A stretch of 64,000 nucleotides of DNA from a virus. Under the pieces are notes generated by a model. It made no database searches. It was not told where the DNA came from and worked only from the letters and a program-made list of their open reading frames with translations. Shown piece after piece: positions 1-64,000 of this stretch (position 1 is the first letter of the stretch; the number at the start of each line of letters is the position of its first letter). The stretch spans positions 1-64,000 of IMG/VR virus record IMGVR_UViG_3300022752_000035; one strand, given 5' to 3'. The translations under genes and the position numbers were made by a program.

Positions 1-120
1 GCTAAGAAAAGCAGCAACTTTTGCTGCTGTTGCAGAACGAAAATAGTTATCGCCAAATTTAGCCATAATATAAGTGATGCTATTAGTAGTACCATTATCA
101 ATGTTATCCGTTGAATTAAA
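1..120. repeat. Exact repeat shared with the farthest fibre paralogue (copy 1)
   Basis: 120 nt identical to 3099-3218. The first 63 nt are also identical to 1560-1622. It encodes the AKFGDNYFRSATAAKVAAFL block. Confidence 0.9.
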
Positions 121-792
121 ATAGTTAGTAAAAACATAACCATTTCCATCTCGTAAAACTATGCTGTTAGCTGTACCAGCCGTTGCTGTGGCAGTTGTTG
201 CGCTATTGCTTACTTTACCCGCTGTGGATATTGTAGCTAATTTTGTGTCCGAGATTGAAGCGCTTGAATTAATATCTGCATTTACGATGCTATTGGTTAA
301 ACTAAGCTTACTATAAACTATTCCTGCGCTAGCAGCAATAGCATTGTTGTCTAAAGTAGTCCAAGTAGGCGCTGCTGTGGGCCCTTGACTAACAAGCACT
401 TGGTTGGCATTACCATAATTTGGACTAGACCCTATTCCTAAAGCTCCGTTACTATTTATAGTAAATTTCTTATTATTGAATCCAATATTAAAAGATAAAG
501 ATAAGTTCCTATTTTCTTTAATAAAAATATCATTTGTTTCAGCATGAATATTAAATGCGTCAACACTATCAACTTGCAAATTAAGTTCTGGATATCCAGA
601 AGCATTAATAGGTTTAATATTAAATGTTTTTGTTGAATTTCCTCCAGCCATAGTTGGAGAATCTGTTCCAAAATCAATCTTAGAATTTAATCCAAAATTA
701 TTAATATCAAATAAAAATGAATTAACATTGCCAGCAGATAAAATAAGATCTGAATTACTAAAAATCCCTTGAGCTTGAATAAGTTTACTCAT
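1..792 (-). CDS. Tail fibre protein, paralogue 3 (C-terminus beyond window)
   Basis: The reading frame is open from the ATG at 792-790 to the left edge, giving 264 codons, so the gene continues outside the window. It begins MSKLIQAQG and is homologous to the two genes just upstream on the same strand (792-2339 and 2343-3875). The shared block has the SSASISDTKLATISTAGKV motif and the GDNYFRSATAAKVAAFLSG motif, a repetitive beta-rich style typical of phage tail fibres. Its ATG shares one base with the preceding stop (TAATG), so translation is probably coupled. The DNA is a mosaic: 1-120 is identical to 3099-3218 of one paralogue, while 136-402 is identical to 1686-1952 of the other. The receptor-binding role is inferred from family style, not from a recognised domain. 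Confidence 0.75.
   Translation of the reverse strand, partial: MSKLIQAQGIFSNSDLILSAGNVNSFLFDINNFGLNSKIDFGTDSPTMAGGNSTKTFNIKPINASGYPELNLQVDSVDAFNIHAETNDIFIKENRNLSLSFNIGFNNKKFTINSNGALGIGSSPNYGNANQVLVSQGPTAAPTWTTLDNNAIAASAGIVYSKLSLTNSIVNADINSSASISDTKLATISTAGKVSNSATTATATAGTANSIVLRDGNGYVFTNYFNSTDNIDNGTTNSITYIMAKFGDNYFRSATAAKVAAFLS
136..402. repeat. Long exact direct repeat between tail fibre genes (copy 1)
   Basis: 267 nt identical to 1686-1952, in the same orientation and reading frame. It covers the SIVNADINSSASISDTKLAT region of two paralogous fibre genes. Confidence 0.9.
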
Positions 793-2339
793 TAAAAAAT
801 TCCTATTGATACATTAGCGCTTTGCTGCTCTCCCATCGCACCATGCCAATTTCCGCAAGCTACTGTGGTAAATTGAGCGCTAGTAGAACTTGTACTCATA
901 CAAAGAGCTAATGCATGAGCCCAATAAAATCCACCTGAATTACCTACCCAACAGTAATTACTAGTTCCTAAATTTTCTGCAAAATTCAACGTAAATCTTA
1001 CAGTATTAGTTGGTCCACATGTCACACTACTTATATTAAAACTTGTCGTTAATGTAACATTACCTCCTACAGCGATTCCATATGTTCCTCCAAACATCAC
1101 ATAGGCTTTAAATATTCTTCCTTTCATATTATTATCTAAAGTAGATACTGTGATTGAGCCATTATTTGGAGTACTAGTATCAGAGACATCAGCATATGCT
1201 ACTCTAGTAGATGGAGTAGTATGATTACTAGTTATGTACCAATAACTTCCATCCCAATTATTAGCAAGATAATAATCATCAGGGTGAGATGCTGAATAAA
1301 AATATCTTCGAAGATAAGCTGGATTATAAGTTCTCAAATATAAATCACTACTACTATTACTTCCCCAAACTCTTGATGGTGCGCTAGCATTATTTTCATC
1401 TCCATTGCTACTATTCATAACCCAAGCTTGTATATATCCATTAGCATCTGTTCTGACAATTTTATTTGCTTCATTTCCTCTTCCATTCGCGCCTACATTA
1501 GACCAAATACTTAATCCACTAACTGTTGTAGCATTTCCTGATATATCCATGCTTTGACCGCTAAGAAAAGCAGCAACTTTTGCTGCTGTTGCAGAACGAA
1601 AATAGTTATCGCCAAATTTAGCTATTAGATATGTTATTGTGCCTGAAGATACATCGTCAGCAGAATTAAAATAGTTAGTAGAAATATAACCATTTCCATC
1701 TCGTAAAACTATGCTGTTAGCTGTACCAGCCGTTGCTGTGGCAGTTGTTGCGCTATTGCTTACTTTACCCGCTGTGGATATTGTAGCTAATTTTGTGTCC
1801 GAGATTGAAGCGCTTGAATTAATATCTGCATTTACGATGCTATTGGTTAAACTAAGCTTACTATAAACTATTCCTGCGCTAGCAGCAATAGCATTGTTGT
1901 CTAAAGTAGTCCAAGTAGGCGCTGCTGTGGGCCCTTGACTAACAAGCACTTGATTAGCTGTGCCAAAACTAGCAGATGTAGATCCTGATATATCGGTCCA
2001 TGCTCCACCAATTCCTAATGCTCCTTCTGAATTAATAGAAAATCTTTTTAGAGCATTTGTGCCAAATCTAATATGTCCATTTTCAGTACTTATTATTGAA
2101 CCAGTATTATTTGAAGTAATTCTTGCGTTAGAAGTACTATTATTATATAAAGCAAAAATTGATCCAGTTTTTGATAAAGGTGAATTAATATTCAATATTG
2201 TGCTATTACTTATTAATTTAATACCATTTAATCCTAAATTTCCTGAATTATCTATAGTAGCAAAAATAGAATTATTTGCTCCTAAATATAAATTTTGAGC
2301 ATCTGTTCCTAAGCTTTGTGTTTCTAATAATAATGACAT
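792..2339 (-). CDS. Tail fibre protein, paralogue 2
   Basis: A 515-residue protein, rich in Ser, Asn, Thr and Gly, with no signal peptide or membrane segment. An N-terminal region (GIKLISNSTILNINSPLS) leads to the block shared with both neighbours (SASISDTKLATIS, DGNGYISTNYFNS, AKFGDNYFRSATAAKVAAF). The C-terminal ~250 residues differ between paralogues, as expected for a variable receptor-binding tip. It lies 3 nt after the stop of paralogue 1 (2343-3875) and overlaps the start of paralogue 3 by one base, so the three form one minus-strand operon. Function is inferred from composition and phage context. It could also be a virion-surface or baseplate fibre. Confidence 0.75.
   Translation of the reverse strand: MSLLLETQSLGTDAQNLYLGANNSIFATIDNSGNLGLNGIKLISNSTILNINSPLSKTGSIFALYNNSTSNARITSNNTGSIISTENGHIRFGTNALKRFSINSEGALGIGGAWTDISGSTSASFGTANQVLVSQGPTAAPTWTTLDNNAIAASAGIVYSKLSLTNSIVNADINSSASISDTKLATISTAGKVSNSATTATATAGTANSIVLRDGNGYISTNYFNSADDVSSGTITYLIAKFGDNYFRSATAAKVAAFLSGQSMDISGNATTVSGLSIWSNVGANGRGNEANKIVRTDANGYIQAWVMNSSNGDENNASAPSRVWGSNSSSDLYLRTYNPAYLRRYFYSASHPDDYYLANNWDGSYWYITSNHTTPSTRVAYADVSDTSTPNNGSITVSTLDNNMKGRIFKAYVMFGGTYGIAVGGNVTLTTSFNISSVTCGPTNTVRFTLNFAENLGTSNYCWVGNSGGFYWAHALALCMSTSSTSAQFTTVACGNWHGAMGEQQSANVSIGIF
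1686..1952. repeat. Long exact direct repeat between tail fibre genes (copy 2)
   Basis: Identical to 136-402. A 78-nt part (191-268 in copy 1) is also identical to 3298-3375 in the third paralogue. Confidence 0.9.
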
Positions 2340-2342
2340 ATA

Positions 2343-3875
2343 TTAATATATAATAACTGACATGCCAGGATATGCACTACTTGCAAATCCTGGATTTGTA
2401 GAAGAAGTCGTACCCCATCCGCCACTTGCTAAAGTAGATTTAATTGTAACAGAAGTAGCTGTCATGTTATAGCAACTACAAGCTAACCAATAGCTTGCAT
2501 TTCTAGAATTGCAAGCTGCGACAAAATAACGAGTTGTTCCTCTATTTGGAAAATTAACATTAAATTGAGAGGTCCCGTTATCTGTAACAGAGCTTATATT
2601 ATAAGATGCTCCAATATTCAGAGCATTAGCGGTTGTAGGAGTAATTCTTACCCAAGCATATGCAAATTTATTATTTAATCTTTGAAAATTTCCACTTGAA
2701 CTAAAAGAACCGCTTGAAACAGAACCTGTTCCTATAACTCCTGTAGATCCTGCATTATCAGCTTTAGCAACTCTAACTGAAGTACCATCGCTGCAAGTTA
2801 TACTCCAGTAACTTCCGTCCCAATTATTAACAAGATATGCATTATTACTTGTATAAAATCTACCATTCACATAAGATGTTTTATATGTTCTTAGATAAGA
2901 ATCGCTTCCATTTGTACACCATAAATAGCTTGGGAAAGTTGTTAAATTTTCATTACCATCACTACTATTAATATATCCTAATTGAAGATATCCATTAGCA
3001 TCTGTTCTAACGATTCTATTCGTCTCATTGTTTCTTCCTGCATGAACAGCTAGTCCGCCAGCAGTTGTAGCATTTCCTGATATATCCATGCTTTGACCGC
3101 TAAGAAAAGCAGCAACTTTTGCTGCTGTTGCAGAACGAAAATAGTTATCGCCAAATTTAGCCATAATATAAGTGATGCTATTAGTAGTACCATTATCAAT
3201 GTTATCCGTTGAATTAAAGTATCTATTAAAAATATACCCACCTGAATTTCTTAAAACTATAGTGTTTGGAGAAAGTGTTATTCCATCTGTTACGGTTGCA
3301 GTTGTTGCGCTATTGCTTACTTTACCCGCTGTGGATATTGTAGCTAATTTTGTGTCCGAGATTGAAGCGCTTGAACTGATATCTGAGTCTAATATGCTAT
3401 TGTTTAGACTAAGTTTTGAATATGCTATAGCTGCAGTAGCTGAAATAGCAGAATTATTTAATGTACTCCAAGTAGGTGCCAAAGTTGATCCTTGACTTGT
3501 GAAGGCTTGATTAGTAGTTCCATAATTAGAAGATATTCCAACGCCCAAACTTCCAGCGCTTCCTATACTTAATCTTCTTACATTATTAGTAAAAAAATGT
3601 ATAGAGCTAGATAATGGAGCATAAAAATCAAAAAATGATTGATTTGAACCTACTCTTAAACGAAATGTATTTGTATTATTATATTGTTGAAAATTTAAAA
3701 TATTATTTTTATCTAAGCTGTCAAAACTAAATACTGTATAATTTGAAATGCTAGAAACTCGATTTATACCTATATCACCACCAGTGTTTATCTTGAAAAA
3801 TGAATTATAAGAATTAGAGAAGAGGTCTAAACTAGTTGAGCTTATTATACCATCAGCTTTAACAATATTAGGCAT
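2343..3875 (-). CDS. Tail fibre protein, paralogue 1 (first gene of the minus-strand operon)
   Basis: A 510-residue protein with the same plan as the next two genes: a variable N-terminal ~140 residues, the SASISDTKLATISTAGKVSNSATTAT block, the GDNYFRSATAAKVAAFLSGQSMDISGNATT block and a divergent C-terminal tip ending in SSAYPGMSVIIY. The start MPNIVKADG matches in style the starts of the paralogues (MSKLIQAQG, MSLLLETQS), which supports this choice. A GTGTAAT motif on the minus strand at 3889-3883 ends 7 nt before the ATG and is the likely promoter for all three fibres. Role in host recognition is inferred. Confidence 0.75.
   Translation of the reverse strand: MPNIVKADGIISSTSLDLFSNSYNSFFKINTGGDIGINRVSSISNYTVFSFDSLDKNNILNFQQYNNTNTFRLRVGSNQSFFDFYAPLSSSIHFFTNNVRRLSIGSAGSLGVGISSNYGTTNQAFTSQGSTLAPTWSTLNNSAISATAAIAYSKLSLNNSILDSDISSSASISDTKLATISTAGKVSNSATTATVTDGITLSPNTIVLRNSGGYIFNRYFNSTDNIDNGTTNSITYIMAKFGDNYFRSATAAKVAAFLSGQSMDISGNATTAGGLAVHAGRNNETNRIVRTDANGYLQLGYINSSDGNENLTTFPSYLWCTNGSDSYLRTYKTSYVNGRFYTSNNAYLVNNWDGSYWSITCSDGTSVRVAKADNAGSTGVIGTGSVSSGSFSSSGNFQRLNNKFAYAWVRITPTTANALNIGASYNISSVTDNGTSQFNVNFPNRGTTRYFVAACNSRNASYWLACSCYNMTATSVTIKSTLASGGWGTTSSTNPGFASSAYPGMSVIIY
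3099..3218. repeat. Exact repeat shared with the farthest fibre paralogue (copy 2)
   Basis: Identical to 1-120, in the same orientation and frame, inside the first fibre gene of the operon. Confidence 0.9.
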
Positions 3876-3882
3876 AAATAAT

Positions 3883-3889
3883 ATTACAC
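3883..3889 (-). promoter_or_regulatory. GTGTAA-type promoter motif before tail fibre operon
   Basis: Read on the minus strand the sequence is GTGTAATATTATTT followed by ATG, with TGTAAT 7 nt from the start codon of the fibre gene at 3875. The same motif precedes many other starts in this window. No Shine-Dalgarno sequence is seen. Confidence 0.5.
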
Positions 3890-4010
3890 ATTATTAATTA
3901 AATAAATTAAAATACACTTTAAAACTAGAAATAAAAAAATATTCACAATAAAGAGATTTTTTGCTTTTATAATAATTAAGAATGATGTAATATAAAATTT
4001 AGTCTCAAGC

Positions 4011-6272
4011 ATGAATAAAAATATTTTAATTAAAAAGCGCTGTGGAAATTCTGAAAAATTTGATATAGAAAAAATTCATAAAGTAATAAACTGGGCGATA
4101 AAAGACATCTCTGGCGTAAGCTTAACTGATATAGAAATCAATGCTAAAATTAATTTGCATGAAGGTATATCATCAAAAGAAATACATAAACTACTAATAG
4201 AAAGTGCGGCTAATCTTATATCTATATCTAGTCCAAACTATCAATATGTAGCAAGTAGATTATTAAATTATCAATTAAGAAAAGAAGTATGGAAAGGCAA
4301 ACATGCTCCAAGATTAATAGAATTTATACAAAACTCTATAAAAAATAAAGTTTATGATCCAATTATTTTAGAAAAATATACTGAAGATGAGATTAATAAA
4401 ATTGGAGAATTTATAGATCATGATAGAGATTATAGCTTTACATATGCTGGAATAAAACAATTATGTGATAAATATTTAATTAAAAATAGAACTAATGGTA
4501 ATATATTTGAAACACCACAATTTGCTTATGTATTAATAGCTGCTTATGCATTTATTAACTATCCAGTTGAAACAAGGTTATCATATGTAAGAAAATTCTA
4601 TGATGCTATAAGTAAGCATAAAATTAATTTACCAACACCAGTAATGGCAGGAGTTAGAACTTCTAGCAGAAACTTTGCTAGTTGTTGCCTTATTGGAGTA
4701 GATGATACTCGTGAAAGTATTACTGCTAGTGCTACTGCTGTTAGTATGGCTACTGCTAATAGATGCGGTATTGGAATAGATGTTTCTAAAATTCGTGCAT
4801 TAGGTTCGCCTATTAAAAATGGTGAAGTAGTTCATACAGGGTTAATTCCATTCTTAAAGATTTATGAGAGTAGCGTTAAAGCATGGCAACAAAATGGATT
4901 AAGAGGCGGTAGTGCTACTTGTAATATTCAATGGTGGCACTATGAGATTGAAGATATTGTTGTATTAAAAAATAATGCTGGAACAGATGACAACCGAGTT
5001 CGCAAACTTGATTATACTGTTGGCATGAGTAAACTATTCTATGATAGAGTTTTAAAAGATGAAGATATCACTTTGTTTAATAACGCAGAAGTTCCAGAAT
5101 TATTTGAAGCATGGGGAACAAAAGATTTTGATAAAGTCTACAAAGAATGTGAAACTAAAAAATTAAAAATTAAAAAGAAAATATCTGCTAGGAAACTCTT
5201 TTCTCTTATAATTAAAGAGCGAGTTGAAACTGGTAGAATTTATATTCTTAATGTAGATCATGCTAATAATCATGGCGCATGGCTAGATAAAGTAACAATG
5301 AGTAATCTTTGCACAGAAGTCATTCATCCTACTATTCCATTAAATGATTATCACGATAAAGAAGGCGAAATTGGTATGTGTATTCTTTCGGCAGTAAATA
5401 TGTTAGAAATTAAAAACTGGCAAGATCTTGAAAAGACTTGCGATCTTATCGTAAGATTTCTTGATGAAATCATTGAACTTCAAGATTACTTTAATATTGC
5501 TGCTGAAAATTTTGCTAAAAAGCGCAGAAGTCTTGGAGTTGGAATAACTAACCTTGCTGCATTCTTTGCTAAAAATGAATTAAAATATAATTCAGACAAG
5601 TGCCTTCCAGTATTAGACGAATGGATGGAGCATTTTCAATATTATCTTTTAAAATCAAGTTTAGAATTAGCTAAAGAAAAAGGCAAGTGCGAAAAGTTTG
5701 ACAGAACAAAGTACTCAAAAGGAATTCTTCCTATTGATACCTATAAAGATAAAGTAGATGAGATTTGCAAAAGAAAATTATCACTTGATTGGGAAAAATT
5801 AAGAAAAGATATCAAAGAGCATGGATTAAGACATTCAACGCTGTCTTCTTGCATGCCTTGTGAAAGTAGTTCTGTAATTCAATCTTCTACTAATGGTGTT
5901 GAGCCAATTCGTAGTCTAATTACTTATAAAATGAGTAAAATGGGCAAACTACCAGTATTAGTTCCAGGAGTAGGAAAGTATGAAGGCAATTACGAATTAG
6001 CTTATGATTTTAAAGATAATTCTGGTTTACTAAAAGTTAATGCAGTTATTCAAAAATATATTGACATGGCCATATCAACTAATGTATACTATAACTATTC
6101 TCATTATGAAAATAATATATTACCAGATGCAAAAGTAATGAAAGAAATAATGCTTGCATATTCTTTAGGACTAATCAGTATGTATTATAATAACACAGAT
6201 GACGGAGACAAAGAGCAATTGATGAATCAAAAAGAAGACAAAGACTGCTCTTCTGGTGCGTGTAAATTGTAA
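4011..6272 (+). CDS. nrdA: Ribonucleoside-diphosphate reductase large subunit, class Ia
   Basis: The 753-residue protein reduces ribonucleotides to deoxyribonucleotides for phage DNA synthesis, together with the radical-generating subunit encoded next. The N-terminal ~90 residues form an ATP-cone (allosteric activity site). Catalytic features are complete: Cys225 (in FASCCLIG), Asn-Leu-Cys434-Thr-Glu436 (radical cysteine and acid), Cys457 (MCILSAVNM, partner of Cys225), Tyr693-Tyr694 (radical transfer) and the C-terminal CSSGACKL swinging arm with Cys746 and Cys751. The length is normal for the family and there is no intein. A weak GATGTAATAT motif lies at 3984-3993, 17 nt upstream. No clear Shine-Dalgarno sequence is present. 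It is followed by nrdB after 3 nt, so the two are co-transcribed. Confidence 0.97.
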   Translation: MNKNILIKKRCGNSEKFDIEKIHKVINWAIKDISGVSLTDIEINAKINLHEGISSKEIHKLLIESAANLISISSPNYQYVASRLLNYQLRKEVWKGKHAPRLIEFIQNSIKNKVYDPIILEKYTEDEINKIGEFIDHDRDYSFTYAGIKQLCDKYLIKNRTNGNIFETPQFAYVLIAAYAFINYPVETRLSYVRKFYDAISKHKINLPTPVMAGVRTSSRNFASCCLIGVDDTRESITASATAVSMATANRCGIGIDVSKIRALGSPIKNGEVVHTGLIPFLKIYESSVKAWQQNGLRGGSATCNIQWWHYEIEDIVVLKNNAGTDDNRVRKLDYTVGMSKLFYDRVLKDEDITLFNNAEVPELFEAWGTKDFDKVYKECETKKLKIKKKISARKLFSLIIKERVETGRIYILNVDHANNHGAWLDKVTMSNLCTEVIHPTIPLNDYHDKEGEIGMCILSAVNMLEIKNWQDLEKTCDLIVRFLDEIIELQDYFNIAAENFAKKRRSLGVGITNLAAFFAKNELKYNSDKCLPVLDEWMEHFQYYLLKSSLELAKEKGKCEKFDRTKYSKGILPIDTYKDKVDEICKRKLSLDWEKLRKDIKEHGLRHSTLSSCMPCESSSVIQSSTNGVEPIRSLITYKMSKMGKLPVLVPGVGKYEGNYELAYDFKDNSGLLKVNAVIQKYIDMAISTNVYYNYSHYENNILPDAKVMKEIMLAYSLGLISMYYNNTDDGDKEQLMNQKEDKDCSSGACKL

Positions 6273-6275
6273 TCT

Positions 6276-7340
6276 ATGAAAAGCGTTTTAAATTTAAAAA
6301 ATATAGATTATACTAAACAACCGCTTTTCTTTGGCGAAGATTTAAATCTTCAAAGATATGATAAGTTTAAATATCCTATCTTTTTTGAATTATTTAAAAA
6401 ACAAGAAGAATTTTTCTGGTGGCCACATGAAATAGCTTTAAATAAAGATAGAAGCGATTATAAAGATCTTGCTGGTCAAGAAAGATTTGTATTTGATACT
6501 AATCTTAAATTTCAAACTCTTGGAGATAGTATGCTTTCAAGAAGTATACATTCATTAAAAGATTATGTAAGTAATCCAGAGTTAGAGATATGCATGAATA
6601 CTTGGCAAAGATTTGAAGGTATTCATAGTTATTCTTACTCATATTTATTGAATAATGTTCATCCAGATGCAAGCAAGTTTTTTGATAGTATTATGGAGGA
6701 CAAAGAGATTACCTCAAGAGCAGAATTAATTCGCAATAATTTTGATAAAATTCTTGGAGATGATGATAAAAAAGATCTTAAACAAAAGATTTTTGATTGT
6801 ATCCTATCTGTCAATGTCATGGAAGGTCTTGTATTCTATGTAAGTTTTGCTTGTTCTTTTTATTTTGGATATAGAGGTAAAATGGAAGGTAATGCTAAGA
6901 TTATAAAATTTATTCAAAGAGATGAAGCATTACATTTTGCTACAACTCAAAATTTAATTAAGATATTAAAAGAAGAAGATAAAGAAGGATTTACTTCTAT
7001 CGTAAAAAAAAGTGAAGATAAAATATATGCATTTTATGAACAAGCTGCCAAGAATGAAATAGAGTGGGCAGAGTATATCTTTAAGAATGGATCATTACTT
7101 GGATTAAATGCTGAGGTATTAGGAGGATACTCTAAATGGTTGTGCGATGCAAGATTACGCAGTCTTGGGTATAAAAAAATATTTAATCAAAAAGATAATC
7201 CTATATCTGGCTGGCTTGATAGTTATCTTGATAGTAGTAAAGTACAAGTTGCTCCTCAAGAAACAGAGATTTCTACCTATAAAATAGGAGCAAGAAAAAC
7301 TGATATCTCTGATGATGATTTTGGTGATTTAAAGCTATAA
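6276..7340 (+). CDS. nrdB: Ribonucleoside-diphosphate reductase small subunit, class Ia
   Basis: The 354-residue diiron protein generates the tyrosyl radical passed to NrdA. The first iron-binding cluster is readable in NLKFQTLGDS (Asp) and in Glu114, His117 and Tyr121 of FEGIHSYSYSY. These match E. coli Glu115, His118 and Tyr122 in spacing, so Tyr121 is the expected radical site. A second Glu/His cluster is visible in RDEALHFATT. The acidic C-terminus (DISDDDFGDLKL) is the usual docking tail for the large subunit. It is in an operon with nrdA, 3 nt apart. Together with thyX it shows that the phage supplies its own dNTPs. Confidence 0.96.
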   Translation: MKSVLNLKNIDYTKQPLFFGEDLNLQRYDKFKYPIFFELFKKQEEFFWWPHEIALNKDRSDYKDLAGQERFVFDTNLKFQTLGDSMLSRSIHSLKDYVSNPELEICMNTWQRFEGIHSYSYSYLLNNVHPDASKFFDSIMEDKEITSRAELIRNNFDKILGDDDKKDLKQKIFDCILSVNVMEGLVFYVSFACSFYFGYRGKMEGNAKIIKFIQRDEALHFATTQNLIKILKEEDKEGFTSIVKKSEDKIYAFYEQAAKNEIEWAEYIFKNGSLLGLNAEVLGGYSKWLCDARLRSLGYKKIFNQKDNPISGWLDSYLDSSKVQVAPQETEISTYKIGARKTDISDDDFGDLKL

Positions 7341-7355
7341 TATTTATCTTAAAAA

Positions 7356-7361
7356 GTGTAA
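7356..7361 (+). promoter_or_regulatory. GTGTAA-type promoter motif
   Basis: GTGTAAATATTTAT lies directly before a GTG start, with TGTAAA 7 nt from the start codon at 7370. It has the same form as the motifs before 7722, 18435, 33030 and 36392. Confidence 0.5.
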
Positions 7362-7369
7362 ATATTTAT

Positions 7370-7702
7370 GTGAATTTAGACATAAATATCTTATTTAATA
7401 TAGTTTTGGGAGCCCTCTCTTTTTTGGGAGGATGGCTATTTACTAGAGTATTTTCATTATTCGATAAACAAGAAAAATTAATGAAAGAATTAAATGACAA
7501 AACATTTAGCGATTTTATTACTCTAAGAAAAGAATTAGAAGCAGAGAGCAGAAGAAACGAACAAAATATAGCAGACTTAGCTTTAAAAGTAAGTACAACT
7601 TATGCTACAAAAGACACAGTAGAGAATGCTATGGAAAAGATTGAAAATAAACTTGATAGAAATTTTGATTTGATTCAGCAGTATTTTTTCGATAAAGATT
7701 AA
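7370..7702 (+). CDS. Small membrane-anchored coiled-coil protein
   Basis: A 110-residue protein starting at GTG. Residues ~5-27 (ILFNIVLGALSFLGGWLFTRVF) form one membrane segment. Residues ~32-105 are charged and helical, with heptad-like spacing, probably a coiled coil (KEELEAESRRNEQNIADLALKVS). Similar short membrane plus coiled-coil proteins are common in large phages, but no function is assigned. The GTG start is chosen because the GTGTAA motif lies at the standard distance before it. It sits between the reductase genes and a hypothetical gene and may be co-transcribed with neither. Confidence 0.7.
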   Translation: MNLDINILFNIVLGALSFLGGWLFTRVFSLFDKQEKLMKELNDKTFSDFITLRKELEAESRRNEQNIADLALKVSTTYATKDTVENAMEKIENKLDRNFDLIQQYFFDKD

Positions 7703-7708
7703 TTTAGT

Positions 7709-7714
7709 TGTAAT
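7709..7714 (+). promoter_or_regulatory. TGTAAT promoter motif (GTTGTAATAC variant)
   Basis: TGTAAT ends 7 nt before the GTG start at 7722. The leading G of the usual GTGTAA is replaced by T, so this is a weaker member of the motif set. Confidence 0.35.
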
Positions 7715-7721
7715 ACAATAA

Positions 7722-8243
7722 GTGATAGTAACTGATAAAGATATATCTTATCTTTCTAAAAAACTTAATCTATCTGAAGAGAAGGTCTTTTGTTTAATCG
7801 AAGATCCAGAAGCAGTAGAAAAAATATTAATAAAAGTGGCTCAAGAAGATTTGCATGGAGATAAAGTAGTTGATATTAGTTTTCCGCTATATACATGTTT
7901 ATGTATTTTAAAATATAGCGAAGATTTAAAGTATGATTTTAATGAAAAAGAATACATAAGTGATACTATAAGTAAAAAATATCCTGTTATAAGTAAAGAT
8001 AAGCTTGAAGAAGAATTTGTTTTAAATATAAAAAAGAATGAAGATACTGCTCAATATTTTACTGTATTCTTGGGATTTTTTCATAAAAAATTGGATAGAC
8101 CAAGAAGGTGCTATCCAGATCAAAAGATTTATTATACTATAGCTAAAGAAGGATATCAGAATTCAAATCGAGAGAATATAGCTTATCATTTAAATAATTG
8201 GATTAAAGTCTTAAGAAGAATCAATACTGAAATTTGGTTCTAA
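7722..8243 (+). CDS. Hypothetical phage protein, 173 aa
   Basis: Not recognised. The protein starts at GTG, has no signal peptide or membrane segment and is predicted mixed alpha/beta, with a Lys/Glu-rich middle. The N-terminus TDKDISYLSKKLNLSEEKV looks like a short helix-turn-helix-like segment, but this is not strong enough to name a DNA-binding domain. Near the C-terminus HKKLDRPRRCYPDQK is basic. The start is supported by the TGTAAT motif 7 nt upstream. It is the last plus-strand gene before the RNA locus. Confidence 0.65.
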   Translation: MIVTDKDISYLSKKLNLSEEKVFCLIEDPEAVEKILIKVAQEDLHGDKVVDISFPLYTCLCILKYSEDLKYDFNEKEYISDTISKKYPVISKDKLEEEFVLNIKKNEDTAQYFTVFLGFFHKKLDRPRRCYPDQKIYYTIAKEGYQNSNRENIAYHLNNWIKVLRRINTEIWF

Positions 8244-8279
8244 ATCTTATCTTAATTATTATACTTTTCTTTAATATCC

Positions 8280-8582
8280 CATAGAAGACTTTCCCTCATA
8301 TATTTTTTATTGAGGTTATATCTAGTATATAGTCCCTACTTTTCTTTTAACTCCCATTTTCCTCTTGCGAGGAAACAGACTACGGCATTTATAGAGGCGA
8401 GGTGGCTTACCTCATTTACATTGCCGTCCCTTACAGCCACACATTAATTCCCGAGCCATCTTATGCACAAGGGAAGTTTTCATAGTCGCAAGTCTTCACA
8501 GCGTTGCTATCTCTTGGGACTATATACTAAACAGTTTTCTATAAAACTATCAAAATTGCCTATAATTAGAAGGCTATGTCAA
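8280..8582 (-). ncRNA. Unidentified structured RNA, divergent from the tmRNA
   Basis: About 450 nt (8244-8700) hold no gene, but the minus strand shows strong RNA structure. A perfect 13-bp helix (8528-8516 with 8336-8324) closes a 179-nt domain. Inside are a 7-bp hairpin capped by a GCAA tetraloop on the minus strand (8375-8358), a stem pairing 8427-8422 with 8387-8382 around a 5-bp hairpin (8413-8399), and a TTCCC/GGGAA pairing (8475-8471 with 8452-8448). A further hairpin is at 8315-8294. The GNRA loop exists only on this strand, and a near-consensus promoter (TTGACA, 17 bp, TATTAT) points into it, with a predicted start near 8582. The conserved motifs of RNase P, SRP RNA and group I introns were looked for and not found. 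The 3' end is unknown. Confidence 0.65.
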
Positions 8583-8588
8583 TAGAGT

Positions 8589-8617
8589 ATAATACTATTT
8601 TTTTTGAAATTTGTCAA
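8589..8617 (-). promoter_or_regulatory. Sigma70-type promoter for the structured RNA
   Basis: On the minus strand TTGACA (8617-8612), a 17-bp spacer and TATTAT (8594-8589) give a near-perfect promoter. The predicted start is near 8582, just before the structured region. Confidence 0.7.
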
Positions 8618-8640
8618 ATTTTTATTTAAATAAAAAAATA

Positions 8641-8669
8641 TTGCTATTTTTTTAAAAATGAAATATACT
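8641..8669 (+). promoter_or_regulatory. Sigma70-type promoter for tmRNA
   Basis: TTGCTA (8641-8646), a 17-bp spacer and TATACT (8664-8669). The predicted start near 8676 leaves a leader of about 25 nt before the mature 5' end at 8701, which RNase P would remove. It is back to back with the promoter of the minus-strand RNA. Confidence 0.65.
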
Positions 8670-8700
8670 TGTGTAAGTGATTTTATAGTTCTTTCTCATT

Positions 8701-9117
8701 GGGCCCGTACTGGTATCGATTTTAAAAATTGGAATTAGAATGCAAGTAGAGTTAAAGTGGACTCTTTAAACAACTTTAAAATACTTAACTGCCAAATCAG
8801 CTAAGTTAAAAGGTAGTTTCTCTTTGAGAGTTTCTCACAAGAAGGACTCCCTAATCGCAGCCTAAAATCTGCGACCTGTTATCTACGACACATCTACTAG
8901 AATAATGGGTATTTAGATGTATATCTTTAAATCCTTTTTATTTAATTTTTAAAGATATTATTTAGGGTGAATGTTACTAAGGTAATATTTATAATTAAAT
9001 GAATAGTTATAGCTCGATTGCTTATTCGACACTATAGCGAAATAACGGAATAAGCTAAACTTGTAGTATTCTAGTTTAACTTTTTAAAAGACAGAGGTTC
9101 AACTCCTCTCGGGTCCA
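8701..9117 (+). ncRNA. ssrA: Transfer-messenger RNA (tmRNA)
   Basis: tmRNA rescues stalled ribosomes: it is charged with alanine, adds a short tag to the nascent protein and supplies a stop codon. The 5' end GGGCCCGTACTGGTATCGA matches the tmRNA consensus, and its first seven bases pair with CGGGTCC at 9110-9116. The T-arm is GAGGTTCAACTCCTC (9094-9108). CCA is not encoded. The tag frame starts at 8791 (after TTAACTGC, as in many tmRNAs) with AKSAKLKG, ends DSLIAA and stops at TAA 8863-8865. The TAA lies in the loop of a TCGCAG/CTGCGA hairpin, the standard helix 5 arrangement. The 24-residue tag is longer than the usual 8-16. The hydrophobic Leu-Ile-Ala-Ala end is a typical protease signal. 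tmRNA is known from some large phages. Confidence 0.93.
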
Positions 9118-9172
9118 AGCTATATCTCATAAAGGATATATATTATAATAAATAAATTAAATTTTTAATTTT

Positions 9173-9178
9173 GTGTAA
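9173..9178 (+). promoter_or_regulatory. GTGTAA-type promoter motif
   Basis: GTGTAATTAAATAA, 11 nt upstream of the start of the structural gene at 9190. The 72 nt between the tmRNA and this gene hold nothing else recognisable except a weak TATATC/GATATA hairpin at about 9121-9141. Confidence 0.45.
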
Positions 9179-9189
9179 TTAAATAACTA

Positions 9190-10578
9190 ATGGTTAATAA
9201 TGTTTTAATTCCAGATCCATCCGAGAAAAGAATATCTCTCGTTTATAATAGTGATAGCGGAGCATTTCAAGCTCTTGATTTTAGTAAAATAGACGATATT
9301 GAAAATATTCTTACAAATGGAATAAATGTTAATGTAGCAAATTTTGCAGCTCAATCAGCGTATGTTGATGCATTTGGCCGTCAAAGAATTTCTAGCCCAT
9401 TTACATTAGCAGATTATTCTCACGTTTATGGAGAAGAAACCGAACTATTAACTAAAACAAGCGGAAATGCTTCATCTGTTACTTTTAATATTAATAAAGC
9501 AAAAGCTGTATTAACAATTGGTACTGGAGTTAATGATTATGCTATTCATCAAAGCAGAATGTATCATCATTATATGCCAGGAAAAAGTCAATTAATTTTT
9601 GAAAGTTTTAATTTTGGCGCTGCAAGATCTGGCACAAATAAAAGAATTGGTCTTTTTGATGATTATAATGGAATATTTTTTCAACAAAGTGGAGATGAAA
9701 CATTATCTATAGTTTTAAGAACTGACATTTCTGGCTCAGTTCAAGAAGACATTATCCCACAAAGTTCTTGGAATATTGATAAATGCAATGGAAGCGGTTC
9801 TTCAACTTTTAATTTAGATCCTACAAAAACTCAACTATTTACTGCAGATTTTCAATGGCTAGGAGTTGGAAGAGTAAGAGCTGGATTTGTACATAATGGA
9901 AATGTAGTTATTGCACATGAATTTTATAATAGCAATAATAAAGATTCTGTATATTGGAGTAATCCAAATTTACCAATTAGATGTGAATTAAGAAATTATG
10001 CAAGTGGCGCAGGAATAACTGGATCAATGGATCAAATTTGTGCTACAGTAATTAGCGAAGGTGGATATAATGAAGCGGGAGTAGATTTTTCAGCAAGAAA
10101 TCTTACAGCAAGATCAGTACCTACAACTAGTCAACTTCCATTAGTTGCAATAGCACTTAAAACTGGATATTATGACAAACCAAATCGAAGCGTTGTTAGA
10201 CCAAATATGGCTAATATTTATACGGCTACTAATGAAATAACTTATGAACTTTGGAGAATTCCAAGTACTGGCCAAATAATTGGTGGCGCTTGGGTAAGTG
10301 CAAATAATGATAGTGTTGTTCAATATAATATTAGTGCAACAAGTGTTAATTTTACTAGTGGTATGCTAATAGATGCTGGATATTGTATTGCTGGAGGTCA
10401 AGGAGCAGGAAAATTTAGCGCTCAATCTCAAATACAAACTTTATCAAGCGCAAAAAGAGGTTATATTAGTCAAAATATTGATAGTACAGATAGTAATGTT
10501 TTTGTTATAGTTGGATCTGGAATTGGTGGTGGAGCCAGTAATACATTCGCATCAATTCAATGGCGAGAAACTAGATAA
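9190..10578 (+). CDS. Phage virion structural protein, 462 aa
   Basis: A beta-rich 462-residue protein with no membrane segment. It contains VDAFGRQRISSPFTLADYSH and FQWLGVGRVRAGFVHNGNVV, which I associate with virion proteins of large marine phages, where they occur in head or appendage decoration genes. The first ~25 residues (PDPSEKRISLVYNSDSGAFQ) are shared with the next gene, which suggests a common attachment module. The GTGTAA motif precedes it. The exact position in the particle cannot be read from sequence. Confidence 0.7.
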   Translation: MVNNVLIPDPSEKRISLVYNSDSGAFQALDFSKIDDIENILTNGINVNVANFAAQSAYVDAFGRQRISSPFTLADYSHVYGEETELLTKTSGNASSVTFNINKAKAVLTIGTGVNDYAIHQSRMYHHYMPGKSQLIFESFNFGAARSGTNKRIGLFDDYNGIFFQQSGDETLSIVLRTDISGSVQEDIIPQSSWNIDKCNGSGSSTFNLDPTKTQLFTADFQWLGVGRVRAGFVHNGNVVIAHEFYNSNNKDSVYWSNPNLPIRCELRNYASGAGITGSMDQICATVISEGGYNEAGVDFSARNLTARSVPTTSQLPLVAIALKTGYYDKPNRSVVRPNMANIYTATNEITYELWRIPSTGQIIGGAWVSANNDSVVQYNISATSVNFTSGMLIDAGYCIAGGQGAGKFSAQSQIQTLSSAKRGYISQNIDSTDSNVFVIVGSGIGGGASNTFASIQWRETR

Positions 10579-10594
10579 TATTTAATATTTTTTA

Positions 10595-10600
10595 GTGTAA
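10595..10600 (+). promoter_or_regulatory. GTGTAA-type promoter motif
   Basis: GTGTAATATTAGTATT runs up to the ATG at 10611. One of the clearest copies of the repeated upstream motif; no -35 box or Shine-Dalgarno sequence is evident. Confidence 0.5.
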
Positions 10601-10610
10601 TATTAGTATT

Positions 10611-11012
10611 ATGGCAAATATCAATATTAATGACCCATCCGAAAAGAGAATATCTTTAGTTTACGATCCTAGCACAGACTCTTATAAAGCTCAAGAAGCT
10701 ATAACAGTAGATGATTTAACATCTAAAGGTTCCACAATGTCTAATTTTACAGTTAGTGGATCAAATGGCACGGTTTTGACCCCAAATTCAGATAGAGAAG
10801 AATTATATGTTCAAAATCTCGCTACAGGTACACTTTTTGTAAAATATGGAGTTGGCGCGCATAGCAGTAGTTTTAATTTTGTTTTAGCTGGTAATACAGC
10901 TGCGAATGCTGGAGATGGTGGAAGTATTAGTGATTTAAATTATACTGGCTTAGTAAGCGTAAGCGGAGCAAATGCTCTAACACCAAATTATATTGCTTGG
11001 GAACGTTCATAA
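10611..11012 (+). CDS. Small virion protein sharing its N-terminus with the 9190-10578 gene product
   Basis: A 133-residue protein. Residues 7-29 (DPSEKRISLVYDPSTDSYKAQ) match the start of the preceding 462-residue protein. The rest (SNGTVLTPNSDREELYVQNL, then LFVKYGVGAHSSSFNFVL) looks like a single small beta-sandwich, as in head decoration or tail appendage proteins of phages. Such domains often read xLxVQNLxTGxLxVKxG. The GTGTAATATT motif lies 10 nt before the ATG. A decoration role is inferred. Confidence 0.65.
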   Translation: MANININDPSEKRISLVYDPSTDSYKAQEAITVDDLTSKGSTMSNFTVSGSNGTVLTPNSDREELYVQNLATGTLFVKYGVGAHSSSFNFVLAGNTAANAGDGGSISDLNYTGLVSVSGANALTPNYIAWERS

Positions 11013-11013
11013 T

Positions 11014-11331
11014 ATGAGAAAAGAACTAGAAATAGATTTCTCTTCTAGTTTTTCTGCTGAAAAGAAAAAAGGTAAAGCACCACTTAATAAACCATTTCGT
11101 CTTCCTTCTGGAAGTAAAAAGAAATTTGGCGTATATGTCAAAAATGATAAAGGTAATGTTGTAATGGTAAAATTTGGTGATCCAAACCTTCGCATTAAAG
11201 ACAATATTCCAGGAAAAAGAAAAAATTTTAGGGCAAGACATAGATGCGATTCAGATCCAAAAGCAAAAGATAAAACTACCCCGAAATATTGGTCCTGTAG
11301 GCAATGGTCCAGTAAAAAATTTGATATTTAA
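11014..11331 (+). CDS. Basic phage protein of the FRARHxCD/YWSC family
   Basis: A 105-residue basic protein. I start at the ATG at 11014, just after the preceding stop at 11012. An in-frame ATG at 10993 would overlap that gene by 20 nt. The motifs KKFGVYVKNDKGNVVMVKFGD and FRARHRCDSD...KTTPKYWSCRQW are found in many phage proteins encoded near head and scaffold genes. The His and two Cys residues could bind a metal ion. Function is unknown. The next gene begins on the last base of its stop codon (TAATG). Confidence 0.7.
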   Translation: MRKELEIDFSSSFSAEKKKGKAPLNKPFRLPSGSKKKFGVYVKNDKGNVVMVKFGDPNLRIKDNIPGKRKNFRARHRCDSDPKAKDKTTPKYWSCRQWSSKKFDI

Positions 11332-12002
11332 TGAATGTTTTTTATAACTACATAGCTTATATTAATGATAAGCCAATATATGTAGGCAAGGGGAAAAATA
11401 AAAGATACATTCATTGTTATAAAAAATTTCCTAATTGTATTGTAAAATTATACAATCAAAATTCTTCTGAAAAAGAAGCCTTTAATTGGGAAATAAATAA
11501 AATAGAAGAAATTGGACTTGAAAATTTAGCTAATAAAGTCCCTGGAGGTTTTGGCGTTGATACAATCTCTAAAAATCCAAATAAACATGATATATGCAAA
11601 CGAATTTCTGAAACAGTTAAAAAGTTACATAAAAATGGCGTTTATCCGCCAAAATATTGGCTAAATGGAGTTAAAGGTATGTTGTCAAAGGAGTCCGTTA
11701 GAAAACGCACTGAGACACAAAAAGGAGTTAAAAAATACATAAAAAATAAAGAAGCATGGAGAAAGAAAATTTCTGAATCATTAAAAGGAGAAAAACATCC
11801 AATGTTTGGTAAAAAATCTTGGAATTCAGGCAAAAAAATGCATATTAAAAATTTAGAATTGGCCAATCAGCGAAAATCTCAAGCAGCCAAAAATAGAAAA
11901 AAATTTAAATGCCAACATTGTTCCTCTATTAAAGAATATGACGCGGGAAATTTATCTAAACATATAAAAGCTTATCATACAAATAATCCAGAAAAAGTGT
12001 AA
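11331..12002 (+). CDS. Free-standing GIY-YIG homing endonuclease with zinc-finger-like C-terminus
   Basis: A 223-residue protein. The GIY-YIG nuclease domain is at the N-terminus: NYIAYINDKPIYVGKG provides the paired motifs, followed by the conserved Arg/Lys region. The middle (KGMLSKESVRKRTETQKG, then GEKHPMFGKKSWNSGKK) carries NUMOD-type DNA-binding motifs, as in T4 Seg endonucleases. The end (CQHCSSIKEYDAGNLSKHIKAYH) is a C2H2-like zinc finger. The gene is wedged between two virion genes in a TAATG overlap, typical for mobile endonucleases that spread between related phages by cutting the allele that lacks them. Confidence 0.9.
   Translation: MNVFYNYIAYINDKPIYVGKGKNKRYIHCYKKFPNCIVKLYNQNSSEKEAFNWEINKIEEIGLENLANKVPGGFGVDTISKNPNKHDICKRISETVKKLHKNGVYPPKYWLNGVKGMLSKESVRKRTETQKGVKKYIKNKEAWRKKISESLKGEKHPMFGKKSWNSGKKMHIKNLELANQRKSQAAKNRKKFKCQHCSSIKEYDAGNLSKHIKAYHTNNPEKV
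11997..12002 (+). promoter_or_regulatory. GTGTAA-type promoter motif overlapping a stop codon
   Basis: GTGTAATATATTACAT upstream of the ATG at 12013. The TAA of the motif is also the stop of the endonuclease gene, so the match could be partly coincidental. Confidence 0.35.
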
Positions 12003-12012
12003 TATATTACAT

Positions 12013-12819
12013 ATGCTTCCAGAAGAAATTAATTTCGAAGTAGAAGTTCAAGCTAAAAGCAAAGGTCTTTGGTACAATATTCAACAAAAGAAAAAAAGAA
12101 TGGGTAAAAACTATCGTCCAGCACCAGAAGGCTCTAAAGATCGTCCAACCCAAGAAGCTATTAAAAAAGCCCAAGCTAGTGATTATTTAAATGAAGAATA
12201 CGAATGGGATGGCGAAACAGAATTTGATCAATCTGAATTATTAAAAATGGATCAAACCCTCGCTCAAGTTGAAGAAGTAGAAGATGAATATGAAGACTAT
12301 AAAGATGATTTTTATGAAATGATTGTTGGATCTATTACTTCTATCGAAGTTCATGCTCAAAATATTTTAAATAAATTAAATGATCCAATGGTACAAGAAA
12401 ACCTTACAGAACCATTTCTGCAACAAATGGCAGCATTAGCAGAAGATTATATGATTACAATTCATAATTTTGTAATGTTTAATAAAGAAAATGAAAATAT
12501 GCAAGAGAGCGAAGCATCTGCTATATTTAAAGTTGGAGATAAAGTCCGTAATATAAATGCAAATTGTAAACATTATAGCAGTGAAGGTACAGTTAAAGAA
12601 ATTCGTGAACTTCCAGAAAATATGGGATATGCAGTTATATATGAATGTTCAAATAATGGTCCAACTTGGAAAGCTGGTGATATGCTAGGAAAAACAGAAA
12701 TACAACTTCAAAAAATTAGCGAAGCAAAATGGAGCAAAGAATACAAAGATAGTATCGACTGTAATAATCCAAAAGGCTTTTCTCAAAAAGCTCATTGTCA
12801 AAGTCTAAAAAAGAAATAA
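12013..12819 (+). CDS. Phage structural or scaffold-associated protein with C-terminal DCNNPKGF motif
   Basis: A 268-residue acidic protein. The N-terminal GLWYNIQQKKKRMGKNYRPA with KDRPTQEAIKKAQ, the helical middle (VGSITSIEVHAQNILNKLND, residues ~113-132), a small KOW-like beta segment (FKVGDKVRNI with SSEGTVKEI) and the C-terminal DCNNPKGFSQKAHCQS motif recur separately in proteins of large marine phages, often linked to prohead protease or scaffold genes. No catalytic site is seen. It probably belongs to the head assembly or virion set of this region. The role is inferred from motif company. Confidence 0.6.
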   Translation: MLPEEINFEVEVQAKSKGLWYNIQQKKKRMGKNYRPAPEGSKDRPTQEAIKKAQASDYLNEEYEWDGETEFDQSELLKMDQTLAQVEEVEDEYEDYKDDFYEMIVGSITSIEVHAQNILNKLNDPMVQENLTEPFLQQMAALAEDYMITIHNFVMFNKENENMQESEASAIFKVGDKVRNINANCKHYSSEGTVKEIRELPENMGYAVIYECSNNGPTWKAGDMLGKTEIQLQKISEAKWSKEYKDSIDCNNPKGFSQKAHCQSLKKK

Positions 12820-12823
12820 TCTT

Positions 12824-13204
12824 ATGGCAAATGAAGGCCTTATCTTTCCAAAACTAAACGAAAGACAAAAAGATCTTTATCTTAAAATTATTACTAATCT
12901 TCAAACTTATGGTTATTTTGATAGAGGAGTTGGTGCTAATGGAATCCATTATGCAGGGGCATCTCAAAATCCATTTAAAGAACAAGGTATAGATTGTGAG
13001 AATTGTGTATTTTATTATCTTGAAGGAGATGCTCCAAGATGTGAATTAGTGCAAGGAGCAATTGAACCAGAAGCAATTTGTAAATTTTGGATTATAAGTG
13101 AAGAAGATATCAGAAAAGAATCACAAGCAGCTTTTAAAGTTTTAAATAAAAAAGATAAAGTTTTTGAATTGAATTATAATATTGAAAATAAGAAAAAAAA
13201 TTAA
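12824..13204 (+). CDS. Small cysteine-motif phage protein, possible iron-sulfur or zinc site
   Basis: A 126-residue protein. Four cysteines are arranged as CENCVFYYLEG...CELVQGAIEPEAICKFW (residues ~61-93), like the Cys spacing of small high-potential iron-sulfur-like domains found in phage proteins. The N-terminal PKLNERQKDLYLKIITNLQTYGYFDRGVGANGIHYAG segment is uncharacterised. It lies 4 nt after the preceding virion-type gene and overlaps the next by 23 nt. The function is unknown, and metal binding is a prediction from the Cys pattern. Confidence 0.6.
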   Translation: MANEGLIFPKLNERQKDLYLKIITNLQTYGYFDRGVGANGIHYAGASQNPFKEQGIDCENCVFYYLEGDAPRCELVQGAIEPEAICKFWIISEEDIRKESQAAFKVLNKKDKVFELNYNIENKKKN

Positions 13205-13715
13205 AAAATGTTTTGGTAAATTAAAACTAATTTTAGTTGGACTCGCAGTAATAATATCTTGGTGGTTTTTCTTTAAATGGGGATTTAATTTTAAACATTA
13301 TACATCAGTAACAAATATACCAAATTCTTGCTTTGTTGATTCTTTGATTTGGGCATCTAAATGTAATTTTTATCTCAAAACTCATACAGAGGTTTGGAAT
13401 ACAATATACTGTTTTACATATTCTTATAAAGATGATCCAGATCTAATTATAGGTCATGCTGTTACAATATTTGAATATGCAAATTCTTTATGGATGTATG
13501 ACCCAAATTGGGGAACTATGCCTATTGCTTCTGCTTTCAACAGAGAAGAATATCAAGAAAAAATAAAACTATACATTACTAAAACTTATGGTATAATAGT
13601 TAAAGAAGGATTTTTTGCAGATGATTGGATATATGTGCAAAGATTAAAAGAAAAAAAGATGAACGAAACTAAACCAGAGGTGTCTATTCATTTAGATGAA
13701 CTCAAAAAGGAGTAA
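13182..13715 (+). CDS. Membrane-anchored cysteine-protease-like protein
   Basis: A 177-residue protein. A very basic N-terminus (KIRKKIKKCFGKLK) is followed by one membrane segment (~residues 15-33) and a soluble domain. Cys50 (IPNSCFVDSL), His92 (LIIGHAVTIF) and Asp107 (WMYDPNWGTM) appear in the order and context of a papain-like or transglutaminase-like catalytic triad, the His strand followed by a YDPNWG turn. The only in-frame start is TTG at 13182, inside the previous gene; the nearby ATG at 13207 is out of frame. The next gene encodes a PEP-CTERM protein 6 nt downstream, so it may process that or another envelope protein. This pairing is inference. It is not an exosortase, which has many membrane spans. 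Confidence 0.6.
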   Translation: MKIRKKIKKCFGKLKLILVGLAVIISWWFFFKWGFNFKHYTSVTNIPNSCFVDSLIWASKCNFYLKTHTEVWNTIYCFTYSYKDDPDLIIGHAVTIFEYANSLWMYDPNWGTMPIASAFNREEYQEKIKLYITKTYGIIVKEGFFADDWIYVQRLKEKKMNETKPEVSIHLDELKKE

Positions 13716-13721
13716 GGAAAT

Positions 13722-16415
13722 ATGAAAATAAACCTATTAAAAGGGTTACTAAAAAATACAGCCGCAAATTTAATTGCGGCTTTTTTAATGTCTGGATCTC
13801 TAGGAAATTCCGCTGTGTTTTTATGGAACAACACAGGATCAGCATGGACATCGGGCACAAGCTGGACAAATGGAGTTCAGCCTTCGTCTACAAGCTCTAG
13901 TACGACTACTGATGAAGTGCAGTTTGGTAATGTTGGAGTTAATTTTAATACTGTTGATTTGACCTCTAGTAGATCCGTTAAGAATCTTACATTTTTAACA
14001 AATGCAAATGCTTATACTATCACAACATCATCAGCGAAAGTATTGACCATAAGCGCAGGGCTCACCAATAACTCTACCGCTACTCAAACATTTAATCTCA
14101 CAGTAGAAAATGCTAATGCTAATAATACTTGGTATCAAACTGCTGGAGGTTCTATGGTGTTTAATAATTTAGTTACTTTAACAACATCTTCATCTAGCAC
14201 ATCTAGGACATTAACATTAGCAGGTGGGGGAACTTTTACATTTAATAATTCTTTAAGTCAAGGAGGTACTTCTACTGCTGGTAAAGTAATTATTAATAAT
14301 GCAGGGGGTACAGTTAATCTTAGTAGTCCGAATACGCTTGGAGGGGGAATCCAAATAATCGCTGGAACTGTTAATTTTAGTAATGCTGGATCATTAGGCA
14401 CAGGTACATTAGAATTAAGTTCTACAACAGGCGCCTCTTATGGTAATAGTATATTAAATAATACTAGCGGATCAGCTATAACATTAACAGGAATCACAGG
14501 AGTATTATGGTCAGGTGTTTCACCTGCTGGGATTCAAATTGGAACGTCGTCTAGCACTTCTGCAAATAATATAGACTTCGGGACAGGCTTAGTAACTACA
14601 ACAACATCCAGAGCAATGAATATTGCAGGAACTGGCGTTACAGTATCTATGGGTATTCTAACAACTACAGGTACTTCAAATGGTTATGTATATACATTTG
14701 ATGGTTTAGGTAATACTATAGACTTAGATGGATGGAAAATTAGCACAGCATCTGCACCGATACAAAATGTTGTTCATCAATTAAAAGGTACTGCTAATGT
14801 TACGATTGGTCTAATTGAAAATGGTACTGCGGGTTGGACTAATGGCGTTGAATTTAATAGCACAGGCACTACAAGAGTAACTGGTAATAACACATATACT
14901 GGTACTACTGGTTATCTTGCTGGAACTAATATTGTTTCTGGTAACAATAGTGCTGCTACTGGTGCTGTTACCATATCAGGCCCTTCAGGTACTACTAAAA
15001 CACCATATGTAAGGTTGGATACAACTAATGCTATTTCTGCTGCTAGTCAAATATCTGGTTCAAGCAGTACTGCAGTTGTAGGTACATTAGACTTTAATGG
15101 CGGTACAGACTATGTATTAAATAGCTTTGGTGGTGGTAATATGAATTTTACTAATTCATTTGCATCACCAGTAACTGTTACTTTCACAAATGCTAATAAC
15201 ATATTGACTTCATCTTCTGGTTCTAGTGGAGGTAGATTAATTTATAATTTAAGCACTAATCTTTTAGTAGTAATGAATGGTGGGCTAGATATTGGATCTT
15301 CTGCTACAGGTATTACTAATACAATTGGTGGTGCTGGCACATGGGATATTAAGGGCGATATTGTTAACAATTCTACAGGCTCTGTAAGAGCATTAAGAAA
15401 AAACGGGACAGGTCTTCTTACTTTAGAAGGAAACAACACATACAATGGTGATACTTCTATTGAAGGTGGCACTTTACAATTACTTGGCACACTAACAAAT
15501 AGTATTGCACAAATAAATGGTGGAACTTTTGATAATAGAGGTACAGCAAATGTAGTTAACCTAAATAGCGGAGTATTTGATTTGAGAGGTACAGCTGGAA
15601 CATTTACTTTAGCAACGGGCACAGCCACAGTAAGATCAGGAGCAACTTTAGGTGATAGCACTCTGAATGGTGGTTTATTAGATGTATATGGAACTGTAGG
15701 ATCTGTAGCGGTTAATTCAAATAGTGTTATTAACGTAAAGAATGGCGGAAGAGTTGGAAGTACGACTGTAGGTGGAGGCACACTTTTAGTAGATGGCACA
15801 GCTGGAGTGACGACAGTAAATTCTGGAACTAGTACCGTTAATAGTGGGGGTGTTATTGGTAATGCTGTCATCAATGGAAGTTTATTGTCTGTAAATGGTA
15901 CAGCTGGAAATATAACAGTAAATACTGGTGGAACTTTAGGAGGATCTGGTTCTGTAGGAGATGTATTATTGAATGGTGGCACATTATCTCCAGGCAATAG
16001 TCCAGGTTTACTAACGACCTCTAGTTTAGATGCATCTAATGGTAATTTTATTTTTCAATTAGGAGCGCCTATAACTAGAGGAGTAACTTATGATGCAATA
16101 GATGTAACTAATCTATTAAAATTAGGAACAAATACAACTTGGCAATTTCAAATTGATAATGGTTATGTTTTTCAAATGAACGATGCTTATGATTTATTTA
16201 ATTGGGGATCTATTGATACTACTGGATTTGATATAACTATATTTCAAACAGCATTACCAAATCTTGATTCAGCAAATACAAATTTGCAATGGGATACTAA
16301 TAATTTTACTACTGATGGTACAATTATGATTATACCTGAACCTTCTCCATTTGGACTTTTAGTACTTGGAGGAACTGCTTTATATGCTCTTAGGAGATTA
16401 AGAAGAAATGGATAA
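13722..16415 (+). CDS. Secreted beta-helix protein with autotransporter-type repeats and PEP-CTERM anchor
   Basis: An 897-residue surface protein. A Lys-rich start and a hydrophobic stretch (NLIAAFLMSGSLG) form a signal peptide. The body is Gly/Asn/Thr-rich repeats; GTGLLTLEGNNTYNGDTSIE followed by GGTLQL is a textbook autotransporter-associated beta-strand repeat, and VNSGTSTVNSGGVIGN shows the later short repeats. The C-terminus is a PEP-CTERM sorting signal: PEP at IPEPSP, hydrophobic LLVLGGTALYAL, then RRLRR. Such tails are cleaved by exosortase in Gram-negative hosts. No beta-barrel follows, so it is not a self-exporting autotransporter. Its G+C content is visibly higher than that of the flanking genes, pointing to acquisition from a host. 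A good Shine-Dalgarno sequence (AAGGAG and AAGG) precedes the ATG. Confidence 0.9.
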   Translation: MKINLLKGLLKNTAANLIAAFLMSGSLGNSAVFLWNNTGSAWTSGTSWTNGVQPSSTSSSTTTDEVQFGNVGVNFNTVDLTSSRSVKNLTFLTNANAYTITTSSAKVLTISAGLTNNSTATQTFNLTVENANANNTWYQTAGGSMVFNNLVTLTTSSSSTSRTLTLAGGGTFTFNNSLSQGGTSTAGKVIINNAGGTVNLSSPNTLGGGIQIIAGTVNFSNAGSLGTGTLELSSTTGASYGNSILNNTSGSAITLTGITGVLWSGVSPAGIQIGTSSSTSANNIDFGTGLVTTTTSRAMNIAGTGVTVSMGILTTTGTSNGYVYTFDGLGNTIDLDGWKISTASAPIQNVVHQLKGTANVTIGLIENGTAGWTNGVEFNSTGTTRVTGNNTYTGTTGYLAGTNIVSGNNSAATGAVTISGPSGTTKTPYVRLDTTNAISAASQISGSSSTAVVGTLDFNGGTDYVLNSFGGGNMNFTNSFASPVTVTFTNANNILTSSSGSSGGRLIYNLSTNLLVVMNGGLDIGSSATGITNTIGGAGTWDIKGDIVNNSTGSVRALRKNGTGLLTLEGNNTYNGDTSIEGGTLQLLGTLTNSIAQINGGTFDNRGTANVVNLNSGVFDLRGTAGTFTLATGTATVRSGATLGDSTLNGGLLDVYGTVGSVAVNSNSVINVKNGGRVGSTTVGGGTLLVDGTAGVTTVNSGTSTVNSGGVIGNAVINGSLLSVNGTAGNITVNTGGTLGGSGSVGDVLLNGGTLSPGNSPGLLTTSSLDASNGNFIFQLGAPITRGVTYDAIDVTNLLKLGTNTTWQFQIDNGYVFQMNDAYDLFNWGSIDTTGFDITIFQTALPNLDSANTNLQWDTNNFTTDGTIMIIPEPSPFGLLVLGGTALYALRRLRRNG
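13760..13786 (+). terminator. Intrinsic terminator hairpin inside the signal-peptide codons
   Basis: AGCCGCAA (13760-13767), a 6-nt loop and TTGCGGCT (13774-13781) form a perfect 8-bp stem followed directly by a run of T (13781-13786). This is a canonical Rho-independent terminator. It lies ~40 nt inside the beta-helix reading frame, so it could attenuate that gene or terminate the upstream transcript. Confidence 0.65.
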
Positions 16416-16647
16416 TAGATTGAAAACTTTATTAAAAGAAACTTATTATATTCCTACTTCTGAACAAACAGAAAAGTTTATACATAACTTTCATCAATAT
16501 AGAGCAAAAAAGAAAGCAGAAGAAAAAACATATTATTCATTAGCATTAGTAATTTTATTGATTGTTACTTTATTAGGATCAATAGCTATAAAAGAAACAA
16601 AAAATAATTTAGATATTCAAACTGCATCAGGTCAAGTTCAAAAATGA
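16408..16647 (+). CDS. Small single-span membrane protein
   Basis: A 79-residue protein with a soluble, basic N-terminal ~45 residues (EQTEKFIHNFHQYRAKKKAEE) and one membrane segment (YSLALVILLIVTLLGSIAI), then a short outside tail. Its ATG overlaps the end of the PEP-CTERM gene by 8 nt and its stop overlaps the next start, so translation is coupled. The layout resembles small anti-sigma-like or assembly factors seen next to surface-protein genes, but no homology is recognised. Confidence 0.6.
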   Translation: MDNRLKTLLKETYYIPTSEQTEKFIHNFHQYRAKKKAEEKTYYSLALVILLIVTLLGSIAIKETKNNLDIQTASGQVQK

Positions 16648-16958
16648 AATCTTTTATATTATCAGATTTATTATTTTATTTTATGTTATTTCCAATAGCT
16701 TATGTTTGCGCGTTTATTTATATGAAAGATATTAAACCAGAAAAACAATATGATCTAGGTCTTGATTTTGAATACGTACAAGTTGACGAAGGATCATCTT
16801 TTGTATCTCACGCAGAACCAATAGGGCAAAATAGTCAACCTTGGATGTTAAGTTTGGTGGGAAAACCAAAATCGACTATAGACACAAATCAGCATTATAT
16901 AATGGTTGGATATATGATGAAACAAATAAGATTAAGGACAAATTTATGCAAAAATTAA
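16644..16958 (+). CDS. Small membrane or exported protein, 104 aa
   Basis: Not recognised. A hydrophobic N-terminal segment (LSDLLFYFMLFPIAYVCAFIY) is followed by ~75 soluble residues with an acidic stretch (LGLDFEYVQVDEGSSFV). The ATG overlaps the preceding stop (ATGA), and the next gene starts inside its 3' end. It belongs to the same operon as the PEP-CTERM gene, which suggests an envelope role; this is inference. Confidence 0.55.
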   Translation: MKSFILSDLLFYFMLFPIAYVCAFIYMKDIKPEKQYDLGLDFEYVQVDEGSSFVSHAEPIGQNSQPWMLSLVGKPKSTIDTNQHYIMVGYMMKQIRLRTNLCKN

Positions 16959-17263
16959 TTTATATAATACTAGCCGCTTTAGCATTAACTATCCATGCTT
17001 ATACAGAAAATCAAATTAGAGTTTCATTAAAAAGAAATAATAAGGGTGAAATTCTTTTGAGTATAGATGGACATACTTCTCCAGTAATAGTTGAGATGGA
17101 TGGTAAAACTACAATGTTTAATGTAGGAGATAAAGAATTAAATATAGATGAAGCATTAAGTGTCGAATTAGATACATCAAGCGGTAAAGAGCAATCTAAT
17201 ATAGATAATCAAATCCCTCCAGTTATGAGTAATTTTAATCCTCCATTAGCTACCCCATACTAG
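16946..17263 (+). CDS. Small secreted protein with signal peptide
   Basis: A 105-residue protein. I start at the ATG at 16946, preceded by AGGA, because it gives a clean signal peptide (MQKLIYIILAALALTIHAYT, likely cleavage near HAY). An in-frame upstream ATG at 16841 would bury it. The mature part (GEILLSIDGHTSPVIVEMDG, then TMFNVGDKELNIDEAL) looks like a small beta-rich periplasmic domain. The C-terminus is Pro-rich. No family is recognised. It completes the secretion island. Confidence 0.6.
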   Translation: MQKLIYIILAALALTIHAYTENQIRVSLKRNNKGEILLSIDGHTSPVIVEMDGKTTMFNVGDKELNIDEALSVELDTSSGKEQSNIDNQIPPVMSNFNPPLATPY

Positions 17264-17268
17264 TGTAA
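17263..17268 (+). promoter_or_regulatory. GTGTAA-type promoter motif
   Basis: GTGTAAAGAGTATGTT between the stop of the secreted-protein gene and the ATG at 17279. TGTAAA is 9-10 nt from the start codon. Confidence 0.4.
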
Positions 17269-17278
17269 AGAGTATGTT

Positions 17279-17545
17279 ATGTTTAATAAAACATTAAATT
17301 GGTGGAATAATTTAAAATATTACGATAAAGTTTTCTTTATTACATTTATTCCAGCTATGCTATTCACTCTTTGGGGTGTGAGTGATCTTTATATTAATTA
17401 TTTTGATGAATTAACAAAAGAAGATCATATGCAGTTTTTTTTGAGAATATTTTTTCCTATTAGTTTAGCTACATTAGTAACAGTTTTAGAACGTAGAAAA
17501 AGAAATAAATTAATAAAAGATATTAAAGATTACCTTGATAAATAA
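17279..17545 (+). CDS. Small two-span membrane protein
   Basis: An 88-residue protein with two hydrophobic segments (VFFITFIPAMLFTLWGVSDLYI and ~residues 50-64, RIFFPISLATLVTVL), separated by an acidic loop and followed by a basic tail (ERRKRNKLIKD). The size and topology would suit a class II holin, but there is no lysin next to it, so this is only a possibility. It has its own GTGTAA motif. Confidence 0.55.
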   Translation: MFNKTLNWWNNLKYYDKVFFITFIPAMLFTLWGVSDLYINYFDELTKEDHMQFFLRIFFPISLATLVTVLERRKRNKLIKDIKDYLDK

Positions 17546-17620
17546 CTATTTTAATCTTTCAATAAGATAAAATATATAAATAAAAACAGCAACACAAATT
17601 AATGTCGAAGAAAGAGTCAT
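17546..17620 (-). CDS. Micro-ORF encoding a 24-residue single-span peptide
   Basis: An ATG at 17620-17618 opens 24 codons ending in TAG (17548-17546). The peptide is nearly all membrane-like (ICVAVFIYIFYLI after MTLSST) with a charged end (ERLK). It is too short for routine gene calling, but a GTGTAA motif lies just upstream on the same strand (17636-17631), in the arrangement used by the larger genes. Its stop lies directly after the end of the convergent gene. Coding status is unproven. Confidence 0.35.
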   Translation of the reverse strand: MTLSSTLICVAVFIYIFYLIERLK

Positions 17621-17630
17621 ATATAAATTT

Positions 17631-17636
17631 TTACAC
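17631..17636 (-). promoter_or_regulatory. GTGTAA-type promoter motif before the micro-ORF
   Basis: On the minus strand GTGTAAAAATTTATAT leads straight into the ATG at 17620, with TGTAAA 9 nt away. Confidence 0.35.
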
Positions 17637-17669
17637 ATAACATTTAATATTATATTAAATTAATCGATA

Positions 17670-17675
17670 GTGTAA
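17670..17675 (+). promoter_or_regulatory. GTGTAA-type promoter motif
   Basis: GTGTAATTTATTTATATATA precedes the ATG at 17690, leaving a longer gap (14 nt) than most copies of the motif. Confidence 0.45.
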
Positions 17676-17689
17676 TTTATTTATATATA

Positions 17690-18376
17690 ATGAGTTTTAT
17701 TATTAAAAAATCTTTAGATATAGATAGCCTATATAATCCTGTTGCTTATTGGCTTCTAGAAGAATCTTCTGGAAATAGGCTAGATATAACTAATAATGGT
17801 TGGACTTTACAAGAAGGAAGTTCTGTCCCAAATACTACTGGGAAATTAGGATTTGCTGCAGAATTTAATAATAGTAATAATACTTCATATTTGGAGAATA
17901 CAAATTTATCTTTAGGTGATACATTTTCAATATCTTGTTGGATAAAACTTTATAATGTTGGTCCAACTCAATGCTTTTGGGGAACAGGAGGAAATGGTGG
18001 AGATCTAATCTCTTTCTATTCAGAACCAAATTTTACTTTATATAATGATCGATCTTCAGATATAGATACTGGATTTAGCCCCCAACCAAATATTTGGTAT
18101 CATGCAGTGAGTATAGTAACCCCAACAGAAATGAAACTATATATTAATGGTAATTTAGCAGGAAGTTTATCTCAAAACATATCGAATAGTTGGACAGGAT
18201 TTGCACTTTCAGATTTTAAAATACTTGGTGGACATAATTTTCAAATAGATGGAGCCATAGATGAAGTTGGAATTTGGAATTTTAATTTATCAGAGACTCA
18301 AATTAAAAATTTATATAATATATTAACAAATATATTAATAAATAGATTAATAGTCAAAAAAATAGTAAATTTATAG
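17690..18376 (+). CDS. LamG/concanavalin-like carbohydrate-binding protein
   Basis: A 228-residue protein that is almost entirely one LamG-type jellyroll: VAYWLLEESSGNRLDITNNG at the start, FSISCWIKLYNVG in the middle, WYHAVSIVTPTEMKLYINGN, then the IDGAIDEVGIWNFNLSETQI signature typical of the LamG 3 (concanavalin-like) family. Such domains bind sugars or proteins, and in phages they often occur on virion surface proteins. The short N-terminus (SFIIKKSLDIDSLYNP) may attach it to the particle. It lacks a signal peptide, in keeping with a virion rather than a secreted role. Confidence 0.85.
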   Translation: MSFIIKKSLDIDSLYNPVAYWLLEESSGNRLDITNNGWTLQEGSSVPNTTGKLGFAAEFNNSNNTSYLENTNLSLGDTFSISCWIKLYNVGPTQCFWGTGGNGGDLISFYSEPNFTLYNDRSSDIDTGFSPQPNIWYHAVSIVTPTEMKLYINGNLAGSLSQNISNSWTGFALSDFKILGGHNFQIDGAIDEVGIWNFNLSETQIKNLYNILTNILINRLIVKKIVNL

Positions 18377-18420
18377 TAAAAAAATAATTAGATATTCTAA
18401 TTAAGTTGATCCAAAAAAAT

Positions 18421-18426
18421 GTGTAA
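18421..18426 (+). promoter_or_regulatory. GTGTAA-type promoter motif
   Basis: GTGTAATATTACAT lies directly before the ATG at 18435, with TGTAAT 7 nt from the start codon. Confidence 0.5.
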
Positions 18427-18434
18427 TATTACAT

Positions 18435-19250
18435 ATGCCAATACCACAACCAAAAGATAACGAAAAACAAAATGATTATATGGGCCGTTGCATGCATAAA
18501 CTAGCTAATGATAAGATGCCAAATAAACAAAAAGTCGCAATTTGTTTAAATACTTATAGTAATCCTAAAAAGAAAAGCAAAGCAGCAGATAGAAATGGTA
18601 TTGAAATTGATTTTTCAGATAAAATTAAAGAAATTAAAGATAAAAAAGCACAAATAGAAGCAGAAAAACAAATGAAAACAGAACCAGTAATTGAACAAAA
18701 AATTGAAACTCCAGCTCCTGTAGCTGAAATTAAAGTAGAAGCTCCAGTTACTGAACCAACTAATACAGCAGTTACTGCACCAGCTGAAATTGTCAACGAA
18801 GTTAAAACTGAACAAGTCGTAGCAGAAGAAGCAAAAATTGAAGAAACTAAAGTTTCAGAAATTAAAGCAGAAGTAGATGGTAAAGGAGAATTAATCCAAA
18901 CTACATTTCTTCAAATGCAACACCAATATAAAATATTGCATTGGCAAACAACTTCATTTTCTCAACATAAATCATTTGATGAAATAGTAGGAAGTCTTGC
19001 TGAAAATATTGATGAATTTATTGAAACTTATATGGGTAAATATGGTCGAATAATTGCAGCTGGAACCTTTAATCTTTCTCTTGCTAATTATAAAGACGCA
19101 GACTTTATAGTTCTTACGGATAAGTATATTGGATTTTTGATTGGATTGAATGATATGTTAGACAAAGCTCAAGATTCAGATCTATTAAATATTAGAGATG
19201 AAATTCTTGGTTCATTAAATCAATTAAAATATCTTTTAACATTAGTTTAA
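18435..19250 (+). CDS. Virion-linked protein with C-terminal Dps/ferritin-like domain
   Basis: A 271-residue protein. The N-terminus has the phage motif GRCMHKLANDKMPNKQKVAI followed by CLNTY, which recurs near prohead genes. Residues ~55-150 are a Glu/Ala/Pro/Val-rich low-complexity linker. The C-terminal ~120 residues form a four-helix bundle with LHWQTTSFSQHKSFDEI: His169, His178, Asp182, Asp193 and Glu197. From His178 onward the spacing (4, 11, 4) is the same as in the Dps ferroxidase site. This matches a phage-specific Dps-like family. Possible roles are metal binding or DNA protection in the capsid, which is inference. Confidence 0.75.
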   Translation: MPIPQPKDNEKQNDYMGRCMHKLANDKMPNKQKVAICLNTYSNPKKKSKAADRNGIEIDFSDKIKEIKDKKAQIEAEKQMKTEPVIEQKIETPAPVAEIKVEAPVTEPTNTAVTAPAEIVNEVKTEQVVAEEAKIEETKVSEIKAEVDGKGELIQTTFLQMQHQYKILHWQTTSFSQHKSFDEIVGSLAENIDEFIETYMGKYGRIIAAGTFNLSLANYKDADFIVLTDKYIGFLIGLNDMLDKAQDSDLLNIRDEILGSLNQLKYLLTLV

Positions 19251-19254
19251 TATA

Positions 19255-19548
19255 ATGAGAAAAACATATACATTTGAGATTGATTTAACTCAAACCGAAG
19301 CTTATCAAAAAACTTATAAAGGCTCAAAAAGGAGCGAATTAAAAGACAGCGATTTTCTTTTTCCAGAAGATCGTTCTTTTCCAATTGTTACCACACAAGA
19401 TGTTCGTGATGCTATAAATAATTTTGGCCGTATGAAAAAAAGCATGAATTATGAAGCTTTTATTCATAAACTTTGGCAAAAAGCAAAATCCAAAGGCTTA
19501 CAATCTGGTATTCCTGAGAGCACAAGAGAAAAATATAATCTTAAATAA
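19255..19548 (+). CDS. Conserved small phage protein (DSDFLFPEDRSFP family)
   Basis: A 97-residue protein with LKDSDFLFPEDRSFPIVTTQ, DVRDAINNFGRMKKSM and FIHKLWQKAKSKG. This block is widespread as a domain in phage head, portal and protease-associated proteins and as small stand-alone proteins. The function is not known. It lies 4 nt after the Dps-like gene and is probably in the same transcript. Confidence 0.65.
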   Translation: MRKTYTFEIDLTQTEAYQKTYKGSKRSELKDSDFLFPEDRSFPIVTTQDVRDAINNFGRMKKSMNYEAFIHKLWQKAKSKGLQSGIPESTREKYNLK

Positions 19549-19553
19549 TTAAT

Positions 19554-19581
19554 TTGATTTTTATTAAATCTATTATATAAT
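19554..19581 (+). promoter_or_regulatory. Sigma70-type promoter for the carbohydrate cluster
   Basis: TTGATT (19554-19559), a 16-bp spacer and TATAAT (19576-19581), with the GTG start at 19590 only 8 nt further. It could drive the overlapping genes from 19590 up to 30042. Confidence 0.5.
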
Positions 19582-19589
19582 TATATATA

Positions 19590-19886
19590 GTGAAAATTTC
19601 TTTATATGAGGTGCTAGAAGATGCTAATGGAGAATTTTTACATAAAATTACCATAGAGAAATTAGAAGATTCTATAGCCAAAAAATGGGTAATTTTTGAT
19701 CCTTTTGAAAAAATACATATATCTTCTCAAATAAAAGAAATGGTTATTTTAAAATATAAAGAATTACAAGAAAAACTAGAGAACACAGAAAATAAAAATG
19801 ACATCTTATTAGAAGCGATAGCATTAATAGAGCCAAAAGAAGCTGTTAAAGAATCTCAAGATCATTGTTTCTTTGAAAAATTATGA
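19590..19886 (+). CDS. Hypothetical protein, 98 aa, first gene of the carbohydrate cluster
   Basis: Not recognised. The protein starts at GTG, which follows a TATAAT box by 8 nt and gives a nearly leaderless message. It is highly charged and mostly helical (QIKEMVILKYKELQEKLENT), with no membrane segment or signal peptide. It overlaps the next gene by 4 nt (ATGA). Confidence 0.55.
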   Translation: MKISLYEVLEDANGEFLHKITIEKLEDSIAKKWVIFDPFEKIHISSQIKEMVILKYKELQEKLENTENKNDILLEAIALIEPKEAVKESQDHCFFEKL

Positions 19887-20452
19887 ATCCAGTTAGAACT
19901 AACGTGCTTCATTTAGAAAAATTAGATTTATTTATAACTTCGACGACTTTCCAAAAAGGCCAATCAATTGATTTTAAATTTTTATCTTTAATACCAAATG
20001 AAGATAATTATTTTTATAAAAATATTTTATTTCAAGGCTCATTTAAATGTTCATATCCAGGGAAAACAGAAGAATTTGATATATTAAATGCTGGAGATAT
20101 TGGACCATTGTCTTCAAAAGAAGGCCTAAAATTACCACAAGTTTTGAACGATTTAATTTCAAATGAAAAAGGCGTATTAGATATGAGAGTTGTTTCTCAA
20201 AATGATGATGCAATTTATTATTGCATTAAAGCTAGAGAAGATAAAAAAGTAGTGGATGATATTCATTATCTAAGTCTAAATGAATCTATAACGATACCAA
20301 ATTTAAGATTCTTTTTTGTTTTTGGAAAAAATTATTCAATAGATGAAAATCCAAAAAATAAAAATGGAGTTTTTTTATCGGAAACTAAAGATATTTTAGT
20401 AAAAGCGATAGAACCATGTAAAATTGTTTCTTTTTATTCAACGCCTAGATAA
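19883..20452 (+). CDS. Hypothetical beta-rich protein, 189 aa
   Basis: Not recognised. The predicted fold is largely beta, with a segment (FQGSFKCSYPGKTEEFDILN, then AGDIGPLSS) that reads like part of a double-stranded beta-helix (cupin-like) barrel, but the usual metal-binding His pairs are missing. It overlaps the upstream gene by 4 nt and precedes the first glycosyltransferase by 11 nt, so it probably belongs to the sugar cluster. Confidence 0.55.
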   Translation: MNPVRTNVLHLEKLDLFITSTTFQKGQSIDFKFLSLIPNEDNYFYKNILFQGSFKCSYPGKTEEFDILNAGDIGPLSSKEGLKLPQVLNDLISNEKGVLDMRVVSQNDDAIYYCIKAREDKKVVDDIHYLSLNESITIPNLRFFFVFGKNYSIDENPKNKNGVFLSETKDILVKAIEPCKIVSFYSTPR

Positions 20453-20463
20453 TCGCTTTACAA

Positions 20464-21387
20464 ATGAATATTGGGATTAGGCTTGAAGGTGGCTTAGGAG
20501 ATCATTTATTAGGAAATAGATTTCTTCATGCTATAAAAGATAAATATCCGAATAGTAATTTATATATATATTCTGATACAGAAAATAATAGCAACTCTTT
20601 AAATATATTAAGATCTCTTTATCCAAGTATTTATAAATATGATACTTCCGAAGTAATAAAATTTAGAAAAGATAAAAATTATAAAATACATACAAAATTT
20701 GGAGAAGAAACTTATCCAGCCGATATCAGTAACCTTCCAGATGAAATTACTGAAAAAATTAAAACATATGATAGATTTTATGATCTTCATATAGATGGAT
20801 TAAAATGGTTAAATTATGATTTTGATTGGTTTAGATACTACTATTTCTTTCCAAAACCAGAAATAAACATAAATAAAAAATACAATGAAAAGTATATAAT
20901 GGCACATTTTTATTCTAGGCCAGACTCACCATATAATTTAGATCAAACATATATAATTGATTTATTAACTGAATTAAGTAAATATATTAAAATAGTAGTT
21001 TTAACTCTAGAAGAGCACAAAGATTATTATAAAAACCTATTTAATAATCAAAATATTATTATAGATACAGCTTCAAATTTATTAGAAGTTTTTCAAATTG
21101 CTAGTGGATGTGAACTATTTATAGGTATTGATAGTGGAATTAGATATATACCATATCATTTTAGTAAACCAACATTTGTTTTTTCTAAATATTGCTCAAA
21201 GTACGGATCAGTAGCGCCATCGCATTTAATTAGATGGTTAATATTTGAAAAAAATGTATTTCCAATTAATTTTAATATTGAGATTGTAACCGCAATCATT
21301 AGTAATATCTTAAATAATCCAGCGAGCCAATTATTTCCAGAGTATGTTAACGGCATAGATTCTGCAATAGTTAATAGGTTTTTATAA
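20464..21387 (+). CDS. GT9-like glycosyltransferase (heptosyltransferase fold)
   Basis: A 307-residue protein. The N-terminal RLEGGLGDHLLGNRFLHAIK corresponds to the GxGD motif of ADP-heptose:LPS heptosyltransferases, and the C-terminal ELFIGIDSGIRYIPYHFSKP to their donor-site G-DSG-HHA region. The usual His in that motif is changed, so donor and activity are uncertain. It opens a run of at least nine sugar-related genes whose ends overlap or nearly touch. Probable cytoplasmic enzyme. Confidence 0.75.
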   Translation: MNIGIRLEGGLGDHLLGNRFLHAIKDKYPNSNLYIYSDTENNSNSLNILRSLYPSIYKYDTSEVIKFRKDKNYKIHTKFGEETYPADISNLPDEITEKIKTYDRFYDLHIDGLKWLNYDFDWFRYYYFFPKPEININKKYNEKYIMAHFYSRPDSPYNLDQTYIIDLLTELSKYIKIVVLTLEEHKDYYKNLFNNQNIIIDTASNLLEVFQIASGCELFIGIDSGIRYIPYHFSKPTFVFSKYCSKYGSVAPSHLIRWLIFEKNVFPINFNIEIVTAIISNILNNPASQLFPEYVNGIDSAIVNRFL

Positions 21388-21388
21388 A

Positions 21389-22138
21389 ATGATAGATATA
21401 AATAAAAAATATGGAATCAGAGATTATGATTCTGGAATTGGAGATGCAGTAATAAAAAGCTCATTCCCAGAAAATTTTTTCATGAATTATAATCAAAAGC
21501 TAATAGATATTGAAAGAAAATGGATTTTTGATTATAACCCATATGTAGAAAGAGATAAAGATCCCGATATCGTTTTACCTTTCTTAGAAAGGCAAAGAGA
21601 AATAATCAATAAAAATGAAAGAAAATCTCATCTTTCTCACGCAGAAGAATATTGTTTTAATTTTGACTTACCAAAATGTTTTTTAAGAAGACCAAGACTA
21701 TATAAATACGAAGATTTAGAAACAGACAAAAATCAAGTAGTTGTCCATACATTCGGTAAAACTGTTGGGCCAATGAAAGAATATATAAGAAAACAGATAA
21801 CAAAAAATTATCAAAATTATAAATTAATACAAATTGGAATGCCATATGATCCAATTATTGAAGGAGCAGAAGATGCTAGAGGTCTAAGCGTATGGGATTC
21901 AATTAAAATCATAGCATCCAGTTCTATTTTTATAGGGGTTAATAGTGGTTTTCATCATATATCTAAAGCGTATCCAAAAGTTAGATCTAAACTTATTTTA
22001 GAAGTACCACAAGATAGACTTTTGAATTTTAGACCTATGGATCTCAAAAATAACTTTGAGTGGTTTGAATTTGGAGTTGAATATTATAATGATACTGAAT
22101 ATGATATAGGTATAACAGATGCTTATTTAAAAATATGA
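21389..22138 (+). CDS. GT9-like glycosyltransferase, short form
   Basis: A 249-residue protein. SSIFIGVNSGFHHISKAYPK carries the GxxSGxxHxA motif of the GT9 donor site, and the N-terminus has YGIRDYDSGIGDAVIKS, close to the usual GDAVLTT. It is shorter than the ~330-residue family norm, with a reduced N-terminal domain. It starts 1 nt after the preceding stop and overlaps the next ATG by 4 nt. The substrate is unknown. Confidence 0.65.
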   Translation: MIDINKKYGIRDYDSGIGDAVIKSSFPENFFMNYNQKLIDIERKWIFDYNPYVERDKDPDIVLPFLERQREIINKNERKSHLSHAEEYCFNFDLPKCFLRRPRLYKYEDLETDKNQVVVHTFGKTVGPMKEYIRKQITKNYQNYKLIQIGMPYDPIIEGAEDARGLSVWDSIKIIASSSIFIGVNSGFHHISKAYPKVRSKLILEVPQDRLLNFRPMDLKNNFEWFEFGVEYYNDTEYDIGITDAYLKI

Positions 22139-22728
22139 ATAAATTTATTAATTACGATAATCTATTTGATACCTTCCTAAAGTCAGGACAAGAAAGATTT
22201 TATACATTCAAAATTGCAATGAACTATTATTTAGAGAATAATGGTAAAATTATAGTAGAAACTGGTACTCAAAGACAAGTAGATGATTGGGGCGCGGGAT
22301 GTTCAACAAGTGCTTTAGGAAAATTCATGTCTGAATTTTCTCCAGAAAGTCATCTTTATTCTGTAGATATATCTAGTTTAAATCTAAAAATTTCTAAAGA
22401 GTTATGCTGTCAAAATTATCAGTCTTACATAAGCTGGCATGAACAAGACTCTATAACTTTTTTAAAAAACTTTAATAATAAAATAGATTTTCTATATTTA
22501 GATAGTTACGATTGGTTTGAACATGAGCCTCAATTAACAGAATGTCAAACTCATCAATTAAATGAAATGAAGGCCGCAATAGATAAAATGAATACAAAAT
22601 CTGTCATTTTACTTGATGATAATGATTTACCTGGAGGAGGCAAAACAAAATTAACCAAAGATTATTTAAGTAAAAATGATTGGATTTGTTTGCTTGATTT
22701 AAAACAGAGCGTTTGGATTAGAAAATAA
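22135..22728 (+). CDS. Class I SAM-dependent methyltransferase-like protein
   Basis: A 197-residue protein. The SAM-binding loop is IIVETGTQRQVDDWGAGCST, a variant of the VEVGxxxGxST type found in the Methyltransf_24 family, followed by HLYSVDIS (acidic motif II) and the DFLYLDSYDW region. In such clusters these enzymes methylate sugars or sugar acids. There is no other domain. It is translationally coupled to the gene before (ATGA) and starts immediately before the GT17 gene. Confidence 0.75.
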   Translation: MNKFINYDNLFDTFLKSGQERFYTFKIAMNYYLENNGKIIVETGTQRQVDDWGAGCSTSALGKFMSEFSPESHLYSVDISSLNLKISKELCCQNYQSYISWHEQDSITFLKNFNNKIDFLYLDSYDWFEHEPQLTECQTHQLNEMKAAIDKMNTKSVILLDDNDLPGGGKTKLTKDYLSKNDWICLLDLKQSVWIRK

Positions 22729-23529
22729 ATGCTATACAATTGTATACCATTTTATAATGAATTAGATTTATTAGATGTAAGATTGCACACAATGCACTCT
22801 TACGTTGATAAATTTATCATTGCAGAAATGGACACTACTCATTCTGGTAAAGAAAAACCATTTTATTTTGAACAGGCAAAGGAAAGATTTAAAGAGTTTG
22901 AATCTAAAATTATACATCTTAAAGTCCAAAGCCCAAGATCTGAGCATGCATGGACAAATGAAAACTATCAAAGAGACATAATCAAAAAATGGTTAGAAGA
23001 GAACGCGAATGATAATGATTTAGTTATAGTTCAAGATGCTGATGAGATTTTAAACGAAACTTTTATAGATAAAATAAAAGACATAGACTTATCTATACCA
23101 TATATTACTGAATTAGATTTTTATAGATATTATATCAATGCAGAAATTTTATCAGACAATAAAACATGGTCAAGTGGTCCTATAGTAAAATATAATTTTT
23201 TGAAAAATAATCCAAATATATCTCTAACAGGATTGAGAGATTTACATCCAGCTCTTAGACATCATAATAAAATCATCAAAAATTGTGGATGGCATTTTAC
23301 TTTTTTAGGAGGAGCAGAAGCAATAGCAGAAAAGATTAAAGCATATGCACATCAAGAAAGCAATAACGATTTTATAACAAATATAAATAGGTTAAAAGAT
23401 GCTTTAGATAATTGTCAAGATGCATGCAACCCAAATGGACCACCATTCAAGAAAATCGAATTAACAGAACAAAAATTCCCAAAATATATTGTAAACAATA
23501 AACAAAAATATATAAAATATATATTGTAA
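22729..23529 (+). CDS. GT17-family glycosyltransferase
   Basis: A 266-residue protein. The start YNCIPFYNELDLLDVRL, the THSGKEKPFYFEQ motif, the DADEI metal-binding motif and NCGWHFTFLGGAEAIAEKIK are the signatures of GT17 (beta-1,4-GlcNAc transferase-like) enzymes, seen also in phages and in bacterial polysaccharide clusters. The length fits the family. The donor and acceptor cannot be inferred. The ATG follows the preceding stop with no gap. Confidence 0.85.
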   Translation: MLYNCIPFYNELDLLDVRLHTMHSYVDKFIIAEMDTTHSGKEKPFYFEQAKERFKEFESKIIHLKVQSPRSEHAWTNENYQRDIIKKWLEENANDNDLVIVQDADEILNETFIDKIKDIDLSIPYITELDFYRYYINAEILSDNKTWSSGPIVKYNFLKNNPNISLTGLRDLHPALRHHNKIIKNCGWHFTFLGGAEAIAEKIKAYAHQESNNDFITNINRLKDALDNCQDACNPNGPPFKKIELTEQKFPKYIVNNKQKYIKYIL

Positions 23530-23530
23530 A

Positions 23531-24175
23531 ATGAATTTAACAAAAAAATATAATTTAAAAATTGAAATTGATCAAGGGAATGTTGTACATAATATTAATG
23601 ATTTTTTTCAAGATTATGGAGAAAATTTATTAATAGAAAATTTTGAAAAAATTTGTTTAAAAATTAAAAATGAAAAATCAAAGGCATCTATGATAGAGTT
23701 AGGCGCAAATTGGGCTTACTATTCTCTTTTATTTAAAGCTATAATTGGAAAAGATAGTACATTTAATATTATGTTGGAAGTGGATCCAAAAGCTTTTGTA
23801 AGAGGAGTTCATAATTTTAAAATAAATGAATTTGAAGGCGTTTTTTTGAATAAATTAATAGGAAATGAAGCTTATAGGATGCCGCATTTAAAAGATATTC
23901 CATGTGTTTCATTAGACCAGATCTTTAAAGAATACGATTTAAATGATTTAGATATATTGCATTCAGATATAGATGGATCAGAGCTCGATATGTTAATTCA
24001 AAATGAGAATATTTTTAAAAATAAAAAAATTAAATATATATTTATGCTTACTCATTCACAAGAACTTCATGAAAAATGCTTTAATTTTTTAAATAATTTA
24101 CAATATAATTGTATTTTAAATCATAATCATTTTAATGTTGGAGGACAGGATGCACTTCTTATCTTTGAATCCTAA
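23531..24175 (+). CDS. FkbM-family methyltransferase
   Basis: A 214-residue protein. SMIELGANWAYYSLLF is the SAM-binding motif; VSLDQIFKEYDLNDLDILHS followed by DIDGSELDML is the FkbM signature, in which the usual KIDVEG is replaced by HSDIDGSE. Members O-methylate sugars or small metabolites. It lies between glycosyltransferase genes and overlaps the next start by one base (TAATG). It probably methylates the glycan made by this cluster. Confidence 0.85.
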   Translation: MNLTKKYNLKIEIDQGNVVHNINDFFQDYGENLLIENFEKICLKIKNEKSKASMIELGANWAYYSLLFKAIIGKDSTFNIMLEVDPKAFVRGVHNFKINEFEGVFLNKLIGNEAYRMPHLKDIPCVSLDQIFKEYDLNDLDILHSDIDGSELDMLIQNENIFKNKKIKYIFMLTHSQELHEKCFNFLNNLQYNCILNHNHFNVGGQDALLIFES

Positions 24176-24915
24176 TGAAAATAGCAATTTGCATATCTGG
24201 TTTGCCAAGATCATTTAAAAGAAGTTATCCTTTATTAGATAAAGTTTTTCTATCAAAATATAATTGCAATATATTTATTTCTACTTGGGATTGGCAAGTC
24301 AAAGAAATTCAAAAAAAACAAGAAACTAAAGATCAATTTGGTAAATCTATACCTATTACTGGAACTCATTGGTGGCCACAAGATGGAGACGCTAATGAAT
24401 TTATAAATATTTTTAAACCAAACAGATCAGAAATAGAAATTTTTAATGATTCTACATTAGAGTCTAAATTTAACTATTCTAATTATCAACAGCATGGAAT
24501 TAATAATAGTTTCCTGCCTATGTTCTATAAAGTTTGGAGAGCCAACGAATTAAGACTGTCTTATGAGAAAGAGCATAATATAAAATATGATCTAGTGTTA
24601 AGAACTAGAGGAGATATATCATATAATGGAATTTTATCTGATTATGAGATCAAAAACGCTTTATCGGGTTATGGATTTTGCAGGACGTCGTATCAAAACC
24701 CAGATACTCGACCTGGAGAACCAGAGCATATAAGCGACATTTATTTTTTATCAAATCCAGAAAAGGCTAATTTATATGCAAATTTTTGGTTATATCATAA
24801 ACAAGTATTAGAAAATACAAAATCATTTATTGCTGAAATAAATTTAGAAGCTTATCTTCACGCTGTAGGAGTTAAATGGGTAGCAACAGGACTTGATATA
24901 GATGTATTAAGATGA
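24175..24915 (+). CDS. Putative glycosyltransferase of the ICISGLPRS family
   Basis: A 246-residue protein. IAICISGLPRSFKRSYPLLD, NIFISTWDWQ, YDLVLRTRGDISY (Asp-containing, possible nucleotide-sugar site) and HISDIYFLSNPEKANLYANF are typical of a family often found in marine phages and algal-virus-like glycan clusters. The fold is probably GT-A-like, but no characterised member is known to me. The start overlaps the previous stop (TAATG), and the end overlaps the nucleotidyltransferase (ATGA). Confidence 0.65.
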   Translation: MKIAICISGLPRSFKRSYPLLDKVFLSKYNCNIFISTWDWQVKEIQKKQETKDQFGKSIPITGTHWWPQDGDANEFINIFKPNRSEIEIFNDSTLESKFNYSNYQQHGINNSFLPMFYKVWRANELRLSYEKEHNIKYDLVLRTRGDISYNGILSDYEIKNALSGYGFCRTSYQNPDTRPGEPEHISDIYFLSNPEKANLYANFWLYHKQVLENTKSFIAEINLEAYLHAVGVKWVATGLDIDVLR

Positions 24916-25634
24916 AAATAAATATAGTAATACCTATGGCTGGACTAGGAAAGAGATTTGAAAAAACTCATCCCAATACTCCTAAACCATTTATTGATAT
25001 AAAAAATGAATTAATGTTATCAAGAGTTATTGATAATTTAAAAAATGATATAGTACAATTTATTTTTATATCTCAAAATACTCTTTTTGAAGATGTAAGA
25101 TTTAAACAAATAGTCACCAATCATAAAATTAATTATAAAACAGTAATCGCACCAGAAAAAACAGATGGACCAGCATGTTCTTGTCTTTTAGCTAAAGATA
25201 TTATTAACAATGATGATTCGCTGATCATAATTAATTGTGATCAAATAATATTAGACTTTAATTTAAGTAACTTATTAAATTTTGTTAAATATAATAATGC
25301 CGATGGAGTTCTAGGAGCATTTCATTCTACATCATCTAAGAATAGTTACATAAAATTAGGAGATGATTTAAGAATACAAGATATCAAAGAAAAGATAGTT
25401 ATTAGCAACATCGCTACAAATGGTTTACATTTTTGGAAGTATGGTAAATTTTTTATACAATCTGCAGAAAAAATGATTAATTTAAATGATAAATATAGTA
25501 ATGAATTCTATGTTGCTCCAAGTTATAATTATCTAATAAAAGAGGGCAAAACTATATTACCTTACTATTATAATCTTCATTATCCAATAGGAATACCAGA
25601 AGATTTAGAATATTTTACTAAAAATATAATATGA
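24912..25634 (+). CDS. Sugar-phosphate nucleotidyltransferase-like protein
   Basis: A 240-residue GT-A-fold protein. PMAGLGKRFEKTHPNTPKPF is the nucleotide-binding signature (GxGxRf...PKP) of sugar-1-phosphate and MobA-like nucleotidyltransferases, with a metal-binding Asp in IIINCDQII. It should activate a sugar or polyol phosphate as an NDP or CMP derivative. It lies two genes upstream of the cupin and three upstream of the RuBisCO-like protein, so its substrate may be the product of that enzyme. Not assignable to RmlA, GalU or Mpg on sequence. Confidence 0.8.
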   Translation: MKINIVIPMAGLGKRFEKTHPNTPKPFIDIKNELMLSRVIDNLKNDIVQFIFISQNTLFEDVRFKQIVTNHKINYKTVIAPEKTDGPACSCLLAKDIINNDDSLIIINCDQIILDFNLSNLLNFVKYNNADGVLGAFHSTSSKNSYIKLGDDLRIQDIKEKIVISNIATNGLHFWKYGKFFIQSAEKMINLNDKYSNEFYVAPSYNYLIKEGKTILPYYYNLHYPIGIPEDLEYFTKNII

Positions 25635-26590
25635 ACATATTATTTATAGGTAACAATGCTGTTTTGCCAGATTATTTACATGATTCTGTTTTTCATGGAT
25701 TAAGAGAAGTTTATGGAGCGTCGGTAGTAGATGCAAATAAATTATGGTATTTATATGAAGATTGCAACTTGTTTGATGAAAAAAATTTTGAAACCATTAG
25801 AAAACCTTTACATGGATGGGGATATACATATGGCGGAAATTTAAAAGATTTAAATATTGATAGAGTAGATATATATTCTAAAATTAAAAATAAATACTTT
25901 GATTTAGTTATTTTTGGCATTTGTAGAAATGACCCTAAAGATTCTAGCAAAGCTATTTATGAAAGAGATGATTTATTAAATAAATGCCTGCAAATTTACC
26001 CATCAAACAAATTAATATTTTTAGATGGAAGTGACGGTCAAGATATCAAAAGAGAAGATCTATTAAATAAAGGTTTTTATTTTAAAAGAGAAAATATAGG
26101 AATAGGTTATCCTATTTGGTTTGCAATCCCTAAACAAAAATTTAATTTTAATTATGAAAAAATAAAACTATTTTCTAATAATATTCCAGCTCATAACAGA
26201 AAAAATTATACTCATTTTACAGAAAAATCTTACTATTCAGACTATGGTCAAAGTTTTTTTGCTATAACCTGTAAAAAAGGTGGATGGGATTGCATGAGGC
26301 ACTATGAAATAATGTCTCAAGGAACATTACCATATTTTGTAGATATTGATAAATCTCCTATACAAACAATGCCACTTATAAATCGTAAATTTTGCCAAGA
26401 AACAAAAACTTTAATTGATATAAAATATGATCTTTGGCAACAAATTGATTTACAAATACTAAGTGAGATTAAAGATATGAATAAGTATGAATATTTAAGA
26501 AATTTAATGATAAGTCAAGTTAAAGAACTATATAATACAGAAACATTGGCGAAATACATTATAGATACAGTAAATCATGAAAATAGATAA
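25631..26590 (+). CDS. Putative glycosyltransferase, GT-B-like, 319 aa
   Basis: The protein has an N-terminal NILFIGNNAVLPDYLHDSVF Rossmann-like start and a C-terminal KKGGWDCMRHYEIMSQGTLP followed by YFVDID. That resembles the donor-site Glu-motif region (E-x7-E type) of GT-B enzymes that select a target peripheral gene. No exact family is recognised. It overlaps its neighbours by 4 nt (ATGA) and 14 nt, which marks it as an integral member of the sugar operon. Confidence 0.55.
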   Translation: MNILFIGNNAVLPDYLHDSVFHGLREVYGASVVDANKLWYLYEDCNLFDEKNFETIRKPLHGWGYTYGGNLKDLNIDRVDIYSKIKNKYFDLVIFGICRNDPKDSSKAIYERDDLLNKCLQIYPSNKLIFLDGSDGQDIKREDLLNKGFYFKRENIGIGYPIWFAIPKQKFNFNYEKIKLFSNNIPAHNRKNYTHFTEKSYYSDYGQSFFAITCKKGGWDCMRHYEIMSQGTLPYFVDIDKSPIQTMPLINRKFCQETKTLIDIKYDLWQQIDLQILSEIKDMNKYEYLRNLMISQVKELYNTETLAKYIIDTVNHENR

Positions 26591-26903
26591 TATTAAAAAT
26601 TATAAAGGAGGTTGGTTTATAGGTGATTTTAAACCTACCACATTTAAAACTAAAGAATTTGAAATATGTTATAAAAAACATAAAAAAAATGAAATATGGC
26701 CAAAACATTATCATAAAGTGGCTACAGAATATAATTATTTAATATCTGGTAAAATGAAAATTCAAAATAAAATTTTAAAAAAAGGTAATATATTCATATT
26801 ATATCCTAATGAGGTTGCTGATCCAATTTTCCTGGAAGATTGTGAGCTTATAGTAATTAAAACTCCATCTATCAAAAAAGATAAATACAATGTTAAACTA
26901 TAA
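26577..26903 (+). CDS. Single-domain cupin protein
   Basis: A 108-residue beta-barrel. WPKHYHKVATEYNYLISGKM gives the first cupin motif (two His and Glu), and KGNIFILYPNEVADPIF the second, with the usual His replaced, so metal binding may be weak. Small cupins of this type often act in sugar-phosphate isomerisation or epimerisation or as sensors. It overlaps the RuBisCO-like gene by 14 nt, suggesting a shared pathway. Confidence 0.8.
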   Translation: MKIDNIKNYKGGWFIGDFKPTTFKTKEFEICYKKHKKNEIWPKHYHKVATEYNYLISGKMKIQNKILKKGNIFILYPNEVADPIFLEDCELIVIKTPSIKKDKYNVKL

Positions 26904-28107
26904 TATATTTAAAACAGACGACCAATTAGATAAAGATTTTTTTAATAGATATTATATTGTATCTTATGATTTAGAATCAAAAACTAATCTTCGAGATGCA
27001 GCTTGGAATCTTGCTATAGGTCAATCTATTGGAAATCCAAGTGCAAGATCAGAGTTTGAAACACAAGATATGATAGACAATCATTGTGCTATAGTATTAG
27101 CAGACGAAAAAGAGCTTCTTAATAAGAATAAAGGTAATGTAAAATTTGCTTTTCCACAAGCTAATATAAATTTTGAAACAGATGGAATTAGTCAGCTACT
27201 AGTTCAAATCATGGGCGGACAATGTGATATAGATATTATTTATCGTTGTTTTATAACAGATTTACAATTGACTAAAAGCATGGAATGTTTATTAAAAGGA
27301 CCAAAAATAGGATTAAAACAAATAAAGGAATATTGCAATATAAGTGATGATAAACCAATATTTGGAGGAATTGTAAAACCAAAAATAGGATTATCTCCTC
27401 AAAAAAATCTTGATTTAGTGAAACAAATGATTGATGGAGGATGCAATTTTATTAAAGAAGATGAAATTCTTTCTGACCCAGAGCATTGTCCAATTCATAA
27501 AAGAGTTCCATTGGTTATGGATTATTTAAGAAGCACTGGATCAAAAGTCTTTTATGCTGTATCTATACACGCAGACCATTCTCAAATTTTAAAAAGAGTC
27601 AAACAAGTTTATGAATTAGGTGGAAATGGTGTTCATATTAATTTTCATTGTGGATTAGGAGCATATAAAAGTGTCAGAGAATTAAATTTACCTATTTTAA
27701 TACATTTTCAAAAAAGTGGTGATAAAATTTTAAATTGTTTAGATCATAGATATGGAATTGATCAAAATGTTATATTTAAGCTTGTAGCTCAAAGTGGTTG
27801 TTCTACATTACATGCTGGTATGATTGGTGGTTACATGGATAATGAAACCGTAGAAGTTAAAAAAACAATAAAGATTTTAAATGATGTTAATGCTGTACCA
27901 GCTCTTAGTTGCGGTATGCATCCTGGACTAATTGATTATATTATGAATCAAGTTGGACATGGAAATTGGATGGCAAATGTTGGTGGAGCATTATCTTCGC
28001 ACCCTATGGGCACATTAGCTGGAACAAAAGCTATGCGCCAATCTATAGACAGGAATTATGAGATAGAATATAAAAAAGCTATAGAAAAATGGGGATATAA
28101 AAAATGA
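26890..28107 (+). CDS. RuBisCO-like protein (form IV type) in a phage sugar cluster
   Basis: A 405-residue homologue of the RuBisCO large subunit. GGIVKPKIGLSP (Lys163, Lys165) matches Lys175/Lys177 of plant RuBisCO. FIKEDE (Lys189, Asp191, Glu192) matches the carbamylated Lys201 with its metal ligands Asp203 and Glu204. His272 matches His294, His308 matches His327, and Ser340-Cys-Gly matches the Ser379 loop. The loop-6 Lys334 is replaced by Tyr315, Arg295 by Phe273 and His298 by Ser276. So enolisation chemistry is plausible but CO2 fixation is not. Form IV proteins include a tautomerase of methionine salvage and isomerases or decarboxylases of sugar phosphates. The tight overlap with the cupin (14 nt) and GDPD-like gene (4 nt) implies a sugar or polyol phosphate substrate. 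Confidence 0.93.
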   Translation: MLNYNIFKTDDQLDKDFFNRYYIVSYDLESKTNLRDAAWNLAIGQSIGNPSARSEFETQDMIDNHCAIVLADEKELLNKNKGNVKFAFPQANINFETDGISQLLVQIMGGQCDIDIIYRCFITDLQLTKSMECLLKGPKIGLKQIKEYCNISDDKPIFGGIVKPKIGLSPQKNLDLVKQMIDGGCNFIKEDEILSDPEHCPIHKRVPLVMDYLRSTGSKVFYAVSIHADHSQILKRVKQVYELGGNGVHINFHCGLGAYKSVRELNLPILIHFQKSGDKILNCLDHRYGIDQNVIFKLVAQSGCSTLHAGMIGGYMDNETVEVKKTIKILNDVNAVPALSCGMHPGLIDYIMNQVGHGNWMANVGGALSSHPMGTLAGTKAMRQSIDRNYEIEYKKAIEKWGYKK

Positions 28108-28544
28108 TGCTTATAGCCCATAGAGGCAATTTTAATGGACCAAATTTAAAAGAAGAAAATACAATAAAATATATTGAGAATGCATTGAAAAATGGATTTG
28201 AAGTAGAAATTGATGTAAAAATGCATAAAAACAATATTTATAGTGGACATGATAAACCTATAGAGGTTTTAACTGAAAAATGGTTAAATAAATACTATAA
28301 AAAACTATGGATACATTGTAAAGACGCTCAAAGCCTAAAATATTTTGCAAATCATAATAAATACAATTATTTTTGGCATGAAGATGATGCTTTTACTATA
28401 ACGTCCAAAGGATTCATATTATCTCATATTGATAATAATATAAATAAATTATCAGGGAAATTTATTAAAATTAATTTTAATAACAAGAAAATAAATGGTA
28501 ATTTCGTTGGAATATTATCTGATTATGTTATATTATATAAATAA
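28104..28544 (+). CDS. Glycerophosphodiester phosphodiesterase-like protein, short form
   Basis: A 146-residue protein. LIAHRGNFNGPNLKEENTIK and NGFEVEIDVKMHKN give the HRG...EN...E-D signature of the GDPD (TIM-barrel) family, with DKPIEVL and WIHCKDAQSLKYF further on and a GH pair (YSGHDK). It is much shorter than classical GDPD (~250 residues), a form that often appears in polysaccharide clusters. There it may cleave or transfer a phosphodiester, for example on a glycerol- or polyol-phosphate. The start overlaps the stop of the RuBisCO-like gene. Confidence 0.75.
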   Translation: MMLIAHRGNFNGPNLKEENTIKYIENALKNGFEVEIDVKMHKNNIYSGHDKPIEVLTEKWLNKYYKKLWIHCKDAQSLKYFANHNKYNYFWHEDDAFTITSKGFILSHIDNNINKLSGKFIKINFNNKKINGNFVGILSDYVILYK

Positions 28545-28882
28545 TGATAGATCTTTTAGTAGATGAAGCTTATGCATTTGATTATTTAAGCATTTTGCAT
28601 GTAAAAAAAGAATTAAACGAAAAAGTAGCCCCTAATTGGCATAATTGTTATATTCATATAGAAAAACAAATATCTAGCGATTTAATGAATAAAATTGTTA
28701 ATTCTCAAGAATATCATAATATGATAAACGCTAATAAAATAACTTTTGACGCAGTTGAAAAAGCTAGATATGGCAACATAACTGCAAAAGAAGTAGATGA
28801 AGCAAATATGTTAAGATATAAAAGAAAATTAGAATTACAAAACAAATTCTTTAATAATATATTAACGGAGATAAAAACTTAA
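28544..28882 (+). CDS. Hypothetical protein, 112 aa, of the carbohydrate cluster
   Basis: Not recognised. The protein starts LLVDEAYAFDYLSILHVKKE and is otherwise charged and helical; LRYKRKLELQNKFFN is basic. Its ATG overlaps the GDPD-like stop by one base, and its stop overlaps the next ATG by one base, so it is translated in step with the sugar genes. Small proteins of this appearance are found next to sugar-nucleotide genes in phages, but no function is known. Confidence 0.55.
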   Translation: MIDLLVDEAYAFDYLSILHVKKELNEKVAPNWHNCYIHIEKQISSDLMNKIVNSQEYHNMINANKITFDAVEKARYGNITAKEVDEANMLRYKRKLELQNKFFNNILTEIKT

Positions 28883-30042
28883 TGAGTTTAAACTTTATGG
28901 AAACATATTACGGAAAAAAAATAGATACTGCGAATATTCTGAATATAGATGATGCAAGCAAATTATTAGATGGCAGAAAAGTAGTAGTTATTACAGGCGT
29001 TACTGGACAAGATGGAAGTCATATGGTGGATTATTTATTGAAGCACACAAATTATATTATATTTGGTGGAGTCAGGAGATTAAGCGTGTATAATCACGAA
29101 AATATCAGACATATAGATTCTGATCGTTTTCATCTTATTAATTTTGACCTTACAGATGCCCACGCCATAGCAAGAACTGTAGAAAAATTAAAGCCAGATT
29201 ATTTTATCAATTTTGCAGCTCAAAGTTTTGTTGCAAGTAGTTGGGATTTTGCAAGACAAACTTGGGCTACAAATTCTACATCTGTATTAGACATATTAGA
29301 AGCTATTAGACTTTATAAACCATCTTGTAGATTATATCAAGCTGGATCTAGCGAAGAATTTGGAAATGTTATTTACTCTCCTCAAGATGAAAATCATCCA
29401 TTAAGGCCCAGAAGTCCATATGGAGCTAGTAAAGCTGCTTCACGACAATTAATTAAAGTATACAGAGAATCATATAATCTTTACGCTATACAAGGATGGC
29501 TATTTAATCACGAAGGTCCAAGAAGAGGAGAAGAGTTTGTAACAAGAAAAATTACTAAAAAAGTTGCTCAAATATTTAATGCAATTAAAAATGAACAACC
29601 ATTTACACCATTACAATTAGGAAATGTTGATGCCAAGAGAGATTGGAGTGATTCAGAAGACTTTATTGATGGCGTTTGGAGGATGTTGAATCAAGATAAG
29701 TATAATCCTAAATATGACGGTATTCCTAAAGAATATGTATTTTCATCAAATGAAACTCACACTATTAGAGAGTTTGTTGAATTAGCTTTTGCTTATTGTT
29801 ACATGATAGGAAAATGGGAAAATAAAACTGGTAAACCAGAAGATGAAAAATATTATGTTTATTTACAAAATAAACCAGTTTTAGTAGTAGAAATTAACCC
29901 AAAATTTTATCGTCCAGCAGAAGTTGAATTATTATTAGGTAATTCAAATAAAGCAAGAAACGAATTAGAATGGAAACCAAATATAACTTTTCCTATGCTA
30001 GTAGATAAAATGATACGAAATGATTTAGAGCAGTATGAATAA
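28882..30042 (+). CDS. gmd: GDP-mannose 4,6-dehydratase
   Basis: A 386-residue short-chain dehydrogenase that makes GDP-4-keto-6-deoxymannose, the precursor of GDP-fucose, rhamnose or perosamine. The NAD(P)-binding motif is TGVTGQDGSHMVDYL (residues ~40-54), the catalytic Thr/Ser-Glu is in QAGSSEEFGN, and YGASK provides the catalytic Tyr and Lys. The NHEGPRRGEEFVTRKI segment is characteristic of Gmd. About 35 extra residues precede the Rossmann fold. It is the last gene of the overlapping run. No fucose synthase or reductase is seen next to it in this window. Confidence 0.93.
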   Translation: MSLNFMETYYGKKIDTANILNIDDASKLLDGRKVVVITGVTGQDGSHMVDYLLKHTNYIIFGGVRRLSVYNHENIRHIDSDRFHLINFDLTDAHAIARTVEKLKPDYFINFAAQSFVASSWDFARQTWATNSTSVLDILEAIRLYKPSCRLYQAGSSEEFGNVIYSPQDENHPLRPRSPYGASKAASRQLIKVYRESYNLYAIQGWLFNHEGPRRGEEFVTRKITKKVAQIFNAIKNEQPFTPLQLGNVDAKRDWSDSEDFIDGVWRMLNQDKYNPKYDGIPKEYVFSSNETHTIREFVELAFAYCYMIGKWENKTGKPEDEKYYVYLQNKPVLVVEINPKFYRPAEVELLLGNSNKARNELEWKPNITFPMLVDKMIRNDLEQYE

Positions 30043-30048
30043 TTTTGC

Positions 30049-30077
30049 TTGAATATAAAACTAATCTCTGATATTAT
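30049..30077 (+). promoter_or_regulatory. Sigma70-type promoter, leaderless arrangement
   Basis: TTGAAT (30049-30054), 17-bp spacer, TATTAT (30072-30077), then 6 nt and the ATG at 30084. The start of transcription should fall at or within 1-2 nt of the ATG. Confidence 0.6.
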
Positions 30078-30083
30078 ACTTTA

Positions 30084-30428
30084 ATGGCTTTAAAAAAACA
30101 TTTAACACAATTTCAACTTTGTCGTTATATAATCAAAAAATTTGTAAAGTCTAAAAATATTGCTTGGGGTTACGAAATAAATCAAGCTAAAAAACTTATT
30201 ATTTTCGAAAAAAATCCATTATTTTGGTTTAAAATTAAATCTAAAAATTTGAAGTCTTTAGATTGGTTGTTGTCTTTTGAAGGTAAACAATTTTTAATTA
30301 ACCAAAAAATAACATTAATAGGCGTAAAAAATCAAAAAAAAATTTATAATCTAGAACAAAATAAGATAGGCGAAGATAAAGCTATTGATAATAAAAAAAT
30401 ATCTTTAATAGATTTTATAAAAAATTAA
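30084..30428 (+). CDS. Hypothetical basic protein, 114 aa
   Basis: Not recognised. It is Lys/Asn-rich and basic, with no membrane segment. HLTQFQLCRYIIKKFVKSKN and LLSFEGKQFLINQKITLIGV are the clearest structured parts. It has its own leaderless promoter and precedes a GT9-like gene by 4 nt. It could be a small regulator or a DNA-binding protein, but nothing in the sequence proves it. Confidence 0.5.
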   Translation: MALKKHLTQFQLCRYIIKKFVKSKNIAWGYEINQAKKLIIFEKNPLFWFKIKSKNLKSLDWLLSFEGKQFLINQKITLIGVKNQKKIYNLEQNKIGEDKAIDNKKISLIDFIKN

Positions 30429-30432
30429 GATA

Positions 30433-31428
30433 ATGAAAAATCCAGAAGATATAATAATTTCTTTTTACAAAGATAAAGAAATCAGAGGAACTATGTATGA
30501 TTTTTCTCGTGAAATTAAAGCAATATATACCTTGCCAAAGCTCGGAGAAAATATATTATTGTCAAGTATTCCAGAAAAATGCTCTAAAGAATATAAAAAC
30601 ATAAATTTTTTAAATACAAATATTTATTCAGAATTCGTATTTTCAAGAAATCCATATTATACCGATCAGAAAGATGCAAGTTTTTTCAATATACAAAAGG
30701 CAAAGAATCCAGTTAATTTAGATCAAATTATATCGAATTTTAATTGTGGAAATGGTAATTCTTTGCAACAATTTTGTAGGGCTTTAGGACTTAATGTTGA
30801 TATTAAACCAAAGGGTAATTTATATATTCCTCAAAAAAATAAAAAACATAACACAATAGGACTTCATTTAGATTGTATAAGTGGAAAGTCTATTTTAGAT
30901 AAGTATACAAGAAATTTATATAAAGAGAATTTGCAAATATTGCAGCAATTTATTAATAATAACTCTCATAAATACCAATTTATTCAATTTGGACAAAGTT
31001 TAGGAAAAGATGAAATTAATAATAAAATAGGACTTCTAAATAATGTAGAAGACTATCTTGACAAGACTTTAGCCGAGACTGCTGAGAAAATCGCAGAATG
31101 TGAATATTTTATTTGCGTAAATAGCGCGTTTTATCACTTATCTATATCTTTAGATATAAAAACGATTTGCATTATTAGCTTACCATCAATTTACGATTGT
31201 TATTTACCCATATTAGTAAATGAAATGTTATTATGTAAACCCCCATTTTTAAGATGGGAAAAAAATTGTTTATATCCTCAAGCTGTTCACCTTCACCAAG
31301 ATGGAGAAAATCATTTAGTAAAAAAATTTTCAATAATTAATCTTGAAAAAGCTATAAATGGAGAAGTTTATCCATTTTGGAACGATAAATATTTAAATTT
31401 AATAAATGATTTTAAATTGACAAATTAG
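30433..31428 (+). CDS. GT9-like glycosyltransferase, divergent
   Basis: A 331-residue protein. ECEYFICVNSAFYHLSISLD is the GT9 donor-site motif (GxDSxxxHxA in classical members), preceded by FIQFGQSLGKDEINNKIGLL, which matches the strand that reads the nucleotide. The N-terminal half lacks the GDxL motif, so it may act as a partner or be inactive. Its start follows the small basic gene by 4 nt, so it uses the promoter at 30049-30077. Confidence 0.6.
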   Translation: MKNPEDIIISFYKDKEIRGTMYDFSREIKAIYTLPKLGENILLSSIPEKCSKEYKNINFLNTNIYSEFVFSRNPYYTDQKDASFFNIQKAKNPVNLDQIISNFNCGNGNSLQQFCRALGLNVDIKPKGNLYIPQKNKKHNTIGLHLDCISGKSILDKYTRNLYKENLQILQQFINNNSHKYQFIQFGQSLGKDEINNKIGLLNNVEDYLDKTLAETAEKIAECEYFICVNSAFYHLSISLDIKTICIISLPSIYDCYLPILVNEMLLCKPPFLRWEKNCLYPQAVHLHQDGENHLVKKFSIINLEKAINGEVYPFWNDKYLNLINDFKLTN

Positions 31429-31445
31429 TAAATTAATTTTATAAT
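31417..31445 (+). promoter_or_regulatory. Consensus sigma70 promoter, leaderless arrangement
   Basis: A perfect TTGACA (31417-31422), 17-bp spacer and perfect TATAAT (31440-31445), followed by 6 nt and the ATG at 31452. Confidence 0.75.
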
Positions 31446-31451
31446 ATAATT

Positions 31452-32600
31452 ATGGCAAAAATTAAAGACAAAGATCAAGCGACAAATAGCGGAAATGCAT
31501 TATCAAATAATGAATATTTAAAATCTTTTTTAAAAGATAATAAAGAGGACCATTATAATTTCGAAGATGAAACTTATTATAAAGTATCATCTGGAAGTCT
31601 TAATTTAGATTTCGTTATGGGTGGAGGATTTTGCCCTGGATTGCATAGGTTTTTGGGCATGAATGAAGGCGGAAAGACAAGTGAAGCCTTGGAAGTCTTA
31701 AAGAATTTTTTGAATACAGTTCCAAACTCTAGAGGAGTCTTAATTAAAGCAGAAGGAAGACTATCTAAAGAAATTCAAGAAAGGTCTGGAGTCGTATTTG
31801 TAACAAACGCAGACGAATGGAAGGACGGAAATTGCTTTATCTTTGAATCAAATATATTTGAAACAGTCTCTGAATTAATGCTTGAATTAGTAAAAAATAA
31901 TCCAGAAAATAAAAAATATTTATTCATTTTAGATTCTGTTGATGGTTTAATGCCAAAAAATGACGCAGTTAAAACTCTTTCTGATGCAACAAAAGTAGCA
32001 GGAGGAGCAGTAATTTCATCAGTTTTAATGAAAAAAATGTCTATTGCTTTGTCTAAAAGAGGTCATATGGCAATATTTATAAGTCAAGTTCGTTCAGACA
32101 TTAAATTAGATCCATATGCAGCGAATAAAGATATTCGTCAAACTACAGCGACAGGTGGAAACGCTCTTTTGCATTTTGCAAATTGGATTTTAGAATTTGA
32201 ACCAAGGTTTAACAAAGATCTTATTCTTGAGAAACCAAATGAAAAATATGATCCAATTAAAAATAAAATTGTTGGTCATACAGCTAAACTTACAATTAAG
32301 AAATCTACAAATGAGACAACAAATCATAAAGTAGAATATCCTATTAAGCATGGACGAAAAAATGGTTCATCTATTTGGAGAGAGTATGAAATTATTGATC
32401 AATTAATCGCTTGGCAATTCGTAACAGCTAAAGGAGCCTGGATTACTATTGGAGATGAATTAATAAAAGAATTAAAAAATGCTGGGTTAGATTTAATTAA
32501 ACAACATCAAGGTATGGATAATTTCAGAAAATATTTAGAAGAAAATCCTAAAATAACAGAATATCTTTTTGATAAATATAAAAAACTTATACCTGCATGA
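31452..32600 (+). CDS. RecA/UvsX-like recombinase
   Basis: A 382-residue ATP-dependent strand-exchange protein for recombination and replication restart. Walker A is GMNEGGKTS (residues ~78-86), an unusual but valid G-x4-G-K-T-S. Walker B is KYLFILDSVDGL. ISQVRSDIK is the conserved L1-adjacent segment, and TTATGGNALLHFANWILEFE resembles the L2 and following strand of the UvsX type (KxTxTGGxAxxxxA). The N-terminal ~45 residues (acidic, VSSGSLNLDFVMGGG) match UvsX. It opens the replication block. Confidence 0.88.
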   Translation: MAKIKDKDQATNSGNALSNNEYLKSFLKDNKEDHYNFEDETYYKVSSGSLNLDFVMGGGFCPGLHRFLGMNEGGKTSEALEVLKNFLNTVPNSRGVLIKAEGRLSKEIQERSGVVFVTNADEWKDGNCFIFESNIFETVSELMLELVKNNPENKKYLFILDSVDGLMPKNDAVKTLSDATKVAGGAVISSVLMKKMSIALSKRGHMAIFISQVRSDIKLDPYAANKDIRQTTATGGNALLHFANWILEFEPRFNKDLILEKPNEKYDPIKNKIVGHTAKLTIKKSTNETTNHKVEYPIKHGRKNGSSIWREYEIIDQLIAWQFVTAKGAWITIGDELIKELKNAGLDLIKQHQGMDNFRKYLEENPKITEYLFDKYKKLIPA

Positions 32601-33016
32601 GGTTATACAGTTTAAATGGTAGACTAGTTAATAAAAATGTCTCAAAGTATTTAATTGATTGGGATAAACCAAGCCGCAGTAAAATACAATTTAATGTAAA
32701 AAAATTTTTCGAACAATATTGGAAAAATCATATTGTTTATGAAGAGTTTCCTGTTTATGGATCTTTAATGAAAGTTGATTTATTAAATGCAACAAAACGA
32801 ATAGCCGTAGAAGTTAATGGCAATCAACATGAAAGCTTTAATGAATTTTTTCATTCAAATTCTAGAATGAACTATCTTCAAAGTATAAAAAGAGATTGCA
32901 AAAAAGCTCAGTGGTTGGAAAAAAATAATTTTAAATTTATTGAAATTTATGAAAAAGATTTAAAAAATTTATCACTCAATTTCTTTTCTCAAAATTTCGA
33001 TATTAACATATTTTAG
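32597..33016 (+). CDS. Putative PD-(D/E)XK endonuclease, 139 aa
   Basis: The core VDLLNATKRIAVEVNGNQHE reads as the D-(x~9)-E-x-N/K nuclease motif, like that of DUF559 and other small restriction-type or Vsr-like endonucleases. FKFIEIYEKDLKN follows as the final core strand and helix. It overlaps the recombinase stop (ATGA), so the nuclease is produced together with the recombinase. A role in repair or in Holliday-junction or host-DNA processing is inferred. Confidence 0.65.
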   Translation: MRLYSLNGRLVNKNVSKYLIDWDKPSRSKIQFNVKKFFEQYWKNHIVYEEFPVYGSLMKVDLLNATKRIAVEVNGNQHESFNEFFHSNSRMNYLQSIKRDCKKAQWLEKNNFKFIEIYEKDLKNLSLNFFSQNFDINIF

Positions 33017-33021
33017 TGTAA
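33016..33021 (+). promoter_or_regulatory. GTGTAA-type promoter motif
   Basis: GTGTAAAATTTTAT immediately before the GTG at 33030, with TGTAAA 7 nt from the start. Confidence 0.4.
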
Positions 33022-33029
33022 AATTTTAT

Positions 33030-33278
33030 GTGCAGAAAGATTTTCCGAAGTCATTGCTTGAAGCATTAAATGAAAACTCGTTTGGCGGATTTATTTTATT
33101 TAATTTTAATGCAGAAGGCGATCCACAAGTATTAACCAAATTTGATAATCAATTAAATGCTATGGCTCTACAACAATATGTTAATTATTGGGCAGAAGCA
33201 ATTAATTCGTTGAATATTGAATGCACAATGCAAAATATTGCAGATATTGGTAAAAAGAAGCGTAAGAAAAAAGAATAG
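33030..33278 (+). CDS. Hypothetical protein, 82 aa
   Basis: Not recognised. The protein starts at GTG; the overlapping ATG two bases before is out of frame. NSFGGFILFNFNAEGDPQVL and FDNQLNAMALQQYVNYWAEA suggest a short beta hairpin plus helix. It ends in a very basic tail (GKKKRKKKE), which may contact nucleic acid. It sits just before the helicase gene. Confidence 0.55.
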   Translation: MQKDFPKSLLEALNENSFGGFILFNFNAEGDPQVLTKFDNQLNAMALQQYVNYWAEAINSLNIECTMQNIADIGKKKRKKKE

Positions 33279-33307
33279 TTGACTAAAAATTAAATACATA
33301 CTAAAAT
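33279..33307 (+). promoter_or_regulatory. Sigma70-type promoter, leaderless arrangement
   Basis: TTGACT (33279-33284), 17-bp spacer, TAAAAT (33302-33307). The ATG at 33316 lies 8 nt beyond the -10 box. Confidence 0.65.
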
Positions 33308-33315
33308 TATATAGT

Positions 33316-34806
33316 ATGCCCATATATTCAGTTCAAGTAGAGCGTCATGTTTTAGGTGGTCTCATTAGAAATCCAGAAGTATTTTTTGATGTATCAAGAT
33401 TTATATCTGAAAAAGATTTTTATAATGATGTGCACAGTACAATATTTTCTTGTATTAAAGATGAATTAAATAAAAATAATAAAATAGATAAAGTATTATT
33501 AGCGCAAAAGATTAAAAATCTTGGTATATCTTTCAAGGATGAGATTGATATATTCTCTTATATTGATGCTTTAGCTTTAACTCAAATTAATACTCAAGGT
33601 ACTTTAAATGCTTGCAAAGAATTAAGTAAAATTAAAGTAAGACGAGAACTATTTGAAACAGCAGAAAATGTTAAGAAATATGTAAAAGAGAATGCAGAAG
33701 ATGGAATTGATTCTATTGTTTCAAAAGTTGATGAAATTTATAATAATAAAGTAACTCAATATTATCTTGAAGGGGAACCAGTGAATCTTTTTGAAGAGAT
33801 GGAAAATATTATTGAAGAGATTGGTAATAATCCAAGAGAAGAAACTGGTTTAAGAACTCCATATAACAATTTTAATAATCTATATGGAGGTCTAAAACAA
33901 GGGAATATTTACGCTATAGTAAGTAGACCTGGACAAGGCAAAAGCACATGGCTTAATGATATATGTTACAAAACAGCCAACATGCATAATAAAAATACAA
34001 AAGCCCTTATTCTTGATACAGAAATGAGCACATTAGATACGCAAATGAGACTTGTTGCAAGTATATCTGGTGTTCCACTTTGGTTTATTGAAACTGGAAA
34101 TTGGAGAAAGAATCCAGAAATGATTCAAAAAGTTAGAGATGCATGGCCAAAGGTAAAAGGTATGACTCATTATCATTATCATGTAGCTAATAAAAATGTT
34201 GATGAAGTTGCTTCAATTATTCGTAGATGGTATTATACAAAAGTCGGTAGAGGCAATCAAGCTCTTATTGCTTATGATTATATTAAGCTAACTGGAGAAA
34301 AAGTCAGCCAAAATTGGGCAGAGCATCAAGCTATTGGTGAGAAAATTGATAAACTAAAAAGAATCTCAGAAGAAATAAAATGCCCTGTAGTTACGGCTAT
34401 GCAATTAAATAGAACAGGAGAAAACTTTAATAGAAATGCTCAACAAGTTACAGATGATAGCTCTGCTATTGCATTATCAGATCGTATGCAATGGTTTGCT
34501 TCATTTGTCGGAATATTTAGAAGAAAAACACAAGATGAAATTCAAGTTGATGGAGAACAATTTGGAACACATAAATTAATTGCAATTAAAACTCGATTTC
34601 AAGGAAGAGAAGGCACAGGTCATCACGATTTAGTTCGCAGAAGAGTAGGAGAAAATGAATTTAAATATTTTAATAATTATATAAACTTTGATGTTGGGAA
34701 TTTTAATGTAGAAGAAAGAGGAACTTTAAGAGAAATTGTTGACGCAGAGAATGAAAGACTTGATTTTGATCAAGACGGATCAAATGAAGATGGAGAATTA
34801 ATATGA
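33316..34806 (+). CDS. DnaB-like replicative helicase
   Basis: A 496-residue hexameric helicase. The N-terminal helical domain (SVQVERHVLGGLIRNPEVFF) is the DnaB type. The RecA-like motor has Walker A SRPGQGKSTW (residues ~197-206), DTEMS (motif 1a), a Walker B-like LIAYDYIKLTGE and the QLNR motif with RTGEN. The length fits DnaB (~470). Near the C-terminus the acidic tail DFDQDGSNEDGELI is typical of phage homologues. It is the first gene of a leaderless transcript and overlaps thyX by 4 nt. Confidence 0.92.
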   Translation: MPIYSVQVERHVLGGLIRNPEVFFDVSRFISEKDFYNDVHSTIFSCIKDELNKNNKIDKVLLAQKIKNLGISFKDEIDIFSYIDALALTQINTQGTLNACKELSKIKVRRELFETAENVKKYVKENAEDGIDSIVSKVDEIYNNKVTQYYLEGEPVNLFEEMENIIEEIGNNPREETGLRTPYNNFNNLYGGLKQGNIYAIVSRPGQGKSTWLNDICYKTANMHNKNTKALILDTEMSTLDTQMRLVASISGVPLWFIETGNWRKNPEMIQKVRDAWPKVKGMTHYHYHVANKNVDEVASIIRRWYYTKVGRGNQALIAYDYIKLTGEKVSQNWAEHQAIGEKIDKLKRISEEIKCPVVTAMQLNRTGENFNRNAQQVTDDSSAIALSDRMQWFASFVGIFRRKTQDEIQVDGEQFGTHKLIAIKTRFQGREGTGHHDLVRRRVGENEFKYFNNYINFDVGNFNVEERGTLREIVDAENERLDFDQDGSNEDGELI

Positions 34807-35459
34807 ACGTAAAATTGATATCAGTAACTCAACCATATATTGATGGCGTAAAAAATGCAGAAGATTTAGTAGCTTATTGCGCTAGAGTAAGTAATCCATC
34901 TAATCAGATGAATACTGAAACAGCGCCAAAACTATTAGGATTTTTAATTAAACATAAACATTGGTCTCCATTTGAAATGGTTGATATGGTTTTAGAAATA
35001 AAAACAAGCAGAGCAGTTGCCGCTCAAATTCTTAGACACAGATCATTTTCATTCCAAGAATTTAGTCAAAGATATAGTCTTGCTACAGAATTTGAAGATA
35101 TTGAGTTAAGACTTCAAGGAGATAAAAATCGTCAAGTTGGAGAGAATCTTATGCCAGTAACAAGTCCAGCATATAAAAATGTAACAAATTTAATTGCAGA
35201 ATCTATTTCATTATCTCAACATTGTTATGAGACTATGATAGAAAATGGAGTAGCTAAAGAGGTGGCTAGGATGATTCTCCCATTGACCACAGAAACCACA
35301 ATGTATATGAAAGGCTCATTAAGAAGTTGGATTCATTATATTGATTTAAGAACCGAACAAAATACTCAAAAAGAACATAGGATAATTGCTGATAGATGTA
35401 AAAAAATCTTCATGAAAGAATTTCCAATCATAAGCGAAGCATTACAATGGAAAATATAA
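34803..35459 (+). CDS. thyX: Flavin-dependent thymidylate synthase
   Basis: The 218-residue ThyX makes dTMP from dUMP with FAD and methylenetetrahydrofolate. The signature RHRSFSFQEFSQRYS matches the ThyX motif RHRxxSxNExSxRY with Asn replaced by Gln. LRSWIHYIDLRTEQNTQKEH completes the C-terminal substrate-binding region. The length is normal. It overlaps the helicase gene (ATGA) and the primase gene (13 nt), so the three genes are co-translated. Confidence 0.95.
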   Translation: MNVKLISVTQPYIDGVKNAEDLVAYCARVSNPSNQMNTETAPKLLGFLIKHKHWSPFEMVDMVLEIKTSRAVAAQILRHRSFSFQEFSQRYSLATEFEDIELRLQGDKNRQVGENLMPVTSPAYKNVTNLIAESISLSQHCYETMIENGVAKEVARMILPLTTETTMYMKGSLRSWIHYIDLRTEQNTQKEHRIIADRCKKIFMKEFPIISEALQWKI

Positions 35460-36379
35460 AAGAAATTTTATCTAATCTTGGCTACAATCTAAAAGAGTAT
35501 TCAAAAGAGTACCGCACAAAGCCTCTATATAGAGATTCAGATAATGAAAATGTTTTAGTTATATATAAAGACTCTGGTAAATGGGTAGATTTTAAGGAAA
35601 ATATAACAGGTAATCTTCAAGATCTAGTTAGAATGACTTTAAATCTTCAAGATAATGTTGAAGCAAAAGAATGGATAACTCAAAAATTACCAAATACAGA
35701 AACATATACAGTTTATAAAAAGCCACAAATTAAACAGGTAAAATGCTATTCATCTGATGTTCTAACTAAACTAGTTAAAGATCATTCATTTTGGCATAAA
35801 AGAAATATTAGTGATGAAACAATGAATATTTTTGAAGGTGGGATCTTAAAAGAAGGAAGAATGAAAGGCAGGTATGTTTTCCCTATTTTCGATAAAGAGC
35901 GTAAACTTATTGGGGTTGCAGGAAGAGATATTCTTAATAGAAATGAAAAGATGTGCCCAAAATGGAAATTAGTAGGAGATAAAGTGAATTGGAAATATCC
36001 ACTTCAAGTAAATGCAAATATTCTATCAGAGTCTAAAGAAGTTTTTCTAATTGAAAGTGTTGGAGATATGCTTAGTCTTTGGGAAGCAGGAATTAAAAAT
36101 ACAATTGTTACGTTTGGTATTAATTTAAATACTAGCGTTTTAAATACATTATTGATTTTAAATCCTAATAAAATTTATATTTCATTTAACAATGATGCAA
36201 ATAAAAATAATGCTGGTAATATAGCTGCAGAAAAGACTAAAGAGAAATTACTAAAGCATTTTGATAAACACCAAATTAAAATAGTTTTACCATCTAAGAA
36301 AGATTTTGGTGAAATGACTAAGGAAGAAATTTTACAATGGAAAGATATTAATTTTATGGAGCAAAAAGAGCGAAAGTAG
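35447..36379 (+). CDS. DnaG-like primase core protein
   Basis: A 310-residue protein that should make RNA primers. The N-terminus lacks a clear four-Cys zinc-binding domain and begins with a DUF3987/DnaG-like segment (KWVDFKENITGNLQDLVRMT). GRYVFPIFDKERKLIGVAGR is the DnaG core motif. The Toprim part is readable as EVFLIESVGDMLSLWEAGI (metal-binding Glu and Asp) and KIYISFNNDANKNN, where the usual DxD is SFNNDAN. It overlaps thyX by 13 nt. Confidence 0.8.
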   Translation: MENIKEILSNLGYNLKEYSKEYRTKPLYRDSDNENVLVIYKDSGKWVDFKENITGNLQDLVRMTLNLQDNVEAKEWITQKLPNTETYTVYKKPQIKQVKCYSSDVLTKLVKDHSFWHKRNISDETMNIFEGGILKEGRMKGRYVFPIFDKERKLIGVAGRDILNRNEKMCPKWKLVGDKVNWKYPLQVNANILSESKEVFLIESVGDMLSLWEAGIKNTIVTFGINLNTSVLNTLLILNPNKIYISFNNDANKNNAGNIAAEKTKEKLLKHFDKHQIKIVLPSKKDFGEMTKEEILQWKDINFMEQKERK

Positions 36380-36384
36380 TGTAA
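36379..36384 (+). promoter_or_regulatory. GTGTAA-type promoter motif
   Basis: GTGTAAACATTAT leads straight into the ATG at 36392, with TGTAAA 6 nt from the start. It lies within 1 nt of the primase stop. Confidence 0.4.
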
Positions 36385-36391
36385 ACATTAT

Positions 36392-37147
36392 ATGGGATAT
36401 ATCTATAAAATTACTAATTTAATCAATAATAAAAAATATATTGGTAAAACTACGGCCAAAAATGCAATTAGAAGATGGGTAGAGCATAAAAGTAAAGCGA
36501 AAAGAGATCCTAGGACACCTATAGAATTTGCTATTAAAAAATATGGATATAAAAATTTTAAATTTGGAATAATAGTAAAATCACGTAATAAAAACTTACC
36601 AAAATTAGAAACAAAATATATTATAAAATATAATAGTCTTGCACCAAATGGTTATAATTTAGAAATTTATCAACCTAATAGAATTTTAACTAAAGCATCT
36701 TTAGAAAAGATGAGTAGATCAAATCAAGGTAAAAGTAAAGCAAAAAATAAAACTTCTAAATATATTGGCGTTTATAGAGATAAAAATTCTATTCACGTAG
36801 AATTAAGACACAAAAATATCAAATATAAAAAAGCATTTTCTTCTGAAGCTAAAGCATCAATTGCTTACGATAAAATGGCATTATATTTATACGGTAAATC
36901 TGCTATTTTAAATCATAAGAATAAAAGAAATAAATGGATAAAACAAAATTTAAAAAAATTTTATAAATATTTTATTAAAAAAACTCCAATAGAAGAAACT
37001 AATTTATATTATGATCCTAAAAGAAAAAAATGGCAATCAAGATTAAGATTTAATAAAAAAATTTTTCATTTAGGAAGATTTCGTTCAAAAAAAGAAGCAG
37101 TCCAAGCAAAAATAAAAAAGATGAAAGAATTAAAAATTTATGTCTGA
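36392..37147 (+). CDS. Free-standing GIY-YIG homing endonuclease with AP2-like domain
   Basis: A 251-residue protein. GYIYKITNLINNKKYIGKT is a classic GIY-YIG motif, with RRWVEHKSKAKR as the conserved Arg and catalytic region. Residues ~121-170 (SKYIGVYRDKNSIHVELRHK with SSEAKASIAYDKMALYLYG) resemble an AP2/ERF-type DNA-binding domain, common in homing endonucleases. The protein ends with another basic repeat of similar type. It overlaps the next gene by 8 nt and has its own GTGTAA motif, features of a mobile gene lodged between primase and nuclease genes. Confidence 0.9.
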   Translation: MGYIYKITNLINNKKYIGKTTAKNAIRRWVEHKSKAKRDPRTPIEFAIKKYGYKNFKFGIIVKSRNKNLPKLETKYIIKYNSLAPNGYNLEIYQPNRILTKASLEKMSRSNQGKSKAKNKTSKYIGVYRDKNSIHVELRHKNIKYKKAFSSEAKASIAYDKMALYLYGKSAILNHKNKRNKWIKQNLKKFYKYFIKKTPIEETNLYYDPKRKKWQSRLRFNKKIFHLGRFRSKKEAVQAKIKKMKELKIYV

Positions 37148-38129
37148 TCAAAATAAAGTTTTATCGGCATCGAGAATAAAGACTTTAGAAATATGTTCTT
37201 GGACATATTGGAATCATTATCATAAAAAAATTCCTCAAAAACAAAATGATGGAAGTCTTAGGGGTACAATTTGCCATACAATTTTTGAACTTCTCTTGAA
37301 TAAGAAGCATAAAAAACATTTTAATTCTATAATTAAAAAGAATTCTATAAAAGGCAGTAAAGCTATAGAACGATTGGTTATTAAATTAATGAATCAGTCT
37401 CCATTAGATATGTCTAATTTTGAAGTTTTAGATGAAATGATATTAGTTGGCTTAAAGCATGATTTTTACGGAGAAGATGGTAAAATCGTATCTCCAGAGT
37501 ATGCATTTGAAATAAAGAGTGATAATCCAAAGTATCATGTTAAGGGCTTTATTGATAAGCCTATTAAAATGAAAAATAAAATGGTAATAGTTGATTATAA
37601 AAGCTCCAAGGCTAAATTTAGGGGTGATGACCTTGAAGCAAATATTCAAGCTATGATGTATAGTCTTGCGAGTAAAAAATTATGGCCTAAATTGAAGCCT
37701 ATTGTAAAGTTCTTATTTTTAAGATTCCCTAAACAACCCATACAAGAGCTTGAGTTTGATGATAATCAAATAAAAGGTTTTGAGTATTATCTAGAATATG
37801 TAAATGCTCACATTAATAACTTTGATATTAAAAGCGCAGAGTCTAATTTTGCTTCTGATAATCCTAAAAACAAATGGATGTGTGGAGTTGGTAATTGGAA
37901 ATGTCCATACAAAGATTCTTTCGAATATTATGTCAAATTAAATGATAAAAATGAAATTATAGAATCAAATTTTGATGGTAATTTTAAAGATGTCAAAGGA
38001 TTTAAAATAGAAAAAAGAAAATATAATGGTTGTCCAAGATTTAATAATATTTCAATTAACCAATCTTCTAATGATATTCTAGAAGAAATGTCTGGAAAAC
38101 CTAAAGATGATTTTGAAGATTTGGCTTGA
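37140..38129 (+). CDS. Cas4/RecB-like PD-(D/E)XK exonuclease
   Basis: A 329-residue nuclease. The N-terminal SASRIKTLEICSWTYW with RGTICHTIFELLL matches the start of the RecB-like domain. GFIDKP followed by VIVDYKSSKAKFRG gives the Asp and D-x-K catalytic motif, then the Gln-motif (NIQAMMYSLAS). One Cys near residue 18 and a C-terminal cluster (WMCGVGNWKC...GC) could form an iron-sulfur cluster as in Cas4 and AddB. A role in end processing with the recombinase is inferred. No Cas genes are nearby. Confidence 0.85.
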   Translation: MSDQNKVLSASRIKTLEICSWTYWNHYHKKIPQKQNDGSLRGTICHTIFELLLNKKHKKHFNSIIKKNSIKGSKAIERLVIKLMNQSPLDMSNFEVLDEMILVGLKHDFYGEDGKIVSPEYAFEIKSDNPKYHVKGFIDKPIKMKNKMVIVDYKSSKAKFRGDDLEANIQAMMYSLASKKLWPKLKPIVKFLFLRFPKQPIQELEFDDNQIKGFEYYLEYVNAHINNFDIKSAESNFASDNPKNKWMCGVGNWKCPYKDSFEYYVKLNDKNEIIESNFDGNFKDVKGFKIEKRKYNGCPRFNNISINQSSNDILEEMSGKPKDDFEDLA

Positions 38130-38154
38130 CGTAAAATATTAAATATAGTATAAA
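38126..38154 (+). promoter_or_regulatory. Sigma70-type promoter, leaderless arrangement
   Basis: TTGACG (38126-38131), 17-bp spacer, TATAAA (38149-38154), then 6 nt to the ATG at 38161. The promoter overlaps the end of the nuclease gene. Confidence 0.65.
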
Positions 38155-38160
38155 CGAATC

Positions 38161-38922
38161 ATGTACAATGTAATTCCATTATTTAAAAGTCATTTTTCAA
38201 TAGGTAAAAGTATTTTGACTTTAGAAGAAGGAAATTCAGAAGAAAACGAGCCAGATTCAATAGTCCAAATAGCAAAAGATAATAAATTAAAAAAAGTATT
38301 TTTAGTGGAAGATTGTTTTAGTGGTTTTCTTCAAGCTTTTAAAAATCTAAAAGCCAATAATATAGATCTTATATTTGGCATAAAATTTGTTTTCTGTGAA
38401 AATATAACCAATAAAAATGAAGAAGAACTAAAAAAACATCATAAATTAATAATATTTGCTAATGGCACAGAAGGTTATAAAACTTTAGTAAAGCTTTGGA
38501 CTAAAGCAAGTGTTGAAGGTTTTTATTATACTCCAAGGTTAGATATGAATATTTTAAAAGAACATTTCAATAACACTATAAAAATAGCAATTCCATTCTA
38601 TGATAATTTTATATTTAATAATAGTTTAAAAGGATATCAATGTGTTCCATTTATAGAAAATTACAAACCAACAGTATTTATTGAGGATAATTCTTTAGTG
38701 TTTGATTCAATTCTAAAACATAAAATGAACCAATTTGCAAATTTAAATAACTTAGATACGCTTCAAACTAAAAGCATTTATTATAAAAATAAAAAAGATT
38801 TTAAAAGCTTTCTTACGTTTAGATGTATCAATAATAGAACGACACTAAATAAACCAGAAATTGAGCATATGTCTAGCGATGAATTTTGCGTAGAAAGTTG
38901 GCAAGAACAAAACAAAAAATGA
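38161..38922 (+). CDS. PHP-domain part of DNA polymerase III alpha (split gene)
   Basis: A 253-residue protein matching the N-terminal PHP domain of DnaE: IPLFKSHFSIGKSILTLEE at the start, DNKLKKVFLVEDCFSGFLQA, IDLIFGIKFVF, HKLIIFANGTEGYKTLVKLW and a C-terminal region (FRCINNRTTLNKPEIEHMSS, then DEF) that corresponds to the segment just before the palm. The metal-binding HxH of active PHP domains is KSH here, so the domain is probably structural. The catalytic part is encoded 1.4 kb downstream at 40352. The break falls at the PHP/palm border. Confidence 0.8.
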   Translation: MYNVIPLFKSHFSIGKSILTLEEGNSEENEPDSIVQIAKDNKLKKVFLVEDCFSGFLQAFKNLKANNIDLIFGIKFVFCENITNKNEEELKKHHKLIIFANGTEGYKTLVKLWTKASVEGFYYTPRLDMNILKEHFNNTIKIAIPFYDNFIFNNSLKGYQCVPFIENYKPTVFIEDNSLVFDSILKHKMNQFANLNNLDTLQTKSIYYKNKKDFKSFLTFRCINNRTTLNKPEIEHMSSDEFCVESWQEQNKK

Positions 38923-39437
38923 AAACAATACAAAAAATAGTTAATGAATATGGAAATAAAGTTCGTCAAAGGACCGATAATGAAGATAGAGGTCTTGGAT
39001 ATAGAAATATGCTTTATAAAGAAGATGGACTTTATGCAATTGATCTAGATTTAATCTGTTTAAGCTTTAAAAATGATATGCCAGAAGCAAAAGCAGTTTT
39101 AGAATTAACTAGAATAGATAATTATATTTTTGAACCATCACCAAATTATTTTGCAGCTATTCTTTCCAGATATTCAGAAAGAGATAGGCAAAAATATATT
39201 AGTGTTTGGGCTGGAAATAAATTAGGTGCAGATGTCTATATAGTAGCTTTTGCAGATAATTTAAAGTTCTTTCATATGTATAATCTTACAAAAGATAATA
39301 AAGTTTGGATAAAGCAAACTTTTATAGAACATTTAGAGTGGCATTATAATATAAGAGAAATGAAAATTCCTTATCATATATATGAAAAAAATAAAGATCA
39401 AGAAACTATACATGATCCTTTTGAGGATATAGGATAA
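38919..39437 (+). CDS. Hypothetical phage protein, 172 aa, within the polymerase module
   Basis: Not recognised. I use the ATG at 38919, which overlaps the preceding TGA, rather than an upstream in-frame start inside the PHP gene. GYRNMLYKEDGLYAIDLDLI, YFAAILSRYSERDRQKYISV and HIYEKNKDQETIHDPFEDIG are conserved-looking blocks. There is no membrane segment. It lies between the two halves of the polymerase, so it may be a polymerase accessory factor. Confidence 0.6.
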   Translation: MKTIQKIVNEYGNKVRQRTDNEDRGLGYRNMLYKEDGLYAIDLDLICLSFKNDMPEAKAVLELTRIDNYIFEPSPNYFAAILSRYSERDRQKYISVWAGNKLGADVYIVAFADNLKFFHMYNLTKDNKVWIKQTFIEHLEWHYNIREMKIPYHIYEKNKDQETIHDPFEDIG

Positions 39438-39439
39438 TT

Positions 39440-40081
39440 ATGGACGAACATCTTTTAAGATTTGATAAAAGTAAGACTCTATTATTTATAGATTGTGAGA
39501 CTTTTAATCTATGTTTAAATTATTGTCATAATAGACCTTGGCAAGTAGCGATGATTAAATGCCAAGGCGATAAAATTATTGATTCTAAAGATGTTTATTT
39601 GAAATGGAATACTCATCTTAAAGTAAGCAAAGATGCAGCAAAAATCACAAGATATGATCCAAAAAATATAGAAAAGCATGGAATTTCACCAGAAACTTTT
39701 TTTCCTACTATGAAAGATTGGATAGAAAAAGCAGACTATATAGTAGGCCATAATATTCTAGGATTTGATCTTTATATATTGTCTGAATATTATAAATTTA
39801 TGGGATTAAAACCTTTTGATTTTATATCTAAATCTATAGATACAAATTTATTATATAAAGGAATTAAAACTTCAAATGCCTTTGATTCAAAAAAAGACAG
39901 TCTTCCAGAATATATGTATAAACTTTATCATACTAAAGTGAAAAATGTTAGGACTAATCTTACAGCTGCAGGAAAAGATTTGGATATACAACATGATTAT
40001 GATTCTTTACATAATGCTCTTTCAGATCTTGAATTAAATTTTAAAGTATGGAATAAAATTAAATATATGGTTAATATTTGA
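39440..40081 (+). CDS. DEDDh 3'-5' exonuclease (DnaQ-like proofreading subunit)
   Basis: A 213-residue exonuclease. LLFIDCETF is Exo I (Asp and Glu), VGHNILGFDLYIL is Exo II (Asp), and YDSLHNALSDLELN is Exo III of the DEDDh type (His-x4-Asp). It sits between the PHP and core parts of the polymerase alpha subunit and most likely proofreads for that polymerase, as DnaQ (epsilon) does for DnaE. It follows the preceding stop by 2 nt. Confidence 0.9.
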   Translation: MDEHLLRFDKSKTLLFIDCETFNLCLNYCHNRPWQVAMIKCQGDKIIDSKDVYLKWNTHLKVSKDAAKITRYDPKNIEKHGISPETFFPTMKDWIEKADYIVGHNILGFDLYILSEYYKFMGLKPFDFISKSIDTNLLYKGIKTSNAFDSKKDSLPEYMYKLYHTKVKNVRTNLTAAGKDLDIQHDYDSLHNALSDLELNFKVWNKIKYMVNI

Positions 40082-40110
40082 TTGCATTTTTATTAAACAA
40101 CACATATAAT
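40082..40110 (+). promoter_or_regulatory. Sigma70-type promoter, leaderless arrangement
   Basis: TTGCAT (40082-40087), 17-bp spacer, perfect TATAAT (40105-40110), then 6 nt to the ATG at 40117. It decides the start of the following gene. Confidence 0.65.
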
Positions 40111-40116
40111 ACTTTT

Positions 40117-40368
40117 ATGGCATCAATGGATTTTATATACGATATTTTGCAAAAATTTGAAAAAGAAAAGATTGATTATCTTTTGATTACTTTGCAGCAT
40201 GGAAAAACCACTAGTAAAGCTGATGTTTTTTATTCATTAGAAAATGAAGAGAAATCTTTTGCAGCCTTAAAAGAAGGTCTTTCTGAATTTCAACAGAACT
40301 TAGATAAGTCAGTAAATAAATATAAAAAGAGACGCAAGAAGAAAAATAGTGATGACGAAGACTTTTGA
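40117..40368 (+). CDS. Hypothetical protein, 83 aa, preceding the polymerase core
   Basis: The ATG at 40117 is chosen because a TATAAT box ends 6 nt before it; an in-frame TTG at 40078 would lie upstream of the promoter. The protein (starts MASMDFIYDI) has a short alpha/beta N-terminal part (EKIDYLLITLQHGKTTSKAD) and a very basic C-terminus (NKYKKRRKKKN) before an acidic end (DDEDF). It overlaps the polymerase core gene. It might assist polymerase or bind DNA, but nothing proves it. Confidence 0.55.
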   Translation: MASMDFIYDILQKFEKEKIDYLLITLQHGKTTSKADVFYSLENEEKSFAALKEGLSEFQQNLDKSVNKYKKRRKKKNSDDEDF

Positions 40369-42889
40369 TTTTGTTAATTCATTTAGTAAAATTGATTTAC
40401 CTTTATATGGAGTAAGACTGCCAGAATTTAAAGTCAAGACAGAACATAAAAGTAATCTAGGCTTATCAGAAGACGCATCAAATACAGAGTTTTTAAAAAA
40501 ATTAGCTTATTCTAACTTACCAACTGGTAAAGAATATAAGAAGAGATTAGACCATGAATTTGAAATCATAGAAGATTTGGGGTTTATTGATTATATAATT
40601 CTTGTTTGGCTAGTTATTAATTATTGTAAAGAAAATAAAATACCAACAGGATTAGGAAGAGGAAGTGCCGCTGGCAGTTTAATTTTATATCTTATTGGGG
40701 TTACAAAGATTGATCCTATTAAACATAATCTTTATTTTGAAAGATTTATATCTAAGATTAGAGCTAAAAAGCAAGTTGTTGATGGGGTAACATACTTAGA
40801 TGGTAGTTTAATGTGTGACGTAGATTTGGATATCTGCTATTATAATAGACATAAAGTTATAGATTTCTTGAATCAAATATTTCCTAATAGAATTAGTAAA
40901 ATTTTAACATTTAACACTTTGAGTGGAAAACTATTAATTAAAGAGTGCGGAAAAATAGTTGATGAAAAAAGTGAAACAGAAATGACAGGAGTCAGTTCTC
41001 TTATCCCAAAAATATTCGGACAAGTTAAAGATATTTCAGAAGCATATGAAGAAGTGGAAAAATTTAAAGAATGGTGCGATGAAAATTCAGAAATATATAG
41101 CATAGCCTTAAAACTTCGTAATCTTATTAAAAATAAAGGAGTACATCCTTCTGGTGTTCAAATTTCCCATAGTCCATTATCAGAAACTTGCCCATTAGAA
41201 TTATCTTCTGATAAAGAATCAGTTAGTGCATTTGATATGAATGATATAAGTCAATTTAATGTCAAATTAGATTTGCTAGGATTAAGAAGCGTTTCAGTAG
41301 TTTATGATGTATGTAGTATGATTAATAAAAATATTGAAGATATAGATATTGAAGATAATTTTATATATCAGCAATTACAAGACCTTAGAAGTCCTCATGG
41401 TTTATTCCAGATCGAAGCAGATACTAATTTTAAAGTATGCAGAAAAGTTAGACCTAGAAATTCAGAAGAATTAAGTGCTGTATTAGCACTTGCTAGACCT
41501 GGAGCTTTGCAGTTTGTAGATCAATATGCTAAATATGTTGAAACAGGAGAGTTTCAATCTATTCATCCATTTTTTGATGATATTTTGAAAAGAACTGGTG
41601 GAGTAGCACTTTATCAAGAGCAATTGATGCAAATGGCTCATAAGATTGGATTCACACTAGATGAAGCAGAAATTCTTAGAAGAATTGTAGGAAAGAAAAA
41701 GGTTGAAGAAATTAAAGCGTGGAAAGAAAAGATTGAAAAGAAATGCGCAAAGAATAATTTACCAAAAGAAGTAGGAGAGGTTTTGTGGAAAATTTTAGAA
41801 GATTCTGCCAACTATTCATTTAACGCAAGCCATAGTCAAAGTTATGCAGCTTTGGCAGCAATTACAATCTATCTTAAATTTAAATATCCTAAAGAGTTCT
41901 TCTTGTCTTTATTAAAGATGACAAGATTTGAACCAGATCCAATTAATGAAATTTCTAAAATACATAAAGAAATGGATTTATTTAATATCAAGTTATTGCC
42001 ACCTCATATCGTAAAATCTGAAATGGATTTCAGCGTAGAAGAGAAAGATATTAGATTTGGATTATTATCAATTAAAGGTATTTCTGATAAATCAATAGAA
42101 AGACTAAATAATTTTAGGAATAAATATGCTACAAAATTTGATGTATTTAAATCTGCTCAACAAGCTAAATTATCTATTAGAGTTTTATCACCTTTGATTC
42201 AAGCTGGAGCATTGGAAAATTTTAAACAATCAAGAAGCAAAGTCGTGTTGGAAGCCCAATTATGGAATATACTTAATCAAAATGAACAAAAATATGCTAT
42301 GACATATGGCGAAAAGTTTGATTATGATTTATTCAAAATAATTAAATTTTTAAATACTACAAAAGATGAAAAAGGTAAATTTATTATTAAAGAAAGTAGA
42401 TTAGACACAATAAGAAAAGCTTATGCTCCATATAAAAAGATTTATGAACAAAATAGTAAAAATGAAAGATTTGCGAATTGGTATTATGAGAATAAATTGC
42501 TGGGTTATACATATAATACAACATTAAAAGATATTTTCTCAGATCAAAAACCAGATCTCCTTAATATAAGAGAAGTAAATGAGGCTCCAGAAGGTTTACC
42601 TGTATTATTTATTGGTGTTATAAAAGATCAATATCTTGGAATAGCTAATAATAGTAAAAAGACTAGATATTTAAGACTTAATGTGCAAGATGAAACATCC
42701 ACAATTAATGCTCTTATATTTAATGATAAGATAGAAGAATGCAAAGAGATGAATAATCATTTACCTGATGAAAATAATATAGTTATAATAAGAGGTAGAA
42801 AAAAGAGCGAAGATTCTGTCTTTGCAGATTTAATAGCTGTTCAAGACCATAAGATATTTATGAAACTTGGAGAAATTAAAGAAAAATAA
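40352..42889 (+). CDS. dnaE: DNA polymerase III alpha, catalytic core (split gene)
   Basis: A family C replicative polymerase of 845 residues without PHP domain. GLGRGSAAGSLILYLIGVTK is the conserved GRGSAAGS motif. CDVDLDICYYNRHKVI carries the two catalytic Asp (PDxDxDF in relatives), and FNVKLDLLGLRSVSVVYDV the third (KxDxLGL). HHH/fingers (NYSFNASHSQSYAALAA) and a C-terminal OB-fold (VLFIGVIKDQYLGIANNSKK) are present. The ATG at 40352 is used; a GTG lies one codon upstream. The start region matches the palm border of normal DnaE, confirming that the PHP part is encoded separately at 38161. No beta-clamp or tau gene is seen in this window. Confidence 0.93.
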   Translation: MTKTFDFVNSFSKIDLPLYGVRLPEFKVKTEHKSNLGLSEDASNTEFLKKLAYSNLPTGKEYKKRLDHEFEIIEDLGFIDYIILVWLVINYCKENKIPTGLGRGSAAGSLILYLIGVTKIDPIKHNLYFERFISKIRAKKQVVDGVTYLDGSLMCDVDLDICYYNRHKVIDFLNQIFPNRISKILTFNTLSGKLLIKECGKIVDEKSETEMTGVSSLIPKIFGQVKDISEAYEEVEKFKEWCDENSEIYSIALKLRNLIKNKGVHPSGVQISHSPLSETCPLELSSDKESVSAFDMNDISQFNVKLDLLGLRSVSVVYDVCSMINKNIEDIDIEDNFIYQQLQDLRSPHGLFQIEADTNFKVCRKVRPRNSEELSAVLALARPGALQFVDQYAKYVETGEFQSIHPFFDDILKRTGGVALYQEQLMQMAHKIGFTLDEAEILRRIVGKKKVEEIKAWKEKIEKKCAKNNLPKEVGEVLWKILEDSANYSFNASHSQSYAALAAITIYLKFKYPKEFFLSLLKMTRFEPDPINEISKIHKEMDLFNIKLLPPHIVKSEMDFSVEEKDIRFGLLSIKGISDKSIERLNNFRNKYATKFDVFKSAQQAKLSIRVLSPLIQAGALENFKQSRSKVVLEAQLWNILNQNEQKYAMTYGEKFDYDLFKIIKFLNTTKDEKGKFIIKESRLDTIRKAYAPYKKIYEQNSKNERFANWYYENKLLGYTYNTTLKDIFSDQKPDLLNIREVNEAPEGLPVLFIGVIKDQYLGIANNSKKTRYLRLNVQDETSTINALIFNDKIEECKEMNNHLPDENNIVIIRGRKKSEDSVFADLIAVQDHKIFMKLGEIKEK

Positions 42890-42890
42890 C

Positions 42891-42919
42891 TTGATTTATT
42901 AATTAAGTAATGATAATAT
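42891..42919 (+). promoter_or_regulatory. Sigma70-type promoter, leaderless arrangement
   Basis: TTGATT (42891-42896), 17-bp spacer, TAATAT (42914-42919), then 7 nt to the ATG at 42927. Confidence 0.6.
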
Positions 42920-42926
42920 ATAATAT

Positions 42927-43511
42927 ATGATACAAATTTATAAACCCACACCTCGCAATACTGGCACAGCTTGTAGCTTTTCTTTTAATAATCTTGATGG
43001 TAATTTTTATTTAAATTTAATTAAACAAGCCTCTTGGAATGATCAAAAAAAGATAGGTAGTTTTTCGGAAAACGCTCAAAATCCAGAGAAAAAAGTGGTC
43101 GTTAAATTATCTAAAATAGAGGTTTGTGGTATTTTGGATGCACTAGATCATAATAGAAACGCAGATTTTTTTCATAATTCAGAAAACCAAAAGCTAGGAA
43201 TTAAGTTCTCTCCATATATTAGAGAAGAAAAGCAAATTGGTTTTAGTTTGAATGTAATCAAAAACTCAAAAATGCAAACTGCACAACCAGCGGTTAGTTT
43301 TCTTATTGGTTTTACTTTTGCAGAAGCTAGGCTAATTGCAGAATATATCAAGTTCGGATTAGGTCATATTTTCTCAACAGAGAGAAGCGAAGAGATTAAA
43401 AAATTAAAAAACGCTAAAAGCAAAGCTATAGAAAATAAAAAACAAAAAGACGAAGTTGAAGATACAATAGAAGAAGGTAATTTATCTGAACAAGAAGACG
43501 ATCTTTGGTAA
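42927..43511 (+). CDS. Putative single-stranded DNA-binding protein
   Basis: A 194-residue protein. The beta-rich N-terminal ~150 residues (KPTPRNTGTACSFSFNNLDG, VVKLSKIEVCGILDALDHNR, KQIGFSLNVIKNSKM) resemble SSB-like proteins encoded by large phages beside the polymerase. The acidic tail EEGNLSEQEDDLW ends in a hydrophobic residue, the usual SSB tip for recruiting replication partners. It follows the polymerase gene and has its own leaderless promoter. Assignment is by architecture and context, not by an OB-fold motif. Confidence 0.65.
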   Translation: MIQIYKPTPRNTGTACSFSFNNLDGNFYLNLIKQASWNDQKKIGSFSENAQNPEKKVVVKLSKIEVCGILDALDHNRNADFFHNSENQKLGIKFSPYIREEKQIGFSLNVIKNSKMQTAQPAVSFLIGFTFAEARLIAEYIKFGLGHIFSTERSEEIKKLKNAKSKAIENKKQKDEVEDTIEEGNLSEQEDDLW

Positions 43512-43516
43512 AAATA

Positions 43517-45436
43517 ATGCGTAAGAAGATCGTTTTTCAATCTGACTTCGCTTTGGCTAAGACAGGCTTTGGTAGAAATTCTAAAGCTATACTTAAATAT
43601 TTATATAAAACTGGTAAATATGATATTGTACATTATTGTTGTGGTATGCAGAAAGGCAATAATCAATTAGATAGAACTCCTTGGAAAAGTTGCGGTTCAT
43701 TACCAAATACTCAAAAAGAAGTAGAAAAATTAAATAAAGATCCTCATTTGGCTAGAATGGCAAGTTATGGGGCTTATCTTTTAGACGAAGTTATTAAAGA
43801 AGAAAAGCCAGACGTTTATATTGCTGTCCAAGATATTTGGGGAGTAGATTTTGCGATAGATAAGCCTTGGTTTAATAAAATTAATTCTGTTATTTGGACA
43901 ACTCTTGATTCTTTGCCAATTTTAGATTCAGCAGTTAAATGCGCTCCAAAAGTTAAAAATTATTGGATATGGAGCGATTTTGCAACACAAGCTCTTCACA
44001 AATTAGGTCACAAACATGTACAAACTGTTCACGGAGCATTAGATACGCAAAATTTCTATAGATTATCAGATGAAGAAAAGGATAATTTACGAACAAAGTT
44101 TAATATAGAAAAAGATAAATTCTTAGTTGGTTTCGTATTTAGAAATCAATTACGCAAAAGCGTTCCAAATTTGCTCGAAGGATATTCAATCTGGAAAAAA
44201 GAAAATAACATAAAAAATGCTGGCTTACTTTTACATACTCATTTTAGCGAAGGTTGGAATATCATGAAGCTCGCTGAAGAATATGGAATAGACAAAAAAG
44301 AAATATATACAACATATATATGCAAATCTTGTGGAAATTATGAAGTCAAAAATTTTACAGGTCAAGATATAGATTGTAATTTTTGTAATAATAAAAAATC
44401 ACAAACTACCACTAACGTATCAATAGGAGTAACAGAAGAACAGCTGAATGAGGTATATAACTTAATGGATGTATATTGTCATCCATTTACGAGCGGAGGT
44501 CAAGAGATCCCAATTCAAGAAGCTAAACTTACAGAATTAATTACTTTAGTTACTAATTATAGTTGCGGAGAAGAAATGTGCAAAGATGAAGCTGCAAGTT
44601 TTGCGTTAGAATGGGCAGAGTATAGAGAACATGGAACAGAGTTTATAAAAGCTTCTACATATCCAAAATCTATAGCAGAAAATTTAAATAAAGTATATAA
44701 AATGTCAAAAGAAGATAGAGTAAAGTATGGCAAAAAAGCTAGACGATGGACAATAGATAATTATTCTGTAGAGATAATAGGTAAAAAAATAGAAGAATTT
44801 ATAGATTCTTGCTCTTTCATTGATAAAGCTTTCTCTTTCAAGATAGAAGAAAAAGATCCATACCATTCTGTCCCTGAGATTAAAGATGATGGAGCGTGGG
44901 TAAAATATTTATACGAAAATATTTTAAAAACTAAAAATATTCCATCAGAAGATGAAGGTTATAAATATTGGATGGCAGAATTACAAAAGGGAACAAAAAG
45001 AATTGATATAGAAAATTATTTTCGTCAAGTAGCATTACAAGATAATAATAAAAATAAACAAATTTCTTTTGAAGATCTTCTAGATAAAGATGATGCTGGC
45101 AAAAGAATATTATATGTTATGCCAGAAAGTATTGGAGATGTATTTTTATCTACAAGTTTATTTAGATCTATTAAAGATCAATATCCAAACCATAATCTTT
45201 ATGTCGCTACAAAATCAGATTATTTCGATGTTTTAGAAGCCAATCCATATATACATAAAGTTATAGAATATATATCTCAAATGGATAGTCTTCCTTGGCT
45301 GGAGGGAATCAGTACTCATAAAGGTTACTTTGATATTGCATTTTTACCTTATGCTCAAACTCAAAGATTCTTAACATATTTACATAATGGTAAAACAAAT
45401 ATAGCTTATAAGGATTATAAATATGCATCTAGTTGA
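43517..45436 (+). CDS. Large glycosyltransferase: GT4-like domain with zinc ribbon, plus N-terminal half of a GT9 domain
   Basis: A 639-residue protein starting at MRKKIVFQSDF; an upstream TTG at 43505 is less likely. Residues ~1-420 form a GT-B/GT4 enzyme (VHGALDTQNFYRLSDEEKDN, HPFTSGGQEIPIQEAKLTEL) with an inserted CxxC...CxxC zinc ribbon (CKSCGNYEV...CNFCNNKK). The last ~110 residues (ILYVMPESIGDVFLSTSLFR, then HNLYVATK) are the N-terminal half of a GT9 transferase, but the frame ends in TGA. The matching C-terminal half starts in a different frame at 45423. This suggests a split gene, a programmed +1 frameshift or a sequence error. Confidence 0.75.
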   Translation: MRKKIVFQSDFALAKTGFGRNSKAILKYLYKTGKYDIVHYCCGMQKGNNQLDRTPWKSCGSLPNTQKEVEKLNKDPHLARMASYGAYLLDEVIKEEKPDVYIAVQDIWGVDFAIDKPWFNKINSVIWTTLDSLPILDSAVKCAPKVKNYWIWSDFATQALHKLGHKHVQTVHGALDTQNFYRLSDEEKDNLRTKFNIEKDKFLVGFVFRNQLRKSVPNLLEGYSIWKKENNIKNAGLLLHTHFSEGWNIMKLAEEYGIDKKEIYTTYICKSCGNYEVKNFTGQDIDCNFCNNKKSQTTTNVSIGVTEEQLNEVYNLMDVYCHPFTSGGQEIPIQEAKLTELITLVTNYSCGEEMCKDEAASFALEWAEYREHGTEFIKASTYPKSIAENLNKVYKMSKEDRVKYGKKARRWTIDNYSVEIIGKKIEEFIDSCSFIDKAFSFKIEEKDPYHSVPEIKDDGAWVKYLYENILKTKNIPSEDEGYKYWMAELQKGTKRIDIENYFRQVALQDNNKNKQISFEDLLDKDDAGKRILYVMPESIGDVFLSTSLFRSIKDQYPNHNLYVATKSDYFDVLEANPYIHKVIEYISQMDSLPWLEGISTHKGYFDIAFLPYAQTQRFLTYLHNGKTNIAYKDYKYASS

Positions 45437-46601
45437 AACATATGCTCTTAATTGCGGCTTAAAAATTGATAAGCCATTTATATATGAAAAATATTGTCCA
45501 ATTCCATTTGATAAATATATATCATTCCAACCATGCAGTAAATATACATCAAAAAGTTATGATTATTGGCAAGAAGTTATTAATCAAATTTTACCACAAC
45601 TTAATGAAAAAAATATTCACATTATTCAAATAGGTGGTAAAGATGAAAAACCAATAGAAAATTGTTATCATCTTCAAGGAAAAACAAATATTAATCAAGC
45701 GGCTTATATTATAAAAAGAGGATTGTTGCATTTTGGTGCCGATAGTTTTGGAGTCCATGTAGCAAGTTATTATGATAAACCAATTGTTGCATTATATTCT
45801 AATAGTAGACCAGAAAATGCTGGTCCATATTTTAGCTCTAAAGATAACATTAAAATTTTGGAGATAGACAAAAAAAATAGAAAGCCAAGTTATTCAGCCG
45901 AAGAATCTCCAAAAACTATTAATGAAATCGATCCAATAGATATAGCAAATGCAGTTTTAAGATTTTTAGATTTAAATAAAATTAATATAAAAACAGTTCA
46001 TTTGGGTGATGATTACAATAGAAAACTAATTGAATCTGTACCTAATGCAATTATAGCAGATATATCGAAATTAGGAGTTAATTCTTTGATCATGAGAATG
46101 GATTATGAATTTAATGAAGAAGTTCTAGAAGAGCAATTAAAAAGAAATAATTGCTCAATTGTAACATCTAAACTAATTAAATATGATATATTAAATAAAT
46201 ATAAAGATAATATTTCTCAAATTATTTATAATATAGATGAAAATCATGATGTTGATTTTGTAAAAAACCTCAAGAAATTAGGCAAACCATTTGTAACTTC
46301 TAGCTTCTTATCTGAAGATTTTATAGAATCAATCAAATTAGAATATATGGATTTCTGTCAAATTTTAAAGTTAAATAAAACTACAAAAAAAGACGTTAAG
46401 AATTTAAAAGAAAATATTAATAATTTATATTATAAATGTAATAAAATTACAATTAGTCAAGGTAAAATATATAATTCTAAAGCAGCTTATTTAAATAATA
46501 TTGAATTTCAACATAAACCTATAAAAATTATAGATATACCAGAATTTTGGGAAGAAGCTAAATACTTCTATCTTTTCGAGTTGACAAAAGATCAAATTTA
46601 A
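45423..46601 (+). CDS. C-terminal half of the GT9 glycosyltransferase, with an extra C-terminal domain
   Basis: A 392-residue protein. Residues 1-170 (KYISFQPCSKYTSKSYDYW, LLHFGADSFGVHVASYYDKP) are the donor-binding half of a GT9 transferase and fit directly after the half that ends in the previous gene. Residues ~190-392 are unrelated helices and strands (VHLGDDYNRKLIESVPNAII) with no recognised family. The ATG lies 14 nt inside the upstream gene in another frame. It may be translated by re-initiation or by +1 frameshifting as one long enzyme. Confidence 0.65.
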   Translation: MHLVETYALNCGLKIDKPFIYEKYCPIPFDKYISFQPCSKYTSKSYDYWQEVINQILPQLNEKNIHIIQIGGKDEKPIENCYHLQGKTNINQAAYIIKRGLLHFGADSFGVHVASYYDKPIVALYSNSRPENAGPYFSSKDNIKILEIDKKNRKPSYSAEESPKTINEIDPIDIANAVLRFLDLNKINIKTVHLGDDYNRKLIESVPNAIIADISKLGVNSLIMRMDYEFNEEVLEEQLKRNNCSIVTSKLIKYDILNKYKDNISQIIYNIDENHDVDFVKNLKKLGKPFVTSSFLSEDFIESIKLEYMDFCQILKLNKTTKKDVKNLKENINNLYYKCNKITISQGKIYNSKAAYLNNIEFQHKPIKIIDIPEFWEEAKYFYLFELTKDQI

Positions 46602-46609
46602 AGTATGAT
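46581..46609 (+). promoter_or_regulatory. Sigma70-type promoter, leaderless arrangement
   Basis: Perfect TTGACA (46581-46586), 17-bp spacer, TATGAT (46604-46609), then 6 nt to the ATG at 46616. It overlaps the end of the glycosyltransferase gene. Confidence 0.7.
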
Positions 46610-46615
46610 TCACTA

Positions 46616-47404
46616 ATGGAAGAATCAATTTCAATTAATAGTTCAGAACTTAATAAAATTACTTCAATCACAGATAATAGCCTTATGAATGAATCAAAAG
46701 TCGTACCACCAAAGCTCTTTATAAGAAATAATTATGGTTTATTAGAAAATGATAATATTAATTATGTATTTAATGATGATGGATCTATTAATTGGAGAGC
46801 TATGGTTAAAAGTCAATATCTTGTACCTAATCGTCAAAGGACACAAGAAACAGATGTATCTAAATTAGAAGATAAAGATTTGCTTATTCTTCTTGGCGGT
46901 ATTAAAGAGCTCGCTCAAATCAGAGGTTTTACAAGCGTTGAATATAATGTAGTTACAGCAACAGATAATTATTTTGCTACATCTTGTAGAATTACTTGGA
47001 TTCCAAATTACGAAACAGAAAATCGCCCAGTTGTATTTGAAGCGCTTGCAGATGCTTCTCTAGTCAATACTAAAGATTTTGCTCGTTATTTTTTAGCAGC
47101 GATTGCAGAGAATAGAGCTTTTGTTCGTTGTGTACGTAATTTCCTAAAAATTAACATTGTATCACAAGAAGAGCTAGGTGATGCAAAGTTGGGTCTTGTA
47201 GCCAAAGAAGATGCTGAAAAAGAAAATCCAATGAATCCCACTGTTTTATTGGAGAGAATTATGCAAGAAAAAAATATTTCTTTTGAAATTCTAAAGAAAA
47301 AACTTATTAAAGAAAAATTTGATGGTGCAGATAGTTTCAATTCAATAAAAGATGTTCCAAAAAGTAAAGTTTTTGAATTGATAGAGAGACTTAAAAAAAT
47401 CTAA
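46616..47404 (+). CDS. Putative single-strand annealing (Rad52/RecT-like) protein
   Basis: A 262-residue protein. The block RGFTSVEYNVVTATDNYFAT, TSCRITWIPN, EALADASLVNTKDFARYFLA and AIAENRAFVRCVRNFLKINI followed by VSQEELG has the layout (V.AT..., ..CRI.W, A.A...NT, A..RA..R..R) of phage Rad52-type annealing proteins. The C-terminal ~60 residues (VLLERIMQEKNISFEILKKK) form a separate helical domain seen in such phage proteins. It has a strong leaderless promoter and ends tail to tail with the minus-strand tail operon. The assignment needs a profile search. Confidence 0.55.
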   Translation: MEESISINSSELNKITSITDNSLMNESKVVPPKLFIRNNYGLLENDNINYVFNDDGSINWRAMVKSQYLVPNRQRTQETDVSKLEDKDLLILLGGIKELAQIRGFTSVEYNVVTATDNYFATSCRITWIPNYETENRPVVFEALADASLVNTKDFARYFLAAIAENRAFVRCVRNFLKINIVSQEELGDAKLGLVAKEDAEKENPMNPTVLLERIMQEKNISFEILKKKLIKEKFDGADSFNSIKDVPKSKVFELIERLKKI

Positions 47405-50400
47405 GTTTTAACACATAAAACTCCGCCACTTAACCAAACTCCTCCTTTCGGAATAAATGAATTCGTTGTTGGAAGTTTTGTCAAATCAAAAACTATTGGT
47501 GAATGATTTGGATCTTGACCAGTTATATAAATTCCATTAGCAAAATTCAAAAACAATGTATTTTCTTGAGATATGTTTTTTACTCCAGTTGAAGCATCAC
47601 TTAATACAATTGACCCAGAATTTTTAATGGTTATATTTTTTCCTAGAGCATTACTATAAGAACCACTGATTAAATTATTTGTTCCACCTAAAACGTTAGA
47701 GTATGTACCAGATACTATATTTAAACTGCCACCAAGAATAGAAGAAAAAGAATCGCTATAAATGTTATTATTATTGACGATTAAATTACCTGATCCTCCT
47801 ACGATATTAGTATATTGTAAATTTCCAGTTACTAGATTATTACTTCCCCCTAATACTGTACAAAATGCACTTTTTGGATATTGGTCATTAGGATTAAAAA
47901 TATCTATAATTTTATTTGATCGTCCACCAGGAATTAAATTAAAATCTCCTATGATAGTATTATTAACTCCTCCAGCTATACTAGATACAAGACCTTTGAT
48001 ATAGTTTCCAGTTCCACCACCTATAGTGGAACTTCCAATATCACTGAATCCAAAAGCGCCTAATCTTGCATAATTGAATGTACTTAATACAGATTTAGCA
48101 ATGTTTAAATCTTTTTCCAAATCAGAAGCTATATATTCATATATTAAACCAGTCATTTGGTTCACAGATAATGGAGCAGATAAACTAAAAGAAAATCCAT
48201 CGTTTCCTGTATTGCTAATATTATGCAAATATATTTCGTCTAAAGATGAATAAGCTCTTCCAAAAATTTTTGGAGAAAGATTAAATTTATCAATAAATTT
48301 AATATTTATATCTCCAGTAAATGATGCACTATTATCAATTAATATATTTTGTTGGACATCAAAAAGACCAGATCCAGTATTAGAAAATATTATATAGTTA
48401 ATTTTTATTCTATCTCCTGTAGCAATATTGTCTGATAATTGTATATTTAATCCAGTTTGATAAATATTTTTCAACCTTTGCAAATAAATATTATCATTAT
48501 TTATATTTTCTATAGACAAAAAGACTTTTGGTGAATCATAATTTAAATAATTATTAAAATTTATATTTAATTCATTATTTAAAAACCCCGTGTATGTCAA
48601 AGAATTAACATTTATCTTGGTGTTATCTATATTAAATTCTCCAGTTCTATATATAGAGACATTAACTTGCGCATCTTGATCAATAGGTCTAGAAGTATGG
48701 AAATAAAAACCTGTTGAACTTTTTCCTGAAATAAAATGAGAGTAAATATTTTTAGAAGAATTTCCACTTTGAATAATATTACATAATGGCGCATATCCAG
48801 TATCCAAAATGCCAGATAATAAATTTATATAAAGAAGATTTTCTCCAGATTTTAATCCTGTTTGATAAACTTGTATATTTTCTCCAGAGTATTTCCCAGT
48901 AAATCCTAAAGAATTGATATTTATATAATGATTGTTGTCTTTTAACTCTGCGCTTAAAGTCAACCTTAAATCTGAAGTATTACCAGATATAGCTCCCAGA
49001 GGAAACCAATTTATATTATTATCGTATATATTAAAAAAGTTAATTCCTTTTCTTTCCAAAGGAATATCATATCTATACCCTGTTCCAGTAATTAATTTTT
49101 GGAAAGGATATACTTTATTAATTTCTAAATGTACTCCATCATTCAATTCTGCACCAGTAAAAAATCCTTTAATTCCAACGAAATAATCAAGCAAAACATT
49201 TTCTTCTAAAACATTTGGAAAATCTATATAAAACCCAGTTCTATTTAATCCACTTATGTTTATAGATTTATAAACTCCATTATTTCCAATTAGATTAGGC
49301 ATGATTATTAATTCGTTTGAATTAACAAAAGGTTGAGTAAAATTAATTTTATAAGTTTTTGATCCTAAATTTAATCCAGTTCTTTCCGTTTTAAATTCGC
49401 AGACACTATTTCCCGTTCCTATAAATGATCCAGAATAAAGATTGGGAGATAGAAGACTGATCCAATTATATATCTTTATTTTATTATCGTTATTAATATT
49501 TGGATATACATCTAAAACATAATCAATTGTAGTGATATCAGAAATTTTATCTACTTTATAAATATTATTATTACTTTCTATATTAGTAAGAATCGCTAGT
49601 TCATCTGTAAATAATTGAGATGGATATTCTATTAAATATATATCAGCTTCATTATTAATATTTTTAATAAACATTTGATTCGCTATAGATGAAAGACCAG
49701 TTGAAGTTGCATCAATTGTATTTCCAAATCCCCCAACTATATTACAAAAAGACCCTAATAATGTATTGTTTTCTCCACCGCCAATCGTTGAATTATCACT
49801 AAAAAAAGATTTTACTGTAGAAATTACATTATTTTTTCCAGCGATAATACTAGATCTTCTTGATCCACTGATCAAATTATTTGTTCCAAATATAAATACA
49901 TTGTCAGTTTTTTTATCTATTTTATTATTTATTCCTAAAGCTACAGAAGAATCAGCCTCAACAATATTATTTGCATTTTTTATATTTTTAGAAGTAGTTA
50001 CTACTCCAGATAAAGGCCCCAAAATATCTAAACCTTGACCATCAAACTTAATATATCCGTCTTCATTGCCAACTCTAAATTTTGGTTTATTAAAATTATA
50101 TCTATTATCATAACCTAAATAAAATCCACTGCCTTCATCAACATTTTTGTCATTTACAGTTTTAATATAGCCACTTAATATACCTTCTTGGCCTATATTT
50201 AAAGCGTTGGTTATATTTGATTCTTCAGCTAATAATATCTGAGTTGCGGTTGCAGCAAATTCATTAGTGAATGGTATCCAATTTGGATTTCCAGCTTGAG
50301 GCTCAGAGTCTATATTAGTATAAGCTGCATACCAATGATTGACTCCTTCTCTTGAATATTTTACAACATCTCTTCTTAAATTACTTCCCACATATCCTAT

Positions 50401-52875
50401 TCCATATTTCCAAGGCCCTCTATAAGTAATTCCTGGCCCGCTTAACGATCTTCCAGAATATCCTACAGCAAGATTAAGTATCATTCCTTCGTTAGGTCTT
50501 TCACCATCTAAAGCTCTTATCTTTAAATAATAGATTCCTCCAACTAATGGTTGACCAAATATTTGATTTGCACTATTTAAATATGTTTCTAAACCCGTTG
50601 GCCAGTCACCTTCGCCCACACCAGAAATAGTTGTTGGAGAAAATTCAAATCTTGTAGCTCTAGAATTAGTTTGTATTTGATAAAAAAATGCATTTTCTAA
50701 AGGAGTACTAACATATCCAGGACTTGTAAATATATCTGAATTTGGAGGTCTAAATCCACTTATTGCAGAAACTTTAACATTTTTATTTTTTGTGATAAGC
50801 TCATTTTCGTATCCAATTCCAGTATCATAATAATTATTAAATAAAAATAATTCTCCTTTGCCAGTAATATCTCCTCCAAGTTTAGCTTCAAAAACAGTAT
50901 ATCCACCTGTATTATTTCCACCAATTCCATTGGTTCCTGTGATTTGCGTTAAATTTTTATTAACTATTTCTAATGGAAAATTTTTTATCTCTTTATATCC
51001 TAAAAGATTTTGAGTACCAGAATAACCGCTGAAATATATTAAATTTGCATTAGAAGCATTGATTCCAGATATTCTAATATAACCTAAATTATTATATAAT
51101 GTATTAGAGGATGAGCAATCATAAATAGTAGGCAAAATATCAATAGACTTATTAGAAGGTAATATATAACTTTCATCAAAACGATTTCTTTTAATTTTAA
51201 TTCTAGCTTGAGGATTTCTCACTTCTCTTGGGACTTTAAATCTTATACCAGTTGCAGAATTACTTATTTTAATTCCACTTATTAAATAATCATTTGGTGC
51301 ATCAACATTTCCAGTTATACCTAAGAAAAATACTTCAGAATCAGTTAAATTACCATAATCTCCAGAAGTTCCACTAGAACTATAAATTTCCATTTCATCT
51401 AAATATTTAGCGGCTTGTATTCCAGATAAATATCTTATATTAATGTTATTTTCTGATAGTCTTACTGTAGATACTAAAAGATTGTTTGTAGAAGGAGATT
51501 TAATTAAAATACCAGAATTTGGAAAATCAACAGAAAATATTTGAAGTGAAGTTGTTGTATAAGCATTTGGTAATACAAATGATGCTCTATCTGCAGCAGA
51601 ATTTATTGTGATATCTTTTTTCAAAACATTTGGTTGACCAAGATTAATATAATTTATACGCTGTAAATATTTTCCACTTATCGTTATTAATGCTCCAGTA
51701 CCCGCAAGAACATCATTTGGAGAAAAACCACTAGCAATTAAAGGAGGATAAAAAACATTTAAAATATTTTTAGTTTTATCTGAGCCATATTTACCAGAAA
51801 CAGTGATATAATCTGATGAACTATAATTAGGTATATCAAAATATAATCCTGTATTTTCTATTAGAGAATAATTAGAAATGCTTTGATCTCCAATTTTTAA
51901 ATCAGTAAAAAATGATAAATTATCTCCAGTTAAAACGATTTGAGTTGATTCTATTAATCCTGTCGTTGGATAAAAACCATAAATATTGGGGTAACCAGAG
52001 ATATAAAAATTATCAAATTTTGTTCCACTATTAATCCCCCTAAATTTTAAATTTTCTATAATTCCACTTTGATTTCTTCTTATATTATAAGGAACTTGGA
52101 ACTCTATAAATTGTAAAGATCCAGTATTTTCATATTTTTCATAAAGGAAATTTATTAGACCATTTTTTCCATTTCCTATATTTGGGATAAATTCTACCCC
52201 AGTCGTTTGATTAGGCACTGTAAAAATTCCAGAATTAGTTATATCAAAACTGCCTAAAGATCCATTAATTCCAGTTGTAGATACTGTTAGTATGGCGTAT
52301 GAATTAGTATCATATTTTTTAAATCCTTGTAAATAAAATGTATCGCCTATATTATAACCAGATCCATAATTTTGAATATTTCCTCCAGTAACTCTATATA
52401 ATCCTGTTTCTATAAAAGATGGATTTACTTTATTTCCACTATTATCTATAAAAGATAGATTTGCTCCTGGATTTAAATTATATCCAGAAATTTTAACGTA
52501 CTCTCCTGGTAGAACATTTTTATTATCAAAACCACTTATGATTGGCTGATCTAAAATATTTAGATTAATGTAATTTGATGAAACACTTGCGTCATTATAA
52601 ACGTAAACTTTATATTTAGATGGAGTAATTCCAGATATGGTGAAACCAACTAAATTATCTCCTAAAGTATTATTAATCCCAGAAATATTTTTATTATTTA
52701 ATCCATCAATAGAAAAATCATATGAAGAATTGTAAATATTTTGTCCAGAGATTTTTATTATGTTTTTCTTAAATTGTTCTCCAGATATAAAAATAGTTTC
52801 TCCATTAATCGCTATAAATCCAGTAGGAGGAGAAATTACTGGTTGAGCAGATTGTATTGTAAATAACACGCTCAT
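47401..52875 (-). CDS. Giant tail adhesin with IPT/TIG-like domains and YadA-head-like repeats
   Basis: An 1824-residue virion protein. The N-terminal ~800 residues contain repeated IPT/TIG-like beta domains (SGFDNKNVLPGEYVKISGYN, IYGFYPTTGLIESTQIVLTG, ASGFSPNDVLAGTGALITIS). Later parts carry GGxxNxIxG head-type repeats as in trimeric autotransporters: SSIAGGVNNTIIGD, YTNIVGGSGNLI, SSILGGSLNIVSGTYSNVLG. The C-terminus is a short tip (PKGGVWLSGGVLCVKT). Such proteins usually form long trimeric fibres or tail-tip adhesins. Its start overlaps the previous stop (ATGA), and the last codons overlap the convergent gene. The exact location in the tail is inferred. Confidence 0.8.
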   Translation of the reverse strand: MSVLFTIQSAQPVISPPTGFIAINGETIFISGEQFKKNIIKISGQNIYNSSYDFSIDGLNNKNISGINNTLGDNLVGFTISGITPSKYKVYVYNDASVSSNYINLNILDQPIISGFDNKNVLPGEYVKISGYNLNPGANLSFIDNSGNKVNPSFIETGLYRVTGGNIQNYGSGYNIGDTFYLQGFKKYDTNSYAILTVSTTGINGSLGSFDITNSGIFTVPNQTTGVEFIPNIGNGKNGLINFLYEKYENTGSLQFIEFQVPYNIRRNQSGIIENLKFRGINSGTKFDNFYISGYPNIYGFYPTTGLIESTQIVLTGDNLSFFTDLKIGDQSISNYSLIENTGLYFDIPNYSSSDYITVSGKYGSDKTKNILNVFYPPLIASGFSPNDVLAGTGALITISGKYLQRINYINLGQPNVLKKDITINSAADRASFVLPNAYTTTSLQIFSVDFPNSGILIKSPSTNNLLVSTVRLSENNINIRYLSGIQAAKYLDEMEIYSSSGTSGDYGNLTDSEVFFLGITGNVDAPNDYLISGIKISNSATGIRFKVPREVRNPQARIKIKRNRFDESYILPSNKSIDILPTIYDCSSSNTLYNNLGYIRISGINASNANLIYFSGYSGTQNLLGYKEIKNFPLEIVNKNLTQITGTNGIGGNNTGGYTVFEAKLGGDITGKGELFLFNNYYDTGIGYENELITKNKNVKVSAISGFRPPNSDIFTSPGYVSTPLENAFFYQIQTNSRATRFEFSPTTISGVGEGDWPTGLETYLNSANQIFGQPLVGGIYYLKIRALDGERPNEGMILNLAVGYSGRSLSGPGITYRGPWKYGIGYVGSNLRRDVVKYSREGVNHWYAAYTNIDSEPQAGNPNWIPFTNEFAATATQILLAEESNITNALNIGQEGILSGYIKTVNDKNVDEGSGFYLGYDNRYNFNKPKFRVGNEDGYIKFDGQGLDILGPLSGVVTTSKNIKNANNIVEADSSVALGINNKIDKKTDNVFIFGTNNLISGSRRSSIIAGKNNVISTVKSFFSDNSTIGGGENNTLLGSFCNIVGGFGNTIDATSTGLSSIANQMFIKNINNEADIYLIEYPSQLFTDELAILTNIESNNNIYKVDKISDITTIDYVLDVYPNINNDNKIKIYNWISLLSPNLYSGSFIGTGNSVCEFKTERTGLNLGSKTYKINFTQPFVNSNELIIMPNLIGNNGVYKSINISGLNRTGFYIDFPNVLEENVLLDYFVGIKGFFTGAELNDGVHLEINKVYPFQKLITGTGYRYDIPLERKGINFFNIYDNNINWFPLGAISGNTSDLRLTLSAELKDNNHYININSLGFTGKYSGENIQVYQTGLKSGENLLYINLLSGILDTGYAPLCNIIQSGNSSKNIYSHFISGKSSTGFYFHTSRPIDQDAQVNVSIYRTGEFNIDNTKINVNSLTYTGFLNNELNINFNNYLNYDSPKVFLSIENINNDNIYLQRLKNIYQTGLNIQLSDNIATGDRIKINYIIFSNTGSGLFDVQQNILIDNSASFTGDINIKFIDKFNLSPKIFGRAYSSLDEIYLHNISNTGNDGFSFSLSAPLSVNQMTGLIYEYIASDLEKDLNIAKSVLSTFNYARLGAFGFSDIGSSTIGGGTGNYIKGLVSSIAGGVNNTIIGDFNLIPGGRSNKIIDIFNPNDQYPKSAFCTVLGGSNNLVTGNLQYTNIVGGSGNLIVNNNNIYSDSFSSILGGSLNIVSGTYSNVLGGTNNLISGSYSNALGKNITIKNSGSIVLSDASTGVKNISQENTLFLNFANGIYITGQDPNHSPIVFDLTKLPTTNSFIPKGGVWLSGGVLCVKT

Positions 52876-54581
52876 TCAAATAATCCTCCATCTTCAGTCA
52901 TCATCTGTATAGTGTATCTTCCAGTAGGTATGTTACTCAATGGAATATACCCGCTTAATAAATTTTTATTGATAATTCTAAATGAAGTTTGAAAGGTGCT
53001 TTTATTTTCTTGATAAATATTGTCAGAATATCTAAATTTAACAAAACAACTATCATATTGATAAGGACTATCAATTAATATTGGTTTTTTAAAGCTTTTA
53101 CCTTGAATCATTATATTACTGCCTCGATATCCACTATTAGGTAATACTGCCAAAGGCATTGGAGTTTCAGAAAACGCGCTAATAGAAGTTTTCGATATCC
53201 CTGTTTGATTTATTAATATTACATTACCATTAATATAATATTCAGAATTTGGTATTTTAAATGACATACTATTTTTATCTTTAATTATTACGTCTTCTAA
53301 CGGAAGCCTTTCTTGAAATGTGTTTGCATTGCCTGTTAACAAATAAATTTTTTTGTAATAGGAATTTTTTCCATTATAAATGAATGTAGATAAATCTGTG
53401 CCAGTGTTATCTATCGTGAAGTAATTTAAACGGAAGGATTTATTATTAGCAGCATTTGGAATCGCTATATCGAAAGAATTTTTTTGCAGATTATATATAT
53501 TCGTTGCGGAAAAAGTTGTGCCTATATCTACATTATTAATTTTTTCAATGCTAGTAAATAGAAATGGTGGATATAGATTATTATCTACGCGATTTATAGG
53601 ATCAAAATAAATTGTTTGACTCGAATAATTTGGATCTATATCAACATAACTTCTTTTAAAAAATCCAGAGTCAAAAATAAATCCACTAGAATTGATTAGT
53701 AATACGTTTAAATTTGTAGCATATCCAAAAGCATTTTCAATAGTCAAATCAAATGATCCCGTAGTTTTATTACTTATATAGCTATCATCATGATCTGCTC
53801 CGCTTTGCACAATATTATAAAAAATAGCATAATCTGTATTATTTAATTTTCTAGGAAGGTCTATAGTATAATTTAAATAACCTGATTGTAACGGAGTTGT
53901 AAAAGCTTGAAATTCATCATTAAGTACGCCTGATGACATAGAGAGTAAATGATTTTCATAATATTTTTGTAGTAAATTACCAGGAATATCATATTTTATT
54001 TGGATAGATTTTCCACTGCTATAATTAAAATCATTTATATTTAAAAGTTTATAATCTTCGATCTCTGCTCTTAAATTAATATTTTGCACTAAATTTATAT
54101 CTCCCACGCCAGTCTTTGTTGACATTGGAATATTAAAAGTATTTTTTTCTCCGCTAAAATAATAATTAATATCATCTAATATAGGTGTCGCTAAAATATA
54201 TCCACTAACTATAGAAGTTAATACTTTTCCACTTAAATTAATGATAGATCCCTCTGATCCATTTTTCGGGTCAAAATCTTGAATTGTAAAAATTGGTAAA
54301 AATGGTAAATTATTTTGGCCAGTAATTTCAAAGCTATCTGACGATATGACTAATTTACCAGTATTTGGATCTGATGGCACAATAAATTCCATTTTTTGAG
54401 TTCCATTCACGAGCGCAAAATTTATTTTTTCTCCAGCGAAAAAAAGATTATCAACATAATCCAAATCTTCACCATAAATTGAAACGACCTGCCCTAACAT
54501 TCCAACTGGACTAGACGTAGAAGTAATCTTAGGATTAGGAGGAATATACTTGAAAAGTCCTGTTGATGTAATAAGTCCCAT
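52872..54581 (-). CDS. Tail protein with IPT/TIG-like beta domains, 569 aa
   Basis: A beta-rich protein with repeated TIG-type motifs: ITSTSSPVGMLGQVVSIYGE at the N-terminus, FDPKNGSEGSIINLSGKVLT and VLPNSGYRGSNIMIQGKSFK near the C-terminus. The ending STGRYTIQMMTEDGGLFE resembles the segment that closes such domains. It lies between the giant adhesin and the tail-tube-like proteins on the minus strand, with a 4-nt overlap downstream and a 5-nt gap upstream. Probably a fibre-anchoring or tail-decoration protein. Confidence 0.7.
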   Translation of the reverse strand: MGLITSTGLFKYIPPNPKITSTSSPVGMLGQVVSIYGEDLDYVDNLFFAGEKINFALVNGTQKMEFIVPSDPNTGKLVISSDSFEITGQNNLPFLPIFTIQDFDPKNGSEGSIINLSGKVLTSIVSGYILATPILDDINYYFSGEKNTFNIPMSTKTGVGDINLVQNINLRAEIEDYKLLNINDFNYSSGKSIQIKYDIPGNLLQKYYENHLLSMSSGVLNDEFQAFTTPLQSGYLNYTIDLPRKLNNTDYAIFYNIVQSGADHDDSYISNKTTGSFDLTIENAFGYATNLNVLLINSSGFIFDSGFFKRSYVDIDPNYSSQTIYFDPINRVDNNLYPPFLFTSIEKINNVDIGTTFSATNIYNLQKNSFDIAIPNAANNKSFRLNYFTIDNTGTDLSTFIYNGKNSYYKKIYLLTGNANTFQERLPLEDVIIKDKNSMSFKIPNSEYYINGNVILINQTGISKTSISAFSETPMPLAVLPNSGYRGSNIMIQGKSFKKPILIDSPYQYDSCFVKFRYSDNIYQENKSTFQTSFRIINKNLLSGYIPLSNIPTGRYTIQMMTEDGGLFE

Positions 54582-54586
54582 ATGCT

Positions 54587-55558
54587 TTATGCTAAAGTTA
54601 GCATCCTTATTTGTTGATTTGTTATATTCTTAACTCTAGGAACAACAGCAGTGATTGTATTTCTATTATTTATTACAAAACTATCAGCTTCATATTCTCC
54701 AAAAAATACTTGAGCCACATAATTAAAGTTAGTACCATTTATTTTAATTTTATCTTTATAGCGACCAGATGTAGGAGTAAAATCAGTTATAGTAGCTTCT
54801 TCAATAACATTAAACTGTCTAATAGTCAACTCGTTAGTCAAGAATTCTTCAGATTTTGCTTGAAAAGTTTTTTTAGTTAAAAATCCAGTCACGCCATATC
54901 CTTGAGTTATAAGAGATGTTCCAAAAGGCGCAGTACCTAACACAACTCCAACTCGTGATCCAGAGATTTCTAATAATGGATTTAAATTATCACAAGTTAT
55001 ATTTAAAGTAGTCTCCTTTAATCCAAAAACTCCTCTTCTTTCATAAGTATCACCAATATACATTTCTGGTCTTATATCAGTAGAATAACTGTAATTAGCG
55101 TTTAAATAGGAGCCAGTTAAATTTTGATTATTAAAATTACTAATGCTAATTTCATTAACATGTACAATAGATTCTGAGTAATCTGCATTATCATATACTG
55201 GAGAAAAAGATCCAGTAGGAGATCTAAAAAATAAAATCTCTGTTGTACAGACTATCGGATTATGCGGTGCAAATCTAGCGTTAAAACTTTTTATATAACC
55301 AGTTTGTTGAATTCCACCAAAATCAAATTTTACGCCATCATCTAAATACAATAAATTTTTAATTGGATCTTGTCCAGTATAATAATAACTAAAACTGAGT
55401 GATCCTTGAATGGTATTATCTGGTCTAACATCTTCAGCATGTCTTTGTCCAAGTTCTATGTATGGACTAATTTGAGCCTCATATGACATTTGAGCCTCAG
55501 TAGCAATAATCAATTGATTATTTATTTTTAAACTTACATTTTTTCCATTATAAAACAT
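54587..55558 (-). CDS. Tail-tube-like protein with C-terminal IPT/TIG domain, 323 aa
   Basis: Residues 1-~240 form a beta structure with KNVSLKINNQLIIATEAQMS and IELGQRHAEDVRPDNTIQGS, similar in layout to the next two upstream genes (a strand-turn start, a glycine-rich 'LGQR'-type loop, then 'SxxFxI/SYxY'). The last ~75 residues (ITDFTPTSGRYKDKIKINGT followed by NFNYVAQVFFGE) are one IPT/TIG-like domain. It fits a major tail-tube protein with an Ig-like decoration, a common arrangement in siphoviruses. The stop of the gene before is 1 nt away. Confidence 0.6.
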   Translation of the reverse strand: MFYNGKNVSLKINNQLIIATEAQMSYEAQISPYIELGQRHAEDVRPDNTIQGSLSFSYYYTGQDPIKNLLYLDDGVKFDFGGIQQTGYIKSFNARFAPHNPIVCTTEILFFRSPTGSFSPVYDNADYSESIVHVNEISISNFNNQNLTGSYLNANYSYSTDIRPEMYIGDTYERRGVFGLKETTLNITCDNLNPLLEISGSRVGVVLGTAPFGTSLITQGYGVTGFLTKKTFQAKSEEFLTNELTIRQFNVIEEATITDFTPTSGRYKDKIKINGTNFNYVAQVFFGEYEADSFVINNRNTITAVVPRVKNITNQQIRMLTLA

Positions 55559-55559
55559 A

Positions 55560-56390
55560 TTAATAATACTGTACTATTGTTTTTGTTGATCGAACAATAT
55601 CGTCTAAATTAGATTCAATAGTAGAGTTATTAATAAATGCATCTGGCATTTCTATAGTAAAGCTATTTGAATCTAAGAGTCCAGATATTTGAATTTTTAG
55701 AGGTATATTTTCTCCAGTATAAACTAATTTTGTAAATAAATTTTCCGTCATATTTATAGTTTCTTGAGCTCTAATTGGTTTTACTTCGATTGGAGTTTGT
55801 TGACCTAAAGCATAAATTGGTGTTAAATTACATGTGAATGTATAAGTTAAATTATACAAATCTCCAGTTAATTCACTTGCTGTACCTTTAGCAAATATAT
55901 TTCTACCAGAGACTAAATTAGTTTTAGAACTATGAGCAATACTATCTGCAGATGCATTGTTTGGATTAACTAAATCTCTAGGAGTTTGAAATAAAGTATT
56001 TGTTATAACTGGTTCATAAGTCACATAACTTACTTGAGCAGTAACAACGTTATTTGGTTCAATTTTAAAATTATAATTATTTAAATAGCATTTTTGACCA
56101 GTTACTCCTGCAAATCCTATTGTAACTCCATTATAATTACTTGGAGCAGAAATAAAATTTTTAATTTCTTTAACAGTAGTAAAAGCTGGGTCTCCAGTAG
56201 GATTAATTAAATATGAAATTTGAAAAGTACTAGAACTTGGACCCGTAGTAATCTGTTTTTTAAATGGCTTTCTTTTGCCTAAAGTATAAACTGGACCCAT
56301 AGTTATATCAGAATTAAAATTAGCAGAAATAGCCAAAACTCCAGTATTATTAATCTTTATCTCGCATTGATCGTAATATATTCTAGCCAT
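55560..56390 (-). CDS. Tail-tube-like protein, 276 aa, paralogue of its neighbours
   Basis: A beta-rich 276-residue protein with ARIYYDQCEIKINNTGVLAI, YTLGKRKPFKKQITTGPSSS and TFQISYLINPTGDPAFTT, which match in position segments of the genes on both sides. So the three look like diverged copies of one tail-tube-type fold. A Shine-Dalgarno sequence (AAGGAG then AAGG) and a GTGTAA motif (56423-56418) precede it on the minus strand. The function is by fold and context only. Confidence 0.6.
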   Translation of the reverse strand: MARIYYDQCEIKINNTGVLAISANFNSDITMGPVYTLGKRKPFKKQITTGPSSSTFQISYLINPTGDPAFTTVKEIKNFISAPSNYNGVTIGFAGVTGQKCYLNNYNFKIEPNNVVTAQVSYVTYEPVITNTLFQTPRDLVNPNNASADSIAHSSKTNLVSGRNIFAKGTASELTGDLYNLTYTFTCNLTPIYALGQQTPIEVKPIRAQETINMTENLFTKLVYTGENIPLKIQISGLLDSNSFTIEMPDAFINNSTIESNLDDIVRSTKTIVQYY

Positions 56391-56417
56391 ATTCCTTTCT
56401 CCTTTTACCTCTTTAAA

Positions 56418-56423
56418 TTACAC
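56418..56423 (-). promoter_or_regulatory. GTGTAA-type motif upstream of a tail gene
   Basis: On the minus strand GTGTAATTTAAAGAGG lies 27 nt before the ATG at 56390 and is followed by a purine-rich Shine-Dalgarno sequence (AAAGGAGAAAGG). Confidence 0.4.
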
Positions 56424-57229
56424 TATCTTGATACAGTACTTTCATAAGTTAACTGCATTAGAGCGCTACCATCTACATCAGTATTGTAATCTTCTCGGGT
56501 TAATAAAGCGTCTGCGATATTAAAAGAATTAACAATATGAGATGAATTATTTTTCTTTAAATTAATATCAAAATTGTAAATATTTTGTTTTTGAGGATAA
56601 TCAAATAAACTTTTATTTTGGTAATCATGTAAAGATATAGAAAAACTTGTCGTTATAACAATTGGATACTGTAATTTAACATCTACAGGCTTAACAGATG
56701 TAGCATCAAAAATTGGCAATCTATTGCATTTTATATTAATATTTAAATTATTAATTTTTTCAGCTTCTAATTCATTAAAATTCAGCTCTATATCTCCAGG
56801 ATTTACAATATTTAACTTACTTTCTTCCATAATAAATGGTAGTTTTGGAGAAGATATATTACCAAAATCACTATAAAAATTCCATTTTGTAGTTAAAGTA
56901 GGTATAGTACCTACTCCACAAGAAAATTGATATTCGGCCATATATCCACTATTCATACCAAAAGTGTTATTATCGTACTGAATTTTAAAATTTACCCCAT
57001 TTTCGCCAGTATATTGAATAAACTGATCAGAATTTATAAATAAAGTCTCTAAATTTAATGCTCCTATAAATGCTCCTATAGGCGCTATATTTAAATGATT
57101 ATTATTTGAACCCAAATATTTAATATTTTCTATAGGCAAATCATAACTGGCTGAAATAGATTGAGCGCCTGTTATGGGCGTATCATTAATATAAATCCTA
57201 TTAAATTCTCTTGTAAATCTTGATAACAT
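56423..57229 (-). CDS. Tail-tube-like protein, 268 aa, first gene of the minus-strand tail operon
   Basis: The 268-residue protein has the same plan as the two genes that follow: an N-terminal strand (FNRIYINDTPITGAQSISAS), a LGSNNNH loop, and FKIQYDNNTFGMNSGYMAEY in the middle. It has no signal peptide. It is likely one of a set of tail-tube or tail-cap proteins. The promoter region lies in the divergent palindrome at 57243-57274; AAGG sequences 10-15 nt before the ATG may be the ribosome site. Confidence 0.6.
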   Translation of the reverse strand: MLSRFTREFNRIYINDTPITGAQSISASYDLPIENIKYLGSNNNHLNIAPIGAFIGALNLETLFINSDQFIQYTGENGVNFKIQYDNNTFGMNSGYMAEYQFSCGVGTIPTLTTKWNFYSDFGNISSPKLPFIMEESKLNIVNPGDIELNFNELEAEKINNLNINIKCNRLPIFDATSVKPVDVKLQYPIVITTSFSISLHDYQNKSLFDYPQKQNIYNFDINLKKNNSSHIVNSFNIADALLTREDYNTDVDGSALMQLTYESTVSR

Positions 57230-57242
57230 ACCTTATGCCTTG

Positions 57243-57274
57243 TAATAATTACACCCCTTTAAGTGTAATTATTA
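57243..57274. promoter_or_regulatory. Divergent promoter palindrome of two GTGTAATTATTA copies
   Basis: TAATAATTACAC (57243-57254) and GTGTAATTATTA (57263-57274) form a perfect 12-bp inverted repeat with an 8-nt centre. Read outwards, each half is the GTGTAA motif, one for the minus-strand tail operon (start at 57229) and one for the plus-strand operon (start at 57295). It could also be an operator. Confidence 0.6.
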
Positions 57275-57294
57275 ATATAAAAGGAGCAAGGTTT

Positions 57295-57771
57295 ATGCAA
57301 GGAGTATATGAAGAATTATATACATTTTTAGTGTCAAAGAATGTAGAGGAAACAAAATTGTATTGTTTTAAAGATTGGCTTACGTGGTATATTGATAATA
57401 ATCTTTATCACGTTCAAAGAAATGAAAATGGGCAGATAGAAAAAGTATTTTTTATTCGAAGGTTAAACTCTAATGATATCAGTGAATTTCCAGATTATAT
57501 TCATCCAGATCTTCCAAATATAGATAAAATTACAAAATATTACCTGCATAGGCCTGAAGGAAACGTCTTTTATGGAGAATTATTAATTGATGATAAAAAC
57601 AATGATGATTTAAAAGTAGAAAATTTAAATTTTGCTTTTACTTGGGCTATTAACAAGTTCAATCCACCCATCATTGATCCATCATATATACTTTTATATT
57701 ATAAAAAAGGCCACAAAGTTAAGATGAATATGAAAGATATAGAAGATATTATTTCAAGATACAGAGGATAA
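57295..57771 (+). CDS. Hypothetical tail-module protein, 158 aa
   Basis: I use the ATG at 57295, which follows the GTGTAATTATT motif and a clear AAGGAG Shine-Dalgarno sequence. An in-frame upstream start at 57220 would lie before the promoter. QGVYEELYTFLVSKNVEETK, FKDWLTWYIDNNLYHVQRNE and FYGELLIDDKNNDDLKVENL are notable. No family is recognised. It precedes the gpM homologue by 5 nt; a tail-assembly factor role is possible. Confidence 0.55.
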   Translation: MQGVYEELYTFLVSKNVEETKLYCFKDWLTWYIDNNLYHVQRNENGQIEKVFFIRRLNSNDISEFPDYIHPDLPNIDKITKYYLHRPEGNVFYGELLIDDKNNDDLKVENLNFAFTWAINKFNPPIIDPSYILLYYKKGHKVKMNMKDIEDIISRYRG

Positions 57772-57776
57772 AACAT

Positions 57777-58373
57777 ATGGGAATGGGCACTCCAAATATT
57801 TCAAGGTCTTTTGGCTCCGAAGATACTGGATCTATAAATGACGGAATGATTACATGGGCAAATAAATCTTTAGGATATAATTTTTTAAAAAATGATATAA
57901 TTAAATATAAAGGAGATTTTTGGTATTGCATTAAAGACCATTTTAAAAATGTAGAAAGTGAACCAGGTACAAACTCAGGTAATACATATTGGGGAGGAGT
58001 AATAGTCCTTTCAAATAATATGTTAATTACAAAATTTATCTGGACACCTTCTTATACATCTGCTATTCAACATAAACCAAGCGTTACAACAATTAGATTT
58101 GGTAATGGATATGAGCAAAGAATTTCTAAAACCATTAATCCTGATTTAAAAACGTTACAATTAAATTTTGATCAAAGAAATTCAAGAGAAGCTAGAGCAA
58201 TTATACATTTTTTAAAACAAAGAGCTGGCGTTCAAGCTTTCGCTTATAATCCAGGAGATATTTATTCTGAACAGAGTTATAGAACAAAATATGTTTGTAG
58301 AGAATGGGAAACTAATTTTACATTTAAAGAAAATTATTCTGTCCGTGCAAAATTTGAAGAAGTTTCTGCTTGA
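57777..58373 (+). CDS. Minor tail protein, lambda gpM-like
   Basis: A 198-residue protein. The C-terminal ~110 residues (FIWTPSYTSAIQHKPSVTTI, RFGNGYEQRISKTINPDLKT, HFLKQRAGVQAFAYNPGD, YVCREWETNFTFKENY) are the lambda gpM/phage minor tail protein family, which forms the distal tail ring. The N-terminal ~70 residues contain a small insertion with WYCIKDHFKNVESEPGTN, like a carbohydrate-binding ChW/chitin-binding-type module (Y.C...H......P.....YW). The order M, L, K, I follows as in lambda. Confidence 0.88.
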   Translation: MGMGTPNISRSFGSEDTGSINDGMITWANKSLGYNFLKNDIIKYKGDFWYCIKDHFKNVESEPGTNSGNTYWGGVIVLSNNMLITKFIWTPSYTSAIQHKPSVTTIRFGNGYEQRISKTINPDLKTLQLNFDQRNSREARAIIHFLKQRAGVQAFAYNPGDIYSEQSYRTKYVCREWETNFTFKENYSVRAKFEEVSA

Positions 58374-58394
58374 TGAAAGAAATGGAGAAATAAT

Positions 58395-60701
58395 ATGGGA
58401 ATGGGAGAAGTGCCTAATCAAGCTATGCAAGCAAGTGAATATTTTTTGCAAGCGCTTGAGGCTCAAAGATCAATCAATTCGCATATTCATGAGATAGAAC
58501 CAACAACGCCAGTATTTTTATATGAAATTGATTTAAATGAGATTAAACCTGCAACTATTTCTTATCCAAACAGAAATGGGCCCGTTAAAGATGGGGTGAT
58601 AAGAATACATAATGATTTTAATCTTTTTAATATTAATCGAGGAATTATAAAATGGAAAGGTAATCTTTATTTTCCATTTCCTGTTTATGGTGAACAATTT
58701 GATATAACTTCGAATGGCACAATTCCAACTCCTAAAGTTAAATTTTCTAGTCAATTTTTAGATGATGAATTTAATTCATTCTATAAATATATAAGAATGC
58801 AAATTCAAGAACTAAAAGATATTGTAGGTTCTAAAGTCACAAGAAGAAAAACATTTGTTAGATATTTAAGCCCAGATAATTTTCCCGCAGGAGTAAATCC
58901 TTTTAATACTTTTACAGATACTCCATGGGCATCAAGAGATGGAGAAGCGCTTACTGTAAGATCGTTAGAAAGAGTACCAATTGATTTTGCAAAATGGTTA
59001 GTTTATACTATCAAATCTATACAAAGTTCAAATAAAATTTTCACATGTCTTCGTACAGACGATAGATTAAAAACTTTAAATATTAATTTACAAAAACAAA
59101 TCTATAACTTAAATTCTTTAGATTTTTTTAACTTATTTATTAATGATGATATTAATTTAAGTCCAGACGTATTAGACGCATTTTCTTCTGATATTTTTAT
59201 TATTCAATCTAATAATACTTATACAAATATTATTCCTGTCGCTCAAAATGAATTTAAAAAAATAAATACAAATACACCAATTAAGGTTTTATGTTATTAT
59301 AGCTTAAGGAATTTCAGTAATACAAGTAGTGCTTTAATAAATTATCCTGTTACTTTTTCTGAATCTAGCTCTGAATTAATGACGCTTCTTTCTTTTAGAT
59401 CAATAAATGAAACTATTGCAGAAAAATTTAATTATTCTATATCTACCCAAACCTCAACAAGTTTTACTACTCTATTTTCAAAATCTTTAAATGGTAATTT
59501 TGATATTAATTATCTAACAATTCCAACGGGTGTTTATACTGGAGTGAATCCATATTCAAATGAAGATGCAAAATTTATTGGATTAAAACTAAATCCAAAT
59601 TTTGGTTCTGCTACGTCTGGAGAGTATGATATCGTTTTTCCAGTAACATTTTCGAATGTACCAAAAATATTATTTAATAGTTGGGGAAGTGCAGGGTTCT
59701 TATATGATCAATATTTAAAAAATATTACTTCTACAGGATGTACATTTGTAGCAACTCATACAGGAAACAATGCTCAATTACAGACTCAAAATATTAATTT
59801 AATTGCAACAGATTACATAACAGACCAACTTACGCCACCAAATAATACTCAAATATATACAGCGTATCAAAATATGGCAAAGAATAATTTAAACGAAATA
59901 AATCAAAAAAGAATTGATATTTATGAAGTGGAATTAACTCCAGATATATACTATATTGATAGAAAAGTGCAAGAAGATTCTCAAAATGTTATTTATGAAT
60001 TAGCTTCATTACTTGATGTCGAAGGAGTAAAATTACCAGGAAGAATTTTATTATCTAAAAATTGTCCATTTACTTATCGTGGCGAAGGATGTTTGTATGA
60101 ACGATATGATAGATTAACTGTAGTTCATTCTGGGGTGTATGGAGGGATTGGCTCGGTAATTAATGCAAATTCTACAGCAAATTCAAATGGTATATCAAAA
60201 TCTAACTTATCTTTTTCTCAGCAATGTCATGGTCTTCAATCTGCCCCGCCTGTTGCAAACGCTTCGGATAATTCATTTTCTCAATATAGGCAAGGAGATT
60301 GGAGAGATCGAGGAACATGGCAACAAGGTATAACTTATTATTATGGAAATTATATATATATAGAAAAAAATTATATAAAATATTATTTTGTGTGCAAACA
60401 ACAGCACACAGCCGATTTAATTAATTGTCCACCAAATTCTCAATTCTGGGAGTCTGATACGTGTTCAAAAACTTTAGTTGGTTGTAGAGCTAGATGGAGA
60501 AATAATCCAAATTTTACTAAAAATTTATTATCTGTTAATCATGTTTTTGGTAATAATCAAATTGTTGATCCTTTATTGAAAATAGAAGTAAGTGCTCCCA
60601 AAGATGTTAATGGTACTCAATTAATGGGTGTTTTACCTTTTGGTGGATTCCCATCTGTAGAAGGAAAATTCCAATCTCAACAAAGTATGCCAGGAGTTTA
60701 A
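58395..60701 (+). CDS. Minor tail protein, lambda gpL-like, with large internal insertion
   Basis: A 768-residue protein, over three times the size of lambda gpL (232). The N-terminal ~170 residues (TPVFLYEIDLNEIKPATISY and KFSSQFLDDEFNSFYKYIRM) and the region around residues 500-590 (VELTPDIYYIDRKVQEDSQN, ASLLDVEGVKLPGRILLSKN) are gpL-like. Four cysteines (NCPFTYRGEGC, SDTCSKTLVGC) match the iron-sulfur site of gpL. A central ~320-residue insertion (beta-rich, FSNVPKILFNSWGSAGFLY) and a chitin-binding-like segment (YFVCKQQHTADLI) are extra and may bind host sugars. A GGAG ribosome site precedes the ATG. Confidence 0.85.
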   Translation: MGMGEVPNQAMQASEYFLQALEAQRSINSHIHEIEPTTPVFLYEIDLNEIKPATISYPNRNGPVKDGVIRIHNDFNLFNINRGIIKWKGNLYFPFPVYGEQFDITSNGTIPTPKVKFSSQFLDDEFNSFYKYIRMQIQELKDIVGSKVTRRKTFVRYLSPDNFPAGVNPFNTFTDTPWASRDGEALTVRSLERVPIDFAKWLVYTIKSIQSSNKIFTCLRTDDRLKTLNINLQKQIYNLNSLDFFNLFINDDINLSPDVLDAFSSDIFIIQSNNTYTNIIPVAQNEFKKINTNTPIKVLCYYSLRNFSNTSSALINYPVTFSESSSELMTLLSFRSINETIAEKFNYSISTQTSTSFTTLFSKSLNGNFDINYLTIPTGVYTGVNPYSNEDAKFIGLKLNPNFGSATSGEYDIVFPVTFSNVPKILFNSWGSAGFLYDQYLKNITSTGCTFVATHTGNNAQLQTQNINLIATDYITDQLTPPNNTQIYTAYQNMAKNNLNEINQKRIDIYEVELTPDIYYIDRKVQEDSQNVIYELASLLDVEGVKLPGRILLSKNCPFTYRGEGCLYERYDRLTVVHSGVYGGIGSVINANSTANSNGISKSNLSFSQQCHGLQSAPPVANASDNSFSQYRQGDWRDRGTWQQGITYYYGNYIYIEKNYIKYYFVCKQQHTADLINCPPNSQFWESDTCSKTLVGCRARWRNNPNFTKNLLSVNHVFGNNQIVDPLLKIEVSAPKDVNGTQLMGVLPFGGFPSVEGKFQSQQSMPGV

Positions 60702-60702
60702 T

Positions 60703-61449
60703 ATGGAATTTAATTCTCAAATTAAAAATTATATTAAAAATCTAGCTGTCAAAAAATTAGAAGAAGAAGTTTGTGGGTTTATATATTTCGATGAAAAAAA
60801 TTATAAATTTGAAATTTATCCATGTAAAAATAGAGCAGAAAATAAAAAAGATAATTTTACAATATCTCCACAAGACTATTTAAATTGCTCAAATTTAGGT
60901 AAAATTATAGCTTGTTATCATTCTCATATAAATGAAAATATTGAATTTAGTGAGATAGATAAAAATAATAGTAATATTTATAATATACATTATATACTAT
61001 ATAATATTAAATATGATATTTTTAATATTTATACTCCAAATAAAGAAAATAATCCATATGTTGGAAGACCTTTTATACTTGGCAAATCTGATTGTTTTAC
61101 ATTAATGCAAGAATATGCATGGAAAGAAAAGAAAGTCAAAATTGAATTTCCAAAAGAATTAATTTACCCAAGATATTTAGAAGATATCAAGGATTTATAT
61201 GAAAATAACTTTAAAAATCAAGGTTTTTTGAAATTAGATAAAAACGTTAAACTTCAAAAATTTGATGGTCTTATGATGCTTTTCCCAGCTATTTCAGATA
61301 AATTTCCAACACATGCCGCAGTTTATATAGGAGATGGCCTTATTTTGCATCAACCATTTAATTCTTTTTCTTGTGTAAATATATATGATAACTTTTTAAA
61401 AAAACATACTAGCTATGTTTTAAGGTATAAGGAGCTTATTAATGGTTAA
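60703..61449 (+). CDS. Tail tip assembly protein, lambda gpK-like: JAMM domain plus NlpC/P60 peptidase
   Basis: A 248-residue protein. The N-terminal MPN/JAMM metalloprotease domain has CYHSHINENIEFSEIDK (His-x-His-x7-Ser-x2-Asp) and an upstream Glu (EEEVCGFIY). The C-terminal NlpC/P60 domain has the Cys in GKSDCFTLMQEYAW and the His in THAAVYIGDGLILHQ. This fusion is the hallmark of gpK-type tail proteins, which cut cell-wall peptides or process the tail tip. It lies between gpL- and gpI-like genes and overlaps the latter by 8 nt. Confidence 0.93.
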   Translation: MEFNSQIKNYIKNLAVKKLEEEVCGFIYFDEKNYKFEIYPCKNRAENKKDNFTISPQDYLNCSNLGKIIACYHSHINENIEFSEIDKNNSNIYNIHYILYNIKYDIFNIYTPNKENNPYVGRPFILGKSDCFTLMQEYAWKEKKVKIEFPKELIYPRYLEDIKDLYENNFKNQGFLKLDKNVKLQKFDGLMMLFPAISDKFPTHAAVYIGDGLILHQPFNSFSCVNIYDNFLKKHTSYVLRYKELING

Positions 61450-62752
61450 AGTAAAATTACATGGATTTTTAGGCCAAGAAATTGGAGAAGAATGGAATCT
61501 AAATGTCTCTAGCGTTGCAGAAGCATTTAGAGCTATAGAAGCAAATACAAAAAAATTAACTAAATTTTTTATTAATCAATCTGAGAAAAATGCAAAATAT
61601 GAAATATTAATTAATCATCGTCCTTTATGGGTACCAAAAGCAGAAGAAATGCCAACAGATTACAAAGATGTAAATAAAAAACATTTTGCAAAATTATATG
61701 AATCCGAAATGTTTATGAATTTTGGTTCAGAGTTAAAAACTATAGATATTATACCAATATTAGAAGGAGCTGGTGGTGGAGGGGGTGCGGCTGGAGGATG
61801 TTTTCCAGCTGGAACAAAAATATCTACTCCACAAGGAATTAAAAATATTGAAGATCTTAAAGAAGGCGATGAAATTTTATCTTTTGATAAAGAGAAAAAT
61901 ATACAAATAGATATGATAGAAAAAGTCTTTGAACATGAAAATAATAAAATTTTAAAAATTACGTTATGGGATGGTTCAATAATAAGAGCTACAGGAAATC
62001 ACTGGTTTTTTAATGAATATAATAGATTTACTCCTTTAGAAAATTTTAAAATTGGAGATGTCTTAATACATAAAAGTGGCGACGTTATGCCAATTGAAAA
62101 AATAGAAGAAGATGGAAATGAAAAAGTCTATAATTTTCATGTTTTAAAAAATCATACATATATAGCTGATAATATTTTAGTGCATAATGGAGGAGGAGGA
62201 AAAGGAGGAGGTGGAGGAAAAGGTGGTGGTGGAGGAGGATTTAAAAGTATTTTTGCTGTATTTTTAGCTATTATTTTAGCTCCAGTTACAGGAGGCGGCT
62301 CTCTTGGTATATTAGGGATGTTAGCTCCTGCAATTTTAGGATTAGTAGCTCTTGGAGTATCAATGTTATTAATGAAGCCGCCACCAATGGTAAGTCCTCA
62401 ACAAATAGCGAATCCTTCAGCGGATTTTGAAGCTTCTCCAGATTCTGGAGGAGGAGAACCATCTTATACATTTAATGGTCCAGTCAATACAGTAGGTGAA
62501 GGTGGACCAGTACCAATTGGTTATGGAAGATTAATTATAGGAAGTCAACAGATTTTTAGTTCATACGATCAATTATATCGTATACAATCAAGAAGTAATA
62601 CATATGAAAGCGATGGTAAAGCGCCAATAGGCGCAGGAGCAGGGGAAAAAAACTATCCAACAAAAAGTTTTTATTTTACTCATGTTGGTTATCCAATAAA
62701 CATTCAAGATGTCCAAGGAAATTCAATGTCAGATAGCTCATTATCAATTTAA
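61442..62752 (+). CDS. Tail tip assembly protein, lambda gpI-like, with internal intein-like (Hint/BIL) domain
   Basis: A 436-residue protein. Residues 1-105 are the ubiquitin-like N-terminal domain of gpI. Cys120 to Asn249 form a 130-residue Hint domain without endonuclease: first residue Cys (GGCFPAGTKISTPQG), block B T-x2-H (TGNHWFF), block F/G HTYIADNILVHN ending His248-Asn249. The next residue is Gly, not Cys/Ser/Thr, so normal splicing is not expected; cleavage like a type B bacterial intein-like domain is possible. Poly-Gly lies on both sides. Residues ~260-436 (hydrophobic, NPSADFEASPDSGGGEPSYT, GGPVPIGYGRLIIGSQQI) are the classical gpI C-terminal part. Confidence 0.9.
   Translation: MVKVKLHGFLGQEIGEEWNLNVSSVAEAFRAIEANTKKLTKFFINQSEKNAKYEILINHRPLWVPKAEEMPTDYKDVNKKHFAKLYESEMFMNFGSELKTIDIIPILEGAGGGGGAAGGCFPAGTKISTPQGIKNIEDLKEGDEILSFDKEKNIQIDMIEKVFEHENNKILKITLWDGSIIRATGNHWFFNEYNRFTPLENFKIGDVLIHKSGDVMPIEKIEEDGNEKVYNFHVLKNHTYIADNILVHNGGGGKGGGGGKGGGGGGFKSIFAVFLAIILAPVTGGGSLGILGMLAPAILGLVALGVSMLLMKPPPMVSPQQIANPSADFEASPDSGGGEPSYTFNGPVNTVGEGGPVPIGYGRLIIGSQQIFSSYDQLYRIQSRSNTYESDGKAPIGAGAGEKNYPTKSFYFTHVGYPINIQDVQGNSMSDSSLSI
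61799..62188 (+). other. Coding segment of the Hint/BIL domain
   Basis: Codons 120-249 of the gpI-like gene, from TGT (Cys) at 61799-61801 to AAT (Asn) at 62186-62188. Flanked by GGT/GGA-rich DNA encoding glycine linkers on both sides, so removal would leave a continuous poly-Gly linker. Confidence 0.8.
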
Positions 62753-62755
62753 TTT

Positions 62756-64000
62756 ATGCCAAAAAAATGTAAAGATTGTGATCCAAATAAATATATCGAA
62801 GGGATAGCCTGGAGAGGAAAAAATGGCATTTCTTATGATGGTTATACTATATATAATGATGTTGGGAAACCGCTTGCATCAGATTCAACATTGGCAGATG
62901 TAAACGATTTAGTAGATGCTTATAATCCAATTTTTTCTCAAAGCACAACCTATCCAAATCCATTACCAGAGTCTCCCACGAATGGTGTAGAAATAACTGG
63001 TATAGATCGAGGCCAAGGGTTTTGGTTTGTATGGAGTTTTATAAATGGTTTAGTCATGTATGGTACGCCTGGAGTTGGAGTAAATGCTGCAAGTATAATT
63101 AGCTCAGGAACAGCTTCGGCAAGACTAGGTCAAGGCTTTTCTTTTAATGTACTTTTAGATCAAGTAGCCTCATATTTAACTTATACCGATTTTGGTGTCC
63201 TTGCAGACACAAATACAGATGATAGACTAAGATTTAGCAATACAAATAGTAATACAATACCATTTATCAAGACTAAAATTAATTATGTAGGATATTATAC
63301 TGGAATTATTCAGTCCGTCTTAAATGGAAATAGATATGTCAAAATAAATAATGTGACTCAATTAGAAACTTTTAAGGCTTATAAAAGTTTAACAATAAAA
63401 TGTACAGATGCAGAAGGCAATGACCCAATATATGTTACTAGTGCACCAACTATACATGTTTTTAAAAACCAAAGTTTTTCTTATTCTTTGACTACAAATT
63501 TAGCATCAAATAAATTTAATGCTTATTTAGATCAAAGTTCTTTAAATATTTTAGCAAATTTAGGACTAGCATGGAATCCTAGTTCTAAAACCATAACAGG
63601 AGTAGGTTCAACAAATTTAAGTTCAGAGATAAAAAATACAAATTTAAATTTTACTATTTATGGGCCAAATGCAGACGCAGGAAATAGAATAAGTTTTAGT
63701 TTAAATTTATTATATGGAGCACAAAATACTCAAACAGTATTACCAACGGTTAGCGCTACAACATTTAATCGAGTTGTAGGTACAAAATTTGAGCAAGGAT
63801 TAGCAGGCTTAAATAATAAGCATACAATTATAGGAATTTCTTCTTTACCAGAAGGATTAGTTTTTAATTCTACTAGTAAATCTATTACTGGAACACCAAA
63901 ACATGCGGGTACTTTTTATGCATATGCAAGCTGTTCTAATGCTAGAGGATCTAGCTCGAAAGTGACATTAACTTTTAATTTTAGTCCATATTCACTCAAT
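62756..64000 (+). CDS. Tail tip protein with putative Ig (He_PIG-like) domains (C-terminus beyond window)
   Basis: The frame opens at the ATG at 62756, 3 nt after the gpI-like stop, and stays open for 415 codons to the right edge. The N-terminus MPKKCKDCDPNKYIEGIAWR is Cys-rich. Later there are cadherin/Ig-like motifs: LPEGLVFNSTSKSITGTPKH followed by AGTFYAYA is the He_PIG motif, with another copy at GLAWNPSSKTITGVGS. In lambda this position holds gpJ, the host-specificity protein. This protein may be a large adhesin occupying or preceding that position. No gpJ signature is visible in the visible part. Confidence 0.75.
   Translation, partial: MPKKCKDCDPNKYIEGIAWRGKNGISYDGYTIYNDVGKPLASDSTLADVNDLVDAYNPIFSQSTTYPNPLPESPTNGVEITGIDRGQGFWFVWSFINGLVMYGTPGVGVNAASIISSGTASARLGQGFSFNVLLDQVASYLTYTDFGVLADTNTDDRLRFSNTNSNTIPFIKTKINYVGYYTGIIQSVLNGNRYVKINNVTQLETFKAYKSLTIKCTDAEGNDPIYVTSAPTIHVFKNQSFSYSLTTNLASNKFNAYLDQSSLNILANLGLAWNPSSKTITGVGSTNLSSEIKNTNLNFTIYGPNADAGNRISFSLNLLYGAQNTQTVLPTVSATTFNRVVGTKFEQGLAGLNNKHTIIGISSLPEGLVFNSTSKSITGTPKHAGTFYAYASCSNARGSSSKVTLTFNFSPYSLN

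Follow-up and report, generated by a model that had tools for sequence, protein, structure and literature searches.

A RuBisCO-like protein of an apparently undescribed, virus-associated branch, encoded in a sugar-nucleotide gene cassette of phages

The window analysed here, a stretch of 64,000 nucleotides (positions 1 to 64,000) of the IMG/VR virus record IMGVR_UViG_3300022752_000035, encodes a RuBisCO-like protein (RLP) whose relatives form a deep and common branch of the RuBisCO superfamily, found almost only in phages and seemingly undescribed despite the attention that this enzyme has received. It is a real and conserved phage gene, and it probably represents a functional branch that is new for this fold. 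The reading favoured here, held with a little better than even confidence, is that this virus-associated clade consists of non-carboxylating, enolising sugar-phosphate isomerases or tautomerases that would feed nucleotide-sugar synthesis. The gene lies in a sugar island of the window, and its surroundings are as follows.

22135-22728 (+): methyltransferase, sugar island
22729-23529 (+): GT17-like glycosyltransferase, sugar island
23531-24175 (+): FkbM methyltransferase, sugar island
24175-24915 (+): ORF of 246 aa, sugar island, family recurrent among the neighbours (51/82 loci), no Pfam match
24912-25634 (+): sugar-phosphate nucleotidyltransferase (NTPT; NTP_transferase), 240 aa, PF00483 E=3.5e-10
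25631-26590 (+): 319-aa ORF between nucleotidyltransferase and cupin, no Pfam match, outside the conserved cassette
26577-26903 (+): cupin, small and single-domain, 108 aa, with family members in 76/82 RLP loci
26890-28107 (+): RuBisCO-like protein of the virus clade, 405 aa, identified by PF00016, model fold, tree and residue alignment
28104-28544 (+): mini GDPD-like phosphodiesterase ('HRGN' protein), 146 aa, family present in 69/82 RLP loci
28882-30042 (+): GDP-mannose 4,6-dehydratase-like protein, PF16363 E=4e-98, same sugar island but outside the core cassette

The RLP gene begins with ATG, contains no internal stop, and shares 14 nt with the cupin ORF and 4 nt with the GDPD-like ORF, the same overlaps that had been read in a first-pass annotation of this DNA. 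The Pfam model PF00016 (RuBisCO_large) matches the protein with E=1.3e-34 and 120.3 bits, four times the gathering score of 30.1. An AlphaFold2 model built on a 48-sequence alignment (pLDDT 95.5, pTM 0.90) has the form III RuBisCO 2d69 as its top PDB match (E=4.6e-30, TM 0.86), with RLPs ranking after the form III RuBisCOs. The open ORF, the profile match and the modelled fold thus bear out the proposal of a full-length RuBisCO-superfamily protein of 405 aa. Compared with the two closest relatives, the dN/dS ratio of the gene is 0.05 (91% identical relative) and 0.08 (75% identical relative), which indicates strong purifying selection.

The first-pass annotation had also called for a structural model and an inspection of the active site, and the model and the residue alignment gave a RuBisCO fold in which the metal-binding triad is kept and the CO2-handling residues are replaced. 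Residues were checked on an 82-sequence alignment, and invariance was counted over 49 non-redundant clade members (47-75% identity with the window protein). The family positions assigned earlier are correct: K163 corresponds to RuBisCO K175, K165 to K177, K189/D191/E192 to K201/D203/E204, H272 to H292, H308 to H327, and S340 to S379. The Mg/carbamate triad K201/D203/E204, which by alignment includes the carbamylatable lysine, is invariant in 49/49 members, as are K175, K177, H327, S379 and the phosphate-site glycines G381, G403 and G404; H272 (H292) is kept in 47 of the 49. By contrast, the loop-6 lysine K334 is replaced by tyrosine in every member, and Y315 of the window protein does align with it, as previously noted. 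The accompanying claim that Arg295 is replaced by Phe was mistaken, R295 being aligned with K275 while F273 stands two residues earlier. Further replacements absent from the earlier reading are E60 by G44, N123 by G110 and H294 by Q274, the same residues being found, together with the lysine at position 295, in all 49 members; T65/W66, which are N49/P50 in the window protein, are likewise replaced by Asn and Pro in all 49. By the established enzymology of RuBisCO, K334 (with its partner E60), N123 and H294 capture and stabilise CO2, and the triad, K175, K177, H327 and the phosphate-site glycines are parts of the enolisation and phosphate-binding machinery. The residue states across the 49 members (with H272 in 47) therefore indicate that the core for enolisation and phosphate binding has been retained and that the CO2-handling set is lost. 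Since the changes of R295 to Lys and H294 to Gln alter the P5-phosphate end of the site, the protein may act on something other than a bisphosphate.

These data bear directly on the label that automatic AMG pipelines give to such genes, namely a working RuBisCO (rbcL) that fixes CO2 in the infected cell. The PF00016 match, the form III RuBisCOs as nearest solved folds and the best NCBIfam score, which is also for form III, agree with that label, and two studies list viral rbcL genes under 'carbon dioxide fixation' (PMC12607003, PMC8506154). However, the residue set of a true carboxylase (EC 4.1.1.39), K334 with E60, H294, R295, N123, T65 and W66, is replaced throughout in 49/49 members; the score on the form III model (TIGR03326) is 151 bits against a cut-off of 497; and the surrounding genes are those of sugar-nucleotide synthesis. 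Carbon fixation by this protein is therefore extremely improbable, and the carbon-fixation label is very probably wrong for the clade as a whole. The likeness to form III RuBisCO (Thermococcus kodakarensis 3a12, Pyrococcus horikoshii 2d69, and 8dht) is that of the whole fold (TM 0.85-0.86) and of the triad, K175, K177, H327, S379 and the phosphate-site glycines, and form III gives the best profile score among solved proteins (168.9 bits). Nevertheless, identity in the structural alignment is only 23-25%, the carboxylase residues listed above are missing from the phage protein, and the latter lies outside an AMP salvage context and in a separate clade.

In a phylogeny of 82 sequences (IQ-TREE, LG+C20 PMSF), 48 viral sequences and one from Patescibacteria form a single clade (support 100/100), whose stem measures 1.9 changes per site; the tree was built without DeepYkr sequences such as R. 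rubrum Rlp1, and its long branches leave uncertain which outside group stands nearest. MtnW (2zvi, 2oek, 3fk4), the OiaX/RLP group, form I, form III and the Patescibacteria RuBisCOs all fall outside this clade. A position within MtnW, which the first-pass annotation had named as grounds for abandoning its reading, is contradicted by this topology, and the virus-associated clade beside cupin and nucleotidyltransferase genes that it had predicted was recovered, with the two families in 76/82 and 79/82 loci, respectively. The clade fits form IV in the broad sense of a RuBisCO fold with essential carboxylase residues replaced, and to this extent the earlier assignment to form IV stands; as a placement it does not, as the name is a catch-all and the clade lies outside all RLP groups sampled. 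Form IV is not one clade, so that the term is a label rather than an assignment. Because membership of the form III carboxylases, MtnW and OiaX is in each case contradicted by both model score and tree, the protein is regarded here simply as an RLP, and its clade is apparently an undescribed virus-associated branch of the superfamily.

A role in methionine salvage, either as a MtnW enolase (acting on DK-MTP-1-P) or as a DeepYkr-type 5-methylthioribulose-1-phosphate 1,3-isomerase working with a cupin in the MTA-isoprenoid shunt, deserves mention since these RLPs enolise or isomerise pentulose-type phosphates by the same kind of enolate chemistry, and since DeepYkr RLPs isomerise 5-methylthioribulose-1-phosphate beside a cupin (PMC5893883). 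It is nonetheless very unlikely for the phage protein, which scores 97.7 bits on TIGR03332 (cut-off 513.6) and 125.4 bits on PRK09549 (cut-off 409), stands in a clade apart from the three MtnW structures with a different residue set, and is accompanied by a nucleotidyltransferase and a GDPD; moreover, cyanophages and bacterial LPS loci have cupins of the same family with no RLP beside them. Slightly less remote, but still quite unlikely, is a decarboxylase or transcarboxylase acting on oxo-sugar phosphates, like OiaX and its apionate-catabolism relatives. These proteins, including 3nwr, share with the phage protein the RuBisCO fold, a similar length and non-carboxylating sugar-phosphate chemistry (the last only proposed for the phage protein); the OiaX model NF042437 matches it with 111.8 bits, OiaX-type proteins are its nearest plasmid matches (about 27% identity), and half of the OiaX/RLP group likewise has Gly in place of N123. 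Yet the cut-off of that model is 700, the clades are separate, no apionate genes were seen nearby, and the residue patterns are the reverse of each other: the OiaX/RLP group keeps K334 (7/8) and H294 and R295 (7/8), all lost in the phage clade, and has lost K177, which the phage clade keeps.

The source record is 95,984 bp long, and the window carries genes for a ribonucleotide reductase (RNR), a UvsX-like recombinase, a DnaB helicase, a DNA polymerase and minor-tail proteins, which disposes of the concern that the contig might be a bacterial chromosome. No relative of the RLP was found by tblastn in 50,697 deposited phage genomes, nor was a viral RuBisCO fold found in BFVD or a match to the protein in PHROGs. 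A single-sequence scan of IMG/VR returned 8 loci, and an alignment-based scan returned at least 112 stretches encoding relatives, of which the 80 that were kept are 47-91% identical and lie on contigs of up to 294 kb. A terminase was recognised by PHROG 2 in 9 of 20 RLP-virus records examined, several of which are fragments. Two of the terminase matches, in the L060 record (G398:C1:110062-110601) and the L014 record (G010:C1:106144-106614), contain one in-frame stop each (TAA and TAG, respectively). A motif present in 79/82 known clade members detected a single member, from Patescibacteria (L090), in 84,980 bacterial and archaeal genomes. Of 287 Patescibacteria genomes, that of L090 alone gave a clade-like score, the next best being an ordinary form III RuBisCO (212 bits). 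The L090 gene lies in a polysaccharide locus, where its neighbours, as read from their sequences, encode glycosyltransferases, a radical SAM protein, membrane proteins and transposase-like products, for which reason a mis-binned phage was rejected as its origin. With at least 112 viral stretches and one cellular member nested inside the viral sequences (97/92), the clade is virus-associated; gain of the gene by bacteria from phages is the simpler reading, though with this one case a tentative one.

Neighbour clustering over 82 RLP loci gave recurrent families of nucleotidyltransferase, cupin, GDPD-like, glycosyltransferase-like and methyltransferase genes. The constant partners of the RLP are the nucleotidyltransferase (240 aa; 79/82), the cupin (107 aa; 76/82) and the 'HRGN' protein (148 aa; 69/82), and the conserved cassette comprises nucleotidyltransferase, cupin, RLP and mini-GDPD. 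The complete four-gene cassette is present in 64 RLP loci, in 63 of them on a single strand, counts that do not represent independent events since some contigs are near copies; it was also found on one Patescibacteria chromosome. The cupin profile matches small cupins, including the cupin-type mannose-6-phosphate isomerase 7zvm (E=4e-4), and a cupin homologue has a weak Pfam Cupin_2 match. The 'HRGN' protein is a predicted mini-GDPD: the GDPD-type catalytic residues H6, R7, E18, E35, D37 and H49 are invariant, its profile matches GDPD 7e0v with E=5e-5, and the top seven PDB folds for its model (pLDDT 94) are all GDPDs, the matches being weak (best E=3e-3). In a tree of nucleotidyltransferases, those of the RLP cassettes fall into what is essentially a single clade (99/98; 33 of 34), which argues that nucleotidyltransferase and RLP have been inherited together. 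Elsewhere in the window, outside the main sugar island, a second pair of glycosyltransferases, GT1-like and GT9 heptosyltransferase-like, is encoded at 43505-46601 (+).

Related cassettes lacking the RLP were reached through the cupin. The cultured Synechococcus phages SynMITS9220M01 and Bellamy encode an island with the same cupin family (50% identity), a related nucleotidyltransferase (32%) and a nearby GDPD-like gene (30-35% to the homologue of locus L010). It contains no RLP: directly before the cupin stands an NTPT-RpiB fusion gene (PF02502, E=4e-33), and ahead of this are genes for a kinase of PfkB type and a KdsC-like HAD phosphatase. In a cupin-centred scan of IMG/VR together with cultured phages, the best 80 of 490 relatives included RpiB in 72 loci, PfkB in 80, the KdsC-like HAD in 77 and an RLP in none; conversely, the 82 RLP loci included no PfkB, no KdsC-like HAD and one RpiB. 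At the scale of whole records, RpiB was present in one of 20 RLP viruses and absent from 19. The lone carrier, the L083 record, has a free-standing RpiB (G008:C1:17362-17775), and in the clustering the L083 locus has no adjacent cupin or nucleotidyltransferase. The RLP cassette and the cyanophage RpiB/PfkB/HAD cassette are thus nearly mutually exclusive and hardly ever co-occur. A second scan centred on the cupin of the window found an RLP in 74 of the best 80 viral loci, all 74 with the nucleotidyltransferase, and in the remaining six the set HAD-NTPT, cupin, NTPT-HAD-like and GDPD, in which a second nucleotidyltransferase fused to a HAD-like domain stands in place of the RLP; as each scan retains the best 80 by similarity, the two cover the extremes of the cupin family but not the range between them. 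In addition, LPS regions on plasmids of Pseudomonas, Ruegeria and Roseinatronobacter carry GDPD-like, HAD, nucleotidyltransferase and cupin genes, and Patescibacteria carry HAD-cupin and cupin-NTPT fusions. On three of the plasmids (L212, L213 and L214), the nucleotidyltransferase beside the cupin is annotated as 'glycosyltransferase family 2', but is an NTP_transferase by profile and Pfam. These variants indicate that cupin, nucleotidyltransferase and GDPD constitute a core that can take up several different sugar-phosphate modules, the RLP being one of them. In cultured phages, the genes of the cyanophage cassette (loci L114, L115 and L120-L199) are annotated only as 'phosphatase' or hypothetical.

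The relationship between the two phage cassettes should be read with care. The RpiB-fused nucleotidyltransferases form a clade of their own (100/99), separate from those of the RLP cassettes, and a simple orthologous swap of RLP and RpiB on a common nucleotidyltransferase was accordingly rejected; for the same reason, the sugar made by the RLP cassette may differ from the cyanophage one. Moreover, one RLP stands opposite three cyanophage genes (isomerase, kinase and phosphatase), so that a one-to-one swap is only conjectural, and the six cupin loci with the NTPT-HAD-like fusion, like the bacterial cassettes with a HAD only, indicate that an isomerase is not always part of such cassettes. The apparent replacement may hence be only an analogy, and the pathways may make different sugars. 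With these reservations, the presence of RpiB at the analogous position suggests aldose-ketose isomerisation of pentose-size phosphates, and the DeepYkr RLPs, which also stand beside a cupin, show that the fold is capable of such chemistry.

In the favoured scheme, the RLP would bind a phosphorylated keto- or aldo-sugar, most likely of pentose size in view of the RuBisCO pocket and the RpiB analogue. With its carbamate/Mg centre and K175/K177, it would abstract a proton to give an enediolate, which would be reprotonated without CO2 to yield a different isomer or tautomer. The nucleotidyltransferase would then activate this product as an NDP-sugar, the cupin would isomerise or epimerise the sugar, and phage glycosyltransferases would transfer it from the NDP-sugar to a host-surface or virion glycan. 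A variant that is unlikely, though distinctly less so than the carboxylase, methionine-salvage or OiaX-like alternatives, keeps the RLP in the cassette and has it supply the nucleotidyltransferase substrate by another enolate reaction, for example retro-aldol cleavage, dehydration or phosphate migration. It would accommodate the position of the RLP opposite three enzyme functions in the cyanophage cassette and opposite a HAD of phosphatase or mutase type in the bacterial cassettes; on the other hand, the RpiB of the analogous cassette points to aldose-ketose isomerisation, and RuBisCO-fold enzymes with such a residue set are best known for enolisation. A bolder extension of the isomerase/tautomerase reading, possible but tentative and put at somewhat below even, is that the clade diversified in viruses as a fifth functional branch of the superfamily, its role being to supply phage-directed glycans with a nucleotide-activated sugar, probably a pentose or ketose, the RLP replacing isomerase, kinase and phosphatase together, and that bacteria may have acquired it from phages. 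No pathway matching the cassette was found in the papers on pentulose O-antigens. The four-gene cassette offers a reconstitutable route to a new sugar pathway and to what large phages decorate with it, and the cyanophage set of NTPT-RpiB, PfkB, KdsC-like HAD, cupin and mini-GDPD is a tractable system in cultured phages. The contexts of the RuBisCO fold, which include CO2 fixation, methionine salvage and sugar-acid breakdown, would probably be widened by this clade to nucleotide-sugar synthesis.

The first-pass annotation knew of no characterised phage member of this family. Viral RbcL-like genes have in fact been reported: PMC12607003 describes five viral rbcL calls from landfills, which cluster with 'RbcL-like' proteins and are read as carbon fixation, and also records rbcL in a random IMG/VR sample, and PMC8506154 describes viral rbcL/cbbL from the Great Salt Lake, likewise read as carbon fixation. 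No residue analysis, cassette or virus clade was found in main-text passages of these two reports. No description of the clade, its residues or its cassette was found in the literature searched, most subscription papers and preprints lying outside it, and the clade itself is apparently undescribed. A survey of Global Ocean Sampling data had placed 65 environmental RuBisCO homologues outside forms I-IV (PMC1821046, 2007), and these are possibly members of the same clade. Viral 'rbcL' calls may be misread as viral carbon fixation, for which the present clade serves as a warning.

Finally, some other features of the window can be noted. The DNA polymerase (40349-42889, +) is at most about 26% identical to those of deposited phages; the phage therefore belongs to a lineage far from the cultured ones, and no host is proposed. 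A protein with a pretoxin-HINT/intein-splicing-like domain (PF07591, E=5e-11) is encoded at 61442-62752 (+), just past a minor-tail-like gene, and ARAGORN detected a tmRNA gene at 8701-9117 (+), with the tag AKSAKLKGSFSLRVSHKKDSLIAA.
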